A DNA stretch of 61,312 nt from assembly GCA_944320105.1 (NCBI GenBank), contig CALUGA010000011.1:1-61312 (forward strand). Direction: 5' to 3'. The notes beneath the pieces were generated by a model, which was not told where the DNA came from, searched no databases, and saw nothing but the letters and a program-made list of their open reading frames with translations. The first letter of the stretch is position 1. Each line of letters starts with the position of its first letter. The translations under genes were made by a program, and so were the position numbers. This DNA comes from an uncultured Prevotella sp. GTDB taxonomy: Bacteria; Bacteroidota; Bacteroidia; Bacteroidales; Bacteroidaceae. Positions 1 to 61,312 of the stretch are shown piece after piece.

Positions 1-72
1 CGCTTGTAGCTCAGTTGGTAGAGCACCTGACTCTTAATCAGGGTGTCCAGGGTTCGACCCCCTGCAGGCGTA
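1..72 (+). tRNA. tRNA-Lys (CTT anticodon), 5' base missing
   Basis: Cloverleaf is clear: D arm with GTTGGTAGAGC, anticodon stem CTGA/TCAG-type around the loop with anticodon CTT, T arm CAGGG-TTCGACC-CCCTG at about 48-64, and the 3' acceptor strand CAGGCGT at 65-71 with discriminator A72. The acceptor pairs with (A)CGCTTG, so the first base of the tRNA lies just outside the window. The CCA end is not encoded. The CTT anticodon reads AAG lysine codons. Confidence 0.95.
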
Positions 73-77
73 CAGAA

Positions 78-118
78 AGCAAGGAAAGCAACTGCATAGC
101 GGTTGCTTTCCTGCTTTT
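78..118 (+). terminator. Intrinsic terminator after tRNA-Lys
   Basis: A 10-bp perfect stem, GGAAAGCAAC at 83-92 with GTTGCTTTCC at 102-111, extended by GC pairs and followed by a short T stretch (CTTTT). It sits directly behind the tRNA and in front of the lon promoter. Confidence 0.8.
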
Positions 119-174
119 ATATATGTTTATGACATTTTCCGCATTGCCTACTTTCACAATTCAATTTTAATGCG

Positions 175-182
175 TAACTTTG
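175..182 (+). promoter_or_regulatory. lon promoter, -7 element
   Basis: TAACTTTG matches the Bacteroidota -7 consensus TAnnTTTG. It lies 28 bases before the lon ATG, and the leader between them is A-rich, as is usual for translation starts in this phylum. Confidence 0.75.
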
Positions 183-210
183 CAACCCGAAAAAAAACAT
201 AACTATTCAG

Positions 211-2661
211 ATGGACAACAAACAAAACAAGTCTTTCTCGATGATAGCCGACATTGAGGGCGATTACAGCGAGCTTTCCAAATCGTCTGACATGCCAACG
301 TCGCTGCCAATACTCGCGGTAAGGAACCTTGTGCTCTTTCCCGGAGTGGTTTCGCCGATACTCATTGGCCGCGAGTCGAGCATGAGCCTTGTGAAAAGAG
401 CCGAAAAAACCAGCATAACCATTGGCATAGTGTGCCAACGCGACCCCGAGACCGACGAGCCGGGGCGCAACGACCTATACGAATACGGCGTCTACGCCCG
501 CGTTGTGAAGATACTAACCCTGCCCAACGGCAACATCACAGCAATAGTGCAGGGCTTCGGTAGGCTTCGCCTGACCGAGATAACCCGCAAGAAACCGTAT
601 CTCTATGGCAAGGTGGAGCAGGCTCCCGAAATGGTGCCGGCAAGCGACGAGAGCGAGTTCGTGGCCGCAATGGAAGACTTGCGCCAGATGACCAATGAAT
701 ACATCAAGCTGAACGATGACATACCAGAAGAAGCCACGTTCGCAATAAAGAACGTGAGCAACAACGTCATGGCCCTCAACTTCATCTGCTCCAACATGGC
801 CTTCACCATAAAGGAGAAGATGGACTTGCTGCAGAAGGATTCCATAAAGGAAAGGCTCTTCGGCACGATGCGCATAATAAACAGGGAACTGTCGCTACTG
901 AGCCTCAAGCAGGACATACGCAACAAGACCCGCGACGACATAGACGAACAGCAACGTAACTACTTCCTGCAACAGCAAATAAAGAACCTCCAGGCTGAAA
1001 TGAGCAACGGGGAAAGTTCGCCGGAGAAGCAGGAACTGCTGGAAAAGGCCGAAGGCAAGAAGTGGCCACAGGATGTGGCGAAGACATTCAACAAGGAGGT
1101 GGACAAGCTGGACCAGCTGAGCCAGCAAAGCCCCGAATACAACGTGCAGCTCACTTACCTGCAAACGCTCGTATCGCTGCCATGGGGCGAATACACCAAG
1201 GATGACCTCAACCTGAACCGCGCCCAGAAGATGCTCGACAAAGACCACTACGGCATGGAGAAGGTTAAGGAACGGATACTCGAATACATAGCCGTGCTTA
1301 GCCTCAGGGGCGACCTCAAGTCGCCCATACTCTGCCTTTACGGCCCGCCGGGCGTGGGCAAGACGAGCCTTGGCAAAAGCATCGCCGCAGCCATGAACAG
1401 GAAGTATGTGCGCATATCGCTTGGCGGACTGCACGACGAAGCCGAAATCAGAGGCCACCGCCGCACATACATCGGGGCCATGCCCGGCCGCATCATAAAG
1501 AGCATACAAAAGGCTGGCGCGTCGAACCCCGTGTTCGTGCTCGACGAGATAGACAAGGTGACGCAGAACACCGTGAATGGCGACCCGGCCTCGGCACTGC
1601 TCGAAGTGCTCGACCCCGAGCAGAACTCAGCCTTCCACGACAACTATCTCGACGTGGACTACGACCTTTCGAAAGTGCTGTTCATAGCCACGGCCAACGA
1701 CCTCAACACCATCCCACGGCCCCTGCTCGACCGAATGGAGATAATAGAGGTGAGCGGATACATCACCGAAGAGAAGATAGAAATAGCGCGACGCCACCTT
1801 ATCCCCAAGGAAAAGGAGAACACCGGCCTTGACAAGGAAAAGAAATTGGCATTCAACAAGGCAGCCATAGAGAAAATAATAGAGCAATATACACGCGAGA
1901 GCGGCGTGAGGCAGCTTGAGAAGCAGGTAAACAAGGCCCTGCGCAAACTGGCATTCATGAAAGCCAAGGAGCAAGAACTGCCATACCATAAGATTACCCC
2001 CGATGAGATAGAAGGCCTGCTCGGCAAGCCGCCTTTCTACCGTGACATATACCAGGGTAATGACTACGCTGGCGTGGTTACAGGACTCGCATGGACAAGC
2101 GTGGGCGGAGAGATACTTTTCATCGAGACCAGCCTCAGCAAGGGCAAGGGGTCTAAGCTGACGCTTACCGGCAACCTGGGCGACGTTATGAAGGAGTCGG
2201 CCATCCTTGCCCTCGAATACGTGAAGGCACACGCCGACGTGCTTAACATCGACTACCGTATCTTCGACCATTGGAACATCCACATCCATGTACCGGAAGG
2301 AGCCACGCCCAAAGATGGACCGTCGGCCGGCATAACCATCGCCACGTCAATAGCCTCGGCGCTGACACAGCGTAAAGTCCGCAAGAACACAGCCATGACC
2401 GGTGAGATAACTCTCCGCGGAAAGGTGCTGCCCGTAGGTGGCATAAAGGAAAAGATACTCGCCGCAAAGCGCGCAGGCATCACCGACATAGTGATGTGCA
2501 AGGACAACAAGAAGGACATAGACGAGATTCCCGACATTTACCTCAACGGCGTTAGCTTCCATTACGTGGAGAACGTGCAGGATGTATGGGACTTCGCCCT
2601 GACAGATGAATTGGTTGACAATCCCTTGAAGTTTGAAATAGAAGAAGAGAAGAAAGAATGA
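211..2661 (+). CDS. lon: ATP-dependent Lon protease
   Basis: Cytoplasmic ATP-dependent serine protease that degrades misfolded and short-lived regulatory proteins. The 816-residue protein has the family order: N-terminal LON substrate-binding domain (roughly 30-235), coiled-coil region, AAA+ module with Walker A GPPGVGKT at about 378 and Walker B VLDEIDK, and a C-terminal Ser-Lys protease domain. The catalytic Ser is in PKDGPSAG near residue 705, and the catalytic Lys is probably in [11 protein letters not shown] about 43 residues later. The ATG at 211 follows a TAnnTTTG promoter at a normal distance. Its stop overlaps the tgt start by four bases (ATGA), so the two are probably translationally coupled. 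Confidence 0.97.
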
Positions 2662-3785
2662 CGTTCGAACTCACACACACTGACCCACATTCGGATGCAC
2701 GGGCCGGGGTGATAAGTACCGCCCACGGGCAAATAGCCACGCCCATATTCATGCCCGTCGGAACGTGCGGAAGCGTCAAGGGGGTGCATTTCTCTGAACT
2801 CAAGGAGCAGGTAAACGCCCAAATCATCTTGGGCAACACATACCACCTGTACCTGCGCCCGGGTCTCGACACACTGCGGGCTGCGGGGGGATTGCACAAG
2901 TTCGGGGGGTGGACCCGCCCCATACTTACAGATTCGGGGGGCTTCCAGGTGTTCTCGCTCACAGGCATAAGGAAACTGAAAGAGGAAGGGTGCGAGTTCA
3001 GGTCGCACATCGATGGGTCTAAGCACATATTCACGCCAGAGAACGTCATAGACACCGAGCGCATCATCGGGGCCGACATCATGATGGCTTTCGATGAATG
3101 CCCGCCGGGCCAAAGCGACTACTCATACGCCAAGAAAAGCCTTGCCATGACCCAGCGGTGGCTTGACCGATGCATCAAGAGGTTCAACGAGACGAGCCCA
3201 CTGTATGGCTATGAGCAAACCCTTTTCCCCATAGTGCAGGGCTGCACCTACAAGGACTTGCGTTCCGATGCAGCAAAGTTTGTGGCCGACAAGGGTGCCG
3301 ACGGCAACGCAATCGGTGGTCTTGCCGTGGGTGAGCCTACTGAAGTGATGTATGAAATGATAGAAGTGGTGAACGCAATCCTGCCTAAGGACAAGCCGCG
3401 ATACCTCATGGGAGTTGGCACTCCGCAGAACATCCTTGAGGCAATAGAACGCGGCGTGGATATGTTCGACTGCGTTATGCCAACGCGCAACGGCCGCAAC
3501 GCTATGCTCTTTACCTACAATGGCACAATGAACATGAGGAACAAGAAGTGGGAGAAAGACTTCTCGCCCATCGATCCCGATGGCTGTGATGTGGACAAAG
3601 CCTACACAAAGGCTTACCTTCACCACCTCTTCAAGGCTGGCGAACTGCTTGCCATGCAGATAGCCAGCATCCACAACCTTGCCTTTTACCTGCGCCTTGT
3701 AGGCGACGCCCGCCGCCATATCATCGCAGGCGACTACGTGGCGTGGAAGAAGGGCGTAGTCGGCAACCTCGGGCAAAGGATATAA
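2658..3785 (+). CDS. tgt: tRNA-guanine transglycosylase (queuine tRNA-ribosyltransferase)
   Basis: Exchanges guanine 34 for a queuosine precursor in tRNAs with GUN anticodons. Recognisable motifs in the 375-residue TIM-barrel protein: the substrate-binding LTDSGGFQVFSL, GGLAVGEP, and FDCVMPTRNGR, which carries the catalytic Asp. The C-terminal region SIHNLAFYLRLV is also typical. The usual CxCxxC zinc ligands just before the YTKAYLHHLF stretch are not visible: only one Cys (GCDVDK) is there. Overlaps lon by four bases and is followed 25 bases later by an LptF/G permease gene. Confidence 0.95.
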   Translation: MTFELTHTDPHSDARAGVISTAHGQIATPIFMPVGTCGSVKGVHFSELKEQVNAQIILGNTYHLYLRPGLDTLRAAGGLHKFGGWTRPILTDSGGFQVFSLTGIRKLKEEGCEFRSHIDGSKHIFTPENVIDTERIIGADIMMAFDECPPGQSDYSYAKKSLAMTQRWLDRCIKRFNETSPLYGYEQTLFPIVQGCTYKDLRSDAAKFVADKGADGNAIGGLAVGEPTEVMYEMIEVVNAILPKDKPRYLMGVGTPQNILEAIERGVDMFDCVMPTRNGRNAMLFTYNGTMNMRNKKWEKDFSPIDPDGCDVDKAYTKAYLHHLFKAGELLAMQIASIHNLAFYLRLVGDARRHIIAGDYVAWKKGVVGNLGQRI

Positions 3786-3810
3786 ACCAACGCAAGACAA
3801 CCGGCTGAAC

Positions 3811-5031
3811 ATGAAATACAGCGTCATAAGGAAACGGCACAGAGCCTTGAAACGACTACGATCGCTAAGGCGTCGCACGGCATGGGCATCACGCTTCATG
3901 TCGGCCACTGCCGCAGTCCTGGGCAAGGCAAACCCTCTCAGGTACATCAAGAAGATAGATGGGTATATCATAAAAAAGTTCATCGGCACATACATATATT
4001 CCATTGCGCTGATAATATCCATATCCATCGTCTTTGACATCAACGAAAACCTGGCTAAGTTCAGCACCAACAATGCACCACTTAGGGCAATAGTGTTTGA
4101 CTATTACGCCAATTTCGTGCCTTATTTCGCCAACCTGTTCAGCCCGCTGTTTGTCTTCATTGCCGTGATTTTCTTCACGTCAAAGCTGGCAGGAAACTCT
4201 GAAATAATAGCCATGATGGCCTGTGGCATGAGCTTCAAGAGACTGCTCAGGCCCTACATGATATCTGCTGCGCTCATCTCCGTGCTCAACTTCTACCTCG
4301 GCTCCTACGTCATTCCCAAAGGAACAGTCATCCGCCATAACTTTGAGTCGCTGTACAAGAACAACAAGAAGAACACTTCGGCTAGCAACGTACAGCTGCA
4401 AGTTGCCCCCGGCGTCATAGCCTACATAGCCCAGTATGACAACATACACAAAACTGGCTACGGCTTCTCGCTTGACAAGTTTGAGAACAAGAAGCTCGTA
4501 AGCCACATGACTGCCAACATAATACAGTACGACACGATTTCCGACAGCCGCTATCACTGGAAGGCAATAAACTACAAGATACGCACTCTCAAGGGAATGC
4601 GGGAGCACATAAAGACCGGCATGGAGACCGACACTACCATCATGATGGAACCTATGGACTTGGTGTTCAGCAAAGGGCAGCAGGAAACTTTCACCAGCCC
4701 GGAACTGAAGCGATACATATCCAAGCAGAAAAACCGCGGCTCAAGCAACGTGGTACAGTACGAAGTGGAATACCACAAGCGCATAGCCACTTGCTTCGCC
4801 TCGTTCATCCTGACCATCATCGGGGCCAGCTTGAGCGCCCGTAAGCGGAAGGGCGGCATGGGTCTGTACCTCGGCATCGGCCTTGCGCTGAGCTTCTCGT
4901 ACATTCTCCTGCAAACCATAAGCTCCACGTTTGCCATCAACGCTAACACTCCGCCGATGCTGGCTGCGTGGATACCTAACTTACTTTATTTCATAATTGC
5001 ATATTTCTGTTACAAAAAAGCACCAAACTAA
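3811..5031 (+). CDS. LptF/LptG family LPS-export permease
   Basis: Inner-membrane permease of the YjgP/YjgQ family, which with LptB2 extracts lipopolysaccharide from the inner membrane and passes it to LptC. The 406-residue protein has a basic N-terminal extension of about 45 residues, then KKIDGYIIKKFIGTYIYSIALII (first membrane segment about 55-76), two further early segments, a periplasmic domain (about 150-310) and three C-terminal segments (about 322-405). Bacteroidota often carry several paralogues, so LptF versus LptG is not decided here. An internal ATG at 3898 is an alternative start without most of the basic extension. Its TAA shares one base with the start of the helicase gene. Confidence 0.9.
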   Translation: MKYSVIRKRHRALKRLRSLRRRTAWASRFMSATAAVLGKANPLRYIKKIDGYIIKKFIGTYIYSIALIISISIVFDINENLAKFSTNNAPLRAIVFDYYANFVPYFANLFSPLFVFIAVIFFTSKLAGNSEIIAMMACGMSFKRLLRPYMISAALISVLNFYLGSYVIPKGTVIRHNFESLYKNNKKNTSASNVQLQVAPGVIAYIAQYDNIHKTGYGFSLDKFENKKLVSHMTANIIQYDTISDSRYHWKAINYKIRTLKGMREHIKTGMETDTTIMMEPMDLVFSKGQQETFTSPELKRYISKQKNRGSSNVVQYEVEYHKRIATCFASFILTIIGASLSARKRKGGMGLYLGIGLALSFSYILLQTISSTFAINANTPPMLAAWIPNLLYFIIAYFCYKKAPN

Positions 5032-6356
5032 TGAGATTTGAAGAGACATACCTGAACGATAACATCCTTGATGCGCTTTACGATATGCATTTCGATGAGT
5101 GTACGCCGATTCAAGAAAAGTGCATACCTGAAATTCTTAACAAACACGACATAATAGGAGTTGCGCAGACAGGAACAGGCAAGACCGCCGCCTACCTGCT
5201 GCCGATACTAAGCATGCTCGACGATGGAGGCTACCCGCAGAACTCCATCAACTGTATAGTAATGTCGCCAACACGCGAACTTGCCCAGCAGATAGACCAG
5301 GCAATGCAGGGCTTTGGCTACTATCTCGATGGAGTAAGCAGCGTTGCCGTATATGGCGGAAACGACGGCAACCGCTATGACCAGGAAATGAAGAGCCTGA
5401 AACTTGGCGCCGACGTCGTGATAGCCACGCCCGGACGACTGCTCAGCCACATACGAATGGGCAACGTTGACCTGAGCAAGGTGAGCTTCTTCGTACTCGA
5501 CGAAGCTGACAGAATGCTTGACATGGGATTCAGCGACGACATAATGCAGATAGCCAAAGGTCTGCCCGACAACGTGCAGACAATAATGTTCTCGGCCACT
5601 ATGCCCGACAAGATACAGCAACTCGCCCGCACACTGCTTAAAGATCCTGTGGAAGTGAAGATTGCCGTAAGCAAACCTGCCGAAAAAATAAAGCAGTCTG
5701 CCTACGTATGCCACGAGGCACAGAAGATTGGCATCATAAAATATCTCTTTAGCACCGACCAGCTCAAGCGTGTAATCATATTCTCCGGAAAGAAGGAAAA
5801 AGTGAAAGACATCGCCCGCGAACTGAAAAGGCTCAACATAAACTGCTGCCAGATGCACAGCGACCTTACGCAGCAAGAACGCGATGAGGTGATGTACGAG
5901 TTTAAGTCGGGTCAGAAAGACGTGCTCGTGGCCACTGACATCGTGGCACGCGGAATCGACATCGACGATATTCTAATGGTCATCAACTACGATGTTCCGC
6001 ACGATGCAGAAGACTATGTACACCGCATCGGGCGCACTGCGCGCGCCGACCGCGATGGAGTGGCAATCACATTTGTCTGCGAAAACGACATGTACGCATT
6101 CGGCCAGATTGAGAAATTTCTCGAAAAAGAGATAAAGAAGAACCCGCTGCCGGAGAATCTCGGCAAAGGTCCAGAATACGTAACAGACCGCAAAAGCAAC
6201 CCACGTGGCAGGGGGAACGGACACGGACGGAAGAGCGGCAGGCACGGACACGGCAACGCCGCAAAGGCAAGCGCCAACGAGAAGCAAGGAGACAAGCGCA
6301 GAAGACCAAGGAGACGCGGACGCAGGAAGCCAGGCAAGGACTCAGAAGGGAAGTAA
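5031..6356 (+). CDS. DEAD-box ATP-dependent RNA helicase (RhlE-like)
   Basis: RNA helicase likely acting in ribosome assembly or RNA turnover. Visible motifs in order: Q motif TPIQEKCIPEIL, Walker A AQTGTGKTA, PTRELAQQ, TPGRLL, DEAD box VLDEADRMLDMGF, SATMP, and HRIGRTAR. After about residue 370 comes a basic tail rich in Arg, Gly and Lys, as in RhlE-type enzymes. Length 441. The start codon overlaps the stop of the LptF/G gene (TAATGA), which places it in the same transcript as lon, tgt and the permease. Confidence 0.94.
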   Translation: MRFEETYLNDNILDALYDMHFDECTPIQEKCIPEILNKHDIIGVAQTGTGKTAAYLLPILSMLDDGGYPQNSINCIVMSPTRELAQQIDQAMQGFGYYLDGVSSVAVYGGNDGNRYDQEMKSLKLGADVVIATPGRLLSHIRMGNVDLSKVSFFVLDEADRMLDMGFSDDIMQIAKGLPDNVQTIMFSATMPDKIQQLARTLLKDPVEVKIAVSKPAEKIKQSAYVCHEAQKIGIIKYLFSTDQLKRVIIFSGKKEKVKDIARELKRLNINCCQMHSDLTQQERDEVMYEFKSGQKDVLVATDIVARGIDIDDILMVINYDVPHDAEDYVHRIGRTARADRDGVAITFVCENDMYAFGQIEKFLEKEIKKNPLPENLGKGPEYVTDRKSNPRGRGNGHGRKSGRHGHGNAAKASANEKQGDKRRRPRRRGRRKPGKDSEGK

Positions 6357-6460
6357 ACCAAGCCACAACCGTGTACGACTTACAATCTTGAATAACCGCG
6401 CCGAATGGGCTAAACACGGCTTGCAGTATGCAATTCGGTGCTTTTGATCAACACAAAACA

Positions 6461-6512
6461 AATGAAAGCAGGTGACAAGGATGCCAAACCCTTGTCACCT
6501 GCTCTTTCATTT
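6461..6512. terminator. Bidirectional terminator between helicase and TRIC genes
   Basis: A 13-bp perfect stem GCAGGTGACAAGG (6468-6480) with CCTTGTCACCTGC (6490-6502), flanked by A-rich and T-rich arms (AATGAAA / TTTCATT) on both sides. The two flanking genes converge here, so it can end transcripts from either side. It overlaps the last codons of the - strand gene. Confidence 0.85.
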
Positions 6513-7142
6513 GGAATCTTCATCTTTCAATACCGGAAGCGACACATGATACCTTACGGCAAGGAAACGGATGGCGCACGTCACCAAGAAACTGGTTGAC
6601 GCCGTAATCTGTATGGCCACCTCAAGCTCTGACAGCCCCCAATAGACAATGCCTCCTGCAATGCTTGCCAAAGCGTAAATCTCCTTACGCAGAATCACTG
6701 GCTCATTGTTGAGGAGCACATCACGTATCACTCCACCGGCAGCACCCGTAATGCACCCCATTATTATGGCCACCCAGAACGGCTGCCCATAGTCAAGGCT
6801 CTTCTGGATTCCGGCTATTGTAAACAGAGCCAACCCCAAAGTGTCAAAGACAAACCAAGCATTCTGCAATCTTTCCATATATTTGGAGAATGCTATCACC
6901 ATGCATAAGGCAATGGCAGTACATATCATATAAATAGGATTTGTCATCCAAAACGGCGTCGCCCCGAGCATTACGTCGCGTATGGTTCCGCCCCCTATGG
7001 CCACGGCAATTCCGCAGACATATCCGCCAAACCAGTCAAAATGCTTCGCGGCAGCGTGCCTTATGCCCGATATTGCAAAAGCAAACGTACCCAGAAACTC
7101 TATGAGCTGCTGAGCCGTAGCAATTGTTATGTCGTCGTTCAT
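6507..7142 (-). CDS. TRIC/UPF0126 family membrane channel protein
   Basis: Integral membrane protein of 211 residues with about seven hydrophobic segments and two inverted copies of the family motif, GGGTIRDVMLG near residue 49 and AGGVIRDVLLN near 135. Prokaryotic members of this family (YicG, glycine-rich TRIC repeats) resemble trimeric intracellular cation channels; the physiological role in bacteria is not settled. The start overlaps the end of the 2-hydroxyacid dehydrogenase gene by four bases, so it is the last gene of a three-gene - strand operon. Confidence 0.9.
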   Translation of the reverse strand: MNDDITIATAQQLIEFLGTFAFAISGIRHAAAKHFDWFGGYVCGIAVAIGGGTIRDVMLGATPFWMTNPIYMICTAIALCMVIAFSKYMERLQNAWFVFDTLGLALFTIAGIQKSLDYGQPFWVAIIMGCITGAAGGVIRDVLLNNEPVILRKEIYALASIAGGIVYWGLSELEVAIQITASTSFLVTCAIRFLAVRYHVSLPVLKDEDSK

Positions 7143-8095
7143 CCGTTCACCACATTGGTAGGAGCACCAGCCATGAATGCCTTCAAGTTCTCAACAGCAA
7201 TGTCCATCAGCCTGCCCCGCGCCTCATACGTAGCCCAAGCGATGTGAGGGGTAATGAAAGCGTTGGGCGCAGCGAGCAAAGGATTATCCTCGGCAGGCGG
7301 TTCCTGGCACATTACGTCAGCCCCGTAGCCACCCAATTGCCCGCTCTTGAGAGCCGCAGCCACATCAGCCTCATTGACAAGAGGCCCTCGCCCGGTGTTG
7401 ATGAGTATAGCCCCGCGCTTCATCCGCTTTAATGTCGCAGCGTTGATCATCCCGCGAGTGCTGTCAGTAAGCGGGCAATGCAGGGTCAGTATGTCGCTCA
7501 CGCCAAGCAGCCCTTGCAGCGTCGTCTTCTGGATTCCATCCGGCAATGATGCCGAATGCTTGCTCGTGGAGGCAAAGACATCCATTCCAAACTCCCGGGC
7601 AATGCAGGCTACCTTCATGCCTATATGCCCCAAGCCCACGATGCCTATCGTTTTTCCGGAGAGTTCGGGTAGCGTTGTGTCCCAGTAGCAGAAATCCTCA
7701 TTGCGGCTCCACAGCCCCTCACGGCTCTGCCTGGCGTAATGCCCCACCCTGTTGGTTATGTTCAAGATATGGGCAAAAACCATCTGAGCCACGCTATCGG
7801 TGCTATACGCAGGGATGTTTGTTACGCAAATGCCCCGTTCACTGGCTGCGGCAATGTCCACAACGTTATATCCCGTGGCCAGGACACCAATGTATTTCAA
7901 CTGCGGCAGGCACGACATTATGCCTGCATCTATCACTACTTTATTGGTGAGAAGGGCATCGGCATCCTTGCATCTGCCCATCAATTCATCTCCAGCAGTG
8001 CGTGGGAACACCTCAACATCGCCCAAAGCCTGCAATGCCGACCACGACAAATCGCCGGGATTGACCGTGTATCCATCCAAAACAACAATCTTCAT
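7139..8095 (-). CDS. D-2-hydroxyacid dehydrogenase (glycerate dehydrogenase-like)
   Basis: NAD(P)-dependent reduction of a 2-oxoacid or oxidation of a D-2-hydroxyacid; hydroxypyruvate/glycerate is the likeliest substrate pair but this is not proven. The 318-residue protein has the Rossmann motif GIVGLGHIG near residue 150 and the catalytic triad of the family: Arg in NTGRGPLVNE, Glu in CQEPPAEDNP, and His in ITPHIAWAT. It is 17 bases downstream of rarA and overlaps the TRIC gene by four bases. Confidence 0.92.
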   Translation of the reverse strand: MKIVVLDGYTVNPGDLSWSALQALGDVEVFPRTAGDELMGRCKDADALLTNKVVIDAGIMSCLPQLKYIGVLATGYNVVDIAAASERGICVTNIPAYSTDSVAQMVFAHILNITNRVGHYARQSREGLWSRNEDFCYWDTTLPELSGKTIGIVGLGHIGMKVACIAREFGMDVFASTSKHSASLPDGIQKTTLQGLLGVSDILTLHCPLTDSTRGMINAATLKRMKRGAILINTGRGPLVNEADVAAALKSGQLGGYGADVMCQEPPAEDNPLLAAPNAFITPHIAWATYEARGRLMDIAVENLKAFMAGAPTNVVNG

Positions 8096-8112
8096 ATTAT
8101 CCGTTTATGTTT

Positions 8113-9390
8113 TTAATCTTTAAACTTATCCCCCCAACAATCTACCATCCGCTGACACAGCTTGTCCTCATGCGGGTTGTGCTGCCCATGCCACAGCCGT
8201 TCATCGGCAAGGGCATCTGGCAAATACTGCTGCGGTATGAAGTGGCCGGGGTAATCATGCGGGTATTTATATCCATCGTGATAGCCAAGGTCTTTCATCA
8301 GCTTGGTTGGCGCATTGCGCAGATGCAGCGGCACCGGCTGGTTGCCGGTACGCCTGACAAGCTCCAAGGCTGCATCGATGCCAAGATAAGCAGAATTGCT
8401 CTTGGCACTTGTGGCCAGATAGACAGTAGCTTCAGCCAGTGGTATGCGCCCCTCGGGCCAGCCAATCTTGGTAACAGCATCAAAGGCAGCATTGGCCAAG
8501 AGCAAGGCATTGGGATTGGCAAGGCCAATGTCTTCTGCAGCACTAATGACAAGCCTGCGGGCAATGAACTTAGGATCCTCACCGCCCTCAATCATGCGTG
8601 CAAGCCAATAAAGCGCAGCATCAGGGTCGCTTCCGCGAATGCTCTTGATGAAAGCTGATATTATGTCATAGTGCATCTCCCCATCCTTGTCGTATGCCAA
8701 CGGGTTTTGCTGAAGGCGGCTCACCACAAGCTCGTCGGTGATTACCACAGGTTCCCCTGCCGGCGACGCTTCGACAACAAGCTCCAATATATTGAGGAGC
8801 TTGCGCGCATCTCCGCCGCCATAACGCAACATAGCCCCCGTCTCTTTCAGTTCTATGCTGCGCTTGCACAGCTCAACGTCCTTCGTGATGGCCCTGTTCA
8901 ACAACTCAAGCATATCGTCAGGCTCAAGAGGCTTGAGCACATAAAGCTGGCAACGCGAGAGCAACGGGCGAATAACCTCAAACGAGGGATTCTCCGTAGT
9001 GGCACCAATAAGCGTTATCACCCCTTTCTCTACAGCGCCAAGCAACGAATCCTGCTGCGACTTGCTAAAGCGATGGATTTCATCGATGAACAATATAGGC
9101 GAAGCCTCGTTGAAAAAACGCCCCCTGCCTGCCTTATCGATAACCTCGCGCACGTCCTTGACGCCACTCGTCACTGCGCTCAAGGTATAGAACGGGGTGG
9201 CGAGCTTGTTGGCGATGATTTGCGCCAGCGTCGTCTTCCCCACTCCTGGCGGGCCCCACAATATGAACGAAGGCACCCGCCCGGCATCTATCATCTTGCG
9301 CAACACGGCACCCTCACCAACAAGGTGCTTCTGCCCTATGTACTCATCGAGGGTGCGCGGTCTGAGTCTTTCTGCTAATGGTTGTGACAT
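8113..9390 (-). CDS. rarA: Replication-associated recombination protein A (AAA+ ATPase)
   Basis: RarA/MgsA clamp-loader-like ATPase that acts at stalled replication forks, in contact with SSB. The 425 residues show Walker [10 protein letters not shown] near 47, Walker B ILFIDEIHRF, sensor-1 LIGATTENPSFEV, the arginine-finger region LLSRCQLY, and the family's C-terminal tetramerisation domain (GGEDPKFIARRLVISAAEDIGLANP). It is first in a - strand operon. The -7 element at 9402-9409 lies only about 12 bases before the ATG, so the 5' leader should be very short. Confidence 0.96.
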   Translation of the reverse strand: MSQPLAERLRPRTLDEYIGQKHLVGEGAVLRKMIDAGRVPSFILWGPPGVGKTTLAQIIANKLATPFYTLSAVTSGVKDVREVIDKAGRGRFFNEASPILFIDEIHRFSKSQQDSLLGAVEKGVITLIGATTENPSFEVIRPLLSRCQLYVLKPLEPDDMLELLNRAITKDVELCKRSIELKETGAMLRYGGGDARKLLNILELVVEASPAGEPVVITDELVVSRLQQNPLAYDKDGEMHYDIISAFIKSIRGSDPDAALYWLARMIEGGEDPKFIARRLVISAAEDIGLANPNALLLANAAFDAVTKIGWPEGRIPLAEATVYLATSAKSNSAYLGIDAALELVRRTGNQPVPLHLRNAPTKLMKDLGYHDGYKYPHDYPGHFIPQQYLPDALADERLWHGQHNPHEDKLCQRMVDCWGDKFKD

Positions 9391-9401
9391 ATATCAGTCC
9401 A

Positions 9402-9409
9402 CAAAGATA
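9402..9409 (-). promoter_or_regulatory. rarA promoter, -7 element
   Basis: TATCTTTG on the - strand matches TAnnTTTG. With the usual spacing the transcript would begin only a few bases before the rarA ATG at 9390. No clear -33 TTTG is seen. Confidence 0.65.
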
Positions 9410-9478
9410 CTAATTAATATTCAACTGTGTGCGACAATCAATGTAAAAAAACAGCTACATAAACTTACATTGCATTAA

Positions 9479-9524
9479 CACAGTGAGCCACAAGCGCCAT
9501 ATCAGGCGACCGTGGCTCACTGTG
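9479..9524. terminator. Long inverted repeat, probable terminator of the 2-oxoacid oxidoreductase operon
   Basis: A 13-bp perfect stem, CACAGTGAGCCAC (9479-9491) with GTGGCTCACTGTG (9512-9524), and a smaller GCGCC/GGCG pairing inside the loop. It lies 77 bases past the end of the gamma subunit gene and about 70 bases before the rarA promoter. There is no strong T run on either side, so the terminator call is moderate. Confidence 0.55.
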
Positions 9525-9600
9525 CATTGCCTCAACGCTTATCATGCCTATGGCTATGCTGGCATCATGGCTAGGCGAGTATGCGCCCTGCGGCTTGCCA

Positions 9601-10143
9601 TCAAACCTTTACGATAATCTTCCCGCCCTCATCAAGGGCCTGCATGTTGAGTGGTATAAGGTTGTGATGGCGCTCCGGCAGTGTCTTTTTCAGAGCCTTC
9701 TCAATGCCACCACTGCTTATTATGGGGCACACCTTGAGAAATCCGCCAAGCACAATCATGTTGAATATCTTGCCGTTCTTCATCTCGGCAGCCTTGTCCA
9801 TGGCGTCCACACGGTACACGGTTATGTCCTTTCTCACAGGTGGATTGATGATGCCATAACCGTCGTATATCAATATTCCGCCCGGCTTCAGCTTCGGCTC
9901 AAACTTCTCAAGCGATGGTTGGTTGAGCACTATGGCCACATCATAAGAACTCAATATGGGCGACGAAATCTTGTCATCGCTCACAATGACGGTCACATTG
10001 GCAGTGCCGCCGCGCTGCTCTGGCCCGTATGCAGGCATCCAAGTAACCTCCTTGCCATCCATCAGACCCGAGTAAGCAAGAATCTTGCCCATCGACAAGA
10101 CACCCTGCCCGCCAAAACCGGAAATTATTATTTCTTTCTTCAT
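9601..10143 (-). CDS. 2-oxoacid:ferredoxin oxidoreductase, gamma subunit
   Basis: Gamma domain of the four-subunit 2-oxoacid:ferredoxin oxidoreductases, which oxidatively decarboxylate a 2-oxoacid to an acyl-CoA and reduce ferredoxin. The N-terminal motif ISGFGGQGVLSMGKILAYSG and GPEQRGGTANVTVIVSD are typical. I chose the ATG giving MKKEIIISGFGG; an ATG four codons upstream (10155) would also work. It is the last gene of the - strand operon. The specific substrate (2-oxoisovalerate, 2-oxoglutarate or other) cannot be read from the sequence. Confidence 0.9.
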   Translation of the reverse strand: MKKEIIISGFGGQGVLSMGKILAYSGLMDGKEVTWMPAYGPEQRGGTANVTVIVSDDKISSPILSSYDVAIVLNQPSLEKFEPKLKPGGILIYDGYGIINPPVRKDITVYRVDAMDKAAEMKNGKIFNMIVLGGFLKVCPIISSGGIEKALKKTLPERHHNLIPLNMQALDEGGKIIVKV

Positions 10144-10190
10144 ATCGGTTTCCATTAAAAACTTTGGTTAAATAACGGTCAAGCCATCCG

Positions 10191-10949
10191 TCAGATAGTG
10201 TCCTTGAGATCACCTTTAGGGTAGTACGGAAACATATTCTCCTCCATCCACTTGTTAGCCTGGAGAGGAGTGAGCTTCCAGCCGCTGTTGCAGGTAGACA
10301 CTATCTCCACAAGACTGCTGCCCTTGCCGTCCATCGAAGCCTGGAAAGCCTTACGGATGGCTTTCTTGGCCTTGCGGATGGAGGCCACCGACTCCACGCT
10401 CTGCCGGGTGACATAGCACGTGCCTTCCAGCTGCGCGGCTATCTCGGTGATTTTCAGCGGATAACCGTGCAAGGCCGGTTCACGCCCGTATGGGCAGGTG
10501 CTCGTTTTCTGCCCTATGAGCGTAGTGGGTGCCATTTGCCCGCCGGTCATGCCATAGATTGCGTTGTTGATGAAGATGATGGTAATGTTTTCGCCCCTGT
10601 TTAGCGCGTGGATTGTCTCGCAAGTGCCTATGCAAGCAAGGTCGCCGTCACCTTGGTAAGTAAAAACGAGGCGGTCGGGCCAAAGCCGCTTGATGCCCGT
10701 AGCCACCGCTGGGGCACGCCCATGCGCAGCCTCCTGCCAGTCGATGTCGATATAACGGTATGCAAACACAGCACACCCCACCGGGCTTACGCCTATGGCC
10801 TTGTCCTCCATGCCCATTTCCTCGATGACTTCAGCCACCAGTTTATGCACCACGCCATGGCTGCATCCCGGACAATAGTGCATCGGGACATCGTTCATCA
10901 ACTTAGGTTTCTCGTAGACAAGATTCTCTGGTGATATGATATTATCCAT
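10191..10949 (-). CDS. 2-oxoacid:ferredoxin oxidoreductase, beta subunit (thiamine diphosphate-binding)
   Basis: Carries the thiamine diphosphate site: MHYCPGCSHG near residue 24 and the motif GDGDLACIGTCE...NNAIYGMTGGQ at about 100-135. The TTLIGQKTSTCPYGRE stretch is typical of the VorA/KorB type. Length 252. It lies 12 bases after the alpha subunit gene and about 47 bases before the chosen gamma start. Residue pattern alone does not separate the branched-chain (Vor) enzyme from the 2-oxoglutarate (Kor) enzyme. Confidence 0.92.
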   Translation of the reverse strand: MDNIISPENLVYEKPKLMNDVPMHYCPGCSHGVVHKLVAEVIEEMGMEDKAIGVSPVGCAVFAYRYIDIDWQEAAHGRAPAVATGIKRLWPDRLVFTYQGDGDLACIGTCETIHALNRGENITIIFINNAIYGMTGGQMAPTTLIGQKTSTCPYGREPALHGYPLKITEIAAQLEGTCYVTRQSVESVASIRKAKKAIRKAFQASMDGKGSSLVEIVSTCNSGWKLTPLQANKWMEENMFPYYPKGDLKDTI

Positions 10950-10961
10950 AACAGTGCCTCC

Positions 10962-12044
10962 TTACATCAGTTTAGTCTTCAGTGCATTAACTATTTCATC
11001 CGGCTCGGGCACGATGCCTCCAAGCCGCCCGAAGTACTCAACGGGTTCGCGCCCATTGATGGCAAGGCGAACGTCCTCCACCATCTGGCCTGCGTTTATC
11101 TCCGCAACAAGCACACCTTTCTTGCCACTCGCGGCTCCGGCAAGCTGCTCCATGGGGAACGGCCACAGAGTTATCGGCCGGAAAAGCCCCACCTTTATTC
11201 CCTCGGCACGGGCTATCTCGATAGCCTTCTGCGCTATGCGAGCCGCGCTTCCGAAAGCAACTATAAGGTAGTCGGCATCATCGCACTGCTGCGTTTCGTA
11301 CCTAACTTCCGCCTTCCTAATCTCGTCGTACTTCTCCTGCAAGTGGATGTTGCGCTGCTCCATCACCTCCGGCTGTAGTTCCAATGAGGTTATGATGTTG
11401 GGCTTCCGACCTCCTATGCGTCCGAACGTTGCCCAAGGACATTCGCGCATTATCTCTTCCTCGGTGCGCCGCGGCTTGTATGGCGGCAGCACCACTTTCT
11501 CCATCATCTGCCCAATGACCCCATCGCTGAGTATCATGGCCGGTATGCGGTACTTGAATGCGAGGTTGAAGGCTAAGTCTACAAAGTCGGCCATCTCCTG
11601 CACCGAGTTTGGCGCAAGCACTATTATATAGTAATCGCCGTTGCCGCCGCCGCGTGTAGCCTGGAAATAGTCGCTCTGCGATGGCTGGATAGTGCCAAGC
11701 CCGGGGCCGCCGCGCTGCACGTTGACGATTACGCCGGGCAGCTCCGCACCGGCCATATATGCAATACCCTCCTGCATCAAGGCCACGCCTGGACTCGACG
11801 ACGACGTCATAGCCCTCTTGCCGGCAGCAGCAGCTCCATATACCATGTTTATAGAAGCCACCTCGCTCTCGGCCTGCACGACCACCATGCCTGTGGTCTC
11901 CCACGGCTTTTCGAGCGCAAGCGTCTCAATAACCTCACTCTGCGGCGTGATGGGATAGCCAAAGTATCCGTCCACCCCGCAACGAATCGCGGCACGGGCT
12001 ATAGCCTCGTTGCCTTTCATAAGTGTCACTTCCTGGTCAGCCAT
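10962..12044 (-). CDS. vorB: 2-oxoacid:ferredoxin oxidoreductase, alpha subunit (VorB type)
   Basis: Alpha subunit of 360 residues; homologues are named 3-methyl-2-oxobutanoate dehydrogenase subunit VorB. Visible features: MKGNEAIARAAIRCGVDGYFGYPITPQSE at the N terminus (pyrimidine-binding domain of the oxidoreductase), SSSPGVALMQEGIAYMAGAELP, and a C-terminal domain with VAFGSAARIAQKAIE and LFRPITLWPFP. Four bases downstream of the ferredoxin-like subunit. In an anaerobe the enzyme would couple amino-acid-derived 2-oxoacids to reduced ferredoxin, or run in the reductive direction. Confidence 0.92.
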   Translation of the reverse strand: MADQEVTLMKGNEAIARAAIRCGVDGYFGYPITPQSEVIETLALEKPWETTGMVVVQAESEVASINMVYGAAAAGKRAMTSSSSPGVALMQEGIAYMAGAELPGVIVNVQRGGPGLGTIQPSQSDYFQATRGGGNGDYYIIVLAPNSVQEMADFVDLAFNLAFKYRIPAMILSDGVIGQMMEKVVLPPYKPRRTEEEIMRECPWATFGRIGGRKPNIITSLELQPEVMEQRNIHLQEKYDEIRKAEVRYETQQCDDADYLIVAFGSAARIAQKAIEIARAEGIKVGLFRPITLWPFPMEQLAGAASGKKGVLVAEINAGQMVEDVRLAINGREPVEYFGRLGGIVPEPDEIVNALKTKLM

Positions 12045-12048
12045 AGCC

Positions 12049-12279
12049 TCATTCCTCCATTTTTTTCCTATATACAGTTATGCATCCGTCGGGGCACACA
12101 ACGGCACACGCTGCACATCCTACGCAGGCTTCGCCCCTTACCGGCTCCACGTAGGGATAACCATGGACGTTGACCCTCTTGCCCAAGGCAATGACATCCT
12201 GCGGGCAGGCCTCCACGCAGAGCGAGCAACCCTTGCACCTGTCAGTATTCACGACGATGGCGCCTCTGATTTTACCCAT
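12049..12279 (-). CDS. 4Fe-4S dicluster ferredoxin-like subunit (delta) of the 2-oxoacid oxidoreductase
   Basis: Small 76-residue protein with two complete 4Fe-4S motifs, CKGCSLCVEACP near residue 16 and CVGCAACAVVCP near 51. This is the electron-transfer subunit of the complex; the operon order delta-alpha-beta-gamma is usual for the VorB family. It is preceded 40 bases upstream by a very small TPR gene. Confidence 0.92.
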   Translation of the reverse strand: MGKIRGAIVVNTDRCKGCSLCVEACPQDVIALGKRVNVHGYPYVEPVRGEACVGCAACAVVCPDGCITVYRKKMEE

Positions 12280-12319
12280 AAAGTATTCTCCTTTCTCTAA
12301 TCTCAGTTAAGCTATATCA

Positions 12320-12499
12320 CTAAGGATTGTAGGCATCCTTGTTGTAAAAGTTCAGTATGTCGTCGAGCATCGCCTTTGCCTCCGCCGCAGGGCTGTCTGG
12401 ATCCAGCTCCATGGCAGCCACGTAGCTGTTGATGGCCATCTGCCAGTTGCCCTCGCGGCGGTATCGGTTGCCCTGCTTGTAATACTCCTCAGCAGTCAT
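12320..12499 (-). CDS. Very small TPR-like protein (59 residues) in the oxidoreductase operon
   Basis: Reading from the ATG at 12499 gives a 59-residue protein beginning MTAEEYYKQGNRYRREGNW and ending NKDAYNP. It holds about one and a half TPR helices (YYKQGNRYRREGNWQMAINSY...AMELDPDSPAAEAKAMLDDI), matching the TPR pattern at G, Y, A and P positions. The stop codon TAG is followed at once by TGA. It fits between folD (13 bases away) and the 4Fe-4S subunit (40 bases away) without overlap, which supports it being a real gene. Role unknown; an assembly or scaffold function for the complex is a guess. Confidence 0.78.
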   Translation of the reverse strand: MTAEEYYKQGNRYRREGNWQMAINSYVAAMELDPDSPAAEAKAMLDDILNFYNKDAYNP

Positions 12500-12512
12500 G
12501 ACAGAAGCCTGC

Positions 12513-13391
12513 TTACCGATAATACTTTTTTTCCCCGGCGGCCAGGGTATTCTTCATCAGCGAGCAGATTGTCATCGGCCCTACGCCACCCGGTACGGGG
12601 GTGATGAACGAGCACTTGGGAGCCACCTCGTCGAACTTGACGTCGCCATTGAGGCGGAAGCCGCTCTTGCGCGAAGCGTCAGGCACCCGCGTCGTACCAA
12701 CATCAATGATCACTGCCCCGGGCTTTACCATATCGGCCGTCACGAAGTCGGGGCGGCCGATCGCGGCTATTATGATGTCGGCCTGCCGACACTCTTCCTT
12801 GAGCGTGGCCGAATGGCTGTGGCATACCGTCACCGTGGCGTCGCCATATTGCTTCTGCATCATCAGTTGAGCCATGGGCTTGCCAACTATATTGCTTCGG
12901 CCAAGAATTACGCACTTCTTGCCGCTCGTCTCCACGTTATAACGACGCAGCAGCGTAAGTATGCCCAGCGGTGTGGCGGAAATGAAGCACGGCAGGCCGA
13001 TTGCCATTCGTCCCACATTTACGGGGTGAAAACCATCCACATCCTTGCGGTAGTCAATAGCTTCGATTACTTTCTGCTCGTCGATGTGCTTTGGCAGTGG
13101 CAGCTGCACGATGAAACCGTCCACATCAGGGTCTGCATTCAGCCTGCCTACGCAAGCCAGGAGTTCGTCTTCAGTCACAGAGTCCTCAAAGCGGATGAGC
13201 GACGACTTGAAGCCACAAGCCTCACAGGCAATGACCTTATTCTTAACGTAAGTCTCCGAACCGCCGTCATGCCCCACAAGCACGGCAGCCAGGTGAGGAC
13301 GCTTGCCTCCGGCAGCCACAATGGCGGCCACCTCCTGTGCTATCTCTTCTTTTATCTTGGCCGCAGTGGCCTTTCCATCTATAAGTTGCAT
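12513..13391 (-). CDS. folD: Bifunctional methylenetetrahydrofolate dehydrogenase / cyclohydrolase
   Basis: Interconverts 5,10-methylene-, 5,10-methenyl- and 10-formyl-tetrahydrofolate for purine and formyl-Met synthesis. The 292-residue protein has the catalytic Lys region [16 protein letters not shown] (YxxxK), [10 protein letters not shown], the NADP-binding [18 protein letters not shown], and the C-terminal [16 protein letters not shown]. It starts 11 bases after ffh and ends 13 bases before the small TPR gene, so ffh, folD and the oxidoreductase genes may form one transcript. Confidence 0.96.
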
Positions 13392-13402
13392 ATCGTAATG
13401 TT

Positions 13403-14752
13403 TTATCTCAGTCTTCCTTTCATCTGCCTCATGGCGTTGGCCATCTGCATCATCTTGCTGTTAGGCGCGCCGGTTACGAGTTTCATCATCGAGCGCATCT
13501 GGTCAAACTGCTTCATGAGCCGGCTTACGTCCTGCAGTGTTGTTCCCGACCCCTTGGCTATGCGCATACGGCGGCTTTGGTTGATTATCTTGGGGTTCGA
13601 CCTCTCCTTTGGCGTCATGCTGTAGATTATGGCTTCGATGTTCTTCAGCACGCTGTCGTCAATGTCGATATCCTTTATCGCCTTGCCCATGCCCGGAATC
13701 ATGGCAGCCAGGTCCTTAAGGTTGCCCATCTTCTTTATCTGCTGTATCTGGGCGAGGAAGTCGTTGAAATCGAATTGGTTCTTGCGTATCTTCTTCTCAA
13801 GTTCCTTGGCCTGCTTCTCGTCAAACTGCTCCTGGGCGCGCTCCACGAGGCTCACGATGTCGCCCATGCCCAATATGCGGTCGGCCATGCGGGCAGGATG
13901 GAACACGTCGATGGCCTCCATCTTCTCGCCGGTGCCTATGAATTTTATGGGCTTGGTGACCACGGTGCGTATCGACAGGGCTGCACCGCCGCGAGTGTCG
14001 CCGTCGAGCTTGGTCAGCACAACGCCATCGAAGTCGAGCCTGTCGTTGAATTCCTTGGCAGTGTTGACAGCGTCCTGTCCAGTCATGGAGTCAACCACGA
14101 ACAGCGTCTCGTCCGGTTTCACGGCCTCCTTTAGCGTGGCTATCTCGTCCATCATCTGCTCGTCTACCGCAAGGCGGCCGGCAGTATCTATTATAACCAC
14201 GTCGTTACCCTTGGCCTTAGCCTCGCGTATGGCATTCTGGGCAATGGCCACCACGTCCTTGTTGCCCGGCTCCGAATATACCGGCACGCCCACGGTCTGC
14301 CCTACCACACCAAGCTGTTCGATGGCAGCCGGGCGGTAAACATCGCAAGCCACGAGCAGAGGGTTCTTGCGGTTCTTTGCCTTAAGCATGTTTGCCAGCT
14401 TGCCGCTGAACGTCGTCTTTCCCGAGCCCTGCAAGCCAGACATTAGTATTATGGCCGGACGGCCCTCAAGATGCAACTCTGAAGCAGTGCCTCCCATGAG
14501 TTCCGCCAGCTCGTCGTGCACTATCTTCACCATGAGCTGACCCGGCTTCACGGCCGTGAGCACGTTCATGCCCAACGCTTTCTGCTTCACAGTGTCAGTG
14601 AATGTCTTGGCCACCTTGTAGTTTACGTCGGCATCGAGCAGCGCACGGCGCACATCCTTCAGCGTCTCGGCAACGTTTATCTCGGTTATTTTCCCTTCGC
14701 CCTTCAGTATCTTGAATGAGCGTTCAAGTCTGTCGCTTAAGTTTTCAAACAT
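13403..14752 (-). CDS. ffh: Signal recognition particle protein Ffh (SRP54)
   Basis: GTPase of the signal recognition particle; binds 4.5S RNA and hydrophobic signal sequences on nascent chains and targets them to FtsY at the membrane. 449 residues: N domain (1-90), G domain with [15 protein letters not shown] near 110, [37 protein letters not shown], and a Met-rich M domain (about 330-449, [12 protein letters not shown] then many Met residues). Its promoter is the TATCTTTG at 14863-14870, giving a leader of about 105 bases. No SRP RNA gene was found nearby. Confidence 0.97.
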
Positions 14753-14862
14753 ATATAACTATGTATAATCTGTAATGTCGCAATACCTACCAAATTTGCA
14801 ATTGACAATGCTTGAACGGACACATGGCATACACTGCCCTGCCCCAAGCTGCCTATCTTATG

Positions 14863-14894
14863 CAAAGATAATTCTTATTATCAAGAAAAGCAAA
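14863..14894 (-). promoter_or_regulatory. ffh operon promoter (-33 and -7)
   Basis: On the - strand TTTG (14891-14894) is followed after 20 bases by TATCTTTG (14863-14870), matching the Bacteroidota TTTG-N19/20-TAnnTTTG layout. It would drive ffh, folD and possibly the oxidoreductase genes. Confidence 0.75.
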
Positions 14895-15125
14895 TTTGCA
14901 GAAGATGTTTTAAAGTATTTTAAAACGGCAGAAAGGCAAACTGCGCACATGCAAATTACGTGTGCAGTGGCTGGACATTCAACCTCGGCAGCCATCATTT
15001 AATGCCTTAACAACTGAGGCGGAATGTGCTTGTGGTGAAATGGCGTAATGCGCAAAAATAGCAAAAATCACCACACAAGACACCACTTTTCGGCAGCTAT
15101 GCTGTGGTTTGGCATAATCTGGCAC
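14871..15125. other. Divergent intergenic region between ffh and the AAA+ ATPase gene
   Basis: Apart from the two divergent promoters I see no gene, strong hairpin or tandem repeat here. One stretch near 14935-14960 (GGCAAACTGCGCACATGC) weakly resembles a single unit of the 22-bp repeat family found elsewhere in this window, but there is no second unit beside it. Confidence 0.5.
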
Positions 15126-15133
15126 TACTTTTG
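15126..15133 (+). promoter_or_regulatory. Promoter of the AAA+ ATPase gene, -7 element
   Basis: TACTTTTG matches TAnnTTTG. It sits between the first upstream in-frame start codons and the two likely starts (15137 and 15170), and so argues against any start upstream of 15137. Confidence 0.65.
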
Positions 15134-15169
15134 CACATGGAAACTACAAGAGATGAAAGGAACAACAAG

Positions 15170-16876
15170 ATGGTAAAGGAAATCAAGAATGCCTCATCGG
15201 GCAAGGCCAAGAAGGCAACCACGACAACCACCAGACTGGATCTGCTCAACGCCATTGAACAGATAGTGGAACTCTCTGACGGCTCCAACCTTAGCGACGA
15301 TTTCTTCAAGAAAGCCAGCAAGCCAATAGGCTACGTATGCCGACGGTTCGAAGTGACGAAGGTGCAGGCTGTGCTGCTTTCAATCATGATAGACAAATGC
15401 AATGACAACAACATTGAGCTTGACGACATTTCATCACACTTGCACTGCCGCAACGTAAGGATGATAAAGCATATAGAAGACCTCAATGAACTGGAACGGC
15501 GAAAGCTCGTACGCTGTAGCCGCCGACGCGACTCCGTAAGCTACCGGGTGCCTATGCAGGTGGTGGAAGCCCTGAAGGACAACAAGGCTTACACGCCGCC
15601 AGCACTCACCGGTATAACAGATGAAGAGCTTTTCATTGAATTGGATAAGCTGTTCACTGAACGACGCAACGACGAGCTTACGTACAACGCCATGGCAGAA
15701 GAAATCGACCTGCTCCTGGAGGGCAACAAGCAAAACGGCTTTGCAAAGAGCTTCCTTACAGACAAGCTCATAGAGGCAAATTGCTCCAAGAACGACAAGC
15801 TGTTGCTGCTGTTCCTCTGCCACCAGCTCGTTAACAACGACGATGAGGAAATCTTCGCCGGGCAGTTTGAAGACCTTTTCATACACAAGATGGTAGCCAA
15901 GAAAATAAAGAACGAGCTGTCGACCGGCAACAATGTACTGCAACGCATCGGCTACATTGACTTCAACAACAACGAGGGCATGGCCGACCGCAACTCTTAC
16001 TGCCTCACCGACAAGGCCAAGCAAGCACTGCTATCCAGCATGGGCATAACCTCAAGGATGGCTTCACGCACCAAAGAACTTACGCTCTGCGGCAATATCG
16101 TCCCGAAAAGGCTCTTCTACAACCAGCGTGAAGGCAGGCAAATAGAACAATTGGCATCGCTGCTGTCTGCCGAAAAGTTCTGCAATGTGCGCCGCCGACT
16201 CATTGAGGCCGGCATGCGCAGCGGTTTCGCTTGCCTCTTCTACGGCGCGCCCGGCACCGGCAAGACCGAAACAGCCCTGCAACTGGCCCGTCGCACCGGA
16301 CGCGACATCATGCAGGTGGACTTCTCCAATATAAAAAGCTGCTGGGTGGGCGAAAGCGAAAAGAACATAAAGGCTCTCTTCGACCGCTACCGCACGCTCT
16401 GTGCCGATTCTGAAACAATTCCGATATTGCTCTTCAACGAGGCCGACGCAATAATCGGCAAACGCCACGAGGGCGCGGAACGGGCTGTGGACAAGATGGA
16501 GAATACCATACAAAACATAATCCTACAAGAGATGGAGACACTCGACGGAATCCTCATCGCCACTACAAACCTAACGCAAAACATGGACAAGGCATTTGAG
16601 AGGCGCTTCTTGTACAAGGTCGAGTTCACCAAGCCTTCCCTTGAAGCCAAGTGCGCTATATGGCAGTCAATGATACCAAAAATGAGCGATGACGACGCCA
16701 CAGAGCTGGCAAGGCGATACGACTTAAGTGGAGGGCAGATAGAGAACATCGCGCGCAAGCACACCATAGAAAACATCCTCGACGGCAGCAACGAGACTTG
16801 CTTCAGCCGGCTAACAGTCTTATGCGATGAAGAACTGATAGCCCGGCAAGGCCAAAGGCAGAAAATCGGATTCTGA
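15170..16876 (+). CDS. AAA+ family ATPase with N-terminal helical/winged-helix region
   Basis: Cytoplasmic AAA+ protein of 568 residues from the chosen ATG; an ATG at 15137 is possible but would sit on the transcription start. The ATPase module is in the C-terminal half: Walker A YGAPGTGKTETA, the pore-like stretch FSNIKSCWVGESEKNIK, Walker B ILLFNEADAI, sensor-1 IATTNLTQNMDKAFERRF, sensor-2 GGQIENIARK. The Walker B has Asn where Asp is usual, with the catalytic Glu kept. The N-terminal 250 residues are alpha-helical and charged with no recognised domain. Substrate unknown. It stands alone, with its own promoter and terminator. Confidence 0.82.
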   Translation: MVKEIKNASSGKAKKATTTTTRLDLLNAIEQIVELSDGSNLSDDFFKKASKPIGYVCRRFEVTKVQAVLLSIMIDKCNDNNIELDDISSHLHCRNVRMIKHIEDLNELERRKLVRCSRRRDSVSYRVPMQVVEALKDNKAYTPPALTGITDEELFIELDKLFTERRNDELTYNAMAEEIDLLLEGNKQNGFAKSFLTDKLIEANCSKNDKLLLLFLCHQLVNNDDEEIFAGQFEDLFIHKMVAKKIKNELSTGNNVLQRIGYIDFNNNEGMADRNSYCLTDKAKQALLSSMGITSRMASRTKELTLCGNIVPKRLFYNQREGRQIEQLASLLSAEKFCNVRRRLIEAGMRSGFACLFYGAPGTGKTETALQLARRTGRDIMQVDFSNIKSCWVGESEKNIKALFDRYRTLCADSETIPILLFNEADAIIGKRHEGAERAVDKMENTIQNIILQEMETLDGILIATTNLTQNMDKAFERRFLYKVEFTKPSLEAKCAIWQSMIPKMSDDDATELARRYDLSGGQIENIARKHTIENILDGSNETCFSRLTVLCDEELIARQGQRQKIGF

Positions 16877-16912
16877 GCCGCCACACAGATGCCCCCGACA
16901 CCATACACACGA

Positions 16913-16956
16913 AAAGGCGGAAGCCCGGATGCTGTAGCACCAGGCTTCCGCCTTTA
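16913..16956. terminator. Bidirectional terminator between AAA+ ATPase and DUF4293 genes
   Basis: A 13-bp perfect stem AAAGGCGGAAGCC (16913-16925) with GGCTTCCGCCTTT (16943-16955), A-rich on one side and T-rich on the other, between convergent genes. Confidence 0.88.
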
Positions 16957-16973
16957 TACTTGGATATCAATCG

Positions 16974-17432
16974 TTACCTTATCCTGTCTGCAGCCCTCAC
17001 AAGCCGCTCATCGGCCTTGATGGCACGCTGGGCAAGGAATGTAAAGACCAAGGCTGCCATAGGGCATACGCTCGCCCACGATGGAGTGAACTTCACGTCG
17101 GCCGTGCCGGGCATCAGCATCAAGGCGTATGCCGCATATATGGCATACCAACCAACCCGCAGCATTATGCTGAACAGGCAGAAACGAGCTTGCAACCGCC
17201 GGTTGGAATACTTGAAGATGGCATACAAATCCACCGCAGCCGACAATAGCAAAACGACAAAAAGAGGCCACGTGGCAAAGTTGCGGGTGCCAGTGAAGTT
17301 TACAAGCCACAAGTTATACTCATGCGCAAGCTCAAAACCTTCTACGGAAAAGACACCTATCTCCATACATAGGCATACCACGCACAGCACAACTGCCACG
17401 AGCAAGTAAACCGTCTGAATACGCTGTATCAT
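16974..17432 (-). CDS. DUF4293 family membrane protein
   Basis: 152-residue integral membrane protein with four hydrophobic segments (about 7-27, 50-70, 84-108, 118-138). The N-terminal MIQRIQTVYLLVAVVLCV is characteristic of DUF4293, a family confined to Bacteroidota and usually found next to rpoZ, as here (20 bases downstream). Function unknown. Confidence 0.88.
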   Translation of the reverse strand: MIQRIQTVYLLVAVVLCVVCLCMEIGVFSVEGFELAHEYNLWLVNFTGTRNFATWPLFVVLLLSAAVDLYAIFKYSNRRLQARFCLFSIMLRVGWYAIYAAYALMLMPGTADVKFTPSWASVCPMAALVFTFLAQRAIKADERLVRAADRIR

Positions 17433-17452
17433 GACTAAAGGAAGCCTGTTCT

Positions 17453-17794
17453 TTACTTGTCTTCACCCTGCTGGGCATCCTTCGACGGGTCACGCCAATA
17501 TACCTTGCCCTCAACAAACTCCTGCGTGGCAAGTAGCGACGGCTTTGGCAACTTCTCGTAATAACGGGAAATCTCTATTTGCTCGCGGTTTTCAAACACC
17601 TCTTCAAGGCTGTCGTTATAAGAAGCGAATTCTGCCAGTTTCTTGCTGAGGTCTTCCTTTATCTGCACTGAAATCTGGTTGGCACGCTTGGCGATGATTG
17701 CAACACTCTCGTAAATGTTGCCTGTCTCATCACACAAGTCCATGATGTTTCGCGTAACGGTGTTTACCGGAGCTTTTGATTTCTTGTAATCCAT
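17453..17794 (-). CDS. rpoZ: DNA-directed RNA polymerase omega subunit
   Basis: Small subunit that stabilises the beta' subunit of RNA polymerase. The 113-residue protein has the Bacteroidota-type sequence: MDYKKSKAPVNTVTRNI, then NIYESVAIIAKRANQIS (equivalent of the omega core motif) and a C-terminal extension with YYEKLPKPSLLATQEF. Position between bamD and DUF4293 is conserved in the phylum. Confidence 0.9.
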   Translation of the reverse strand: MDYKKSKAPVNTVTRNIMDLCDETGNIYESVAIIAKRANQISVQIKEDLSKKLAEFASYNDSLEEVFENREQIEISRYYEKLPKPSLLATQEFVEGKVYWRDPSKDAQQGEDK

Positions 17795-17932
17795 TTTAAA
17801 ATATTCCTAATCTGAGTTTGGTTTCTATATTCTTGACTTTGAGCTTGCCTCCAACGACCGGCCTGCCACCACGCAATTGCAGAACAAGATTCCATGTACA
17901 ACGGTGGCCGCAGGCATCGAGGCGGCAGCCAT

Positions 17933-18757
17933 TCAGTCTTTCGTAAACTTCTTGCACTTTTCGATGAACTTCTTGGCTGTTGCCGCCTCCTCGCTGTCTG
18001 GATATTCATTGAGGAAGCCATAGCACTCATCCTCGGCATCGCGGTAACGCTCAAGGCGCTTCGCCTCTACACTCTGTTCTGCCAATTCGAACTTGCTTTT
18101 CATTATAAGCACAGCAAAATCCTCCCTCAAGCTGCTGTAAGGATAAGTCTTGAGAGCCTGCTGCGCGGTAATGATGCAAGCCTCGTAGTTTGACCCTCCG
18201 CCTATACAGTTGAGGAAATAGTCGCCCAAGTCATAATAAAGCTTGGCGGAAAGATACTCTTTCATGACCAATTTGTCTTGCAAGGCGAAAAGCTTCTGCT
18301 GCGCCGACGGACGCAACTTCGAGTCGGGATAGAGGTCAAGGAATTGCTGATAAGCGTTTATGGCTCCTACGGTTGGCGTCTGGTCCAGACGCGGTTCTGG
18401 CGTACTTTCATACAGCGACTGCCCTATGTAATAGGCGGCCTGCTCTGCATATATGCCCTTGGGATAGGAAGAGAAGTATTTTTTGAACGTCGCCGACGCG
18501 CTTTCGTAATCCCTATCGCAGTATTCTGCCATCGCCAACATATAGAGGCTCTCCTCGCCGCTGTCGGTTCCCTTCAGGATTGTTACGAGTTCCTGCAGAA
18601 GCGACACGGCGTGCATATACTTGCCATTGGCATAGCACTCCTTTGCGTACTCATATTTATATGCGTAATCGCCAGACTTATATACGCGGTTGAACTCCGT
18701 CGCGCAACCGCTAAAGAGGGCTGCGCAGCAAAACAATATGAAAATCCTGCTCTTCAT
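17933..18757 (-). CDS. bamD: Outer membrane protein assembly factor BamD
   Basis: Periplasmic lipoprotein of the BAM complex, which inserts beta-barrel proteins into the outer membrane. 274 residues with a lipoprotein signal peptide ending FSGC (Cys18) and five TPR-like repeats (for example AKECYANGKYMHAVSLLQELV, AYYIGQSLYES...AINAYQQFLDLYPDSKLRP). First gene of the bamD-rpoZ-DUF4293 cluster; the gap to rpoZ is 138 bases. Driven by a complete TTTG-N19-TAATTTTG promoter just upstream. Confidence 0.93.
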   Translation of the reverse strand: MKSRIFILFCCAALFSGCATEFNRVYKSGDYAYKYEYAKECYANGKYMHAVSLLQELVTILKGTDSGEESLYMLAMAEYCDRDYESASATFKKYFSSYPKGIYAEQAAYYIGQSLYESTPEPRLDQTPTVGAINAYQQFLDLYPDSKLRPSAQQKLFALQDKLVMKEYLSAKLYYDLGDYFLNCIGGGSNYEACIITAQQALKTYPYSSLREDFAVLIMKSKFELAEQSVEAKRLERYRDAEDECYGFLNEYPDSEEAATAKKFIEKCKKFTKD

Positions 18758-18776
18758 CCGTTGCTGTTTTGGATTG

Positions 18777-18807
18777 CAAAATTAGTCATTTTCCGCAGAT
18801 AATCAAA
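18777..18807 (-). promoter_or_regulatory. bamD promoter (-33 and -7)
   Basis: TTTG (18804-18807, - strand), 19 bases, then TAATTTTG (18777-18784): a textbook Bacteroidota promoter 20 bases before the bamD ATG. Confidence 0.85.
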
Positions 18808-18869
18808 GCATTTGGTTTGATTTTTTGCAAAATGTCCTCCTTTATAACGTTTGTTACGATGAAAATGAG

Positions 18870-18877
18870 TACTTTTG
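18870..18877 (+). promoter_or_regulatory. uvrB promoter, -7 element abutting the start codon
   Basis: TACTTTTG, matching TAnnTTTG, ends six bases before the uvrB ATG at 18884. With usual spacing the transcript would begin at or within about three bases of the start codon. Confidence 0.7.
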
Positions 18878-18883
18878 CCGACG

Positions 18884-20923
18884 ATGAACAGCTTTAAACT
18901 AACATCGCAATACAAGCCCACCGGCGACCAGCCGGAAGCAATCAGGGAACTGACCGAAGGCCTGGAGCGCGGCGACAAGGCCCAGGTTCTGCTTGGAGTT
19001 ACCGGCTCGGGGAAGACGTTCACCATGGCAAACGTGATAGCCAATGCCGGACGGCCAACCCTCATACTGAGCCACAACAAGACCCTTGCAGCCCAGCTTT
19101 ACGAGGAAATGCGCGGTTTTTTCCCCGAAAACGCAGTGGAATACTACGTAAGCTATTACGATTATTACCAACCCGAGGCTTACATTCCGAGCACCGACAC
19201 ATACATTGAAAAAGACTTGGCCATCAACGAGGAGATTGACCGGCTGCGTCTCCGTGCCGTTTCGTCGCTCCTCTCGGGGCGGAAAGACGTTGTGGTGGTT
19301 TCGTCGGTGAGCTGCATCTACGGAATGGGAAGCCCCGTAGCACTGTCGGAGAACGTGATAGAGCTGCGGCGCGGCCAGACGATAGACCGCAACGCGCTGC
19401 TGCGCAAGCTCGTGCAGGCCCTATATGTGCGCAATGACATAGACCTGCAGCGAGGCACGTTCCGCGTCAAGGGCGACACCATCGACATTGCCATGGCCTA
19501 CAATGAGACCGTGCTGCGCATAACGTTCTGGGACGACGAGATAGACGCCATAGAGGAGCGTGACCCGGTAACGCTCGACAGGCTGGCCTCATTCGATGAA
19601 TACAAGCTCTATCCGGCAAACCTGTTCATGACGACTCAAGAGCAAACCAACATCGCCATACGCAACATCCAGGACGACCTCGTCAAGCAGGTGGATTACT
19701 TCACCGAGCTGGGCGACGCAATAAAGGCACAGAGAATTAAGGAGCGCGTGGAATACGACATGGAGATGATCAAGGAGCTTGGCCACTGCTCTGGCATAGA
19801 AAACTACTCACGGTACTTCGACGGGCGCCAGCCAGGCGAGCGCCCTTACTGCCTGCTCGACTTCTTCCCCGAAGACTACCTGATGTTCATCGACGAGAGC
19901 CACGTCAGTGTGCCACAGATAAACGCCATGTATGGCGGCGACCGCGCCCGCAAGACTAACCTCGTGGAGTTTGGCTTCCGCCTGCCAGCCGCCTTCGACA
20001 ACCGACCACTTACGTTTGATGAGTTCCACGACATGATCAACCAAGTCATTTACGTCTCTGCCACACCTGCCGACTACGAGCTGCGCGAGGCAGAAGGCGT
20101 TGTGGTAGAGCAGGTGATACGACCCACTGGACTGCTTGACCCCGAAATAGAGGTGCGCCCCAGCGAGAACCAGATAGACGACTTGTTGGAAGAGATAAGG
20201 GTGCGAACGGAGCGGAAGGAACGCGTATTGGTGACAACGCTTACCAAACGGATGGCCGAGGAGCTTACTGAATACCTGCTTAACCATGGTGTGAGCACGG
20301 CATACATACACAGCGACGTGGCGACACTCGAACGCATGAAGATACTTGAGGAGCTGCGCGAAGGCCGCTACGACGTGCTTGTAGGCGTGAACCTGCTGCG
20401 CGAGGGGCTCGACCTGCCCGAAGTGTCGCTCGTGGCGATACTAGATGCCGACAAGGAGGGCTTCCTCCGCAGCCACCGCAGCCTGACACAGACCGCAGGG
20501 CGCGCCGCCCGCAACGTGAACGGCAAGGTAATAATGTATGCCGACACCATAACGGCAAGCATGCAACAGACCATCGACGAGACCGCACGGCGCCGAATGA
20601 AGCAGATGCACTACAACGAAATGAACGGCATAACACCCACGCAGGTGAAGAAATCGCTGAAGACGGGAGTGCTGAGGGCCGAGATTGGCGGTGGCGAGGC
20701 CGAGGCCGCAAAGCCGGAGGCCCGCATGGTATACGTAGAACCCGAGGGCGGAGCCTTCGCTGCCGACCCGATAGTGGAGCGAATGACGCGCCCGCAGCTC
20801 GAAAAGAGCATCGCAAACACCACAAAGCTGATGAAGGAGGCCGCCAAGCGGCTCGACTTTATACAGGCGGCCCAATACCGCGACGAGATAATAAGGCTGC
20901 AAAAGGAGCTTGAACTGAAGTGA
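18884..20923 (+). CDS. uvrB: Excinuclease ABC subunit UvrB
   Basis: Damage-verification helicase of nucleotide excision repair; works with UvrA and UvrC. 679 residues: N-terminal FKLTSQYKPTGDQPEAI, Walker A LLGVTGSGKTFTMA, the beta-hairpin YYVSYYDYYQPEAYIPSTDTYIEKD, Walker B MFIDESHV, helicase motifs V and VI (GVNLLREGLDLPEVSLV, QTAGRAARN), and the C-terminal UVR motif (KLMKEAAKRLDFIQAAQYRDEI). The ATG at 18884 matches the N terminus of known UvrB proteins; a TTG three codons earlier lies inside the promoter. The mRNA therefore appears leaderless or nearly so. Confidence 0.97.
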   Translation: MNSFKLTSQYKPTGDQPEAIRELTEGLERGDKAQVLLGVTGSGKTFTMANVIANAGRPTLILSHNKTLAAQLYEEMRGFFPENAVEYYVSYYDYYQPEAYIPSTDTYIEKDLAINEEIDRLRLRAVSSLLSGRKDVVVVSSVSCIYGMGSPVALSENVIELRRGQTIDRNALLRKLVQALYVRNDIDLQRGTFRVKGDTIDIAMAYNETVLRITFWDDEIDAIEERDPVTLDRLASFDEYKLYPANLFMTTQEQTNIAIRNIQDDLVKQVDYFTELGDAIKAQRIKERVEYDMEMIKELGHCSGIENYSRYFDGRQPGERPYCLLDFFPEDYLMFIDESHVSVPQINAMYGGDRARKTNLVEFGFRLPAAFDNRPLTFDEFHDMINQVIYVSATPADYELREAEGVVVEQVIRPTGLLDPEIEVRPSENQIDDLLEEIRVRTERKERVLVTTLTKRMAEELTEYLLNHGVSTAYIHSDVATLERMKILEELREGRYDVLVGVNLLREGLDLPEVSLVAILDADKEGFLRSHRSLTQTAGRAARNVNGKVIMYADTITASMQQTIDETARRRMKQMHYNEMNGITPTQVKKSLKTGVLRAEIGGGEAEAAKPEARMVYVEPEGGAFAADPIVERMTRPQLEKSIANTTKLMKEAAKRLDFIQAAQYRDEIIRLQKELELK

Positions 20924-20996
20924 GCCGAGCAGCAGCAACAGGCATTGCAACACTGCAATATTGTAAAATAAATTCTTTCTTTCACACTTTTTACGC

Positions 20997-21106
20997 AACC
21001 ATCTGGCTCTCAACGTTTTACAGAACGACCCAAATGACGTTGCGAAACAGCCCGTTTGAGCCTGCCAAACGGGCTGTTTCGCAACGCAAAAGAGGCCGTT
21101 TGGCGG
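20997..21106. repeat. 22-bp-period intergenic repeat array A (about 4 units)
   Basis: Units of exactly 22 bp at 21019-21040, 21041-21062, 21063-21084 and 21085-21106, with AAAC-type cores at 21045, 21067 and 21089; a weaker unit may lie at 20997-21018. Two units form a perfect 21-bp inverted repeat: CGTTGCGAAACAGCCCGTTT (from 21038) with its complement at 21066-21086, loop of 7. There is no T run, so it is not an obvious terminator. It lies between uvrB and the DUF4468 gene. Family consensus GCSAAACRGGCCGTTTGGC. Confidence 0.85.
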
Positions 21107-21303
21107 GCTAATATCGTCCATAGGGCCTGCGAATATCAACTTTGTCAACATATTATCACATTTGGCAAGCTGCCCTCAGTCCTAGCCGCGACATTGCAAC
21201 ATGGTGCGCCAAACGCCATGCCGCAAGCCGACCAAACGGGCAAGCAGGCAACAAAAACTATGTTAATCTGTGTAATCTGTTCCGAAGATAGTGATATATT
21301 TTG
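21107..21303. other. Remainder of the uvrB-DUF4468 gap
   Basis: No open reading frame of note, no strong hairpin and no further 22-bp unit. Only the promoter at its right end (21304-21311) is recognisable. Confidence 0.5.
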
Positions 21304-21311
21304 TAATTTTG
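21304..21311 (+). promoter_or_regulatory. Promoter of the DUF4468 gene run, -7 element
   Basis: TAATTTTG, a TAnnTTTG match, 32 bases before the ATG at 21344. Confidence 0.65.
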
Positions 21312-21343
21312 CAAATTGAACAGTATAACAGCACATAACAGAC

Positions 21344-21946
21344 ATGAAAAAGATTATCATTGCAATAATGGCTTGCCTGCCGCTTATGGGCATGGCACAG
21401 AACTCGTGGGAAACAGAAAACGAACAAGGACAACAGGTCAACCCAGAACAGAAGTACCTTGCAGGGGCAGTGCCTGTGGTAAACGGCAAGGTGCAGTTTA
21501 CAACCGAAATAAACGCACCGGGCAAGTCGGCCGCACAGATTTACGACATAATACTAAAATACTTCACCCAGCTAACCAAGGAAGACAACCAGCTGGAGCA
21601 AAGCCGCATCGACGCCAAGGACTCAATAGGCCACCAGATTTCGGCCTCATACCAAGAGTGGCTCGTGTTCAAGAACAAGCCGCTCGTGCTCGACCGCACA
21701 CGCTTCATGTACACCCTCGTGGCACAGTGCCAGGACGGCAAGGCCAAAATAACGATGAGGCGCATATATTATCTCTACGATGAAGAGCGCAACCCACAGA
21801 CGTTTGTGGCCGAAGAATGGATTACCGATGAGTACGGTCTGAAGAAAAACAAGCAGAAGCTGTCGCGCGTAAGCGGCAAGTTCCGCCGCAAGACCATCGA
21901 CCGCAAGGACTACTTGTTCAACAAGATAGCCAACCTGCTGAAGTAA
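21344..21946 (+). CDS. Secreted DUF4468 family protein
   Basis: 200-residue exported protein with a signal peptide (MKKIIIAIMACLPLMGMAQ). The mature part contains the DUF4468 domain, seen in VNGKVQFTTEINAPGKSAAQIYDIILKYF near the start of the domain and an alternating strand pattern after it. Family of unknown function, common in Bacteroidota. Followed 63 bases later by a small membrane protein gene and then the porin gene. Confidence 0.85.
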   Translation: MKKIIIAIMACLPLMGMAQNSWETENEQGQQVNPEQKYLAGAVPVVNGKVQFTTEINAPGKSAAQIYDIILKYFTQLTKEDNQLEQSRIDAKDSIGHQISASYQEWLVFKNKPLVLDRTRFMYTLVAQCQDGKAKITMRRIYYLYDEERNPQTFVAEEWITDEYGLKKNKQKLSRVSGKFRRKTIDRKDYLFNKIANLLK

Positions 21947-22009
21947 GCGGAGCCAAATTGCCTCCACACGGAGGTGAGACATGGCTTCCAACCACCTCAA
22001 ACAGCCACA

Positions 22010-22252
22010 ATGACAATGGACGAGATAGACGAGATAGTGCAGAGGCAGCAAGCCGAAAGGCACCGCAGACCCGACGAAAACAAGTTCAGGACGCAGCAAT
22101 TACGCAACGTGCTGAACATCATATTCATGGCTGTGGCCGTGGTCGGCGTAGGCATTTACCTCAGCGGCAAGCCTTTGGTGGGAACGTATGTGTTTTTGGC
22201 CTCGATGCCATTCAAGCTCGTTGAAGTGGCCATCAGAATATTGAAAAGGTAA
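22010..22252 (+). CDS. Small two-segment membrane protein, unknown
   Basis: About 80 residues from the chosen ATG (MTMDEIDEIVQRQQ); an ATG two codons later or one at 21974 are alternatives. A charged N-terminal helix is followed by two hydrophobic segments, LNIIFMAVAVVGVGIYLSG and VGTYVFLASMPFKLVEVAIRIL. The stop TAA directly abuts the ATG of the porin gene, and the composition matches its neighbours, so it is likely real and co-transcribed. No family recognised. Confidence 0.7.
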   Translation: MTMDEIDEIVQRQQAERHRRPDENKFRTQQLRNVLNIIFMAVAVVGVGIYLSGKPLVGTYVFLASMPFKLVEVAIRILKR

Positions 22253-24607
22253 ATGAAGAGCATACTCATAACGCTGCTGTGCCTCACGGCCATAGCCGCC
22301 AAGGCCCAAGTGTACAACCAGATAGACGAGACAGGCCAAATAACGCAGCGAGACCCCAACGGGAACGGAAACTTCAACAAGCACAGCAACGACACCACAA
22401 AAAACAAGGAGGTGCCAAAAGGCATATACGTATGGACAGTTGACCGCAGGTTCGGCGACATCACTCCGGCAGTGGTAGACACACTCCAGCACCTTTACAT
22501 GAACTCAATATTCAACACCGGGCTGCATGGCGAGTTCAACACCACGGGCAACAACTACACTGCCCGCGAGAGCCGCATCGTCATCGACCGCCCGCTGCCG
22601 GCACAGTTCATGTTCACGCAGCCTTACAGCTACATCATCAAGCAGCCCGACGAACTGCACTTCACCAACACGCTCTCGCCTATCACAAACATATCTTACG
22701 ACAACTGCGGAAACAAAACCAACGGTGAAGACCACATAGACGCCAAGTTTGCCGTCAACGCGGGCAAACGGCTCGGGTTTGGCTTCGACATAAACTATGC
22801 CTATGCCCGCGGATACTATGCCAATCAAAGCACGTCGCACCTGGGTGGCACATTGTGGGCTTCATACCTCGGCGACCGATACAATATGCACGCCATATTC
22901 TCGACATACCACCAAAAGGTGGCCGAGAACGGCGGAATAACCGACGACAACTACATAACACATCCCGAGAGCTTCGACGACGCCTTCAGCGACGACGAGA
23001 TTCCAACCGTGCTCAGCCAGAACTGGAACCGCAACAACAGCCTTCACTTCTTCCTTACCCATCGCTATAGCCTGGGGTTCTACAGGATGGAGAAACTAAC
23101 AGAGGCTGAGCTTGAGGCTCGCCGCTTTGCTGCGCAGTCGCGCAAGGACAACGAGAAAAAGCAAGGGGAAGACGATGAGGAAGTGGCGGCGGTGGGGCGA
23201 CCCGACAATGCCCGCGTGGCCGAAGAGGCTCCGGCAGGACGCCCGGAGGGGGCGGTTATCGCTGGCGATGAACCTGCCGCAGGCGGCAATCTTGCCGTTG
23301 ACACAACCCGCATCGACGTGGAGTCGACCGAAAAGATGGACAGCCTGCTTGCCGCCAAGCAACGCCAGGACTCCATCGACGCTACCATGAAGCGTGTATT
23401 CGTACCCGTAACGAGCTTCATCCACACCGTAGACATCAACCGCTATGACCGTATCTACCAGGCATACGACTCACCTGAAAACTACTACGCCAACACTTAC
23501 TATACCCACGACGAGAACATGGCATACGGCGGTGACTCAATCTACGACCGTACCAAGCTCCTGTCGGTAAAGAACACGCTGGCCATCGCTTTGCTCGAAG
23601 GCTTCAACAAGTATGCCAAGGCAGGCCTGAAAGTGTTTGCCAGCCACGAGCTGCGCAGGGTAGACATGCCCGAAGCGTTCCAGTCAAACGGCTACACGCT
23701 CACGCGGCTGGCAAGTTGGACGGAGAACTCTGTAAGCGTTGGCGGGCAGATAGTGAAGGCACAAGGCAAGACCCTGCACTACAACGCAACGGCAGAGGCA
23801 TGGCTCGTGGGCGAGGACGCTGGCCAGCTGAAGGTTGACTTCGGGGCCGACGTAAACTTCCCGCTCTTCGGCGACACCGTGACGCTGGCCGCCAAGGCTT
23901 ATTTCTACCGCCTAAACCCAACATTGTATCAACGCCGCTACCACTCAAAGCACATTTGGTGGGACAATGACGACATGAGCAAGGAAACACGGACACGCAT
24001 AGAGGGTCTTTTCACTTACAGGAAAACAAAGACCAGCCTGCGCGTAGCCATCGAGGAAATACAGAACTACACTTACTTTTCAACGGCCTACGACGCCACT
24101 ACCGAGGGGCGCACAAATCTCTCGGCTGCCGTCAACCAAAATGGTGGGAACATTAACTTATTTACAGCGCAGCTACGCCAGGACTTCCGACTCGGCATCC
24201 TAAACTGGGAGAACATCATCACTTACCAGCACTCAAGCAATCAGGAAGTGCTCCCAGTGCCGGCTCTCAACATCTTCACGAACCTGTACATAAAGTTCAA
24301 GATCGTGAAGCAGCTGTCCGTGGAACTTGGTGCTGATGGCTATTTCTTCACGAATTATTTCGCACCCGACTTCGTTCCGCAGCTCAACCAGTTTGCCGTG
24401 CAGACCAACAGTGCCAGCCGCGTGAAGTTGGGTGGCTATCCGTTCGTTGACGTTTACGCCAACCTTCACCTTAAGCGCACCCGATTCTTCATCATGTACA
24501 GCCACGCAACGGCGGGCAACGGCAACAGCATGTACTTCCTTGCGCCGCATTATCCACAGAACGGGGCAATCATCCGCTTCGGCCTTTCGTGGAATTTCTT
24601 CAACTGA
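22253..24607 (+). CDS. Putative outer-membrane porin (Porin_10 type)
   Basis: 784-residue outer-membrane beta-barrel with a signal peptide (MKSILITLLCLTAIAAKAQ). The conserved start of the mature protein (IYVWTVDRRFGDITPAVVDTLQHLYMNSIF, broken over the domain entry) and later TYHQKVAENGGITDDNYITHPESF fit the putative-porin family of Bacteroidota. The C terminus ends in the aromatic pattern FGLSWNFFN expected of a barrel recognised by BAM. Residues about 280-382 are a charged, Ala/Glu/Gly-rich low-complexity stretch with no barrel pattern, probably an extracellular or periplasmic insertion. It directly follows the small membrane protein gene. Confidence 0.85.
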   Translation: MKSILITLLCLTAIAAKAQVYNQIDETGQITQRDPNGNGNFNKHSNDTTKNKEVPKGIYVWTVDRRFGDITPAVVDTLQHLYMNSIFNTGLHGEFNTTGNNYTARESRIVIDRPLPAQFMFTQPYSYIIKQPDELHFTNTLSPITNISYDNCGNKTNGEDHIDAKFAVNAGKRLGFGFDINYAYARGYYANQSTSHLGGTLWASYLGDRYNMHAIFSTYHQKVAENGGITDDNYITHPESFDDAFSDDEIPTVLSQNWNRNNSLHFFLTHRYSLGFYRMEKLTEAELEARRFAAQSRKDNEKKQGEDDEEVAAVGRPDNARVAEEAPAGRPEGAVIAGDEPAAGGNLAVDTTRIDVESTEKMDSLLAAKQRQDSIDATMKRVFVPVTSFIHTVDINRYDRIYQAYDSPENYYANTYYTHDENMAYGGDSIYDRTKLLSVKNTLAIALLEGFNKYAKAGLKVFASHELRRVDMPEAFQSNGYTLTRLASWTENSVSVGGQIVKAQGKTLHYNATAEAWLVGEDAGQLKVDFGADVNFPLFGDTVTLAAKAYFYRLNPTLYQRRYHSKHIWWDNDDMSKETRTRIEGLFTYRKTKTSLRVAIEEIQNYTYFSTAYDATTEGRTNLSAAVNQNGGNINLFTAQLRQDFRLGILNWENIITYQHSSNQEVLPVPALNIFTNLYIKFKIVKQLSVELGADGYFFTNYFAPDFVPQLNQFAVQTNSASRVKLGGYPFVDVYANLHLKRTRFFIMYSHATAGNGNSMYFLAPHYPQNGAIIRFGLSWNFFN

Positions 24608-24627
24608 GCGGCATCGTTTAGCGGGCT

Positions 24628-25308
24628 TCACTTGCCGCAGCGGGCATACCACTCGCGGAGCAAACCGCGCGGAGTTCCCTCTTTCACCATGCCGTCGAGA
24701 GCGGCACGGGCATCGCGTTTCCTGCCCATGGCAAGCAGCACATCAACCCGTGAAATCTTGAAGTCTGCGTTGGTCGGCTCCAGGCGTATGGCATTCTCCC
24801 AATCGTAGAGGGCGGCGTGATAGTTAGCAAGTTCTTTTTCAAGTGCAGCCCGTGCTGCGTATGCGGTGGCACTGTCGGGGAACAGTTCCACCGCACGGTT
24901 CATCTCGTCCATGGCTTGGTTGTTTTGGTCAAGCTTCAAATACGTATGGGCAAGTCCGAGACGTGCTTCCAAGTTCACCGGGGCTATCCTAAGAAACTCT
25001 TCATAGTCATTCCGGGCAAGTTCATAACGGCGCAATTGGGTGTTGGCGTATGCCCGGTAAAACAGCGCCGCGAGGTTCTGGGCATCCTTATCAAGCACGG
25101 TTCCGCACTCCTCAACGGCATAATCCCACTGCGCAAGCTCCAAATTCACTGCAACCTTACGCAAGCGCAAGTCAACAGAATGGGGCGAGGCAGCTATCTG
25201 CCTGCCCAACACTGACAAGGAGTCGCGCCACTGCTGGGCGGTTTGGGCATAAGCACCACCGCCCAGCAGCAAGCCCGCCACCATGGCAATAGAATATATA
25301 GATTTCAA
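24628..25308 (-). CDS. Exported tetratricopeptide-repeat protein
   Basis: 226 residues with a signal peptide ([22 protein letters not shown]) and about five TPR repeats covering the rest, for example [31 protein letters not shown] and [16 protein letters not shown]. Probably periplasmic and a protein-interaction scaffold. Its start overlaps the leuB stop by four bases, so it sits at the end of the leucine operon although it has no evident link to leucine synthesis. Confidence 0.82.
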
Positions 25309-26372
25309 ATTCCGGCGTTGTTAATATAGTCAACTATCCATGCCCCTACCTCACGGGTGCCGTACTTGGCACCACCTTCCACCTGAATCTCCGGCGTGCG
25401 GACGTTGGCATCGAGCGAAGCGTCTACCGCTTGGCGAATCAGAGCACCCTCTTCCTTCAGGTCGAAATGCTCAAACAGCATGGCGACAGATAATATTTGG
25501 GCAAGCGGATTGGCGATGTTCTGACCCTTGGCCTGTGGCCACGAGCCATGAACAGGCTCAAACACCGGTGTGCTCTCGCCCGTGGAAGCCGATGGCAGCA
25601 GACCCATGGAGCCTGAGATGCAGCTTCCCTCATCGGTCAGGATGTCTCCAAAGGTGTTTTCCGTCACCATCACATCAAAGAAAGTCGGCTCGGTTATCAT
25701 GCGCATGGCAGCATTGTCAACATACATATAATCGACCTTGACATCTGGATAGGACGGCTCCATCTCCTGGGCTATTTGCCTCCATAGGCGGCTTGAAGCC
25801 AAGACATTGGCCTTGTCAACAACAGTCAGGTGGCGATTGCGTCTGCGGGCATACTCAAAACCTACGCGCAAGATGCGCTCAACCTCCGGCCTTGTATAGT
25901 AATTCGTGTCGTATGCCTTATCGTTATCCTGATATTTCTCACCAAAATACATTCCGCCCGTAAGTTCGCGGATGCAGATGAAGTCAGCACCTTCGACCAA
26001 CTCCGGACGCAAGGGAGACTTATGCAGCAGGCACTTGAAGGTCTGCACAGGCCTGATGTTGGCATACAGGCCGAGCTTCTTGCGCATTGCGAGCAAGCCT
26101 TGCTCCGGCCTTACCTTCGCCGTGGGGTCGTTGTCGAACCTTGTGTCGCCAACTGCCGCAAACAAAACAGCATCGGCTTCCTTACAGATTCTATACGTAT
26201 CGTCGGGAAACGGGTCGCCCAACTCGTCTATTGCATGAGCACCGCAAAGTGCCTCTTCATACTCTATCTCATGGCCAAACTTAGCTGCTATGGCGTCCAT
26301 CACGGCCACGCCCTGCTCCATAATCTCTGGCCCGATACCGTCACCGGGCAATACTGCGATTTTCAGTTTCAT
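25305..26372 (-). CDS. leuB: 3-isopropylmalate dehydrogenase
   Basis: NAD-dependent oxidative decarboxylation of 3-isopropylmalate to 2-oxoisocaproate. 355 residues with [13 protein letters not shown] at the N terminus, the substrate-binding RPVQTFKCL and REL region, [12 protein letters not shown], and the metal/cofactor loop [23 protein letters not shown], followed by [19 protein letters not shown]. The enzyme can also act on 3-methylmalate if the pathway runs from citramalate. It lies 11 bases after the second synthase gene. Confidence 0.97.
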
Positions 26373-26383
26373 CGTCTTATATG

Positions 26384-27955
26384 TTATTGTTTGTTATTTT
26401 CTTCTATTATATTAAGCATCTTGAATGTCGCCTTTATGGCCGCCTCGGTCTGGTCGGCGTCAAGTCCGCGTGTTCGGAGCATCCTGTCGCCGTTCCGCCA
26501 AGTTATGACTGTTTGCACAAGAGCGTCAGTGCGGCCTCCGGGCGGTATCGTAACGGCATAGTTTTCAAGCGCGGGAAACGTGCGGCCAAGGCTGTCGCGG
26601 TAGATTCTGCGCAGAGCTTTGACAAACGCATCATACTGTCCGTCACCAGTGGAAAAGCCCTCGTACTCGCTGCCATTGATGCAAACCTTTATGCTCGCGA
26701 GTGGTTTCAGCCCATAGGCCGAGGACACCATGTAGCTTACGAGGCGTACCTTGTCCTCCGGGGCTGTATGCTTCAGCACATCGCTGACGATGAACGGCAA
26801 GTCCTCGGGGGTGACAATCTCCTTGCGGTCGCCCAACTCCGTGATGCGTCTCGTAACCCGTTGGGTCTGTTCTGGCGTGAGTTCAAGCCCAAGTTCATGC
26901 AAGTTGCGTGCTATGTTCGCCTTACCGCTGGTCTTCCCAAGAGCATACTCACGCTTCCGTCCGAAGCGTTCCGGCACAAGGTCGTTGCAATAAAGGTCGG
27001 CCTTGTTGTCTCCGTCAGCATGGACTCCTGCCACCTGGGTGAACACATTCTCCCCTACAATGGGCTGGTTTGGTGCCACCGCTATGCCCGAATATCCCTC
27101 CACAAGGCGGCTTATGGCGTTAAGTTCACTCTCGTTGATGCTCGTCTTAGCGTGGAACTGATCTTTCAGGATGACCTGCACACTCGAAAGCGGCGCATTT
27201 CCGCACCGTTCGCCAAGTCCATTCACCGTAACATGAATGCCCCTCGCGCCGCTAAGCACAGCCGCAAGCGAGTTGCTTACAGCCAAGTCGTAGTCGTTGT
27301 GGGCATGAAAATCGAAATGAGTGCCGGGATATCTCTTGCGCATCTTGCGGAAATACTCTATCACCTGCAGCGGATTCATAATGCCGAGAGTATCGGGAAG
27401 CATGAACCTGCTGATGCCGCTTGCACATAGCGCGTCCATGAGTGCATACACATAGTCTGGCGAATCCTTCATCCCATTGCTCCAGTCTTCAAGATACAAG
27501 TTCACGGAAAACCCTTTGCTGAAAGCATAGTCAACAGTTCGCAAGATGTCACCGATATGCTCTGCCGGTGTCTTATGCAGCTGCCCGACACAGTGCTTGA
27601 GCGACCCTTTGGCCAGCAAGTTAATCACCTTGCCACCGCAACCGTCTATCCAGTCAACCGACAGATGCCCGTCAACAAACCCAAGCACCTCCACCCGCTC
27701 CAACATACCTATCTGGCGGGCATACCGGCAAATCATGGCCACAGCCTCCTTCTCCCCTTCCGACACACGCGCCGATGCCACCTCTATGCGGTCCACGTTT
27801 ACATCCTTCAGGAGCTTGCGCGCGATTACGAGTTTCTCATGAGGCAGAAAGGACACCCCGCTGGTCTGTTCTCCATCGCGGAGTGTGCTGTCCATGATTT
27901 CCACGAAAGGCTGTATCCGACTGTTTGAGCCGTTTACTTGTTGAGCCGTTCCCAT
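26384..27955 (-). CDS. Second 2-isopropylmalate synthase-family enzyme, candidate citramalate synthase
   Basis: 523 residues with an N-terminal HMGL-like TIM barrel ([51 protein letters not shown]) and a C-terminal LeuA-type regulatory domain (about 390-515). It is clearly related to LeuA but is a second copy in the same operon. Two roles are plausible: a second isopropylmalate synthase, or citramalate synthase, which condenses pyruvate and acetyl-CoA and starts threonine-independent isoleucine synthesis through LeuC, LeuD and LeuB. The Ile-Ile-Leu-Leu run in the operon leader favours the latter. Start overlaps leuD by 22 bases. Confidence 0.85.
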
Positions 27956-28524
27956 GCCTCTATCTTGTCCTTGTTCTGTATCAGATAGTCGATGTCGTCG
28001 AGACCATTCATCAAGCAGTGCTTTTTGTAGGCGTTTATCTCAAACTTCTCGCTCTTTCCGGTTGCCTTGTTGGTAACTGTCTGGTGCGGCAGGTCAACCT
28101 CAACTTCTGTTTTCGGATTGGCTGCAATGCTCTTGAAAAGCTCCTGCAAGAACGGTTCGGTCACCACGACGGGCAGCACGAAGTTGTTAAGCTCGTTGTT
28201 TTTATGTATGTCGGCGAAGAAACTGCTTATCACAACGCGGAATCCATAGCCGGCAATTGCCCACGCCGCGTGTTCCCTACTCGACCCCGAACCAAAGTTC
28301 TTGCCTGCCACCAGTATGCAGCCGCCATACTTAGGGTCGTTCAAAACAAAATCCTTCTTTGGCGTTCCGTCGGCGTTGTAACGCCAATCCCGGAACAGAT
28401 TGTCGCCAAAGCCGGCCTTGTCGGTGGCCTTGAGGAAGCGCGCCGGAATTATCTGGTCTGTGTCCACGTTCTCAAGAGGGAGCGGAACACAAGTGCTTGT
28501 TATTACGTCAAACTTCTGTTTCAT
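27934..28524 (-). CDS. leuD: 3-isopropylmalate dehydratase small subunit
   Basis: With LeuC isomerises 2-isopropylmalate to 3-isopropylmalate. 196 residues with the swivel-domain motifs PLPLENVDTDQIIPARFLK near the N terminus and ILVAGKNFGSGSSREHAAWAI near residue 70. It follows leuC after 109 bases, the largest gap within the operon; I see no promoter or terminator in that gap. Confidence 0.97.
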   Translation of the reverse strand: MKQKFDVITSTCVPLPLENVDTDQIIPARFLKATDKAGFGDNLFRDWRYNADGTPKKDFVLNDPKYGGCILVAGKNFGSGSSREHAAWAIAGYGFRVVISSFFADIHKNNELNNFVLPVVVTEPFLQELFKSIAANPKTEVEVDLPHQTVTNKATGKSEKFEINAYKKHCLMNGLDDIDYLIQNKDKIEAWERLNK

Positions 28525-28633
28525 ACTTAACGATTACATAATTATAAGTTAAGGATTAAGAAAGGCAACCACAGCCAATAGCCAAGCGATACCAGTCAAA
28601 ACCGTTGGGCAGCCGTTGCCATTCCTCATTCAA

Positions 28634-30034
28634 CTATTCATCCATCAAGCTCCGAGGGTCGGTGATGCACCCTGTGACGGCCGCAGCGGCAGCCACCAGC
28701 GGCGAAGCGAGAATGGTGCGCGCCCCCGGTCCCTGCCTTCCCTCAAAGTTGCGGTTGCTTGTAGACACGGCATACTTGCCCGCCGGCACCTTGTCATCGT
28801 TCATGGCAAGGCAAGCCGAGCAACCAGGTTGGCGTATCTCAAAACCGGCATCAACCAAAACTTTGTCCAATCCTTCCTCGCGTATCTGGCGACTCACTGC
28901 CCACGAACCAGGCACAAGCCATGCCACGATGCCTTCGGCTTTCTTCCTTCCGCGCACAATAGAGGCAAACGCCCTGAAGTCCTCTATGCGTCCATTGGTG
29001 CAAGCACCAAGGAACACGTAGTCAACCCTGTGGCCAAGCAACTTCTGCCCAGGCTCAAAGCCCATGTATGCAAGCGACTTCAAGAACGATGCCCTGCCGA
29101 CCTCAGCAATGTCATCAATGGAAGGAATGGCCTGCGTGATGCCCATGCCCATGCCGGGATTAGTTCCATAGGTCACCATAGGCTCTATTTCGGCCGCATC
29201 GAACGTGAGTTCCTTGTCGAACACGGCATCGTCGCCGCTCTTCAATGTGCGCCAGTAGGCCACGGCCTTGTCCCACTCTTCGCCTTTCGGGGCATATTCG
29301 CGCCCCTTGATGTAGGCGAACGTAGTTTCGTCGGGAGCCACGAAACCGCCCCTGGCACCCATTTCTATGGATAGGTTGCAAAGCGTAAGCCTGCCCTCCA
29401 TGCTCATGTCGCGCACCACGGAGCCTGCATATTCCACAAAATATCCAGTAGCCCCCGATGTGGTGAGCCTCGACATAAGGTAAAGAGCCACGTCCTTTGC
29501 CGTTACTCCATGCCCCAACTTGCCCTCGATGCTTATGCGCATTGACTTTGGCTTTTGCTGCAATATGCACTGAGAGGCAAGAACCATCTCCACCTCGCTC
29601 GTGCCAATGCCGAAAGCCACGGCACCGACGGCCCCGTGGGTGGACGTGTGCGAGTCGCCGCATACGATGGTCATGCCCGGCAGCGACAGTCCTTTCTCTG
29701 GGCCCACCACGTGGATTATACCATTGTCGGGCGACATCATGCCGTAATGCGTAAGCCCGAACTCAGCCGCGTTGGCGGCAAGCGTGTCCACCTGCCTGCG
29801 CGAAACGGGGTCGGCTATTGGCTTATCCTGGTCGTGGGTTGGCGTATTGTGGTCTGGCATACAGTATATCTGCCCTGGGCGGAAGCACTTAAGCCCCCGG
29901 CTGCGCAGGCCATCGAAAGCCTGCGGAGAAGTCACCTCGTGGCAATAGAGGCGGTCTATGTAAAGCTGTGTTGGCCCGTCGTCAATCACCTGCACGACGT
30001 GCCTGTCCCATATCTTGTCGAAAAGTGTGTTCAT
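28634..30034 (-). CDS. leuC: 3-isopropylmalate dehydratase large subunit
   Basis: Aconitase-family subunit carrying a 4Fe-4S cluster. 466 residues with the aconitase signatures [28 protein letters not shown], cluster ligands in [10 protein letters not shown] and [10 protein letters not shown]. It starts six bases after leuA. Confidence 0.97.
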
Positions 30035-30040
30035 CTGTGC

Positions 30041-31540
30041 TTATTTTCTGAATTTATTGATACAGTCAATGTAAGCCTCTACGGAAGCCGTCACTATGTC
30101 GGTGTTGGCCCCGAAACCATAGTAAAGGTCGCCGTTATATTCCACCTGCATGTGAACCTTGCCCACGTCATCCGAACCCTTGCTTATGGCCTGGATGGTA
30201 AACTCCTTCAGCGTCATTTGTTTGCGGATGATTCTCTTCAGTGCCTTGATGGCAGCGTCAACCGGGCCGTTGCCCGTTGACGACTCCTCAAACTTCTGAC
30301 CCGATATGTCAAGCCCTACGCTGGCCACGCTCCTGACTCCCATGCCTGTTGTTACTTGCAGGTAATCGAGCTTCACCGCGTGAGCCTCTGCTGTGTCTGC
30401 CCCCGCGAGCATAAGAATGTCGTCGTCGTTAACTTCCTTTTTCTGGTCGGCCAATTTAAGGAAACTTTGGTATATCTTGTCCACTTTCTCCTCGCTGTCG
30501 ATGCTCACGCCGAGCACGCCAAGCCTGTATTTCAGGGCGGCGCGACCCGAACGGGCAGTCAGCACGATGGAGTTGTCGTCCAGACCCACGTCCTTCGGGT
30601 TCATTATCTCGTAAGTCTGCACGTTCTTCAGCACCCCGTCCTGATGGATGCCGCTCGAATGGGCAAAGGCGTTACGCCCCACCACGGCCTTGTTCGGCTG
30701 CACAGGCATGTTCATCAGGCTCGAAACCATACGGCTTGCGGGGTAAATCTTCTGCGTGTTGATGTTTGTATCGATGTCGATGTCCTTGTGGCACTTCAGT
30801 ATCATGGCAATCTCTTCGAGCGACGTGTTGCCTGCGCGCTCTCCGATGCCGTTCACCGTCACCTCCACCTGGCGCGCGCCGTTAAGCACTCCGCTCAGAG
30901 TGTTGGCCGTGGCCATGCCAAGGTCGTTGTGGCAATGGGTGGAGATGATGGCGCGGTCGATGCCGTCCACATGGTCAACAAGATATTTTATCTTGGCGCC
31001 ATACTCCGACGGAAGGCAGTACCCCGTCGTGTCGGGGATGTTCACCACCGTGGCCCCGGCCTTGATTACGGCCTCTACGACACGGGCAAGATACTCATTG
31101 TCGGTGCGCCCGGCGTCCTCGGCGTAGAACTCCACATCGTCAACAAACCTACGTGCGTACTTCACAGCGGCTACGGCGCGCTCTATGATTTCCTCACGGT
31201 TGCTGTTGAACTTATATTTAATGTGCTCGTCGCTTGTTCCTATGCCTGTGTGGATTCGCTTGTGCTTGGCAAACTTAAGCGACTCGGCAGCCACGTCGAT
31301 GTCCTTTTCCACAGCCCTTGTAAGCGCGCAGATGGTTGGCCACGTCACGGCCTTGGATATCTCGATGACCGAATTGAAGTCGCCCGGGCTGGAGATGGGG
31401 AACCCCGCCTCTATCACGTCTACCCCAAGCTGTTCCAGCATCTTGGCCACCTGTATTTTCTCTACGGTGTTAAGCTGGCAGCCGGGTACCTGCTCGCCGT
31501 CGCGCAGCGTGGTGTCAAAAATGAAAAGTCTGTCACTCAT
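30041..31540 (-). CDS. leuA: 2-isopropylmalate synthase
   Basis: First committed step of leucine synthesis: 2-oxoisovalerate plus acetyl-CoA. 499 residues from the ATG at 31540 ([20 protein letters not shown]); an upstream in-frame ATG at 31567 lies inside the leader terminator region and is less likely. Motifs: [43 protein letters not shown], and a C-terminal allosteric domain (about 385-499) for feedback inhibition by leucine. Transcription appears controlled by an attenuator in the preceding 170 bases. Confidence 0.96.
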
Positions 31541-31569
31541 AGTCTTATCTCTGTGTTTGTTATTCAACT

Positions 31570-31606
31570 AAAAGACCTTTCCCACAAGTGGAAGTGAGAA
31601 AGGTCT
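31570..31606 (-). terminator. leu attenuator terminator (3:4 hairpin)
   Basis: On the - strand AGACCTTTCTCAC (31606-31594) pairs with GTGGGAAAGGTCT (31585-31573): 9 bp, one mismatch, then 3 bp, followed by a run of four T (31573-31570). It lies 30 bases before the leuA ATG and after the leader peptide stop. The short T run makes it moderate in strength. Confidence 0.75.
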
Positions 31607-31673
31607 GACGCTATTTCGCTACATACGGCTACACGACTGATTCTCCACTTCCCTTGACATGAGGTAGTAGAAT
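31590..31673 (-). promoter_or_regulatory. leu attenuator: alternative pairing regions 1, 2 and 3
   Basis: Region 1 (ATTCTACTACC, 31673-31663) contains the Ile13-Leu14-Leu15 codons. Region 2 (GGAAGTGGAGAAT, 31652-31640) can pair with region 1, with a two-base bulge and one mismatch. Region 2 can also pair with region 3 (TTCTCACTTCC, 31600-31590), 11 bp with a single bulge. Region 3 overlaps the 5' arm of the terminator, so 2:3 excludes the terminator. A ribosome stalled at the Ile/Leu codons would free region 2 and allow read-through; one reaching the stop codon would cover region 2 and allow termination. Confidence 0.75.
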
Positions 31674-31709
31674 AATGTTTATCAGCTGTGCAAGACTTCT
31701 GTATTCCAT
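31629..31709 (-). CDS. leu operon leader peptide (26 residues)
   Basis: Reading frame from ATG 31709 to TAG 31629, starting MEYRSLAQLINIILLPHV. Ten of 26 residues are Leu, Ile or Val, with the codon run ATA AAC ATT ATT CTA CTA; CTA is uncommon in the neighbouring genes. It begins about 20 bases after the predicted transcription start and ends 23 bases before the terminator hairpin. It is probably not a functional protein but a sensor of charged Leu- and Ile-tRNA. Confidence 0.75.
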   Translation of the reverse strand: MEYRSLAQLINIILLPHVKGSGESVV

Positions 31710-31733
31710 GTTGCCGTACTTTGTTTCTGGTTG

Positions 31734-31765
31734 CAAAGTTAAGCAAAACGAAGCAAACAAACAAA
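31734..31765 (-). promoter_or_regulatory. leu operon promoter (-33 and -7)
   Basis: TAACTTTG (- strand, 31734-31741) matches TAnnTTTG; TTTG copies at 31758-31761 and 31762-31765 lie 16 and 20 bases upstream of it. Predicted start near 31728, about 20 bases before the leader peptide ATG. Confidence 0.78.
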
Positions 31766-31925
31766 TAATCCGTAACTTTTTTAGTCGTTTTCGTGACATT
31801 TTTCCGCCTTGCATTACGCATTTCAGCCCTTAACATTCTTACTTGCGGCATAGTGGCATAAGCCCAGAGGCATCAAGCAACACAAACCATCACCACCTAA
31901 CTTCCACAAAAACATTGCATTAGAC

Positions 31926-31956
31926 TTTGCCAAACAGATTAAAATGCCTATTTTTG
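31926..31956 (+). promoter_or_regulatory. Promoter upstream of the TlpA-like gene (-33 and -7)
   Basis: TTTG (31926-31929), 19 bases, then TATTTTTG (31949-31956). A full consensus layout on the + strand, 157 bases before the ATG at 32114. The long leader would contain repeat array B. Confidence 0.65.
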
Positions 31957-31960
31957 CATA

Positions 31961-32070
31961 AAGCAAAAACCAAGGCCAAAACGGCATAGCATGGCATTTG
32001 CACCCGCCAAACTGCCCGTTATGGAACGCACTTGCAACAGAAATGCAAATCGCCTGGCAGCCAACAAATT
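31961..32070. repeat. 22-bp-period intergenic repeat array B, degenerate (about 5 units)
   Basis: The best unit is 32005-32026 (CGCCAAACTGCCCGTTATGG), which matches the family consensus well. Neighbouring 22-bp windows 31961-31982, 31983-32004 and 32027-32048 keep GCA and ATTTGC or AATGCAA edges in phase but are otherwise decayed. It is the weakest of the six arrays and lies between the leu promoter and the TlpA-like gene. Confidence 0.5.
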
Positions 32071-32113
32071 GGCAGAATTTGGGTTGTGAGTAACAGATAT
32101 TGACAAAGCAGAC

Positions 32114-33658
32114 ATGAAACCAAACATGAGAACAGCACTTCTTGCAGCGGCACTAATCGCCATGTGCCATGACCAAGCCAACGCCTTTACAGCAAACAGT
32201 TGCACCACAAACAATGCAACGGCAGACGCTACGACAGTGACAAGCGATTTATTCCGCAGCGGCACCGGAGTGCTGCAAGGGCGCGTGGAAGGCGAGCAGC
32301 CCGATGGCATCATCTATTATGGATATAATGGCGTGACCCACGAAAGCAGGCCGAAAGCCTACAGCGTGAATGCAGACGGCACGTTTACCATAACTTTCAA
32401 CCTCGACTACCCCATCCTGGACTACATCATGGTGGGCGACAACGCCATTTACTTCTATGCCAGCCCGGGCGACACTACCCATGTGGCCATCGACAGCACC
32501 GGCCACGCGCGATATTCCGACAGCTCGCGTCACCGCCGCCTGCTCGAACTGCTCACGAACAACGCCCCTAAACTGCGCATAAACAAGAAACAGCTGATAG
32601 CAAAGGCGCAGAAGTCGGACTTTGGGGAGTTCGCCGCGTGGGCTGCAACGCAGGTGGACAGCCTTGCAGAAGCCGCCGACATCATTGCGGCAAGCCAAAG
32701 GCTATCAACGGAAGAAGCAAAACTGCTGCGCACACTCACGCTCGTGGACAACTGCACAGACTGCTACGACTACAAGTACATAAGGAAGTCCAACTTTAAC
32801 ATGGCAACTGCCGACTATGCATTCATGCGCCGCCTGCAACCATACGACCTCAGCTGCCTCATGGTTCCATCGCGACTTTACTTCCTCGTAAACCGATACA
32901 AATACTGCGGTCCTATATTCTGGATGGCTACGCCTGGCAAAAAGGATAGCTACAAAAACGCCACCGACAGCGCGGCCATGGCTGCCGACAGGGCCATCTT
33001 CGGCATAGACAAGCCTTCGCTCTTCCTCCAATTGGCATGGACAGACATTCATTCTTACATGGAAGACTACGAGGAAGAGCCGCAAAAGACATTGGAAAAG
33101 ATGGCACGACGGGCTAAGCTGATTACCGTGCCTTACCTGAGGCAGCTCTTGGAAGAGCAAGCCGCCCTGCTGCAAAAGCCAAAGGCAGCCACTTACGAGC
33201 TGCCGGCAGGAAGCGCAACCGACATATTCAATGCTCTTATTGCCAAACACCGTGGCAAATTCGTGCTCGTTGACTTCTGGAGCACGGGCTGCGGCCCATG
33301 CCGACAATCCATTGAGCGAAGCCACGCCCTGCGCGACTCGCTGGCCAAGGCTGAAGGCTTTGAATTGGTGTTCATTACCAATGAGCGTGAGTCGCCGCTG
33401 AAAGCATACAACGATTACACAACCAAGCACCTTCAAGGCGAAGAGTGCCTACGCATAACCAACGCCGACTACGGGCAGCTGATGGCCTTGTTCGGCTTCA
33501 CCGGCATACCGCACAACGAGCTTGTGACGCCCGACGGCCGCATAGCAACAACCGACATTGACCTGCGGCAGTTCAAGGACATAAAAGCATTCAGGAAATG
33601 GCTTGACAAGATAAAAAACGCTATCGGCACCGAAAAAGCCCAAGGCAAGCAAGACTAA
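32114..33658 (+). CDS. Exported thioredoxin-fold (TlpA-like) protein
   Basis: 514 residues with a signal peptide (about 1-24). A beta-rich N-terminal domain (about 45-130) resembles the DUF4369-type domain found in many Bacteroidota TlpA proteins, a helical middle follows, and a C-terminal thioredoxin domain (about 360-500) carries FVLVDFWSTGCGPCRQSIE with the active-site CGPC near residue 393-396 and the cis-Pro loop FTGIPHNELV. Likely a periplasmic thiol-disulfide oxidoreductase; substrate unknown. It is a single-gene unit ending in a terminator. Confidence 0.85.
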   Translation: MKPNMRTALLAAALIAMCHDQANAFTANSCTTNNATADATTVTSDLFRSGTGVLQGRVEGEQPDGIIYYGYNGVTHESRPKAYSVNADGTFTITFNLDYPILDYIMVGDNAIYFYASPGDTTHVAIDSTGHARYSDSSRHRRLLELLTNNAPKLRINKKQLIAKAQKSDFGEFAAWAATQVDSLAEAADIIAASQRLSTEEAKLLRTLTLVDNCTDCYDYKYIRKSNFNMATADYAFMRRLQPYDLSCLMVPSRLYFLVNRYKYCGPIFWMATPGKKDSYKNATDSAAMAADRAIFGIDKPSLFLQLAWTDIHSYMEDYEEEPQKTLEKMARRAKLITVPYLRQLLEEQAALLQKPKAATYELPAGSATDIFNALIAKHRGKFVLVDFWSTGCGPCRQSIERSHALRDSLAKAEGFELVFITNERESPLKAYNDYTTKHLQGEECLRITNADYGQLMALFGFTGIPHNELVTPDGRIATTDIDLRQFKDIKAFRKWLDKIKNAIGTEKAQGKQD

Positions 33659-33717
33659 CCAAAAAATAAACAAGTTTGAACGGCACATCAAGCACAGCAG
33701 AAAGCACACAGCAAACA

Positions 33718-33753
33718 CAAAGCGGGGCGGCACCAAGATGCCGCCCCGCTTTG
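33718..33753. terminator. Bidirectional terminator between TlpA-like and PpiD-like genes
   Basis: A 15-bp perfect stem CAAAGCGGGGCGGCA (33718-33732) with TGCCGCCCCGCTTTG (33739-33753) between convergent genes. Confidence 0.88.
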
Positions 33754-33772
33754 TCATATCAGCAAACTGCCA

Positions 33773-35914
33773 TCAGAAGAACATATAGCGGTTGTCTACC
33801 ACGTCAGACTTAAGGTAAAGCTCGTTCAGGAAGCGGCTTGCTGCCTGCATGGCCTGCTGCCTGAGCTGCTGCTCCATAACCTTCTCGTCATACTTCGCTC
33901 CTTGACGCTGCTTCTTGTCGATAACCTGCAACATATATGCTCCACCGTTGCCCTTGATGACACGGGGGCAGAATGCGCCCTTCTTGGTTGCGGCCACCGC
34001 ACCGCTAAGGGCAGGCTCGCTTGCGCCCGTGGCCTGCACGAACACAGGAGCGCCGAAAGTAATCTGCCTTACGGTGTCAACACGCGCACCTTTCGACTTG
34101 GCCGACCCAATGTTGTTTGCACCTGCCAACTTGCCTTTGAGCATATCGAACTTCTTGTCGCGCATCACCTCCTGCTTAATCACGTCCTTTACATCCTCCA
34201 TGTCGCGATAGCCCACAGGGTGAACCTTTGTCATGGCCACAACGAGCAGGTGGTCGTTGTTTCCGCACTCATAAAGCGGCGAAACGGCGCCTGCCTCAGC
34301 GTCGAAGATCCACTTCATGGCCTCGCCCGTGGCGCGTATTCCGGCAACATTGTGCTCCGAGTTGAACAGATCCTTGCGCTCACTTACCTTGTAGCCAAAC
34401 TTGGCGGCGTTCTTCTCCATAGCCTCCACGGTCTGGTTTGCGCTGACAAACTGGCTGAACTTGTTGTAAGCGGCAGAGTAAGTGGCCTTTGAGAAGTCGA
34501 TGGTGTGCTTCACAACGGCAGCCACGTACTTGTCTACCATGGCGTTGCGTGCAGTCACCTGCACGATGACGTTGCCTTGGGTAAACGCAATGTTCTTCAT
34601 TTCGTTTACACCGAGCGTGTTGAGGGCTTCAAGGTAGAGCTTTGAATCGGCATCGATGGTCTGCGAATTTTCGTACATTGCCGATGTGAGCCACTGCTTC
34701 TGACCCGTCTGGCTGTACTTCTTGGCTATCGAGTCGAAAGGCGCCCCGGCCTGAAGGGCTGCATACACGCTGTCTGCAGTCTTGCGGGCAGCCTCCACTG
34801 TGGCACCTACAATCTGTATCTGGCGGTACTCAACCGAGTCGGGCAACTGGGTCTTGGAAATCAGCTTGACCACGTTGAGCGTGTTGTCAGCCTTCGTCTC
34901 AAAGGGTGCAGTGGTCTGGCCAACAGCCATTGAGTCTATCTTGGTAGCTATGTCGCGTGAAAATGCGTTGCGGGTAACGGGAATCCCGAGGTAAGCCTCC
35001 TGCGACTGAGCCTTGCGAACCACCACAGCCGGGTCGGTTCCCTCCTGCAATTGCTTCTGGGCATCGGCCATCGTAGCCTGTATGGCCTTGCGGTCGGCTG
35101 CAGAAGGAAGCACCTGGAATTCAACATACTTTATGTCGCGGCTCTCCACGTACTGCTTGTACATCTCTTTCTGCTCGTCGTACTTGGCCTTGATGTCGGC
35201 ATCGCTGACTTTCACGTCGTTATCGTTCACCGTGGAATAAGCGATGGAAGCCAACTGGATGTCGCTTTCCTCAGCCTGCGCATCGAAAGCCATCTTGGCT
35301 GAGACAGGGTTTGACAAGAGGCAACCGGCCAACAAGTTCTGGTACTTCATGGCAAGAATCTGCTGGCGGAGCGACTTCTCTATGAACTGCCAATACTTGT
35401 AGATGGTGCGGTACTGCTCGGCCATCTGGGCGTCCTGCCCGTTCTCCACCTTCTTATAATCATCAAGGAACTTGGTCAGCATCGAAGCATCAAAGCGCCT
35501 GGTCTGCTGGTTTACGAACGGGGTTTGCAACAGAATGGGGTTTGTTCCGGCGCGGAGCACGTTCTGAAGCTCCTCCTTCGTTACCGTGAGGCCCAACTTG
35601 TCGGCCTCAGCCTCAACGATGGTGTTGTTTACGTAAGTGTTCCACACCTGGTCTTTCACCTGGTTCAGCTCATCTTCGGTGAGATTGTCGCGTCCTTGGG
35701 TCATCTTTATGACCTCTTGGTACTCATCAATCAGGTTCTGGAAATCCTGCACAGAGAGTTTCTTGCCTAACACCTCGCCTACCTGAAGACGCCGCTCATT
35801 GCTTGTTGCCTCGCACGAACGGAACATCTCTTCGGCGATAAACGCAAAGAGGCCGAGACCGATGATCACGATCAAGATGACGCCTCTTTTTCTGATTGTT
35901 CCTAATGCTGCCAT
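33773..35914 (-). CDS. ppiD: Membrane-anchored peptidyl-prolyl isomerase / foldase (PpiD-like, SurA_N domain)
   Basis: 713 residues: short cytoplasmic N terminus, one membrane anchor (GVILIVIIGLGLFAFIAEEMF, about 11-31), a SurA/trigger-factor-like N-terminal chaperone region (about 40-240), and parvulin-type rotamase segments in the middle (about 240-480). Predicted to sit on the periplasmic face of the inner membrane and assist folding of exported proteins. C-terminal portion (YRDMEDVKDVIKQEVMRDKKFDMLKGKL) is typical of the family. It has its own promoter, 91 bases upstream. Confidence 0.88.
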   Translation of the reverse strand: MAALGTIRKRGVILIVIIGLGLFAFIAEEMFRSCEATSNERRLQVGEVLGKKLSVQDFQNLIDEYQEVIKMTQGRDNLTEDELNQVKDQVWNTYVNNTIVEAEADKLGLTVTKEELQNVLRAGTNPILLQTPFVNQQTRRFDASMLTKFLDDYKKVENGQDAQMAEQYRTIYKYWQFIEKSLRQQILAMKYQNLLAGCLLSNPVSAKMAFDAQAEESDIQLASIAYSTVNDNDVKVSDADIKAKYDEQKEMYKQYVESRDIKYVEFQVLPSAADRKAIQATMADAQKQLQEGTDPAVVVRKAQSQEAYLGIPVTRNAFSRDIATKIDSMAVGQTTAPFETKADNTLNVVKLISKTQLPDSVEYRQIQIVGATVEAARKTADSVYAALQAGAPFDSIAKKYSQTGQKQWLTSAMYENSQTIDADSKLYLEALNTLGVNEMKNIAFTQGNVIVQVTARNAMVDKYVAAVVKHTIDFSKATYSAAYNKFSQFVSANQTVEAMEKNAAKFGYKVSERKDLFNSEHNVAGIRATGEAMKWIFDAEAGAVSPLYECGNNDHLLVVAMTKVHPVGYRDMEDVKDVIKQEVMRDKKFDMLKGKLAGANNIGSAKSKGARVDTVRQITFGAPVFVQATGASEPALSGAVAATKKGAFCPRVIKGNGGAYMLQVIDKKQRQGAKYDEKVMEQQLRQQAMQAASRFLNELYLKSDVVDNRYMFF

Positions 35915-36331
35915 TACTTTTTTACTATTGTTTTTTGTTTTATGTTTCTTTCTTTATCCTAACCGGCAACAGGCCGACAGACCGCCCGCCGCCACTTTAG
36001 TGGGCAAAATTACTAAATTTATGCCAATTGACAACATATTTTGTGGAAAAAATACTCACAACCGCCTTTTATTGACCACTTTGAGAGCTACTGGCCAAGA
36101 TGCCGCAGTCGCCTATAATGAACAATGGCCAACACTTGCATGGAATGGAAAACACTCGCAGGATATTCACTTTGACAAATGGAACGGAAAGCGAAACAAG
36201 GCCACGGATAATGCCCAACGCAATGGTCGCAGCACATAAGGCACCCCGCCTAATGCCCTTCGTTTGTAAGAAATATTCAATTTCACCGACGGTTTTGGCA
36301 CCAAGGCATAACACCCTGAGGCACAACATGA
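35915..36331. other. Left part of the lptC-ppiD gap
   Basis: Apart from the ppiD promoter (36005-36012), I find no convincing gene. A 96-codon open frame on the - strand (36069-36359) runs through it, but it has no promoter, no family and no typical codon pattern. In other Bacteroidota I recall a CorC/HlyC-type CBS protein gene between lptC and the ppiD-like gene; no trace of it is seen here. Confidence 0.45.
36005..36012 (-). promoter_or_regulatory. PpiD-like gene promoter, -7 element
   Basis: TAATTTTG on the - strand, a TAnnTTTG match, with a GTTG at about the right distance (36032-36035) as a partial -33. Leader of about 85 bases to the ATG at 35914. Confidence 0.65.
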
Positions 36332-36463
36332 TACAAAAGCAACTAAACCACGTTGCCAAACAGGCCGAACCACAGCCTCAAACAGGCCGTTTGGGAATGC
36401 GAAACAGGCCATATGGCAACGCAAAATGGCGCGCACGGCAATACCATACGCGCCATTGTAAAC
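36332..36463. repeat. 22-bp-period intergenic repeat array C (about 6 units)
   Basis: Consecutive 22-bp windows from 36332 to 36463. Cores AAACAGGCCG or AAACAGGCCA start at 36358, 36380 and 36402, exactly 22 bases apart and in the same orientation. The next units (36420-36441, 36442-36463) form an inverted repeat AATGGCGCG/CGCGCCATT. The right edge GCGCCATTGTAAACA (36450-36464) is the complement, with one mismatch, of the left edge of array D. It lies between the end of lptC and the PpiD-like gene. Confidence 0.85.
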
Positions 36464-36584
36464 AAAAGTTACCACAGAAATACATCACAGTTTGCGGCAA
36501 GCAGAGCTTGTTCGAACACCTTGCGCCTAACCCTCCACACAGGACACGCCCCGTCAAAAAGTGGCGTACACATGGCCTCGCAAA

Positions 36585-37247
36585 TCATCTTGCGCGCGAA
36601 GTGGCGGCACGAGGCGTGGCCGCCGGGCGCAACGGCGGTGGCGCAACGGCACTGTCGGCTGCGGCAGACGAATCGGCCGGTGCGGACTGCCCGCCCTCCA
36701 TGTCGGACTTGACAAACGAACCTTGAGAATTGGAAACGGTATAGTGGGTCATGTGTTCGTCGCTGCGGAAGTATGTTCCCTCCAGAGTGCGCTCCGGAGT
36801 AATGAGAGTCGAGAACTTGTTTGAATACATCTCGTGGGTTATTCCATCCCAGAACAACTCCTCGCTGCGGAATATCAAGCCCTTGACATTACGCACGCGG
36901 ACACGCCCCCGAAGCTCCCAAAGTTTCATCTTGTCATAATACCACGCTGTGTCGGCCTGTATGTAAGCCTCAACATGGAACTTCTCGTCGAACTGTTCGA
37001 GGAATATGCCCTTGATAAACGTCCAACGCGAGGGTTGCCTTACTTGGTTCACGTCCCAGCGTTCGGTGACTATCCGATACTTGATGACGCCCGAATCAGA
37101 CACCAAAGTGTTGACCCCATAGCTCACCATGACCGAAACAGAATCGCGGTCGTGGATGGCCGGAGCCGGGTGTTCCTTTTCCTCGGAGCACGAAACCACC
37201 GCAGACGCTGCCAACACAAGAGACAGCCCCACGGCAAAAAGCCTCAT
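36585..37247 (-). CDS. lptC: LPS export ABC transporter periplasmic protein LptC
   Basis: Bitopic periplasmic protein that accepts LPS from LptB2FG and passes it to LptA. 220 residues from MRLFAVGLSLVLAASAVVSC, which reads as a lipoprotein-type signal in this phylum; an ATG at 37274 adds nine residues. The body has the LptC pattern of repeated strands (RWDVNQVRQPSRWTFIKGIFLEQFD, AYIQADTAWYYDKMKLWELRGRVRVRNVKG, EMYSNKFSTLITPERTLEG). The last 35 residues are a Pro/Ala/Ser/Arg-rich low-complexity tail not expected in LptC. Next to the beta-barrel gene upstream. Confidence 0.88.
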   Translation of the reverse strand: MRLFAVGLSLVLAASAVVSCSEEKEHPAPAIHDRDSVSVMVSYGVNTLVSDSGVIKYRIVTERWDVNQVRQPSRWTFIKGIFLEQFDEKFHVEAYIQADTAWYYDKMKLWELRGRVRVRNVKGLIFRSEELFWDGITHEMYSNKFSTLITPERTLEGTYFRSDEHMTHYTVSNSQGSFVKSDMEGGQSAPADSSAAADSAVAPPPLRPAATPRAATSRAR

Positions 37248-37288
37248 GGCAACACTTTTACCTGACGACAACACTTTCCTGCAAATGT

Positions 37289-38575
37289 TTACTCAACCTT
37301 CCACTTCATGAACCAGCGTTCGTTGAAGGTGATGCCTATGTTGATGCGGAACGTATTCTCGGTGATGAAGTTCTTCGAATCTGAGCGCACCCACTGCCCG
37401 CTTATGTTAAGGAAAGAGCGGTTGTTGTATCCATTGACGATTGGAATGCCGAAGCCGGCACTAACGCTGTATTCCTTGGGGCCGTCCTGCCCTTGTATCT
37501 TTACGTAAGGCGTGGCATACGAAGCACCGACGCGATAACGTATGCGGCGGAAGAAATTCTGGCTCAGCTCGTCGGTGACCCATTCGCCACCAACAGTCAC
37601 CTTGTGGCGATCGGAGAGCAAGCCGCTTTTCAGTACGTAGTCGCCTGTGGCGGCATCAGTCTCTGGTATGTCTACGTCACCCCACTGCTGGAGTGCATAG
37701 TCGAGACCCACAGTAAGCTGGTTGGCGTGCCGCCATGCCAGGCCAACGCCGTAAGACATAGGTATGGCAAGGCCGTCGGCAACAGTGAGCGTGCTTGACG
37801 ATGACACACCCGTCTGGCTGTTTGACGATGTAGTTGTCACTTCCGGATCGGCACCGAGCTTGTGGCCAATGCCCACAGTTGCCCCTAAGGTAAGCCTGTC
37901 CTGCTTGGTAAGCGGCTGTTCCCACTGAAGACCGAAGTCAACCTTATAGCTGTTGACCGTTGCACTGTATGTCCTCTGCATTGTGTTCACGTAGCTGTCA
38001 CTGCTGGAAATGGATATCTGGCGGTCGTAAGAACCCCACAAGTAAGAGATGTTGGCACCGACCGACAAGCCCGCAAACACATTCCAGCCCACGCCGACGA
38101 ATGCCTGGTGGATGCCGCCAGACCCGGAATGAGCCTCGGCTGTAGTTGTCTCTGATGTTCCCACGCGCGAACTTGACGAATAAGCATATCCTATATTAGT
38201 GAAAGGGATAAGCCCGACGCTTAGTCCGACCTTAGGCAACACACGGAAAGCAGCCACGGCATACTCAAAGTCGGCGTTCTTGGCGTTGCGGCTGACGCCG
38301 CCCTCCTTGAAGTTGGTAAACTGCCCCGACAGACCAGCATCAAATATCATGGTCAGCGAGTCGATGGCCGAATAAGAGGCTGGGTTAAGCACATTGACCT
38401 GATTGCCGTACCGAAGGCCAAGTGACAAGCCGTTCATACCCCTGTTGAAGCCCTGTGCCTGCTCCGAAAGGATGCCCAAGCCATACTGGCTGTATGGGGA
38501 GTTTGTTCCACTCTGCGCCACTGCCGACATGGTTGTCAGGCCCAACGCAAGACTACATACTATTGCTCTTTTCAT
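37289..38575 (-). CDS. Outer-membrane beta-barrel protein, FadL/OmpP1-like
   Basis: 428 residues with a signal peptide (MKRAIVCSLALGLTTMSAVAQ) and a regular pattern of alternating amphipathic strands to the end. The start of the mature protein, TNSPYSQYGLGILSEQAQGFNRGMNGLSLGLRYGNQVNVLNPASYSA, broken over its first strands, is typical of Bacteroidota proteins related to the OmpP1/FadL hydrophobic-compound transporters; substrate unknown. It is upstream of lptC with a gap of 41 bases to the chosen lptC start. Confidence 0.8.
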   Translation of the reverse strand: MKRAIVCSLALGLTTMSAVAQSGTNSPYSQYGLGILSEQAQGFNRGMNGLSLGLRYGNQVNVLNPASYSAIDSLTMIFDAGLSGQFTNFKEGGVSRNAKNADFEYAVAAFRVLPKVGLSVGLIPFTNIGYAYSSSSRVGTSETTTAEAHSGSGGIHQAFVGVGWNVFAGLSVGANISYLWGSYDRQISISSSDSYVNTMQRTYSATVNSYKVDFGLQWEQPLTKQDRLTLGATVGIGHKLGADPEVTTTSSNSQTGVSSSSTLTVADGLAIPMSYGVGLAWRHANQLTVGLDYALQQWGDVDIPETDAATGDYVLKSGLLSDRHKVTVGGEWVTDELSQNFFRRIRYRVGASYATPYVKIQGQDGPKEYSVSAGFGIPIVNGYNNRSFLNISGQWVRSDSKNFITENTFRINIGITFNERWFMKWKVE

Positions 38576-38990
38576 CGAAAGTTATATCTTCATTATGGAG
38601 AAAGAAGCGGTTCACGCCTTCAGGCATGATCATATCGCCTGCAAAGTTGCACTTTTTTTCCGGGATATGCAAATCGTAACGCTTTCTTCCCGTTAAATAA
38701 ACAAAAAGCCATGCGGATTTTAAGATATCATCGCGAAAGTCACAATCAGGTGCATCAACGCTGACAGCGCGACAACACAAGGATTCACCGGCCGCACCGA
38801 AAAAAGCAGACACCCCCGCACAACGACCACTCGCATTGGCCGACATGACTGCGGCCGCGCTGCCGTAAGGCACAGGGAACGTGCTGGGGTTGCCTATATT
38901 TGCCAATTGGTACATCTGTCTGTCTTTTCGCTATGCGCCTGCAAAATTATTGAAAAAAATCGGAATAATGGCACGGCGAATGGAAAAAAG
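38576..38990. other. Intergenic region between the beta-barrel gene and lnb
   Basis: Holds a - strand TAATTTTG (38942-38949) followed 27 bases later by an ATG (38915) that opens a 120-codon frame running to 38553 and overlapping the first 23 bases of the beta-barrel gene. The predicted product resembles nothing I know and its codon use is mixed, so I do not call it as a gene. The frame may simply be the leader of the beta-barrel gene transcript. A + strand TATATTTG is at 38895-38902. Confidence 0.45.
38942..38949 (-). promoter_or_regulatory. Possible promoter for the beta-barrel/lptC transcript, -7 element
   Basis: TAATTTTG on the - strand, a TAnnTTTG match, is the only good candidate upstream of the beta-barrel gene. 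It would give a leader of about 360 bases. No clear -33 is seen. Confidence 0.45.
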
Positions 38991-38994
38991 AGAG

Positions 38995-39002
38995 TAATTT
39001 TG
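38995..39002 (+). promoter_or_regulatory. lnb promoter, -7 element abutting the GTG start
   Basis: TAATTTTG ends four bases before the GTG at 39007, so transcription would start at or next to the start codon. Confidence 0.65.
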
Positions 39003-39006
39003 CAGC

Positions 39007-40215
39007 GTGAAACAGCCAGCAGACATATTGAAACCTCTCATGGCAATCGCCGTGACCATCATGTTGGGCGTTATGGCACCGCTCGCGAGCCGGGCACAAG
39101 GCCGCGCGGCGGACTCCGTGGAGGTCAGCCTGCTGACGTGCGCCCCCGGCAACGAAATATACAGCCTTTACGGACACACTGCCCTGCGCTACCACGACCT
39201 GCGCACAGGCGGCGACTGGACGTTCAACTACGGCGTGTTCAACTTCAACAGGCCTTTTTTCGTGCTGCGTTTCGTATTCGGCCTTACCGACTACGAGCTG
39301 GGCATCATGCCCTATGCGGCATTCCGCGAGGAGTACCGCAGGAACGGCCGGTGGGTGGTTGAACAAGTGATAAACCTCACCCCAGAGGAGAAAGCGAAGA
39401 TCTATTACGCGCTGGCCGAAAACTACCGACCCGAAAACAGGACGTACAGGTACAATTATTTTTACGATAACTGCACCACGAGGGCGCGCGACATGATAGA
39501 GATGTGCATCGGCGGGACCGTTGAATATGCCGCAGCTGATGACACACCCCAGCCTACTTACAGGCAGATGATACACGAGAAGACCAAAGGCTACCCGTGG
39601 GCCGAGTTCGGCGATGACCTCTGCATTGGCGCAAAAGCCGACATTGAGGCCGACGACAGGCAGCAACAATTTCTGCCAGAAAACCTCATGCGCGCTTTCA
39701 GCGAGGCTACAATAACCGACGGCAACGGCAAGCGGCCACTCGTAAAGGAAACCCGTCTCACCGTGGATGCATCGCTCCCGGCAACCGAAGGAGGTTTTCC
39801 GCTTACCCCGCGCCAATGCGCGTACATATTATTATTGTTGTCGGTGGCAATCGCCGTGGTAGAGGCAAGGCGGAGAAAGACTTTCATGGCGTGGGACATT
39901 GCGCTGTTCACGTGTACAAGCGTGGCAGGCATAGTGGTCACAGCCTTGCTTTTTTCCGAGCACCCAACAACGAGCACAAACCTCCAGGCACTTGTGCTCA
40001 ATCCCCTGCCACTGTTCTTCCTGCCATCGATCGCAAAGAGGAAACCGACATTTTGGCGCATCTTCGCCGTTCTGGCAACATTGTTCCTCATAGGCGCAAT
40101 GTTCCAAGACTACGCCGACGGGATGGTGATTGTGGCACTATGTTTGCTGATAAGGTGTGCAGCAAACCTTGCGCCAGCATGTAAACAACACAAACAAAGA
40201 ACAGACAAAGCATGA
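39007..40215 (+). CDS. lnb: Lipoprotein N-acyltransferase Lnb-type protein (DUF4105)
   Basis: Family recently assigned to N-acylation of lipoproteins in Bacteroidota, which lack Lnt. 402 residues: GTG start followed by a signal/anchor segment (about 9-29), a periplasmic cysteine-protease-like domain (about 35-240) with YSLYGHTALR and YNYFYDNCTTRARD, whose His and Cys are the presumed catalytic residues, and a C-terminal membrane domain with about five segments (about 272-390). No ATG with a basic N-region lies nearby, which supports the GTG start. Overlaps the next gene by four bases. Confidence 0.85.
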   Translation: MKQPADILKPLMAIAVTIMLGVMAPLASRAQGRAADSVEVSLLTCAPGNEIYSLYGHTALRYHDLRTGGDWTFNYGVFNFNRPFFVLRFVFGLTDYELGIMPYAAFREEYRRNGRWVVEQVINLTPEEKAKIYYALAENYRPENRTYRYNYFYDNCTTRARDMIEMCIGGTVEYAAADDTPQPTYRQMIHEKTKGYPWAEFGDDLCIGAKADIEADDRQQQFLPENLMRAFSEATITDGNGKRPLVKETRLTVDASLPATEGGFPLTPRQCAYILLLLSVAIAVVEARRRKTFMAWDIALFTCTSVAGIVVTALLFSEHPTTSTNLQALVLNPLPLFFLPSIAKRKPTFWRIFAVLATLFLIGAMFQDYADGMVIVALCLLIRCAANLAPACKQHKQRTDKA

Positions 40216-41786
40216 AATACAGGTACATTTCGCTGACGCTGCTCGCGGCATTCTCCGCAACAGGGGGAAAGGCCGACGTGCCGCAGGCCGTACAGTCGGC
40301 TCCCAAGTTGGTGGTGAACATCGCCATCGACCAGCTGCGGACGGACTACCTCGAAGCCTTCGCCCCACTCTACGGCACAGAAGGCTTCCGACTCCTGCTG
40401 ACAAAAGGCAAGGTTTATGAAAATGCTTCCTACCCTTTCTCGCCCATCGACCGGGCTTCGGCCATTGCCGCAATAGCCTCCGGAACGACTCCCTATTACA
40501 ACAGTATAGTGGGGACGCAATGGCTCGACAAAGAGACACTGCGCCCGGTGTTCTGCGTGGACGACAGCAAGTATGGCGGATATCTCACGCAAGACTGCTC
40601 GTCGCCCAAGAACTTGCTGACTTCAACGATAGGCGACGAGCTGAAAGTGGCCACCGGCGGCGCAGCCATAGTCTACGCTGTAGCCCCTTTCCGCGACGCA
40701 GCCGTACTCTCAGCCGGCCATGCCGCCGACGGCGCGCTGTGGATTGACGACGACAACGGCTACTGGTGCTCGTCTAACTATTACTTCAAGAGCAACCCGT
40801 CGTGGATACAGGCATTCAACAACCTGCACGCCGGCGACATAGAGGAAAGCCAGTGGACACCGGCAAACCAGCTTTCGGGAAACTTCAGCTATTTCATGGG
40901 AGGCGGCGCACAGAAACCGTTCAAGCATACGTTCGACAGCGACAGGCGTTACCGTGAGTTCAAGGCGAGCGGCCTCGTCAACGCCAGCGTCACCGACATG
41001 GCACTTCAGTGCGTGGCCACGAACGCCATGGGAACGGACAACGTGACCGACCTGCTCAACATAACATACTATGCCGGCAACTTCGACCACAAGGCAGTGA
41101 CCGAGTGCCAGATGGAAATACAAGACACATACGTGCGGCTCGACAGGGAGATAGCCCGGCTCGTGAAAGAGCTTGAGCGCAAGGTCGGCGCGCAGCACGT
41201 GCTCTTCGTTATCACCAGCACTGGCTATTACGACGAAGAAAACGCCGACTACGCCAAGTACAACATACCCACCGGCACATACTACGTGAACCGCACGGCC
41301 AACCTGCTCAATATGTACTTCGGGGCGTTGTGGGGTCCGGCGCAGTATGTGGAGACGTGCTTCGGCACACAGATATTCCTCGACCACAAGCAGCTGGAGC
41401 AGAAGCGCATCAACGTTTCAAAGGCCACGGAGCGCGCCCAGGAGTTCCTCACGCAGATATCGGGCGTGCGCAACGTCTACACCTCGCAGCAATTGCTGTC
41501 GAGCGGCAACCAGCACATATACAAGATACGCAACGGATACAACCCCGAACGCAACGGAGACATCCTCATCGAGGTGGCACCGGGGTGGCAGGTGCTTAAC
41601 GAAACCAACCTTAAGAGCCACCTGTCACGCGCTTCGTTCACACAATTCCCTATAATAATCTACGGTGCCGGCACTAAGGCCGAACGACTGCCAGACCACG
41701 TAACCACCGACCGTATTGCCCCGACGATATCGAAGGCCATACGCATACGCGCTCCGAACGCCTGCTCGGCGGAGCCTCTTTTCTGA
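40212..41786 (+). CDS. Alkaline phosphatase superfamily protein, probably inactive
   Basis: 524 residues with a signal peptide (about 1-21). The overall fold follows PafA-like alkaline phosphatases: NIAIDQLRTDYLEAF at the first metal Asp, the SGTTP region after the nucleophile, the LDREIARLV helix and RIAPTISKAI near the end. But the usual metal ligands are missing: the TADHG motif reads ITSTGYYDE, the D-x-x-x-H motif reads YYAGN, and the late THVP reads TQFP. Only the first Asp seems kept. It overlaps lnb by four bases, so the two proteins are probably made together; a non-catalytic binding role in the periplasm is an inference. Confidence 0.8.
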   Translation: MKYRYISLTLLAAFSATGGKADVPQAVQSAPKLVVNIAIDQLRTDYLEAFAPLYGTEGFRLLLTKGKVYENASYPFSPIDRASAIAAIASGTTPYYNSIVGTQWLDKETLRPVFCVDDSKYGGYLTQDCSSPKNLLTSTIGDELKVATGGAAIVYAVAPFRDAAVLSAGHAADGALWIDDDNGYWCSSNYYFKSNPSWIQAFNNLHAGDIEESQWTPANQLSGNFSYFMGGGAQKPFKHTFDSDRRYREFKASGLVNASVTDMALQCVATNAMGTDNVTDLLNITYYAGNFDHKAVTECQMEIQDTYVRLDREIARLVKELERKVGAQHVLFVITSTGYYDEENADYAKYNIPTGTYYVNRTANLLNMYFGALWGPAQYVETCFGTQIFLDHKQLEQKRINVSKATERAQEFLTQISGVRNVYTSQQLLSSGNQHIYKIRNGYNPERNGDILIEVAPGWQVLNETNLKSHLSRASFTQFPIIIYGAGTKAERLPDHVTTDRIAPTISKAIRIRAPNACSAEPLF

Positions 41787-41894
41787 CATCATGGCGCATT
41801 GTGGCCGTCAATGTGAGTCGCCCGGAAACACGGCAACGGACAAGCCTCACAGCCACAAGCCATAGGCGGGCAACTTCCATAGACTTGAATTTTG
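41787..41894. other. Gap between the phosphatase-like gene and repeat array D
   Basis: No gene, promoter or clear terminator is visible in these bases. Confidence 0.4.
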
Positions 41895-42026
41895 TTTACA
41901 ACGGCGCAAGCCATTACGCAATGGCGGCCTTACGGCTTTGCAAAACAGGCCATTTGGCGCGGCGAAACGGCTCGTTCGACAATGCGAAACGGCCTATCTT
42001 GCAAGGCAAAAACGGCGCTATTGGAA
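41895..42026. repeat. 22-bp-period intergenic repeat array D (6 units)
   Basis: The clearest array: six consecutive 22-bp units at 41895, 41917, 41939, 41961, 41983 and 42005. The cores AAACAGGCCA (41943), AAACGGCTCG (41965) and AAACGGCCTA (41987) are exactly in phase, and the sixth (42010) is shifted by one base. Units begin with TGCRA or GGCRA and often end in GCAA or GCGC. The left edge TGTTTACAACGGCGC (41893-41907) is shared, in inverted orientation, with array C. It lies between the phosphatase-like gene and secA. Confidence 0.88.
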
Positions 42027-42241
42027 AACCGCTGAGTCACAACGACTTACAGAGATAGCCCAAAGGAAAGGAAAAGATGTTCCACAACACGAAAAACTTT
42101 TACAACAAACAGAATCCCATGCAAATGGCATTGCTGCTTGTGAAAGTTTCCGGCAAAAAGAGAAACGCCCTGAAATGAGGCAAACAACCATGCGAGAAAC
42201 AATTTAAACGGCTCACTGCAAGCATTTAACGAAAAAAGATG
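42027..42241. other. Region between array D and the secA promoter
   Basis: A purine-rich stretch (about 42055-42200) without convincing open frame, hairpin or repeat. Confidence 0.4.
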
Positions 42242-42249
42242 TAAATTTG
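42242..42249 (+). promoter_or_regulatory. secA promoter, -7 element
   Basis: TAAATTTG, a TAnnTTTG match, 50 bases before the secA ATG at 42299. The leader in between is very A-rich. Confidence 0.7.
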
Positions 42250-42298
42250 CAGACGATTGACGCCAAATTACAAACTGAAAATAAAAAAACAACATAAA

Positions 42299-45200
42299 AT
42301 GAACTTCAACAAATTTTTAAAGTCGCTGTTCGGTGACAAGTCAAGCAGAGACATGAAGCTGATCCAGCCAATCGTGGAAAAAGTCAAGGCTGTATACCCG
42401 GAGGTGGAGAAGCTTAGCAACGACTCGCTGCGTGCGCGCACCCAGCAGATAAGGCAGGAAGTGCAGGGCGCAGCCCAAAGCCAGAAAGACCAGATTGCCG
42501 AGCTTAAGGCAAAAATCGAGGACACTCCGATAGACGAGCGAGAGGAAATCTTCAACAAGATAGACAAGCTCGAAAAGGAGATACTCGACATCTACGAGCA
42601 GAAACTCAACGAGGTGCTGCCCGAGGTGTTTGCCATCGTAAAGGAAACGGCACGCCGCTTCGCACAAAACGAGGAGACCATAGTGACCGCAACCGACTTC
42701 GACCGCGAGCTGGCCGCCGACCCGCGCAAGGACTTCATCACCATCGAAGGCGACCAAGCCGTATACCACAACCACTGGACGGCAGGTGGCAACGACCTCA
42801 AGTGGGAGATGGTGCATTACGACGTGCAGCTCTTCGGAGGCGTTGTGCTACACCAAGGCAAGATAGCAGAGATGGCCACCGGCGAGGGAAAGACGCTTGT
42901 GGCAACGCTCCCTGTGTTCCTCAACGCCCTGACGGGCAACGGCGTACACGTGGTTACGGTGAACGACTACCTGGCAAAGCGCGACTCCGAGTGGATGGGG
43001 CCGCTCTACGAGTTCCACGGTCTGTCGGTAGACTGCATAGACAAGCATCAGCCCAACTCGCCAGAAAGGCGCAAGGCATACCAGGCCGACATCACCTTCG
43101 GAACCAACAACGAGTTCGGCTTCGACTACTTGCGCGACAACATGGCCCTCTCGCCTGCCGACCTCGTGCAGCGGGCGCACAACTATGCAATCGTCGATGA
43201 GGTGGACTCAGTGCTCATCGACGACGCCAGGACGCCTCTCATCATCTCCGGCCCTGTGCCTAAAGGCGACGTGCAGATGTTCGAAGAGTACCAACCGCTT
43301 GTGGAAAGGATCGTCGACGTGCAGCGCAAGCTTGCCACCCAGTATCTCGCCGATGCCAAGCAAAAGATAAGCGAGGGCCGCGCCAAGAACGACCAGAAGC
43401 TCCTTGACGAGGGTTTCCTATCGCTCTACCGCTCGCACAAGGCCCTGCCAAAGAACAAACCGCTCATAAAGTATCTCTCGGAGGAAGGAATCAAGGCCGG
43501 AATGCTGAAGACCGAGGAGATATACATGGAGAACAACAACCGCCGTATGCCCGAGGCCGTCGAGCCACTATACTTCGTGGTTGATGAGAAATTGAACTCA
43601 TGCGACCTCACCGACAAGGGTACTGACTGGCTGGCAGGCCAGGTGAACGACGCCACACTGTTCGTGCTGCCCGACATAACATCGCAGCTCTCTGAACTGG
43701 AGACCGAGACTTACCTCACCGACCAGGAGAGGCTCGACAAGAAAGACGAGCTGCTCAACCACTACGCAGTGCAGAGCGAGCGCGTGCATACGCTGCAGCA
43801 GCTGCTCAAGGCATACACCATGTTCAACAAGGACGATGAGTATGTGGTAATCGACGGAGAAGTAAAGATTGTAGACGAGCAGACGGGCCGCATCATGGAA
43901 GGCCGCCGCTGGAGTGACGGACTGCACCAGGCGATAGAGGCCAAGGAGCACGTCAAGGTAGAGGCAGCCACGCAGACGTTCGCCACCATAACGCTTCAGA
44001 ACTACTTCCGCATGTACCACAAGCTGTCGGGAATGACGGGTACGGCTTCAACCGAGTCGGGAGAGTTCTGGGACATCTACAAGCTCGACGTGGTGGAGAT
44101 ACCTACCAACCGCCCCGTTATCCGCAAGGACATGGACGACCGCGTGTACAAGACCGCACGAGAGAAGTACAATGCTGTGATAGATGAGATCGTGAAGATG
44201 CGCAACAGCGGGCGCCCGTGCCTCGTGGGCACCACATCCGTGGAGATATCGGAGCTGCTTTCTAAGATGCTCGACATGCGCAAGATACCCCATCAGGTGC
44301 TCAACGCCAAGCTCCACCAAAAGGAAGCCGACATCGTGGCGCAGGCCGGACAGAGCACAAACGGCCTCGGTGCCGTGACCATAGCCACCAACATGGCCGG
44401 CCGAGGCACCGACATCAAGCTCTCACCTGAGGTGAAGGCCGCCGGCGGATTGGCCATCATAGGTACCGAGAGGCACGAGAGCCGCCGTGTTGACCGCCAG
44501 CTCCGAGGCCGCGCAGGCCGCCAAGGCGACCCTGGCTCGTCGGTGTTCTTCGTCTCGCTCGAAGACAAGCTCATGCGCCTCTTCGGCTCGGAACGCATCA
44601 TCGCCAAGGTGATGGACATGGCTGGATTCAAGGAGGGCGACATGATAGACAGCCCCATGATATCGCGCAGCATCGAGCGCGCGCAGAAGAAAGTGGAGGA
44701 AAATAACTTCGGCATACGCAAGCGCCTGCTCGAATACGACGACGTGATGAACAAGCAGCGCACCGTGGTCTACGAGAAGCGCCGCCACGCATTGATGGGC
44801 GAACGCATAGGCATGGACATCTCGAACATCATCTGGGACCGCGTGGTAAGCATCATCGAGCAGAACGACTACGAGGGATGCAAGGAAGAATTCCTTAAAG
44901 TCCTGGCCATGGAGGTGCCTTTCGGCGACCGCCAGTTCGCCAACGAGAAACACGAGGACCTTGCCGAAAGCGCATTCCAGGTGGCCATGGCCGACTTCAA
45001 GCGCAAGACGGAACGCATACAGGCAGTGGCCTGGCCTATAGTCAAGCAGGTCTACGAGACTCAAGGAACGATGTACGAGCGCATCATGGTGCCTATCACC
45101 GACGGACGCAGGATATACAACATACCTTGCGACCTCAGGGAAGCCTACGAGTCGGAGTGCAAGAGTGTGGTGAAGCAATTTGAGAAAGTGATACTCCTCC

Positions 45201-45643
45201 ACATCATAGACGACTGCTGGAAGGAGAACCTCCGCGAGCTTGACGAGCTGAAGCACAGTGTGCAGAACGCATCCTACGAGCAGAAAGACCCGCTGCTCAT
45301 CTTCAAGCTCGAAAGCGTCAAGCTCTTCGACAACATGGTGAACACCATGAACAACCGCATCACCAGCATATTGATGCGTGGCGCAATACCTGAGATGCAG
45401 CAGTCTGTGCAGGAGGCAGCTCCGGAGGCACAGCAACCCAAACCGCGATACACAGAATCGAAGCGCGACCTCAACGAGGAGCAGCTAACCGACCCCAACC
45501 AGGCTGCAGCTGCCGCCCATGACACAAGGGAACGCCAACAGCACACCCCAATCGTCAAGGACAAGCTGCCGGGCCGCAACGACCCATGCCCTTGCGGCAG
45601 CGGCAAGAAGTTTAAGAACTGCCACGGGCGCGGCCTCGTTTAA
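42299..45643 (+). CDS. secA: Preprotein translocase subunit SecA
   Basis: ATPase motor of the Sec translocon. 1114 residues from [12 protein letters not shown]; an in-frame ATG 14 codons upstream is unlikely, since it is close behind the promoter and the family begins at MNFN. Motifs: [23 protein letters not shown] (Walker A), [29 protein letters not shown] (Walker B), [15 protein letters not shown]-type motif V ([13 protein letters not shown]), and [12 protein letters not shown] (motif VI). The C terminus has the zinc-binding SEC-C motif [14 protein letters not shown], used for SecB/lipid contact. The linker before it (about 1035-1085) is Gln/Ala-rich. Length is normal for the phylum. Confidence 0.98.
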
Positions 45644-45654
45644 TCAAAAAGAGT

Positions 45655-45695
45655 AATGGCGTTTGGCCCAACAAGGGGGCCAAACGCCATTTTCT
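45655..45695 (+). terminator. secA terminator
   Basis: A 15-bp perfect stem AATGGCGTTTGGCCC (45655-45669) with GGGCCAAACGCCATT (45677-45691), followed by TTTCTTT. Twelve bases after the secA stop. Confidence 0.9.
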
Positions 45696-45785
45696 TTCAC
45701 CCCAATCCCCACCTGTAAACCTTGCAAACAGGCTCCTGCTTCCAAGGACAGCAAGCATGGCATTGCCTACAAGAAAGCAAATCGC

Positions 45786-46526
45786 ATGATAAGCATTGAG
45801 AACCTGACAAAAAGATACGGCGAGACAACCGCCTGCGACATACCGGCACTAACCATACCCGACGGCGAAATAGTTGGCCTTGTGGGCAACAATGGAGCCG
45901 GGAAGACCACCCTGTTCCGCCTGATGCTCGACCTTGCAAAGGCCGATACGGGGCAAATAACCACAACGCCGCCACGCAACGCCGGAACAACTGCACAGCT
46001 ACACACGCCCATCAACGTCGCAAAAAGCGAAAGTTGGAAACCGTTCACCGGGGCATACCTCAACGAAAGTTTCCTCATCGACTACCTCACGCCCGAGGAA
46101 TACTTTGACTTCCTCGCCAAGATTTCAGGTGTTGAAAGCAGCGAAATGGCACAGAGGCTCACGCGCTTCGACACATTTGCCAATGGCGAAGTGCTCGGGC
46201 AAGGCAAGCTCATACGCGACCTCTCAGCCGGAAACCGTCAGAAAGTGGGCATAATGGCTGCCCTGGCAGGATGCCCTTCGGTCGTAATCCTCGACGAGCC
46301 GTTTAATTTCTTAGACCCGCAAAGCCAAAACCACCTGAAGAAACTGCTCACGCAATACAACAAGGAAAACGGCGCGACAATACTGATAAGCAGCCACAAC
46401 CTTGCGCACACAATCGACATAAGCACCCGCATCATCTTGCTCGAAAGTGGCAGGATAATCCGCGACATACCGAATAATGGTGAAGCGGCAGCCCAAGAGC
46501 TTGACAAATATTTTGGCGCGGAGTGA
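45786..46526 (+). CDS. ABC transporter ATP-binding protein (orphan)
   Basis: 246-residue ABC ATPase from MISIENLTKRYGE; an in-frame ATG far upstream at 45663 would lie in the secA terminator. Motifs: Walker A LVGNNGAGKTT, Q-loop region near AYLNESFLIDYLTPEEYF, signature LSAGNRQKVGIMAAL (a variant of LSGGQ), Walker B VVILDEPFNFLDP and switch His in ISSHNLAH. Most like export-type ATPases that pair with an integral membrane subunit, but no permease gene is adjacent: the next gene is feoAB. I see no strong promoter of its own. Confidence 0.88.
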   Translation: MISIENLTKRYGETTACDIPALTIPDGEIVGLVGNNGAGKTTLFRLMLDLAKADTGQITTTPPRNAGTTAQLHTPINVAKSESWKPFTGAYLNESFLIDYLTPEEYFDFLAKISGVESSEMAQRLTRFDTFANGEVLGQGKLIRDLSAGNRQKVGIMAALAGCPSVVILDEPFNFLDPQSQNHLKKLLTQYNKENGATILISSHNLAHTIDISTRIILLESGRIIRDIPNNGEAAAQELDKYFGAE

Positions 46527-46597
46527 CCCCAATGCCCATTTATAGGTATTTTGCCAAAAACGAGCCAGCACTTTTCGTGTTTCTTGCGGCTTATTTG

Positions 46598-46605
46598 TAA
46601 TTTTG
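46598..46605 (+). promoter_or_regulatory. feoAB promoter, -7 element
   Basis: TAATTTTG, a TAnnTTTG match, 18 bases before the ATG at 46624. No Fur-like palindrome was evident by eye. Confidence 0.7.
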
Positions 46606-46623
46606 CATCACATTTGCAGAAAC

Positions 46624-49176
46624 ATGAGACTTTCAGAACTAAAGACAGGAGAATACGGGGTCATCGTCAAGGTGCTCGGCCATGGCGGATTCCGCAAGCG
46701 CATCGTGGAGATGGGCTTCATAAAGGGCAAGGTGGTTGAGGTACTGCTCAACGCCCCGCTACAAGATCCCGTAAAGTACAAAATAATGGGGTACGAGGTT
46801 TCGCTGCGCCACAACGAAGCCGAAATGATTGAGATCATATCGCCTGAAGAGGCCAAGCTGCTTGAGAAAGATGGTGCCGACACCGACTTCAACCGCCCGG
46901 AAATCACGACCGAGAACGACGGATGCACACACCAACTGACCGACCAGCAATTGCACGACGCTGCCATGAAAAAGCGCAGGACAATCAACGTGGCACTCGT
47001 TGGCAACCCCAACTGCGGCAAGACTTCGCTCTTCAACTTCGCCTCCGGTGCCCACGAGCGCGTCGGCAATTACTCCGGCGTGACCGTAGACGCCAAGGAA
47101 GGACACGCCGAATTTGAGGGTTACACCTTCAACCTCGTTGACCTGCCAGGTACATACTCGCTCTCCGCCTACAGTCCGGAGGAACTTTACGTGCGCCGCC
47201 AGATAATAGACAAGACGCCTGACGTGGTGATTAACGTCATCGACTCAAGCAACCTGGAGCGCAACCTCTACCTCACGACGCAGCTCGTTGACATGAACCT
47301 GCGAATGGTTTGCGCCCTTAATATGTTCGACGAGTTCGAAAAACGCGGCGACAAGCTCGACTACAACAAGCTGGGGCAGCTTTTCGGAGTTCCGATGGTG
47401 CCGACAGTGTTCAAGACCGGCAAGGGTGTCGACCTGCTCTTCCACATAATCATCAATCTGTACGAAGGTGTAGACTTCATCGACAAGGACGGCAACATAA
47501 ACCCCGAAGTTGCCGCCGAGATACAGAACTGGCACAAAGACTACGAAACAAAGCACGAGCTTGGCCACACGGAGGACTTCGCCCACGGTGCGAAACCCAA
47601 CAACAGCGTGTTCCGCCACGTCCACCTCAACCACGGCAAGCTGCTTGAGGGAAGCATAGAGGCCATCAAGCGCGAGGTGCAGAAAGACGAGAACATACGC
47701 CACAAGTATTCCACCCGCTATCTCGCCATAAAGCTCCTCGAGGCAGACAAGGCCACAGAGGAGACCGTGGCCAAGCTTCCCAACGCCAAGGAAATAATCG
47801 AAGTGCGCGACCGCGAAGCCCACAGGATACTCGAAGAGACCAAGGAAGACTCTGAGACAGCCATCATGGATGCCAAGTACGGCCTTATCCACGGTGCACT
47901 GAAAGAGGCCGGATTTGAGGAAGGCAACAAGCAAGACACATACCAACTGACGCACTTCATCGACAGGATAATAACCAACAAGTACGCCGGTTTCCCCATC
48001 TTCTTCCTCATGCTGTACGTGATGTTCGAGGTTACTTTCACCCTCGGGCAATACCCCATGGACTGGATTGAGGCAGGCGTTGGCGCGCTCGGCGAGTGGG
48101 TAAGCTCCACCCTGCCCGACGGCCCGCTCAAGGCAATGCTTGCCGACGGCGTGATAGGCGGCGTTGGGGCGGTGATAGTGTTCCTCCCGCAGATACTCAT
48201 CCTTTACGCCTTCATATCGTTCATGGAAGACTCCGGCTACATGGCGCGCGCCGCTTTCATCATGGACAAGCTCATGCACAAGATGGGCCTGCACGGCAAG
48301 TCGTTCATACCGCTCATCATGGGCTTCGGCTGCAACGTGCCGGCCGTCATGGCCACGCGCACCATCGAGAGCCGCCGCTCACGCCTCATCACCATGCTGA
48401 TACTCCCGATGATGAGCTGCTCGGCGCGCCTTCCCATCTACATAATGATCACCGGCACGTTCTTCGCCGTGCGCTACCAGAGCCTCATCATGATATCGCT
48501 TTACGCCATAGGCATCCTCATGGCCGTCATCGTGAGCCGGGTGCTCAGCCGCTGGCTCATACGCGGCGAGGACACGCCGTTTGTCATGGAGCTGCCGCCC
48601 TACCGCTTCCCCACGGCCAAGGCCATAGGCCGCCACACTTGGGAGAAAGGCAAGCAGTACCTCAAGAAGATGGGAGGCATAATCCTCTTTGCCAGCATCA
48701 TAGTATGGGCATTGGGCTACTACCCCCACGACGACAGCCTCACGCCACAGCAGCAACAGGAACAGAGCTACATAGGCAGCATAGGCAAGGCCATCGAGCC
48801 TGTGTTCCGCGCGCAAGGCTTCGACTGGAAGCTCGACGTAGGTCTCGTGGCAGGCGTTGGCGCCAAGGAAATAGTGGCTTCAACGATGGGCGTACTGTAC
48901 AGCGGCGACGAGAGCGTGGCCGACGACACTGCCGAGGACAACTCGTCAAAATATGCAGCTCTTTACGAAAAGATGGCTGCCGACGGCATTACGCCGCTCA
49001 TAGCATTCAGTTATCTCATCTTCGTCCTGCTCTACTTCCCCTGCCTGGCCACCATCGCAGCCATAAAGGGCGAAAGCGGCTCGTGGCGGTGGGCCACCTT
49101 CGCGGCAGTATATACAACGGTGCTGGCCTGGGTGGTGTCGGCATTGGTATACCAAATAGGCCGCCTCTTCATTTAA
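46624..49176 (+). CDS. feoB: Ferrous iron transporter, fused FeoA-FeoB
   Basis: Imports Fe2+ across the inner membrane. 850 residues with an N-terminal FeoA SH3-like domain (about 1-75: MRLSELKTGEYGVIVKVLGHG), a linker, the FeoB G domain (GNPNCGKTSLFN near 124, the switch region VGNYSGVTVDAKEG, DLPGTYSLS), and a C-terminal membrane domain of about nine or ten segments with the Gate motifs (LIMGFGCNVPAVMATRTI, and the second, GVGAKEIVASTMGVLY). The FeoA-FeoB fusion is usual in Bacteroidota. The ATG at 46624 is chosen because the FeoA domain begins there and the promoter lies just upstream. Confidence 0.96.
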   Translation: MRLSELKTGEYGVIVKVLGHGGFRKRIVEMGFIKGKVVEVLLNAPLQDPVKYKIMGYEVSLRHNEAEMIEIISPEEAKLLEKDGADTDFNRPEITTENDGCTHQLTDQQLHDAAMKKRRTINVALVGNPNCGKTSLFNFASGAHERVGNYSGVTVDAKEGHAEFEGYTFNLVDLPGTYSLSAYSPEELYVRRQIIDKTPDVVINVIDSSNLERNLYLTTQLVDMNLRMVCALNMFDEFEKRGDKLDYNKLGQLFGVPMVPTVFKTGKGVDLLFHIIINLYEGVDFIDKDGNINPEVAAEIQNWHKDYETKHELGHTEDFAHGAKPNNSVFRHVHLNHGKLLEGSIEAIKREVQKDENIRHKYSTRYLAIKLLEADKATEETVAKLPNAKEIIEVRDREAHRILEETKEDSETAIMDAKYGLIHGALKEAGFEEGNKQDTYQLTHFIDRIITNKYAGFPIFFLMLYVMFEVTFTLGQYPMDWIEAGVGALGEWVSSTLPDGPLKAMLADGVIGGVGAVIVFLPQILILYAFISFMEDSGYMARAAFIMDKLMHKMGLHGKSFIPLIMGFGCNVPAVMATRTIESRRSRLITMLILPMMSCSARLPIYIMITGTFFAVRYQSLIMISLYAIGILMAVIVSRVLSRWLIRGEDTPFVMELPPYRFPTAKAIGRHTWEKGKQYLKKMGGIILFASIIVWALGYYPHDDSLTPQQQQEQSYIGSIGKAIEPVFRAQGFDWKLDVGLVAGVGAKEIVASTMGVLYSGDESVADDTAEDNSSKYAALYEKMAADGITPLIAFSYLIFVLLYFPCLATIAAIKGESGSWRWATFAAVYTTVLAWVVSALVYQIGRLFI

Positions 49177-49346
49177 TCCCAAGCCAGCCCACTGGCCGCC
49201 CGGCGCCATGTTCCCCAACAGCATGGCTCGGGCGGTCGGTGGGCATCAGGCTTTCGTAGAAATGACGGTCATGCGCATCAATGCAAAAAATTGCCTAACA
49301 AAAGCAAAAAAGCCTGCCCGTTTTCTGATATTACGTGGCATTTAAG

Positions 49347-49354
49347 TATCTTTG
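49347..49354 (+). promoter_or_regulatory. Promoter of the SagB-type nitroreductase gene, -7 element
   Basis: TATCTTTG, a TAnnTTTG match, 26 bases before the chosen ATG at 49380. It excludes the in-frame ATG at 49335, which lies upstream of it. Confidence 0.72.
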
Positions 49355-49379
49355 CCATGACGATCAAAGATACAATGAC

Positions 49380-50018
49380 ATGAGAAAGAACAACATCTTT
49401 GCCGTAATCTTCTCCACCATCGTGGGGCTTACGGCTTTCACCGGAACTTCGTGCGCACAGGAAACTGCCCTGCCCGCCCCACAGAAGAGCGCCGACGCAG
49501 GGTCGCTGCTCAAGGCATTGCAAGACCGCAAGTCGGTGCGCAAGTTCGCAAACAAGCCACTCACCGACCAGCAACTGTCCAACCTGCTGTGGGCTGCCTG
49601 CGGCGTTAACCGCCCCGACGGCCACCTCACCGTGCCATCGGCCCGCAACAAGCAGGACATAACGGTATACGTGGGCAAGGCCGACGGCACATTCCGATAT
49701 GATGCCAAGGCCCACAAGCTCATCAAGATAGGCAGCAGCGACCTGCGGCGCGAGGCCGCCAAGCGCAACGCTTTCATACAGGCAGCACCCGTAGTGGTGG
49801 TAATTGCGTCAGACACCGCACTGCAGAATGGCAACATGGCCATCTGCGGTATAGACGCCGGAGCCGTAATGCAGAACATTTACCTGCACTGCGCCGCCAA
49901 CGGGCTGGCCACAGTGTGCTGCTATGCGGGCGACGATGTGACGGCAATGCAGGAGTTCCTCGGCATAAAGCCCGAGCTGAAACCGCTCATCTGCATGCCA
50001 GTTGGCCTGCCTGAATAA
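49380..50018 (+). CDS. Exported SagB/ThcOx-family nitroreductase
   Basis: 212-residue FMN-dependent nitroreductase-fold protein. The N terminus is a signal peptide ending near GTSCAQE; the Cys may be lipidated, although the lipobox is not canonical. Family motifs: LLKALQDRKSVRKFANKPLTDQQLSNLLWAACGVNRPDG at the start of the domain (FMN-phosphate Arg residues), and DAGAVMQNIYLHCAANGLATVCC. An exported redox flavoprotein with unknown substrate; no azoline-biosynthesis partners are nearby, so a role in peptide modification is not supported. Confidence 0.85.
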   Translation: MRKNNIFAVIFSTIVGLTAFTGTSCAQETALPAPQKSADAGSLLKALQDRKSVRKFANKPLTDQQLSNLLWAACGVNRPDGHLTVPSARNKQDITVYVGKADGTFRYDAKAHKLIKIGSSDLRREAAKRNAFIQAAPVVVVIASDTALQNGNMAICGIDAGAVMQNIYLHCAANGLATVCCYAGDDVTAMQEFLGIKPELKPLICMPVGLPE

Positions 50019-50056
50019 GGCATTGGGCATCCGCCGGGCAGCCTGCGCCCCTTTGT

Positions 50057-50105
50057 CAACCCGCCGAGCGGCCTGCCTATGCAGCCTGCCCGGCGGGTTG
50101 ATTTT
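50057..50105 (+). terminator. Terminator after the nitroreductase gene
   Basis: CAACCCGCCG (50057-50066) pairs with CGGCGGGTTG (50091-50100), followed by ATTTTT. The internal loop holds a second GC-rich pairing. Confidence 0.82.
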
Positions 50106-50158
50106 TGCTTGCGGGGCTTTTTCCATATATAAACAGAAGAGCATTCCGCTCTTTTTTG

Positions 50159-50166
50159 TACCTTTG
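50159..50166 (+). promoter_or_regulatory. dnaB promoter, -7 element
   Basis: TACCTTTG, a TAnnTTTG match, 23 bases before the dnaB ATG. Confidence 0.72.
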
Positions 50167-50189
50167 CACTCCCAAAACTTATTTTCACC

Positions 50190-51737
50190 ATGGCAGAACA
50201 AGACAACACCAAACCACGCCGCCCACGCAAGGCCGCGCCTGTCGACAACGCCTACGGCCATCTTCAGCCCCAGGCGCTCGACGTGGAGAAAGCCGTGCTC
50301 GGCGCGCTCATGATAGACAAGGATGCATACGCAGTGGTGTGCGAGATACTGCGCGCCGAGAGCTTCTACGAGCCACGCAACCAGAAAGTGTACGCCGCAG
50401 TGCAGAGCCTGGGCATGGCCGAACGGCCCATCGACGTGCTCACCGTGACCGAACAGTTGGCCAAGAACGGCGACCTCGACGATGTGGGCGGCCCGGTCTA
50501 CGTGGCCGAGCTAAGCTCGCGCGTGGCCTCGTCGGCCAACATAGAGTACCACGCGCGCATCATCGCGCAAAAGTTCCTTGCGCGCCAGCTGATATCATAC
50601 GCCAGCATGATAGAGACCAAGGCTTTCGACGACACCACCGACATCGACGACCTCATGCAGGAGGCCGAAGGGTCGCTATTCGAGCTGTCGCAGCGCAACA
50701 TGAAGAAGGACTACACGCAGATAGACCCTGTGATAAAGAACGCCGTGGACGTGATACAGAAAGCCGCCGCAAACAAGGACGGCATCACCGGCGTGCCAAC
50801 AGGCTACCACAAGCTCGACGACATCACCAGCGGATGGCAGGCCAGCGACCTCGTCATCATCGCAGGCCGACCGGCCATGGGCAAGACCTCGTTCGCCCTC
50901 TCAATGGCCAAGAACATAGCCGCCGACTACAAGGTGCCAATGGCTTTCTTCTCGCTCGAAATGAGCAACGTGCAGCTCGTAAACCGCCTCATATCAAACT
51001 GCTGCGAAATCCAGGGCAAGAAGATACAGAACGGACAGCTGCAGCCCGATGAATGGGAAAGGCTGGACAAGCGCATGAACAACCTGCTCGGCGCGCCCCT
51101 CTACGTAGACGACACGCCGGGCCTCTCGGTCTTCGAACTGCGCACCAAGGCGCGGCGGCTAGTGCGCGAGCACGGCGTGAAACTGATAATGATTGACTAC
51201 CTGCAGCTGATGAACGCCAACGGAATGCGCTTCAGCAGCCGACAGGAGGAAGTGTCAACCATCTCGCGCTCGCTGAAGGGCCTCGCCAAGGAGCTTGACG
51301 TACCGATTCTTGCGCTCTCGCAGCTCAACCGCAGCGTGGAGTCGCGCGAGGGCCTGGATGGCAAGCGGCCACAGCTGAGCGACCTGCGCGAATCGGGAGC
51401 CATAGAGCAGGATGCCGACATGGTGCTCTTCGTACACCGACCGGAATACTACCACATCTATGAAGACGAAAACAAGCGCGACTTGCGCGGCATGGCGCAA
51501 ATCATAATAGCCAAGCACCGTAAAGGCGCAACGGGCGACGTGCTGCTCACCTTCCGCGGCGAATATACACGCTTTGAGAATCCCGAGGACTCGCGCCTTA
51601 GCGCAGCGCAGGCACAGACCGGCGGCGAGATAGTTGGCTCACGCATCAACGGCGACATGGGGGGAATGCCAAACCTTCCAAACGACTACGACCCCTTCGG
51701 CGGCCCACTGCCTCCCGATGAAGGCCCGGCTTTCTGA
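50190..51737 (+). CDS. dnaB: Replicative DNA helicase DnaB
   Basis: Hexameric helicase that unwinds DNA at the replication fork. 515 residues: N-terminal DnaB domain (about 25-130, [23 protein letters not shown] at its start), linker, and a RecA-like C-terminal domain with Walker [17 protein letters not shown] near 228, [15 protein letters not shown], Walker [22 protein letters not shown] and the arginine-finger region [13 protein letters not shown]. No intein or other insertion. The last 50 residues are Pro/Gly-rich. Confidence 0.97.
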
Positions 51738-51756
51738 CGACAGCACCGCGCAGCCC

Positions 51757-51790
51757 AAAGCGGCGCGCCACTACGGCACGCCGCTTTTTT
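51757..51790 (+). terminator. dnaB terminator
   Basis: AAAGCGGCG (51757-51765) pairs with CGCCGCTTT (51779-51787), followed by a T run; 19 bases after the dnaB stop. Confidence 0.85.
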
Positions 51791-51897
51791 GGTTTGCCAC
51801 GGCGCGAGACATCGCAGCAGACTGATTTTGTAAATATTTGCACAAAAGAGTATCTATTGCAGCAATGAACACGCAACCGTCTGACAATGAAGCACTT

Positions 51898-52029
51898 GCC
51901 AACGAGGCACAAATTGCATTGCAAAACGTACCGTTTCGGGCCGCCAAACGGTACGTTTTGCAAGCTCTAACAGGCCGTTCGGCAAGCCCAAAAGGCAGGT
52001 ATGGCACCTGAGGAAGTACAATGTAAACA
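51898..52029. repeat. 22-bp-period intergenic repeat array E (about 6 units)
   Basis: Units of 22 bp at 51898 (weak), 51920, 51942, 51964, 51986 and 52008. The second and third form a perfect 18-bp inverted repeat, TTGCAAAACGTACCGTTT (51919-51936) with its complement at 51946-51963, loop of 9. The centre of the stem (CGTACCG) differs from the usual CAGGCCG in both arms together. The right edge ends in TGTAAACA, as array C does. It lies between the dnaB terminator and the RNase Z-like gene. Confidence 0.85.
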
Positions 52030-52093
52030 TTAATTATCGCTGCGTTCCATCCAAGACGGGCATTAAGCTTCAGCCAGACGAAGCAATGAAACG

Positions 52094-52101
52094 TATCTTT
52101 G
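52094..52101 (+). promoter_or_regulatory. Promoter of the RNase Z-like gene, -7 element
   Basis: TATCTTTG, a TAnnTTTG match. It lies inside an upstream in-frame extension that starts at 52086, so the true start must be downstream. Confidence 0.7.
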
Positions 52102-52157
52102 CAGGCACACCATGGAATAAGACATGGCCAAATATACACACAACAACAAACACTGTC

Positions 52158-53024
52158 ATGACACAAGTGAACATATTAGAAAAGACAAACACTGCAAAGC
52201 CTTGCCACATAACCATGCTCGGCACGGGCGAGGCCACAGTCACCAAATGCTACAATACGTGCTTCGCCCTTCGCTCGCCGGGCTGCACCATGCTCGTAGA
52301 CGCTGGCGGCGGCAATGGCATATTGACGCAGATGGAGAAAGCGGGGCTTGGCTTCGACGAACTCGACTGTATGTTCGTGACCCACGCACACACAGACCAC
52401 ATCCTCGGAGCCGTATGGGTGGTTAGGATGGTTATGCACTCCATCACGGAAGGAAAGCGCGACTGGGCTTTCACCATATACGGTCATGACCGCTCACTTG
52501 CTGTGCTCGACACCATCTGCACCATAACGCTGCCTGCCGCATACAGCCACCTTAGGGGCAAACAGATTGTGCTGCGCGAAGTGACCGACGGCGAGCAGCT
52601 GAGGTGCGGCGACATCGGCTTTACCTTTTTCGACATTTGCTCCACTAAAGAAAAACAGTATGGCTTCTGCGCCTGCCTGCCCGGAGGCCTGCGGCTGGCC
52701 TGCCTCGGCGACGAGCCTTTCAACGAACGAAACCGCGCACTCGTGGAAAACGCCGACTGGCTGCTTTGCGAAGCCTTCTGCCTCGAACGCGACAAGGGCA
52801 TCTTTAAGCCCCACGAGAAACACCACAGCACCGCCTTCGAGGCAGGCATGGCGGCAAGCAGGCTCAACGCAGGCCACCTGCTACTTTACCACATGGAGGA
52901 CAGCAGCCTGGCCACACGCAAGAAAGATTACTCTGAAGAGGCCGGGAAATGTTTCAGGGGCGAGATAATAGTTCCCAACGACCTTGAGACTGTAACCCTC
53001 ACCCCATCATCACAAAACGGCTGA
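52158..53024 (+). CDS. MBL-fold metallo-hydrolase, RNase Z-like
   Basis: 288 residues from the ATG at 52158 (MTQVNILEKTNTAKPCHITMLG), chosen because the promoter lies at 52094-52101. Metallo-beta-lactamase fold with LGTGEA, LVDAGGG and the metal-binding VTHAHTDHILG near residue 77, a later GDEPF Asp, and the terminal His in LLLYHMED. The arrangement resembles ribonuclease Z and related hydrolases; actual tRNA processing cannot be inferred, since this looks like a divergent member. Confidence 0.83.
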   Translation: MTQVNILEKTNTAKPCHITMLGTGEATVTKCYNTCFALRSPGCTMLVDAGGGNGILTQMEKAGLGFDELDCMFVTHAHTDHILGAVWVVRMVMHSITEGKRDWAFTIYGHDRSLAVLDTICTITLPAAYSHLRGKQIVLREVTDGEQLRCGDIGFTFFDICSTKEKQYGFCACLPGGLRLACLGDEPFNERNRALVENADWLLCEAFCLERDKGIFKPHEKHHSTAFEAGMAASRLNAGHLLLYHMEDSSLATRKKDYSEEAGKCFRGEIIVPNDLETVTLTPSSQNG

Positions 53025-53047
53025 AAGGCCCGGCCTGGGCCTTTCAG
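53021..53047. terminator. Bidirectional terminator between RNase Z-like and DUF6057 genes
   Basis: An 11-bp perfect stem CTGAAAGGCCC (53021-53031) with GGGCCTTTCAG (53037-53047). It overlaps the stop codons of both convergent genes; T runs are short. Confidence 0.7.
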
Positions 53048-54204
53048 ACACCGTATTCGTAGTACCACCAGTAAGTCCCGGCATACTGCGGGCGCACTGC
53101 ATTCATGCGCGCCTCACGCGAACTGTGCTGGCGCTCCAGCCGCTGCAAGTCTTCGTAGTCGGTGTCCATCACGTCGTTACGGTAGACAACGGTTGGATTG
53201 GCGCGCAGATGGGTGTATAGTATGAGCGCCTCGCGATAGTGAAGCGGCAGTTGGTCGTTTATCTCATAGTAATTGGGCAAAGCCGCCGCAAACGCATCGA
53301 TGTTGCGGTCGATGAGATAGCCGCACAGAAGGTAGTCCTTGGCGGTGTCCGAGGCCATGCCGGAGCGCAGCAAGGCGTGGAGGTACATACCGGCAGCCAT
53401 GGGGCGCGCAGGCTTCGCACCGAGGAAGCGATAAACGCTGTCGGTGCAGTATATGAGGCAGGTCACGCCTTGCTCCATAGGCACAAGGTCGGCCGACGTT
53501 CCCTTTACGGGGTACTTGAACAGCCTCTCGCCAAGCTGCCCTTGGCGGGCAAGGGCGTAGGCGCGAAGCATGGTAAGCCCTGCGTCGGCCTCCTGCGACT
53601 TCTGGCCCACAGCTGCAGCACCGGCATAGTCGCCCCTAATGAGGCACGTCTCAGCCCTCATACGGTAATGCATCACTGCGTCATTATTGCCGGCGAATCC
53701 CACAAAGAGGAACATCGCAGCCAAGGCAAAGATGTTGCGCCACGCCACGGCCGACGTGACAAGCAGCCCGGAGCTGCCTGAGGCAAACGCGCCTGGCAAG
53801 CGTCGCAGCATTATGCAAGCCGCCGCCCACAGTGCCATGAGCAGCACAGCCACCCACCAAGCCAAACCAAGCCCGACGGTGCCATCGTCGGCTGGCTCCA
53901 TGCTCGAAAGAAGCGCGAGCAGCAGGGCCGACGGGAAATAGGTCAGAGCATGGAAACTGCCACCAAAAGGCCATATCGATGACACGCCGAACTGCAGGAG
54001 CTGAAGCACGGCAGTTATTATCACAGCCCCTATCAAGCCATTGTATGTCGTGGCTCCGCCGCTCAGTATGTGCTGGGCCACGGCCAGCATATCAGCTTGA
54101 TAGAAGTATAGGTAAACGAAAGTGAACCCACAAAAAAGGATAGCACATACCGTCCTGAGGACCAATGTGCTACCCTTCTTGTCGCTATAGTCGTTGTAAT
54201 TCAT
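53044..54204 (-). CDS. DUF6057 family membrane protein
   Basis: 386 residues: four to five hydrophobic segments in the first 180 residues (for example LVLRTVCAILFCGFTFVYLYF), then a soluble helical domain with TPR-like periodicity (about 180-370) ending NAVRPQYAGTYWWYYEYGV, an unusually aromatic C terminus. This fits DUF6057, a Bacteroidota family of unknown function. Upstream is glgB, separated by a terminator; no clear promoter was found. Confidence 0.8.
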   Translation of the reverse strand: MNYNDYSDKKGSTLVLRTVCAILFCGFTFVYLYFYQADMLAVAQHILSGGATTYNGLIGAVIITAVLQLLQFGVSSIWPFGGSFHALTYFPSALLLALLSSMEPADDGTVGLGLAWWVAVLLMALWAAACIMLRRLPGAFASGSSGLLVTSAVAWRNIFALAAMFLFVGFAGNNDAVMHYRMRAETCLIRGDYAGAAAVGQKSQEADAGLTMLRAYALARQGQLGERLFKYPVKGTSADLVPMEQGVTCLIYCTDSVYRFLGAKPARPMAAGMYLHALLRSGMASDTAKDYLLCGYLIDRNIDAFAAALPNYYEINDQLPLHYREALILYTHLRANPTVVYRNDVMDTDYEDLQRLERQHSSREARMNAVRPQYAGTYWWYYEYGV

Positions 54205-54241
54205 CCTTATTCTCTACATACGAAACTCTAAAACAACGCCA

Positions 54242-54273
54242 CAGGCCAGCCTCGTCGGCAAGCCCTGGCCTGT
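54242..54273 (-). terminator. glgB terminator
   Basis: ACAGGCCAG (54242-54250) pairs with CTGGCCTGT (54265-54273); on the - strand it is followed by GGCGTTGTTTTAG, a weak T run. It begins just past the glgB stop. Confidence 0.65.
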
Positions 54274-54274
54274 C

Positions 54275-56356
54275 TCATATCTTGCGCAGCACCACTGCGG
54301 AGCGCGCCGGTATGTACAGCTTGAGCCACTCCTTGTGGTCTTCCACATACAGAGGGTCGAAGTTGGTGACGTGAGTCATGCTGTCATCAGCAAAGCCATT
54401 GCCGCCAAACTGCTTCGAATCTGTATTGAGAACCACCTCGTAGGCACCCGTAGGCACAAGGAAGCCATAGTCCGTATACGAGCGCGTTGGGCTGAAGTTG
54501 AACACAAACACCAAGTCGCCACGGCTGAAAGCCAGCACCTGGTCGCCATCGTTGTGCCACACTTCCTGCAATGGCAGGGCCTGGAAGTTCTTGACGCTGC
54601 TCATCACCTTCAGCATCTCGCGGTCAAAGTCGCCAAGGTAGTGATAGTCAAGTTCCTTGTTGTCCACGAGGTTCCACTGCCTGCGGGCGTACTTGTAGCT
54701 CCACCCGTTCCCCTCACGCGGGAAGTCTATCCATTCAGGATGGCCGAACTCATTGCCCATGAAGTTGAGATAGCCGCCGTTGATGGCCGCCGCCGTCACA
54801 AGGCGAATCATCTTGTGCAAGGCAATGCCACGGTTTACGGCTCCATTCTCGTCGCCAATCTTGAAGTGCCAGTACATATCCGCATCAATCAGGCGGAAGA
54901 TTATGGTCTTGTCTCCTACCAATGCCTGGTCATGACTCTCACAGTAACTAATGGTCTTCTCGTCGGGGCGGCGGTTCTTCACCTCCCAGAATATCGAGCT
55001 GGGCTTCCAGTCTTCATCCTTAAGCTCCTTGATTGTCTTTATCCAGAAGTCGGGTATGTTCATGGCCATTCGGTAGTCGAAGCCATAGCCACCGTCCTCA
55101 AACTTGGCCGCCAAGCCCGGCATGCCGCTCACTTCCTCGGCAATCGTGATGGCATTGGGGTTCACTTCGTGAATCAGCTTGTTGGCCATAGTAAGGTAGC
55201 AGATGGCGTTGTCGTCCTCATGGCCGTTGAAATAGTCGCCGTAATTGCAGAAAGCCTCACCCAGACCGTGACTGTAATAGAGCATGGAAGTAACCCCATC
55301 GAAGCGGAAACCGTCGAAGTGATACTCTTCCAACCAGTATTTGCAGTTTGAAAGCAGGAAGTGGAGCACTTCGTCCTTGCCGTAATCAAAGCACAGACTG
55401 TCCCATGCCGGGTGCTCATGGCGATCGCCCGGATAGAAGAACTGGTTTGGGTCGCCGGCAAGGTTGCCCAAGCCCTCTACCTCGTTCTTCACAGCGTGAG
55501 AGTGAACGATGTCCATTATGACGGCTATGCCGTTCCTATGGGCAGTGTCGATGAGTTCCTTCAGCTCCTCGGGAGTGCCGAACCTGCTTGATGGGGCGAA
55601 GAAAGAACTCACATGATAGCCAAACGATCCGTAGTAAGGATGCTCCTGAATTGCCATAACTTGTATGCAGTTGTAGCCGTCGGCCTTGACACGCGGCAGC
55701 ACGTTCTCCTGGAACTCGCGGTACGTTCCCACCTTTTCCGCATCCTGAGCCATGCCCACGTGGCACTCATAGATAAGCAAAGGAGAGCGGTCGGCCTTGA
55801 ATCTCTTGCGCTTGAACACGTATGGCTTCTCCGGGTTCCACACCTGTGCGGAGAATATCTTCGTGCTGTCATCTTGCACAACGCGCTGGCACCAGGCCGG
55901 GATCCGTTCGCCCTCGCCGCCGTTCCACTTCACCTTCATCTTGTAAAGGTCGCCGTGCTTGATAGCTTTCTCGCTGAGCTTAAGTTCCCAGTTGCCCGTT
56001 CCCTCGATGCGCTTGAGCTTGAACCTCGGCGTTTCCTTCCAGTCGTTGAAGTCGCCTATGAGGTAAATCTCGGTGGCATTGGGCGCCCACTCTCGGAACA
56101 CCCAGCCCTTTGCGAGCTTATGAAGGCCGAAGTAGAGATGGCCGCTGGCAAAGTCTGACAGGGTGCGCTTGCCCCCGGCAGTGAGCTGCCCCATCTTCCA
56201 CAGGGCATGGTCGTGCCTGCCACGTATGGCCTCCTCGTAAGGCTCAAGCCATGGGTCGTTTCTTACCAGCCCGATATGGGCAGGAGCTTTCGCTTCCGGG
56301 GCGGCCTCGGCAGTTTTCCTTTTCCGCCCTACAGTCTTCTTTTCAGCCATAGCCAA
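54275..56356 (-). CDS. glgB: 1,4-alpha-glucan branching enzyme (GH13)
   Basis: Introduces alpha-1,6 branches into glycogen. 693 residues: a basic N-terminal extension, a CBM48-type beta-sandwich (about 65-180, WVFREWAPNATEIYLIGDFNDW), the GH13 barrel with DIVHSHAV, nucleophile Asp in FDGFRFDGVTSM, acid Glu in ITIAEEVSGMPG, and the HD pair in YCESHDQAL, then an all-beta C-terminal domain. The motif set is that of the eukaryotic-type branching enzymes common in Bacteroidota. A second ATG two codons later (56350) is equally possible. Follows the YhcH-family gene with its ATG abutting that gene's stop. Confidence 0.93.
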   Translation of the reverse strand: MAMAEKKTVGRKRKTAEAAPEAKAPAHIGLVRNDPWLEPYEEAIRGRHDHALWKMGQLTAGGKRTLSDFASGHLYFGLHKLAKGWVFREWAPNATEIYLIGDFNDWKETPRFKLKRIEGTGNWELKLSEKAIKHGDLYKMKVKWNGGEGERIPAWCQRVVQDDSTKIFSAQVWNPEKPYVFKRKRFKADRSPLLIYECHVGMAQDAEKVGTYREFQENVLPRVKADGYNCIQVMAIQEHPYYGSFGYHVSSFFAPSSRFGTPEELKELIDTAHRNGIAVIMDIVHSHAVKNEVEGLGNLAGDPNQFFYPGDRHEHPAWDSLCFDYGKDEVLHFLLSNCKYWLEEYHFDGFRFDGVTSMLYYSHGLGEAFCNYGDYFNGHEDDNAICYLTMANKLIHEVNPNAITIAEEVSGMPGLAAKFEDGGYGFDYRMAMNIPDFWIKTIKELKDEDWKPSSIFWEVKNRRPDEKTISYCESHDQALVGDKTIIFRLIDADMYWHFKIGDENGAVNRGIALHKMIRLVTAAAINGGYLNFMGNEFGHPEWIDFPREGNGWSYKYARRQWNLVDNKELDYHYLGDFDREMLKVMSSVKNFQALPLQEVWHNDGDQVLAFSRGDLVFVFNFSPTRSYTDYGFLVPTGAYEVVLNTDSKQFGGNGFADDSMTHVTNFDPLYVEDHKEWLKLYIPARSAVVLRKI

Positions 56357-56803
56357 TTATGCCAAAACCTTGAAAATAGCTTTCTTTATCTCTGCCTCTC
56401 CCGATATGCATGGTGCGTGTCCGTCCTGCGGGAAGAAGATGGCGAACATTCCCGGCTGGCAGGTCACGTAGCTGTCTGCGGCAAGCCCGGGCAATTTCGT
56501 GATGTCCTTCTTCTCGTCATAGTCGCCTTCGGGCAAGTTGCACAGCGGAGTGTAGCCGTATGTTTCGGCGCAAGAGAGCGGTATCTGTATGTCTATCATC
56601 TTCTTGTGGGTTTCGAGCACGGCCTCGTCGGGGGTCTTGCCCTTGGCCGTGGTTATGTTTACGAACAGGTCGTCGCCCTTTATCAGATGCTTACCCGGTT
56701 CGAGCTTGGCCAGGTCGTTGGCCTTTATGAATTCCACAACATCGTCAAACAAAGGGTTGAGCCCTTTGTAGAAAGCAAGTTTGTCAAGTGTGTCTATAAC
56801 CAT
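56357..56803 (-). CDS. YhcH/YjgK/YiaL family protein
   Basis: 148-residue cupin-like beta protein of the family that includes YhcH (linked to sialic acid use) and EbgC. Matching features: an N-terminal VIDTLDKLAFYKGLNPLFDDVVEFI-type segment, the HKKMIDIQIPLSCAETYGY motif, and MFAIFFPQDGHAPCI, whose His and Asp residues probably bind a metal ion. The stop is directly followed by the glgB start, which suggests a sugar-related role but not a definite one. Confidence 0.85.
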   Translation of the reverse strand: MVIDTLDKLAFYKGLNPLFDDVVEFIKANDLAKLEPGKHLIKGDDLFVNITTAKGKTPDEAVLETHKKMIDIQIPLSCAETYGYTPLCNLPEGDYDEKKDITKLPGLAADSYVTCQPGMFAIFFPQDGHAPCISGEAEIKKAIFKVLA

Positions 56804-56856
56804 AACTAATAATATTTAAGTAAAACTAGTGCATGTTCCATTTCTTCGGGTCACGG

Positions 56857-57966
56857 TCAGTCCAATCGTTTCTGGCCACGGATGTACACTCCCTGCGCCG
56901 TTATGTTTCCGTCGCGGTCCTTTTCCACGAATCGCCCGTCGCGCACATCGTCGAGGTAAGAGCCTTCAAAGCGATTGCCATCCTTGTCCTCCTCTATGGC
57001 CGGGCCGTTGCGCTTGCCATCCTTGAAAGACCCCTTGAACTTCCAGCCGTCTGCATAGTGCACTATGCCCTCGCCGTCAATCTTTCCGTTCTTGAACTGC
57101 CCTTCAAACACGTCGCCGGCCTTTGTGGTAAGTTTTCCGGCCCCGTTGGGCGTATCGGCTTTCCATTCGCCCACGTATACGTTGCCGTTTTTCCACACAA
57201 GGGTGCCCCGCCCTTGCTTGGCTCCCTCGTAAAACTGGCCTGTGTACTTGTCTCCGTTGGCATACTTGAATATGCCCACGCCCGTGCGTTCGCCGTTAAC
57301 GTAGTCGCCCTCGTAGACGTCGCCATTCTTGAACCTATAGATTCCCTTTCCGTTCTGGATGTCGTCCTTCCATTCGCCGGTATATACGTCGCCATCGGCA
57401 TACTTGAACGTACCCCGGCCCGAGCGTTGGTTGTCCTTCCATTCGCCGTCGTAGGTGGAGCCGTCGCCCCAGTCGAAGAAGCCCTTCCCGTTCTTCTTGT
57501 CGCCGAGCCACTCCCCCTTGTAATACGCCCCGCTGGCAAATGTGTACGTGCCGCGGCCGTTCCTGTGATCCTGGAGCCAGTCGCCGTCGTACTTGTCGCC
57601 GTTGTAGTAGTACATCACGCCGTGGCCTTGCTGGTAATCACGAAACCACAGCCCAACATATTTGTTGTTGTTGGCAAAATAATACGTACCCTTGCCATGC
57701 TGCTGGTCTTGGAACCACTGGCCCTCATACTTCTCGCCGTCGAAGAAAGTGTAAACGCCGTAGCCTTGGCGCTTGCCCTTTACGTAAGAGCCTTCATACC
57801 AATTCCCGTTCTTGTATACGGCTTTCCCCTTGCCATGGGGCTTGCCTCCGGCCATCTCGCCGCTGTACAGCCCCCCGTCCTTGGTCTGGCACGTTCCCAG
57901 CGTTATCCTCTGGGCGCAGGCCATCAGCGGCAGGGCGAGGAGCAAAGATAATATAATATGTCTCAA
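56857..57966 (-). CDS. MORN-repeat lipoprotein (14 repeats), TTG start
   Basis: 369 residues from a TTG start at 57966 (MRHIILSLLLALPLMACAQ), which gives a lipoprotein signal with lipobox LMAC. The mature protein is almost entirely MORN repeats of about 23 residues: 14 copies of the Y-x-G-x-(W/F) type, such as EKYEGQWFQDQQHGKGTYYF. An upstream in-frame ATG (58020) lies on the promoter, and the first in-frame ATG downstream would remove the signal, so TTG is the best choice. Probably surface or periplasmic; repeats of this kind bind lipids or other proteins. It lies 53 bases upstream of the YhcH-family gene. Confidence 0.82.
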   Translation of the reverse strand: MRHIILSLLLALPLMACAQRITLGTCQTKDGGLYSGEMAGGKPHGKGKAVYKNGNWYEGSYVKGKRQGYGVYTFFDGEKYEGQWFQDQQHGKGTYYFANNNKYVGLWFRDYQQGHGVMYYYNGDKYDGDWLQDHRNGRGTYTFASGAYYKGEWLGDKKNGKGFFDWGDGSTYDGEWKDNQRSGRGTFKYADGDVYTGEWKDDIQNGKGIYRFKNGDVYEGDYVNGERTGVGIFKYANGDKYTGQFYEGAKQGRGTLVWKNGNVYVGEWKADTPNGAGKLTTKAGDVFEGQFKNGKIDGEGIVHYADGWKFKGSFKDGKRNGPAIEEDKDGNRFEGSYLDDVRDGRFVEKDRDGNITAQGVYIRGQKRLD

Positions 57967-57990
57967 AACGTGTCTGCTTAAAATTATTGC

Positions 57991-58021
57991 CAAAAGTAAT
58001 AAAAAAACCGCAGGTGTCAAA
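57991..58021 (-). promoter_or_regulatory. MORN lipoprotein promoter (-33 and -7)
   Basis: TTTG (58018-58021, - strand), 19 bases, then TACTTTTG (57991-57998): full consensus, about 25 bases before the TTG start. It decides the start choice for this gene. Confidence 0.82.
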
Positions 58022-58062
58022 AAAGATTAGCTTTTTTAACTGATTGTCAATCCATTATTTTA

Positions 58063-58070
58063 TACCTTTG
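58063..58070 (+). promoter_or_regulatory. kdsB promoter, -7 element
   Basis: TACCTTTG, a TAnnTTTG match, 62 bases before the kdsB ATG and back-to-back with the MORN lipoprotein promoter. Confidence 0.72.
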
Positions 58071-58132
58071 CACTGCCGAGGGGTGTACGGCTACTCCGTC
58101 AGGCCCTCGCCTCTTACCTTATTATATCGCTT

Positions 58133-58891
58133 ATGAAATTCATCGGAATAATACCAGCGCGCTATTCCTCGTCGCGCTTTCCCGGCAAACCCCTGGCCAT
58201 GCTCGGGGGGAAACCCGTGATACAGCGCGTTTACGAACGGGCTGCATCGGTGCTCGACAGTGTTTGCGTGGCCACCGACGACGAACGGATACGCAAGGCT
58301 GTCGAAGGCTTCGGCGGCAACGCCATCATGACCTCGACCAACCACCGCAGCGGAACCGACCGCATACGCGAGGCCGCAGAACTTACCGGCACCGACTGCG
58401 ACGTTATAATAAACATACAGGGCGACGAGCCGTTTATAGCTCCGCAGCAGATAAAGGCCCTTTGCGCCTGCTTTGCCGACCCCGCGACGCAGATTGCCAC
58501 GCTCGGCATCCCTTTCGGAGCCGACTCCAAGGCCATAACCAACCCCAATTCGCCCAAGATTGTGGTCGATGTCAATGGCTATGCCATGTACTTCAGCCGC
58601 AGCGTCATACCATTCGTAAGGGGCAAGGAGGCGACGGAGTGGCCCGGGGCATTCCCATTCCTTAAGCACATCGGGCTATACGGCTACCGCCGCGAGGTGC
58701 TCATGCAGATCACCAACCTGCCGCCAAGCCCGCTCGAAGTGGCCGAGAGCCTGGAGCAACTGCGCTGGCTGCAAAACGGCTACAAGGTAAAGGTGGCGCT
58801 TACTGACATTGAGACCATTGGCATTGATACGCCTGAAGACCTCGCTCGGGCAGAGGCTTACCTCGCACAGTCCGATAACCGAATGGCATAA
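58133..58891 (+). CDS. kdsB: 3-deoxy-manno-octulosonate cytidylyltransferase
   Basis: Activates Kdo as CMP-Kdo for the inner core of LPS. 252 residues with the nucleotide-binding N terminus FIGIIPARYSSSRFPGKPLAML, VCVATDDERI, NHRSGTDRIREA, INIQGDEPFI, and YFSRSVIPFVR. Length is normal. It starts five bases before trmN6 would, being followed by that gene at 58897, so the two are co-transcribed. Confidence 0.97.
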   Translation: MKFIGIIPARYSSSRFPGKPLAMLGGKPVIQRVYERAASVLDSVCVATDDERIRKAVEGFGGNAIMTSTNHRSGTDRIREAAELTGTDCDVIINIQGDEPFIAPQQIKALCACFADPATQIATLGIPFGADSKAITNPNSPKIVVDVNGYAMYFSRSVIPFVRGKEATEWPGAFPFLKHIGLYGYRREVLMQITNLPPSPLEVAESLEQLRWLQNGYKVKVALTDIETIGIDTPEDLARAEAYLAQSDNRMA

Positions 58892-58896
58892 GAAGC

Positions 58897-59592
58897 ATGG
58901 GGGCCGACCGGTTTGACTTCAAGCAGTTCGCGGTGCGCCAAGAGCGGTGCGCCATGAAGGTTGGCACCGACGCCACCCTCCTCGGGGCGTGGGCGCGCGT
59001 GCCGGCAGCCTGCACCCACAAGCCTGCCATACTCGACATAGGCACGGGCACGGGCATCATTGCGCTCATGATGGCGCAACGCTTCGCCGAGGCATCGGTG
59101 ACGGCCATCGACATAGACCCTGACGCCGCCGCCCAAGCTGCCGACAACGCCGCCGCATCGCCTTTCGCAGGGCGCATCGGCGTAATCTGCACACCGGTGC
59201 AGCAGTACTGCGGCGGGCCGTTTGCCGCCATAGTGTGCAACCCGCCCTACTTCGACGGCTCACTCCAAAGCCCCGACCGCAAGCGCACGCTCAGCCGCCA
59301 CACAGCCTCGCTCACCTACGCTGAGCTGGCAAGCCATGCTTACCGCCTGCTAAGGGCCGACGGCGAGTTCTCGGTTATCATTCCCGCCGACCAAACGCCA
59401 CAGATGGACGAAGCGAGGGCCATCGCCGGCTTCTTCGAGGTTAGGCGAAGCCTCGTCAGGACAAAGCAGGGAGCACAGCCCAAGCGCATAATGCTTGCCT
59501 ACGCCAAAGCCCCACAGCCCATCCACGAGACCGAGGAGCTGACTTTGGGCGACGCAAGGCACAAGATGCTTACGGCCGACTTCTACCTCTGA
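58897..59592 (+). CDS. trmN6: tRNA1(Val) (adenine(37)-N6)-methyltransferase
   Basis: SAM-dependent methyltransferase of the YfiC type. 231 residues with the N-terminal FDFKQFAVRQERCAMKVGTDATLLGAW-type motif, SAM motif I LDIGTGTGIIALMMA near residue 45, and the adenine-N6 motif NPPYFDGS near residue 113. The ATG at 58897 is five bases after the kdsB stop. Confidence 0.92.
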   Translation: MGADRFDFKQFAVRQERCAMKVGTDATLLGAWARVPAACTHKPAILDIGTGTGIIALMMAQRFAEASVTAIDIDPDAAAQAADNAAASPFAGRIGVICTPVQQYCGGPFAAIVCNPPYFDGSLQSPDRKRTLSRHTASLTYAELASHAYRLLRADGEFSVIIPADQTPQMDEARAIAGFFEVRRSLVRTKQGAQPKRIMLAYAKAPQPIHETEELTLGDARHKMLTADFYL

Positions 59593-59630
59593 GCGGCATC
59601 GCTGCGACCACCGCATAGGCTTGACAATTT

Positions 59631-59762
59631 ATTTACACGCAACCACCCACCAGGCACCACGCCCCATTTTGCGCCGCAATACAGGCCGTTTCGCGCTCCA
59701 AAACGCACTGTTTCGCAAAGCCAAACGGCCTGTATTGCGACGCGAAACGACAGCCATCCATA
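59631..59762. repeat. 22-bp-period intergenic repeat array F (6 units)
   Basis: Units of 22 bp at 59631, 59653, 59675, 59697, 59719 and 59741, ending at 59762. CGCAATACAGGCCGTTT (59675-59691) has a perfect 17-bp complement at 59723-59739, so units three and five can form a stem around unit four. The left edge TATTTACAC (from 59630) resembles TGTTTACAA of arrays C and D. It lies between trmN6 and mnmE. Confidence 0.85.
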
Positions 59763-59813
59763 TCTATCTATAAACCAAACACTTACGCAAACACGTTTGA
59801 GCAGCATAAGATC

Positions 59814-61253
59814 ATGACAAAAACATTACAAACCATGAAGCAAACCAGCAGCCATGACACCATCTGCGCCATCGCCACCGCACCGGGCGGGGCAATAGGC
59901 ATCATAAGGATATCGGGGCCAGAGGCCATCAACACAGCCGACAAGATATTCACTCCCGCCGGCCACAATGCCCCTGCCCTATCCCAACGGAAGCCTGGCA
60001 CGGTGGCATACGGCCATATCCACTCTTCCGACGGCAGCGTGCTCGACGATGTGCTCGTTAGCATCTTCCGCGCCCCCCACTCTTACACGGGCGAGGACTC
60101 TGTGGAAATATCCTGCCACGGCTCGCGCTACATCCTACAGCAAACCATGCAGCTGCTCATATCCGCCGGTTGCCGCGCCGCCGGGCCGGGCGAATTTACG
60201 CGCAGGGCGTTTATGAACGGCAAGATGGACTTGAGCCAGGCCGAAGCCGTGGCCGACCTCATTGCAGCCGACAACAGGGCGGCCCACCGCATGGCCATCA
60301 GCCAGATGCGTGGCGGCTTCAGCCGCGAGCTGGCCGCACTGCGCGACCGCCTGCTGCGGCTCACGTCGCTGCTGGAGCTTGAACTCGACTTCAGCGACCA
60401 CGAGGAACTGGAGTTTGCCGACCGCTCGGAGCTTGACAGCCTCGCCCGCGAGGTGCGCGCAAAGATGCAGGGCCTGGCCGACTCGTTCTCAACAGGCAAC
60501 GCGCTGAAAAACGGCATGCCGGTGGCCATCATCGGGCAGACCAACGCCGGCAAGTCCACCCTGCTCAACGCACTGCTCGGCGAAGACAAGGCCATCGTAA
60601 GCGACATCGACGGCACCACGCGCGACACTATCGAAGACACCACCGCCATCGGCGGCATCACGTTCCGCTTCATCGACACCGCCGGCATACGCCACACCGC
60701 CGACGCCATCGAGTGCATGGGCATAGAACGCAGCTTCCAGGCCATCGACAAGGCGCAAATCGTAATATTGCTCATCGACGCCAAGCGCAACGACGAATCG
60801 TTCGCGCAATTCTATGCCGACGTGCGCCCACACCTTGAAGGCAAGCAGGTCATAGCCGCGCTCAACAAGTGCGACACCGGTGCCGACCACGCCGCGCCAC
60901 AGCTGCCGCCCGCCGTTGCCGCCGACCTCGCAGACGACCCCCACACCATAGCCATCTCTGCCAAGTACGGCCTCAACATCGATAGCCTACGCTCCATGCT
61001 CGTAAGCCTCACAGGCATAGACGGCGTTCAGCCAACCGACACAATCGTAAACAACATACGCCACTACGAAGCCCTCACCAACGCCGTAGAGTCTATCACC
61101 CGCGTCATCGACGGCCTCGCCACCGGCCTGCCCTCCGACCTCATAGCCCAAGACCTGCGCGAATGCCTCCACCACCTTGCCGACATCCTCGGCGAAGTCA
61201 CCACCACCGAGGTGCTAAATTCCATTTTTTCGCACTTTTGCATCGGAAAGTGA
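59814..61253 (+). CDS. mnmE: tRNA uridine-5-carboxymethylaminomethyl(34) synthesis GTPase MnmE
   Basis: With MnmG modifies the wobble uridine of several tRNAs. 479 residues: N-terminal tetrahydrofolate-binding domain (DTICAIATAPGGAIGIIRISG, then SCHGSRYI), helical domain, inserted Ras-like G domain with IIGQTNAGKSTLLNALLG near 238, DGTTRDT, and DTAGIRHT, and the C-terminal CIGK whose Cys is required for modification. An ATG at 59835 (MKQTSSHDTICA) could be the true start. No clear promoter is seen between array F and the gene. Confidence 0.96.
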   Translation: MTKTLQTMKQTSSHDTICAIATAPGGAIGIIRISGPEAINTADKIFTPAGHNAPALSQRKPGTVAYGHIHSSDGSVLDDVLVSIFRAPHSYTGEDSVEISCHGSRYILQQTMQLLISAGCRAAGPGEFTRRAFMNGKMDLSQAEAVADLIAADNRAAHRMAISQMRGGFSRELAALRDRLLRLTSLLELELDFSDHEELEFADRSELDSLAREVRAKMQGLADSFSTGNALKNGMPVAIIGQTNAGKSTLLNALLGEDKAIVSDIDGTTRDTIEDTTAIGGITFRFIDTAGIRHTADAIECMGIERSFQAIDKAQIVILLIDAKRNDESFAQFYADVRPHLEGKQVIAALNKCDTGADHAAPQLPPAVAADLADDPHTIAISAKYGLNIDSLRSMLVSLTGIDGVQPTDTIVNNIRHYEALTNAVESITRVIDGLATGLPSDLIAQDLRECLHHLADILGEVTTTEVLNSIFSHFCIGK

Positions 61254-61312
61254 TATAAAGAAAAGAAAATCATAAAAAGAGAAAATATATATCTGTAAAA
61301 TGCGTATTATCA
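61254..61312. other. Right end of the window
   Basis: The last 59 bases are AT-rich with no feature recognised; the next gene lies outside the window. Confidence 0.5.

Follow-up and report, generated by a model that had tools for sequence, protein, structure and literature searches.

An uncultured Prevotella genome (G000; a 47-contig draft of 2.27 Mb, 77.8% complete) carries on its contig 11 a stretch of 61,312 nucleotides, hereafter the window, in which an initial annotation reported six dispersed intergenic arrays (A to F) of degenerate, quasi-palindromic units spaced exactly 22 bp apart. No coding frame, RNA, or recognized repeat family explained them. This raises the questions of whether the arrays are real, whether they belong together, how far beyond this genome they extend, and what process could have shaped them. 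The window arrays represent a single element, dispersed and mostly intergenic.

Six arrays and the anatomy of one element

Four palindromic units were scored at periods of 16 to 30 across the whole window, with 100 order-1 Markov windows as the null. Period 22 gave the best score (59), other periods reached at most 43, and the null at period 22 had a maximum of 42 and a mean of 39.4. Arrays A, C, D, E, and F (scores of 55 to 59; Table 1) exceed the null maximum and are therefore considered real, and their unit starts lie precisely 22 bp apart, as annotated. The remaining array, B (score of 37), is not above chance on its own. The orthologous place of B in a related genome (G156) scores 48, with other periods (20–24) at 41 or less, and the box described below is visible there by eye. 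Since this score is above chance, B is probably a decayed copy. Tandem Repeats Finder detected none of these arrays.

Table 1. Arrays, units, and an end motif in the window (positions are those of the window; scores are for period 22).
Feature	Position	Strand	Description
Array A	20995..21126	-	Six dyads at 22 bp; score 59
Array A units	U0 21105-21126, U1 21083-21104, U2 21061-21082, U3 21039-21060, U4 21017-21038, box 20995-21016	-	
Array B	31961..32070		Very degenerate; single recognizable unit near 32006; score 37
Array C	36308..36439	-	Six dyads, from U0 (36418-36439) to box (36308-36329); score 56
Array D	41918..42049	+	Six dyads; score 57
Array D units	U0 41918-41939, U1 41940-41961, U2 41962-41983, U3 41984-42005, U4 42006-42027, box 42028-42049	+	
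TTTACAA end motif left of D	41895..41901	+	Also present left of U0 in many G000 elements
Array E	51873..52008	-	Strong units 51921, 51943, 51965, 51987; weaker 51899; score 55
Array F	59654..59785	+	Six dyads, box weak; score 59
Array F units	U0 59654-59675, U1 59676-59697, U2 59698-59719, U3 59720-59741, U4 59742-59763, box 59764-59785	+	

The element comprises six dyads at 22-bp intervals: a weak U0, four strong units (U1–U4), and a sixth dyad formed by a CTGAnnnTCAG-GTTGC box (CTGAnnnTCAGnnnGTTGC). U0 through the box measures 132 bp, so that the annotated span of 132 bp corresponds to six dyads of 22 bp. Each unit consists of a constant stem (such as GCAAAA/TTTTGC) around a 7-nt centre, and the centres are species-specific. 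G000 copies have, in order, an end motif (TTTACAA in many cases), ~15 nt of spacing, U0, U1–U4, the box, ~20 nt, and a second TTTACA. This layout was followed, as judged by eye, in 23 of 25 aligned G000 copies; the other two (L018 and L028) are partial, and some copies are without one end motif. The same layout with other centres was identified at 20 loci each of G108 and G017, 12 loci of G077, and 8 loci of G125, and in a mixed-species alignment. The box as a distinct sixth dyad, the end motifs, the pairwise complementarity of centres, and the position near gene 3′ ends are features beyond those of the initial annotation.

A second end type was also observed, with TTGCAAATATGCAACTnAAAAACG ~64 bp before U1 and GTTAACATAAAAATGTTAAC ~133 bp after U1, in G000, G125, and other Prevotella records. 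Its two motifs (TTGCAAATATGCAACT / GTTAACATAAAAATGTTAAC) occur at set distances at one G000 locus (L010) and three G125 loci (L143, L144, and L146) and are common to distant Prevotella species.

Array A lies ~70 bp beyond the stop of uvrB (18875-20923, plus strand) and array E lies 3′ of dnaB (50190-51737, plus). Array D is flanked by an alkaline-phosphatase-like gene (40212-41786, plus) and secA (42257-45643, plus; both from NCBIfam), and array F by a TrmN-like gene (58897-59592, plus) and mnmE (59814-61253, plus). A profile of the whole element (R1) was built from 27 G000 sequences, four of which were window arrays (A, C, D, and F). It matched A at 20996-21144 minus (87.6 bits), C at 36309-36455 minus (78.8 bits), D at 41905-42048 plus (78.6 bits), and F at 59643-59784 plus (74.7 bits), each being a match of the profile to one of its own source sequences. 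The two orientations of C score nearly equally (104.1 and 100.4), and D has a second end motif, TTTTACAA, near 42098-42105. Array E, which has a box-like CCGTCTGACAATG within 51873-51894, is absent from the best 150 of 865 candidates in the G000 profile search. The arrays show no coding role, and the sole Rfam match in the window is a partial tRNA at 1-72, which agrees with the annotated absence of a coding frame or known RNA. Membership in an Rfam family was rejected, with no array above a gathering cut-off.

Distribution in Prevotella and relation to described repeats

The core AAACRGSCCGTTTGG, allowing at most one mismatch, has 129 forward and 152 reverse matches in the G000 genome versus 0 + 0 for the reversed control. 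This genome-wide enrichment, along with the period-22 scores, upholds the annotated view that the quasi-palindromic units form one real family. R1 was scored on the best 150 of 865 candidates in G000, where 16 rows overlap another, leaving at least ~134 separate places. Among relatives, the G000 core was detected in 2 of 59 other genomes, with one match each and no surrounding array, which suggested a species-specific burst. That interpretation was overturned by genus-wide profile matches. R1 matches 60 of 150 Prevotella genomes (G000 included; E of 0.001), in which the unit centres differ, and this G000-derived profile finds the G108 element at an E of 1.9e-15 and the G017 element at an E of 7.3e-16. 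A mixed-species profile of 25 sequences (R2; E of 1e-5) identified the element in at least 58 of 150 sampled Prevotella genomes and at least 36 of the 69 good-quality ones, figures that are lower bounds given strict filters and the scoring of the best 22 candidates per genome. In a sample of 247 genomes from the order, which represent 174 genera including that of G000, the sole R2 match was G000 itself, leaving the other 246 without a match.

A pattern scan of named contigs returned, among the matches listed, the cultured rumen species P. lacticifex and many Prevotella MAGs, as well as Marseilla massiliensis, P. disiens, P. sp. oral taxon 376, and unrelated bacteria. Among the 16 loci inspected, P. 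lacticifex and two of three Marseilla loci show units and box, and those of P. disiens and oral taxon 376 have units of 22 bp but no clear box within the stretch inspected. Matches in Chitinophagaceae, Chloroflexi, Chryseobacterium, Clostridia, and others resemble ordinary terminator hairpins and were set aside.

Screening of 320 kb of a two-contig genome (G108) revealed 32 elements at a mean spacing of 9.3 kb (18 plus and 14 minus), the lowest scoring 154 and the best reversed-sequence control −167. All 32 copies lie in gaps once arrays are masked before ORF calling. The element of this genome is 192 bp long, with abrupt limits of conservation at TTTTGTAAAG (left) and ATTTACA (right). No match to the G108-type element was found in phage records, and none to the G000-type element in plasmids. 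Two IMG/VR contigs from one source (L392 and L393) carry an exact G108-type U2–U3 and may be prophage or host sequence.

These features invite comparison with PINSR, a 188-bp intergenic non-coding repeat described by Naito et al. (2015; PMC4755523), who counted 177 copies in one P. intermedia strain and 184 in another. It was detected by PCR only in P. intermedia, P. nigrescens, P. falsenii, and P. disiens and was published as specific to the P. intermedia/nigrescens group, which comprises dental species; approximately three quarters of its copies are position-conserved between strains, and one copy lies downstream of tnaA (PMC4755523). The G108 element is likewise intergenic, high in copy number, and of similar length (192 versus 188 bp). 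It too has a copy past tnaA, at 1074-1265 of locus L364, just beyond the tnaA stop (tnaA 1492-2868, minus), and its type is present in P. nigrescens (NZ_CP082843.1) at 13 places, the best with 80.1% identity over 99% of the element and a profile score of 280. No array was found at the G017 tnaA locus (L365), which begins near the contig start. Unlike what is described for PINSR, where the portions of the text consulted give no internal period (22 bp or other), dyads, or box, the wider family is organized into such units, and it spans at least 58 of 150 Prevotella genomes with other unit centres whereas PINSR was assigned to one clade.

We take the G108/P. nigrescens type to be PINSR, as matched by its described features rather than by the published consensus. 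Compared in the same way, by description, the element very probably represents PINSR in its genus-wide form. Because the wider family spans the genus, the window arrays are filed as relatives of PINSR and not as PINSR itself. The annotated lack of a described repeat class for the units thus holds only in part, in that a related type fits the published features of one. No further paper on PINSR was found among the matches listed, and, as far as found, earlier knowledge of the family was limited to its value as a clade marker, with no internal structure described. New here are the dyad anatomy, the breadth across the genus, the species-specific and often complementary centres and their en bloc switching, the 3′-end position, and, for one species pair, the enrichment at breakpoints.

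Two other systems were compared. BrickBuilt of Porphyromonas gingivalis has a 23-nt tandem direct repeat between a leader and a tail, with 19 copies, repeat numbers of 1 to 22.8, and predicted stem-loops (PMC4596501). Both are intergenic elements of Bacteroidales with tandem units and predicted stem-loops, but the element described here has four strong palindromic units, often complementary centres, and at least ~134 copies. Identity with BrickBuilt was rejected, as the element has a period of 22 only and four strong units rather than 23-nt repeats of variable number. REP/BIME sequences are high-copy extragenic palindromes in a regular arrangement, often near gene 3′ ends, and the element resembles them in each of these respects. 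It differs from REP/BIME elements (PMC2817692) in sequence and spacing. A search for Y1 (RAYT-type) transposases (PF01797) in ten array-rich genomes found none in six (G108, G017, G125, G156, G082, and G102) and one each in G000, G077, G004, and G089, and a REPIN/RAYT system was rejected given the missing resident Y1 transposase in those six.

Complementary centres, constraint, and turnover

The 7-nt centres within one element are often reverse-complementary. When centres were shuffled among the elements of one genome, complementarity exceeded the shuffled expectation in three of four genomes tested. U1 and U3 of G108 are complementary in 39 of 49 elements versus 32.0 when shuffled (p = 0.001), whereas U1–U2 complementarity is rarer than shuffled (7/49 versus 12.6); U1 with U2 or U3 together shows no excess (46/49 versus 44.5, p = 0.18). 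The corresponding values in G017 are 28/45 versus 20.9 for U1–U3 (p = 0.025) and 40/45 versus 33.6 for U1 with U2 or U3 (p = 0.0018), with U1–U2 alone not significant (22/45, p = 0.10). G077 is complementary at U1–U2 in 6 of 12 elements (p = 0.011) and at U3–U4 in 8 of 12 (p = 0.0003), and G125 shows no excess (4/8 versus 3.9). A multi-genome set, comprising 19 of 22 loci offered from 18 genomes (G077 again and two Marseilla loci among them), had a complementary pair at 12 of 19 loci versus 2.7, with an excess at U1–U2, U3–U4, U2–U4, and U1–U4, where the shuffle across genomes is a weaker control.

One G108 element has a predicted fold of −60.7 kcal/mol (z of −4.7) with U1 paired to U3, and window array D has a fold z of −2.9. 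RNAalifold of 27 G000 elements gave nearly no consensus structure (−2.1 kcal/mol), on which basis a conserved RNA structure across G000 copies was rejected. The single spacer pair examined for covariation showed none (p = 1.0).

Comparison of eight orthologous array pairs from the sister species G017 and G108 revealed differences at 12 of 384 stem sites (3.1%), 18 of 96 spacer sites, and 37 of 224 centre sites, the last occurring as blocks. U0 differed at 31 of 176 sites, the two ends at 30/208 and 40/216, and the box at 73/216. Centres switched en bloc with flanks unchanged in five of the eight pairs (read by eye); three of these switches keep and two break complementarity. Stem constraint was absent from four G000/G156 pairs (stems 37/192, centres 20/112); apart from the window, the loci compared there were chosen for holding arrays, such that presence in 4 of 4 is uninformative on absence.

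Stems that retain their letters, and not merely their complementarity, are what would be expected of a double-stranded protein platform, in which a dimeric or nucleoid protein would occupy the constant half-sites (such as TTTTGCnnnGCAAAA) on one helix face at intervals of two turns. In this reading the box would provide an IHF-like site, and the whole would serve chromosome organization. The exact 22-bp spacing, which extends to U0 and the box and thus outside the paired centres, is consistent with such a platform. WATCARNNNNTTR, which we take to be the IHF consensus, occurs in the box region of 18 of 32 G108 copies and 7 of 30 G017 copies versus 18 of 3000 random 45-mers, and at neither element end in any of 32 copies; we treat this IHF-like consensus as a lead only. 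A protein site, however, predicts no reverse-complementary centres within an element, and we consider the platform an unlikely primary explanation.

All six window arrays are matched at the same place in G156, whose alignable blocks share 76 to 83% identity with the window. At period 22 the six G156 intervals have scores of 46 to 50, and no score above 41 occurs in that contig at periods 20, 21, 23, or 24. One more period-22 array (score of 48) lies near 8505 of G156 contig C35, outside the part that aligns with the window. At the secA locus, 13 of 17 relatives (plus-strand loci) share the upstream gene, as judged by eye; among these 13, G156 has a degenerate array, G158 a different 22-bp tandem array, and 11 no array. 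The retention in G156 together with the differences at secA suggests that copies are gained and lost, though not quickly. The comparison of orthologous gaps proposed with the initial annotation therefore reveals both conservation, of all six arrays in G156, and gain or loss among relatives. The G158 array (L176) is a direct tandem array of CAAAAGCATCCTTTGGCCTTGT-like units between the alkaline-phosphatase-like gene and secA.

Presence and absence at orthologous places and sharp boundaries at unrelated sites could also reflect a non-autonomous MITE, with the dyads as internal transposase-binding sites and a transposase acting in trans to spread copies. Two G017 arrays (L112 and L127) lie inside longer inserts with CGTGAGTTCGG ends, a short AACAAT repeat is present at the L112 joint, and 5 of 32 G108 copies adjoin such a CGTGAGTTCGG-type end motif; these TIR-like ends are confined to the longer forms. 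On the other hand, no target duplication signal was found over the 32 G108 copies, the Y1 transposase is missing from six of the ten array-rich genomes and single in four, and the six window arrays all have period-22 counterparts in place in G156. PINSR was itself judged not to be a MITE for want of terminal inverted repeats (PMC4755523, section 3.4). We regard mobility of this kind as having a small probability, similar to that of the protein platform.

The degenerate window copies, the turnover at secA, the scarcity of elements in divergent gaps (see below), and the absent stem constraint in G000/G156 would fit passive junk tolerated away from promoters. The stem constraint in G017/G108, the fixed number of units, and the complementary centres argue against junk, which appears somewhat less probable still.

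Gene 3′ ends, rearrangement breakpoints, and a proposed mechanism

Positions relative to genes were counted in G108 and G017 with arrays masked and simple ORF calls. Convergent gaps (78) hold 24 elements versus 7 in as many divergent gaps (p = 0.001), and 31 elements lie in 360 tandem gaps, where 28 of 31 are nearer the stop of the upstream gene. The same counts were made for 300 kb of the second replicon of P. nigrescens, using the gene table of the record. Of 12 elements there, all 6 in tandem gaps are nearer the stop and one lies inside a short CDS; no convergent excess was found (2 convergent, 3 divergent). This 568-kb replicon (NZ_CP082843.1), whose first 300 kb hold these 12 arrays, is catalogued as a plasmid and carries rpsA, ileS, proS, and ftsK.

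The bias towards 3′ ends and convergent gaps, along with the strong fold, may suggest an RNA-level 3′-UTR element that acts as a bidirectional terminator or an exonuclease block. Within window positions 31000-43000, which include B, C, and D, 25 terminator-like sites were identified versus 15.9 expected by chance, and only one of them (36338-36357, 6 pairs, in C) lies inside an array. Intrinsic terminators were rejected on this count. No T run was seen after the units, and 7 of 62 G108 and G017 copies lie in divergent gaps, which further argue against an RNA-level role; we consider it improbable, to about the same degree as passive junk.

Arrays are also associated with rearrangement. The stretches compared, 361 kb from G017 and 320 kb from G108, yielded 28 collinear junctions and 19 breakpoints, with 82.6 to 94.0% identity in the listed blocks >600 bp. 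An array lies in or beside the junction at 9 of 19 G017 breakpoints (shift null mean of 3.1, maximum of 8 in 5000), and 17 of 38 G108 breakpoint ends are near an array (null of 3.0, p = 0.0014). Since G017 is a 90-contig draft, some of these repeat-associated breakpoints may be misassemblies; inversions between two P. intermedia strains, some of which lie between PINSR copies (PMC4755523, section 3.5), support their reality.

Three arrays unite the flanks of two different G108 arrays. These, and the swaps of whole cores with unchanged flanks (at L095, L101, and L121, and in G017/G108 pairs), could indicate site-specific recombination arrays, in which arm-core-arm units would have their 7-nt cores exchanged by a recombinase. 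As far as is readable, however, the crossover points in the three flank-joining arrays are not at one fixed place, and template switching would account for the swaps. Site-specific recombination is the least probable of the readings considered here, and we think it very unlikely.

Our preferred reading, to which we assign about an even chance, treats this genus-wide form of PINSR as a REP/BIME-like series of palindromes that adopts hairpins, has its sequence rewritten by internal pairing, and undergoes recombination between copies. A chain of palindromes beside gene 3′ ends would fold at two levels of pairing. At the first, each unit would form a hairpin with a constant stem and a 7-nt centre. 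At the second, whole units would pair, either in the combination U1–U2 plus U3–U4 or as U1–U3. Such pairing of units may either be selected, or template switching may rewrite a unit from its partner; the latter would yield both the en bloc switches of centres and centres that are species-specific. Mutual recombination would keep copies homogenized and leave inversions and deletions behind. Folding in cells, template switching, a role at 3′ ends or in DNA topology, and a protein that reads the stems are each putative.

A more far-reaching version is improbable in our estimation, to a degree comparable with the RNA-level role. It proposes a self-correcting, genus-wide DNA folding device, in which paired centres would be matched cassettes that are exchanged in blocks and are species-specific, the stems would remain constant, a putative dedicated protein or recombinase would read the cassettes, and the arrays would govern large-scale rearrangement.

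By our estimate, the family accounts for approximately 1 to 2% of the sequence in two Prevotella genomes, based on ~134 copies in 2.27 Mb of one and 32 in 320 kb of the other, at 192 bp each. The six-dyad anatomy, the complementary centres, and the link to rearrangement make it a testable system. They raise the questions of what reads the stems, whether the hairpins exist in cells, and which process, template switching or selection, maintains the pairing of centres. They also bear on why gene order differs so much among Prevotella genomes.

The G017/G108 alignment also revealed clean insertions of ~196 bp in G017 at C85 16518-16720 and at C92 61307-61503, 123643-123839, and 140950-141143. These four inserts, with ends like AACCCCAATCGGTCATTAG, represent another MITE-like family. 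A 126-bp insert at G017 C85 38947-39073 has CGTGAGTTCGGCATAAG inverted ends, and the same ends flank some of the longer array-bearing inserts (L112 and L127).
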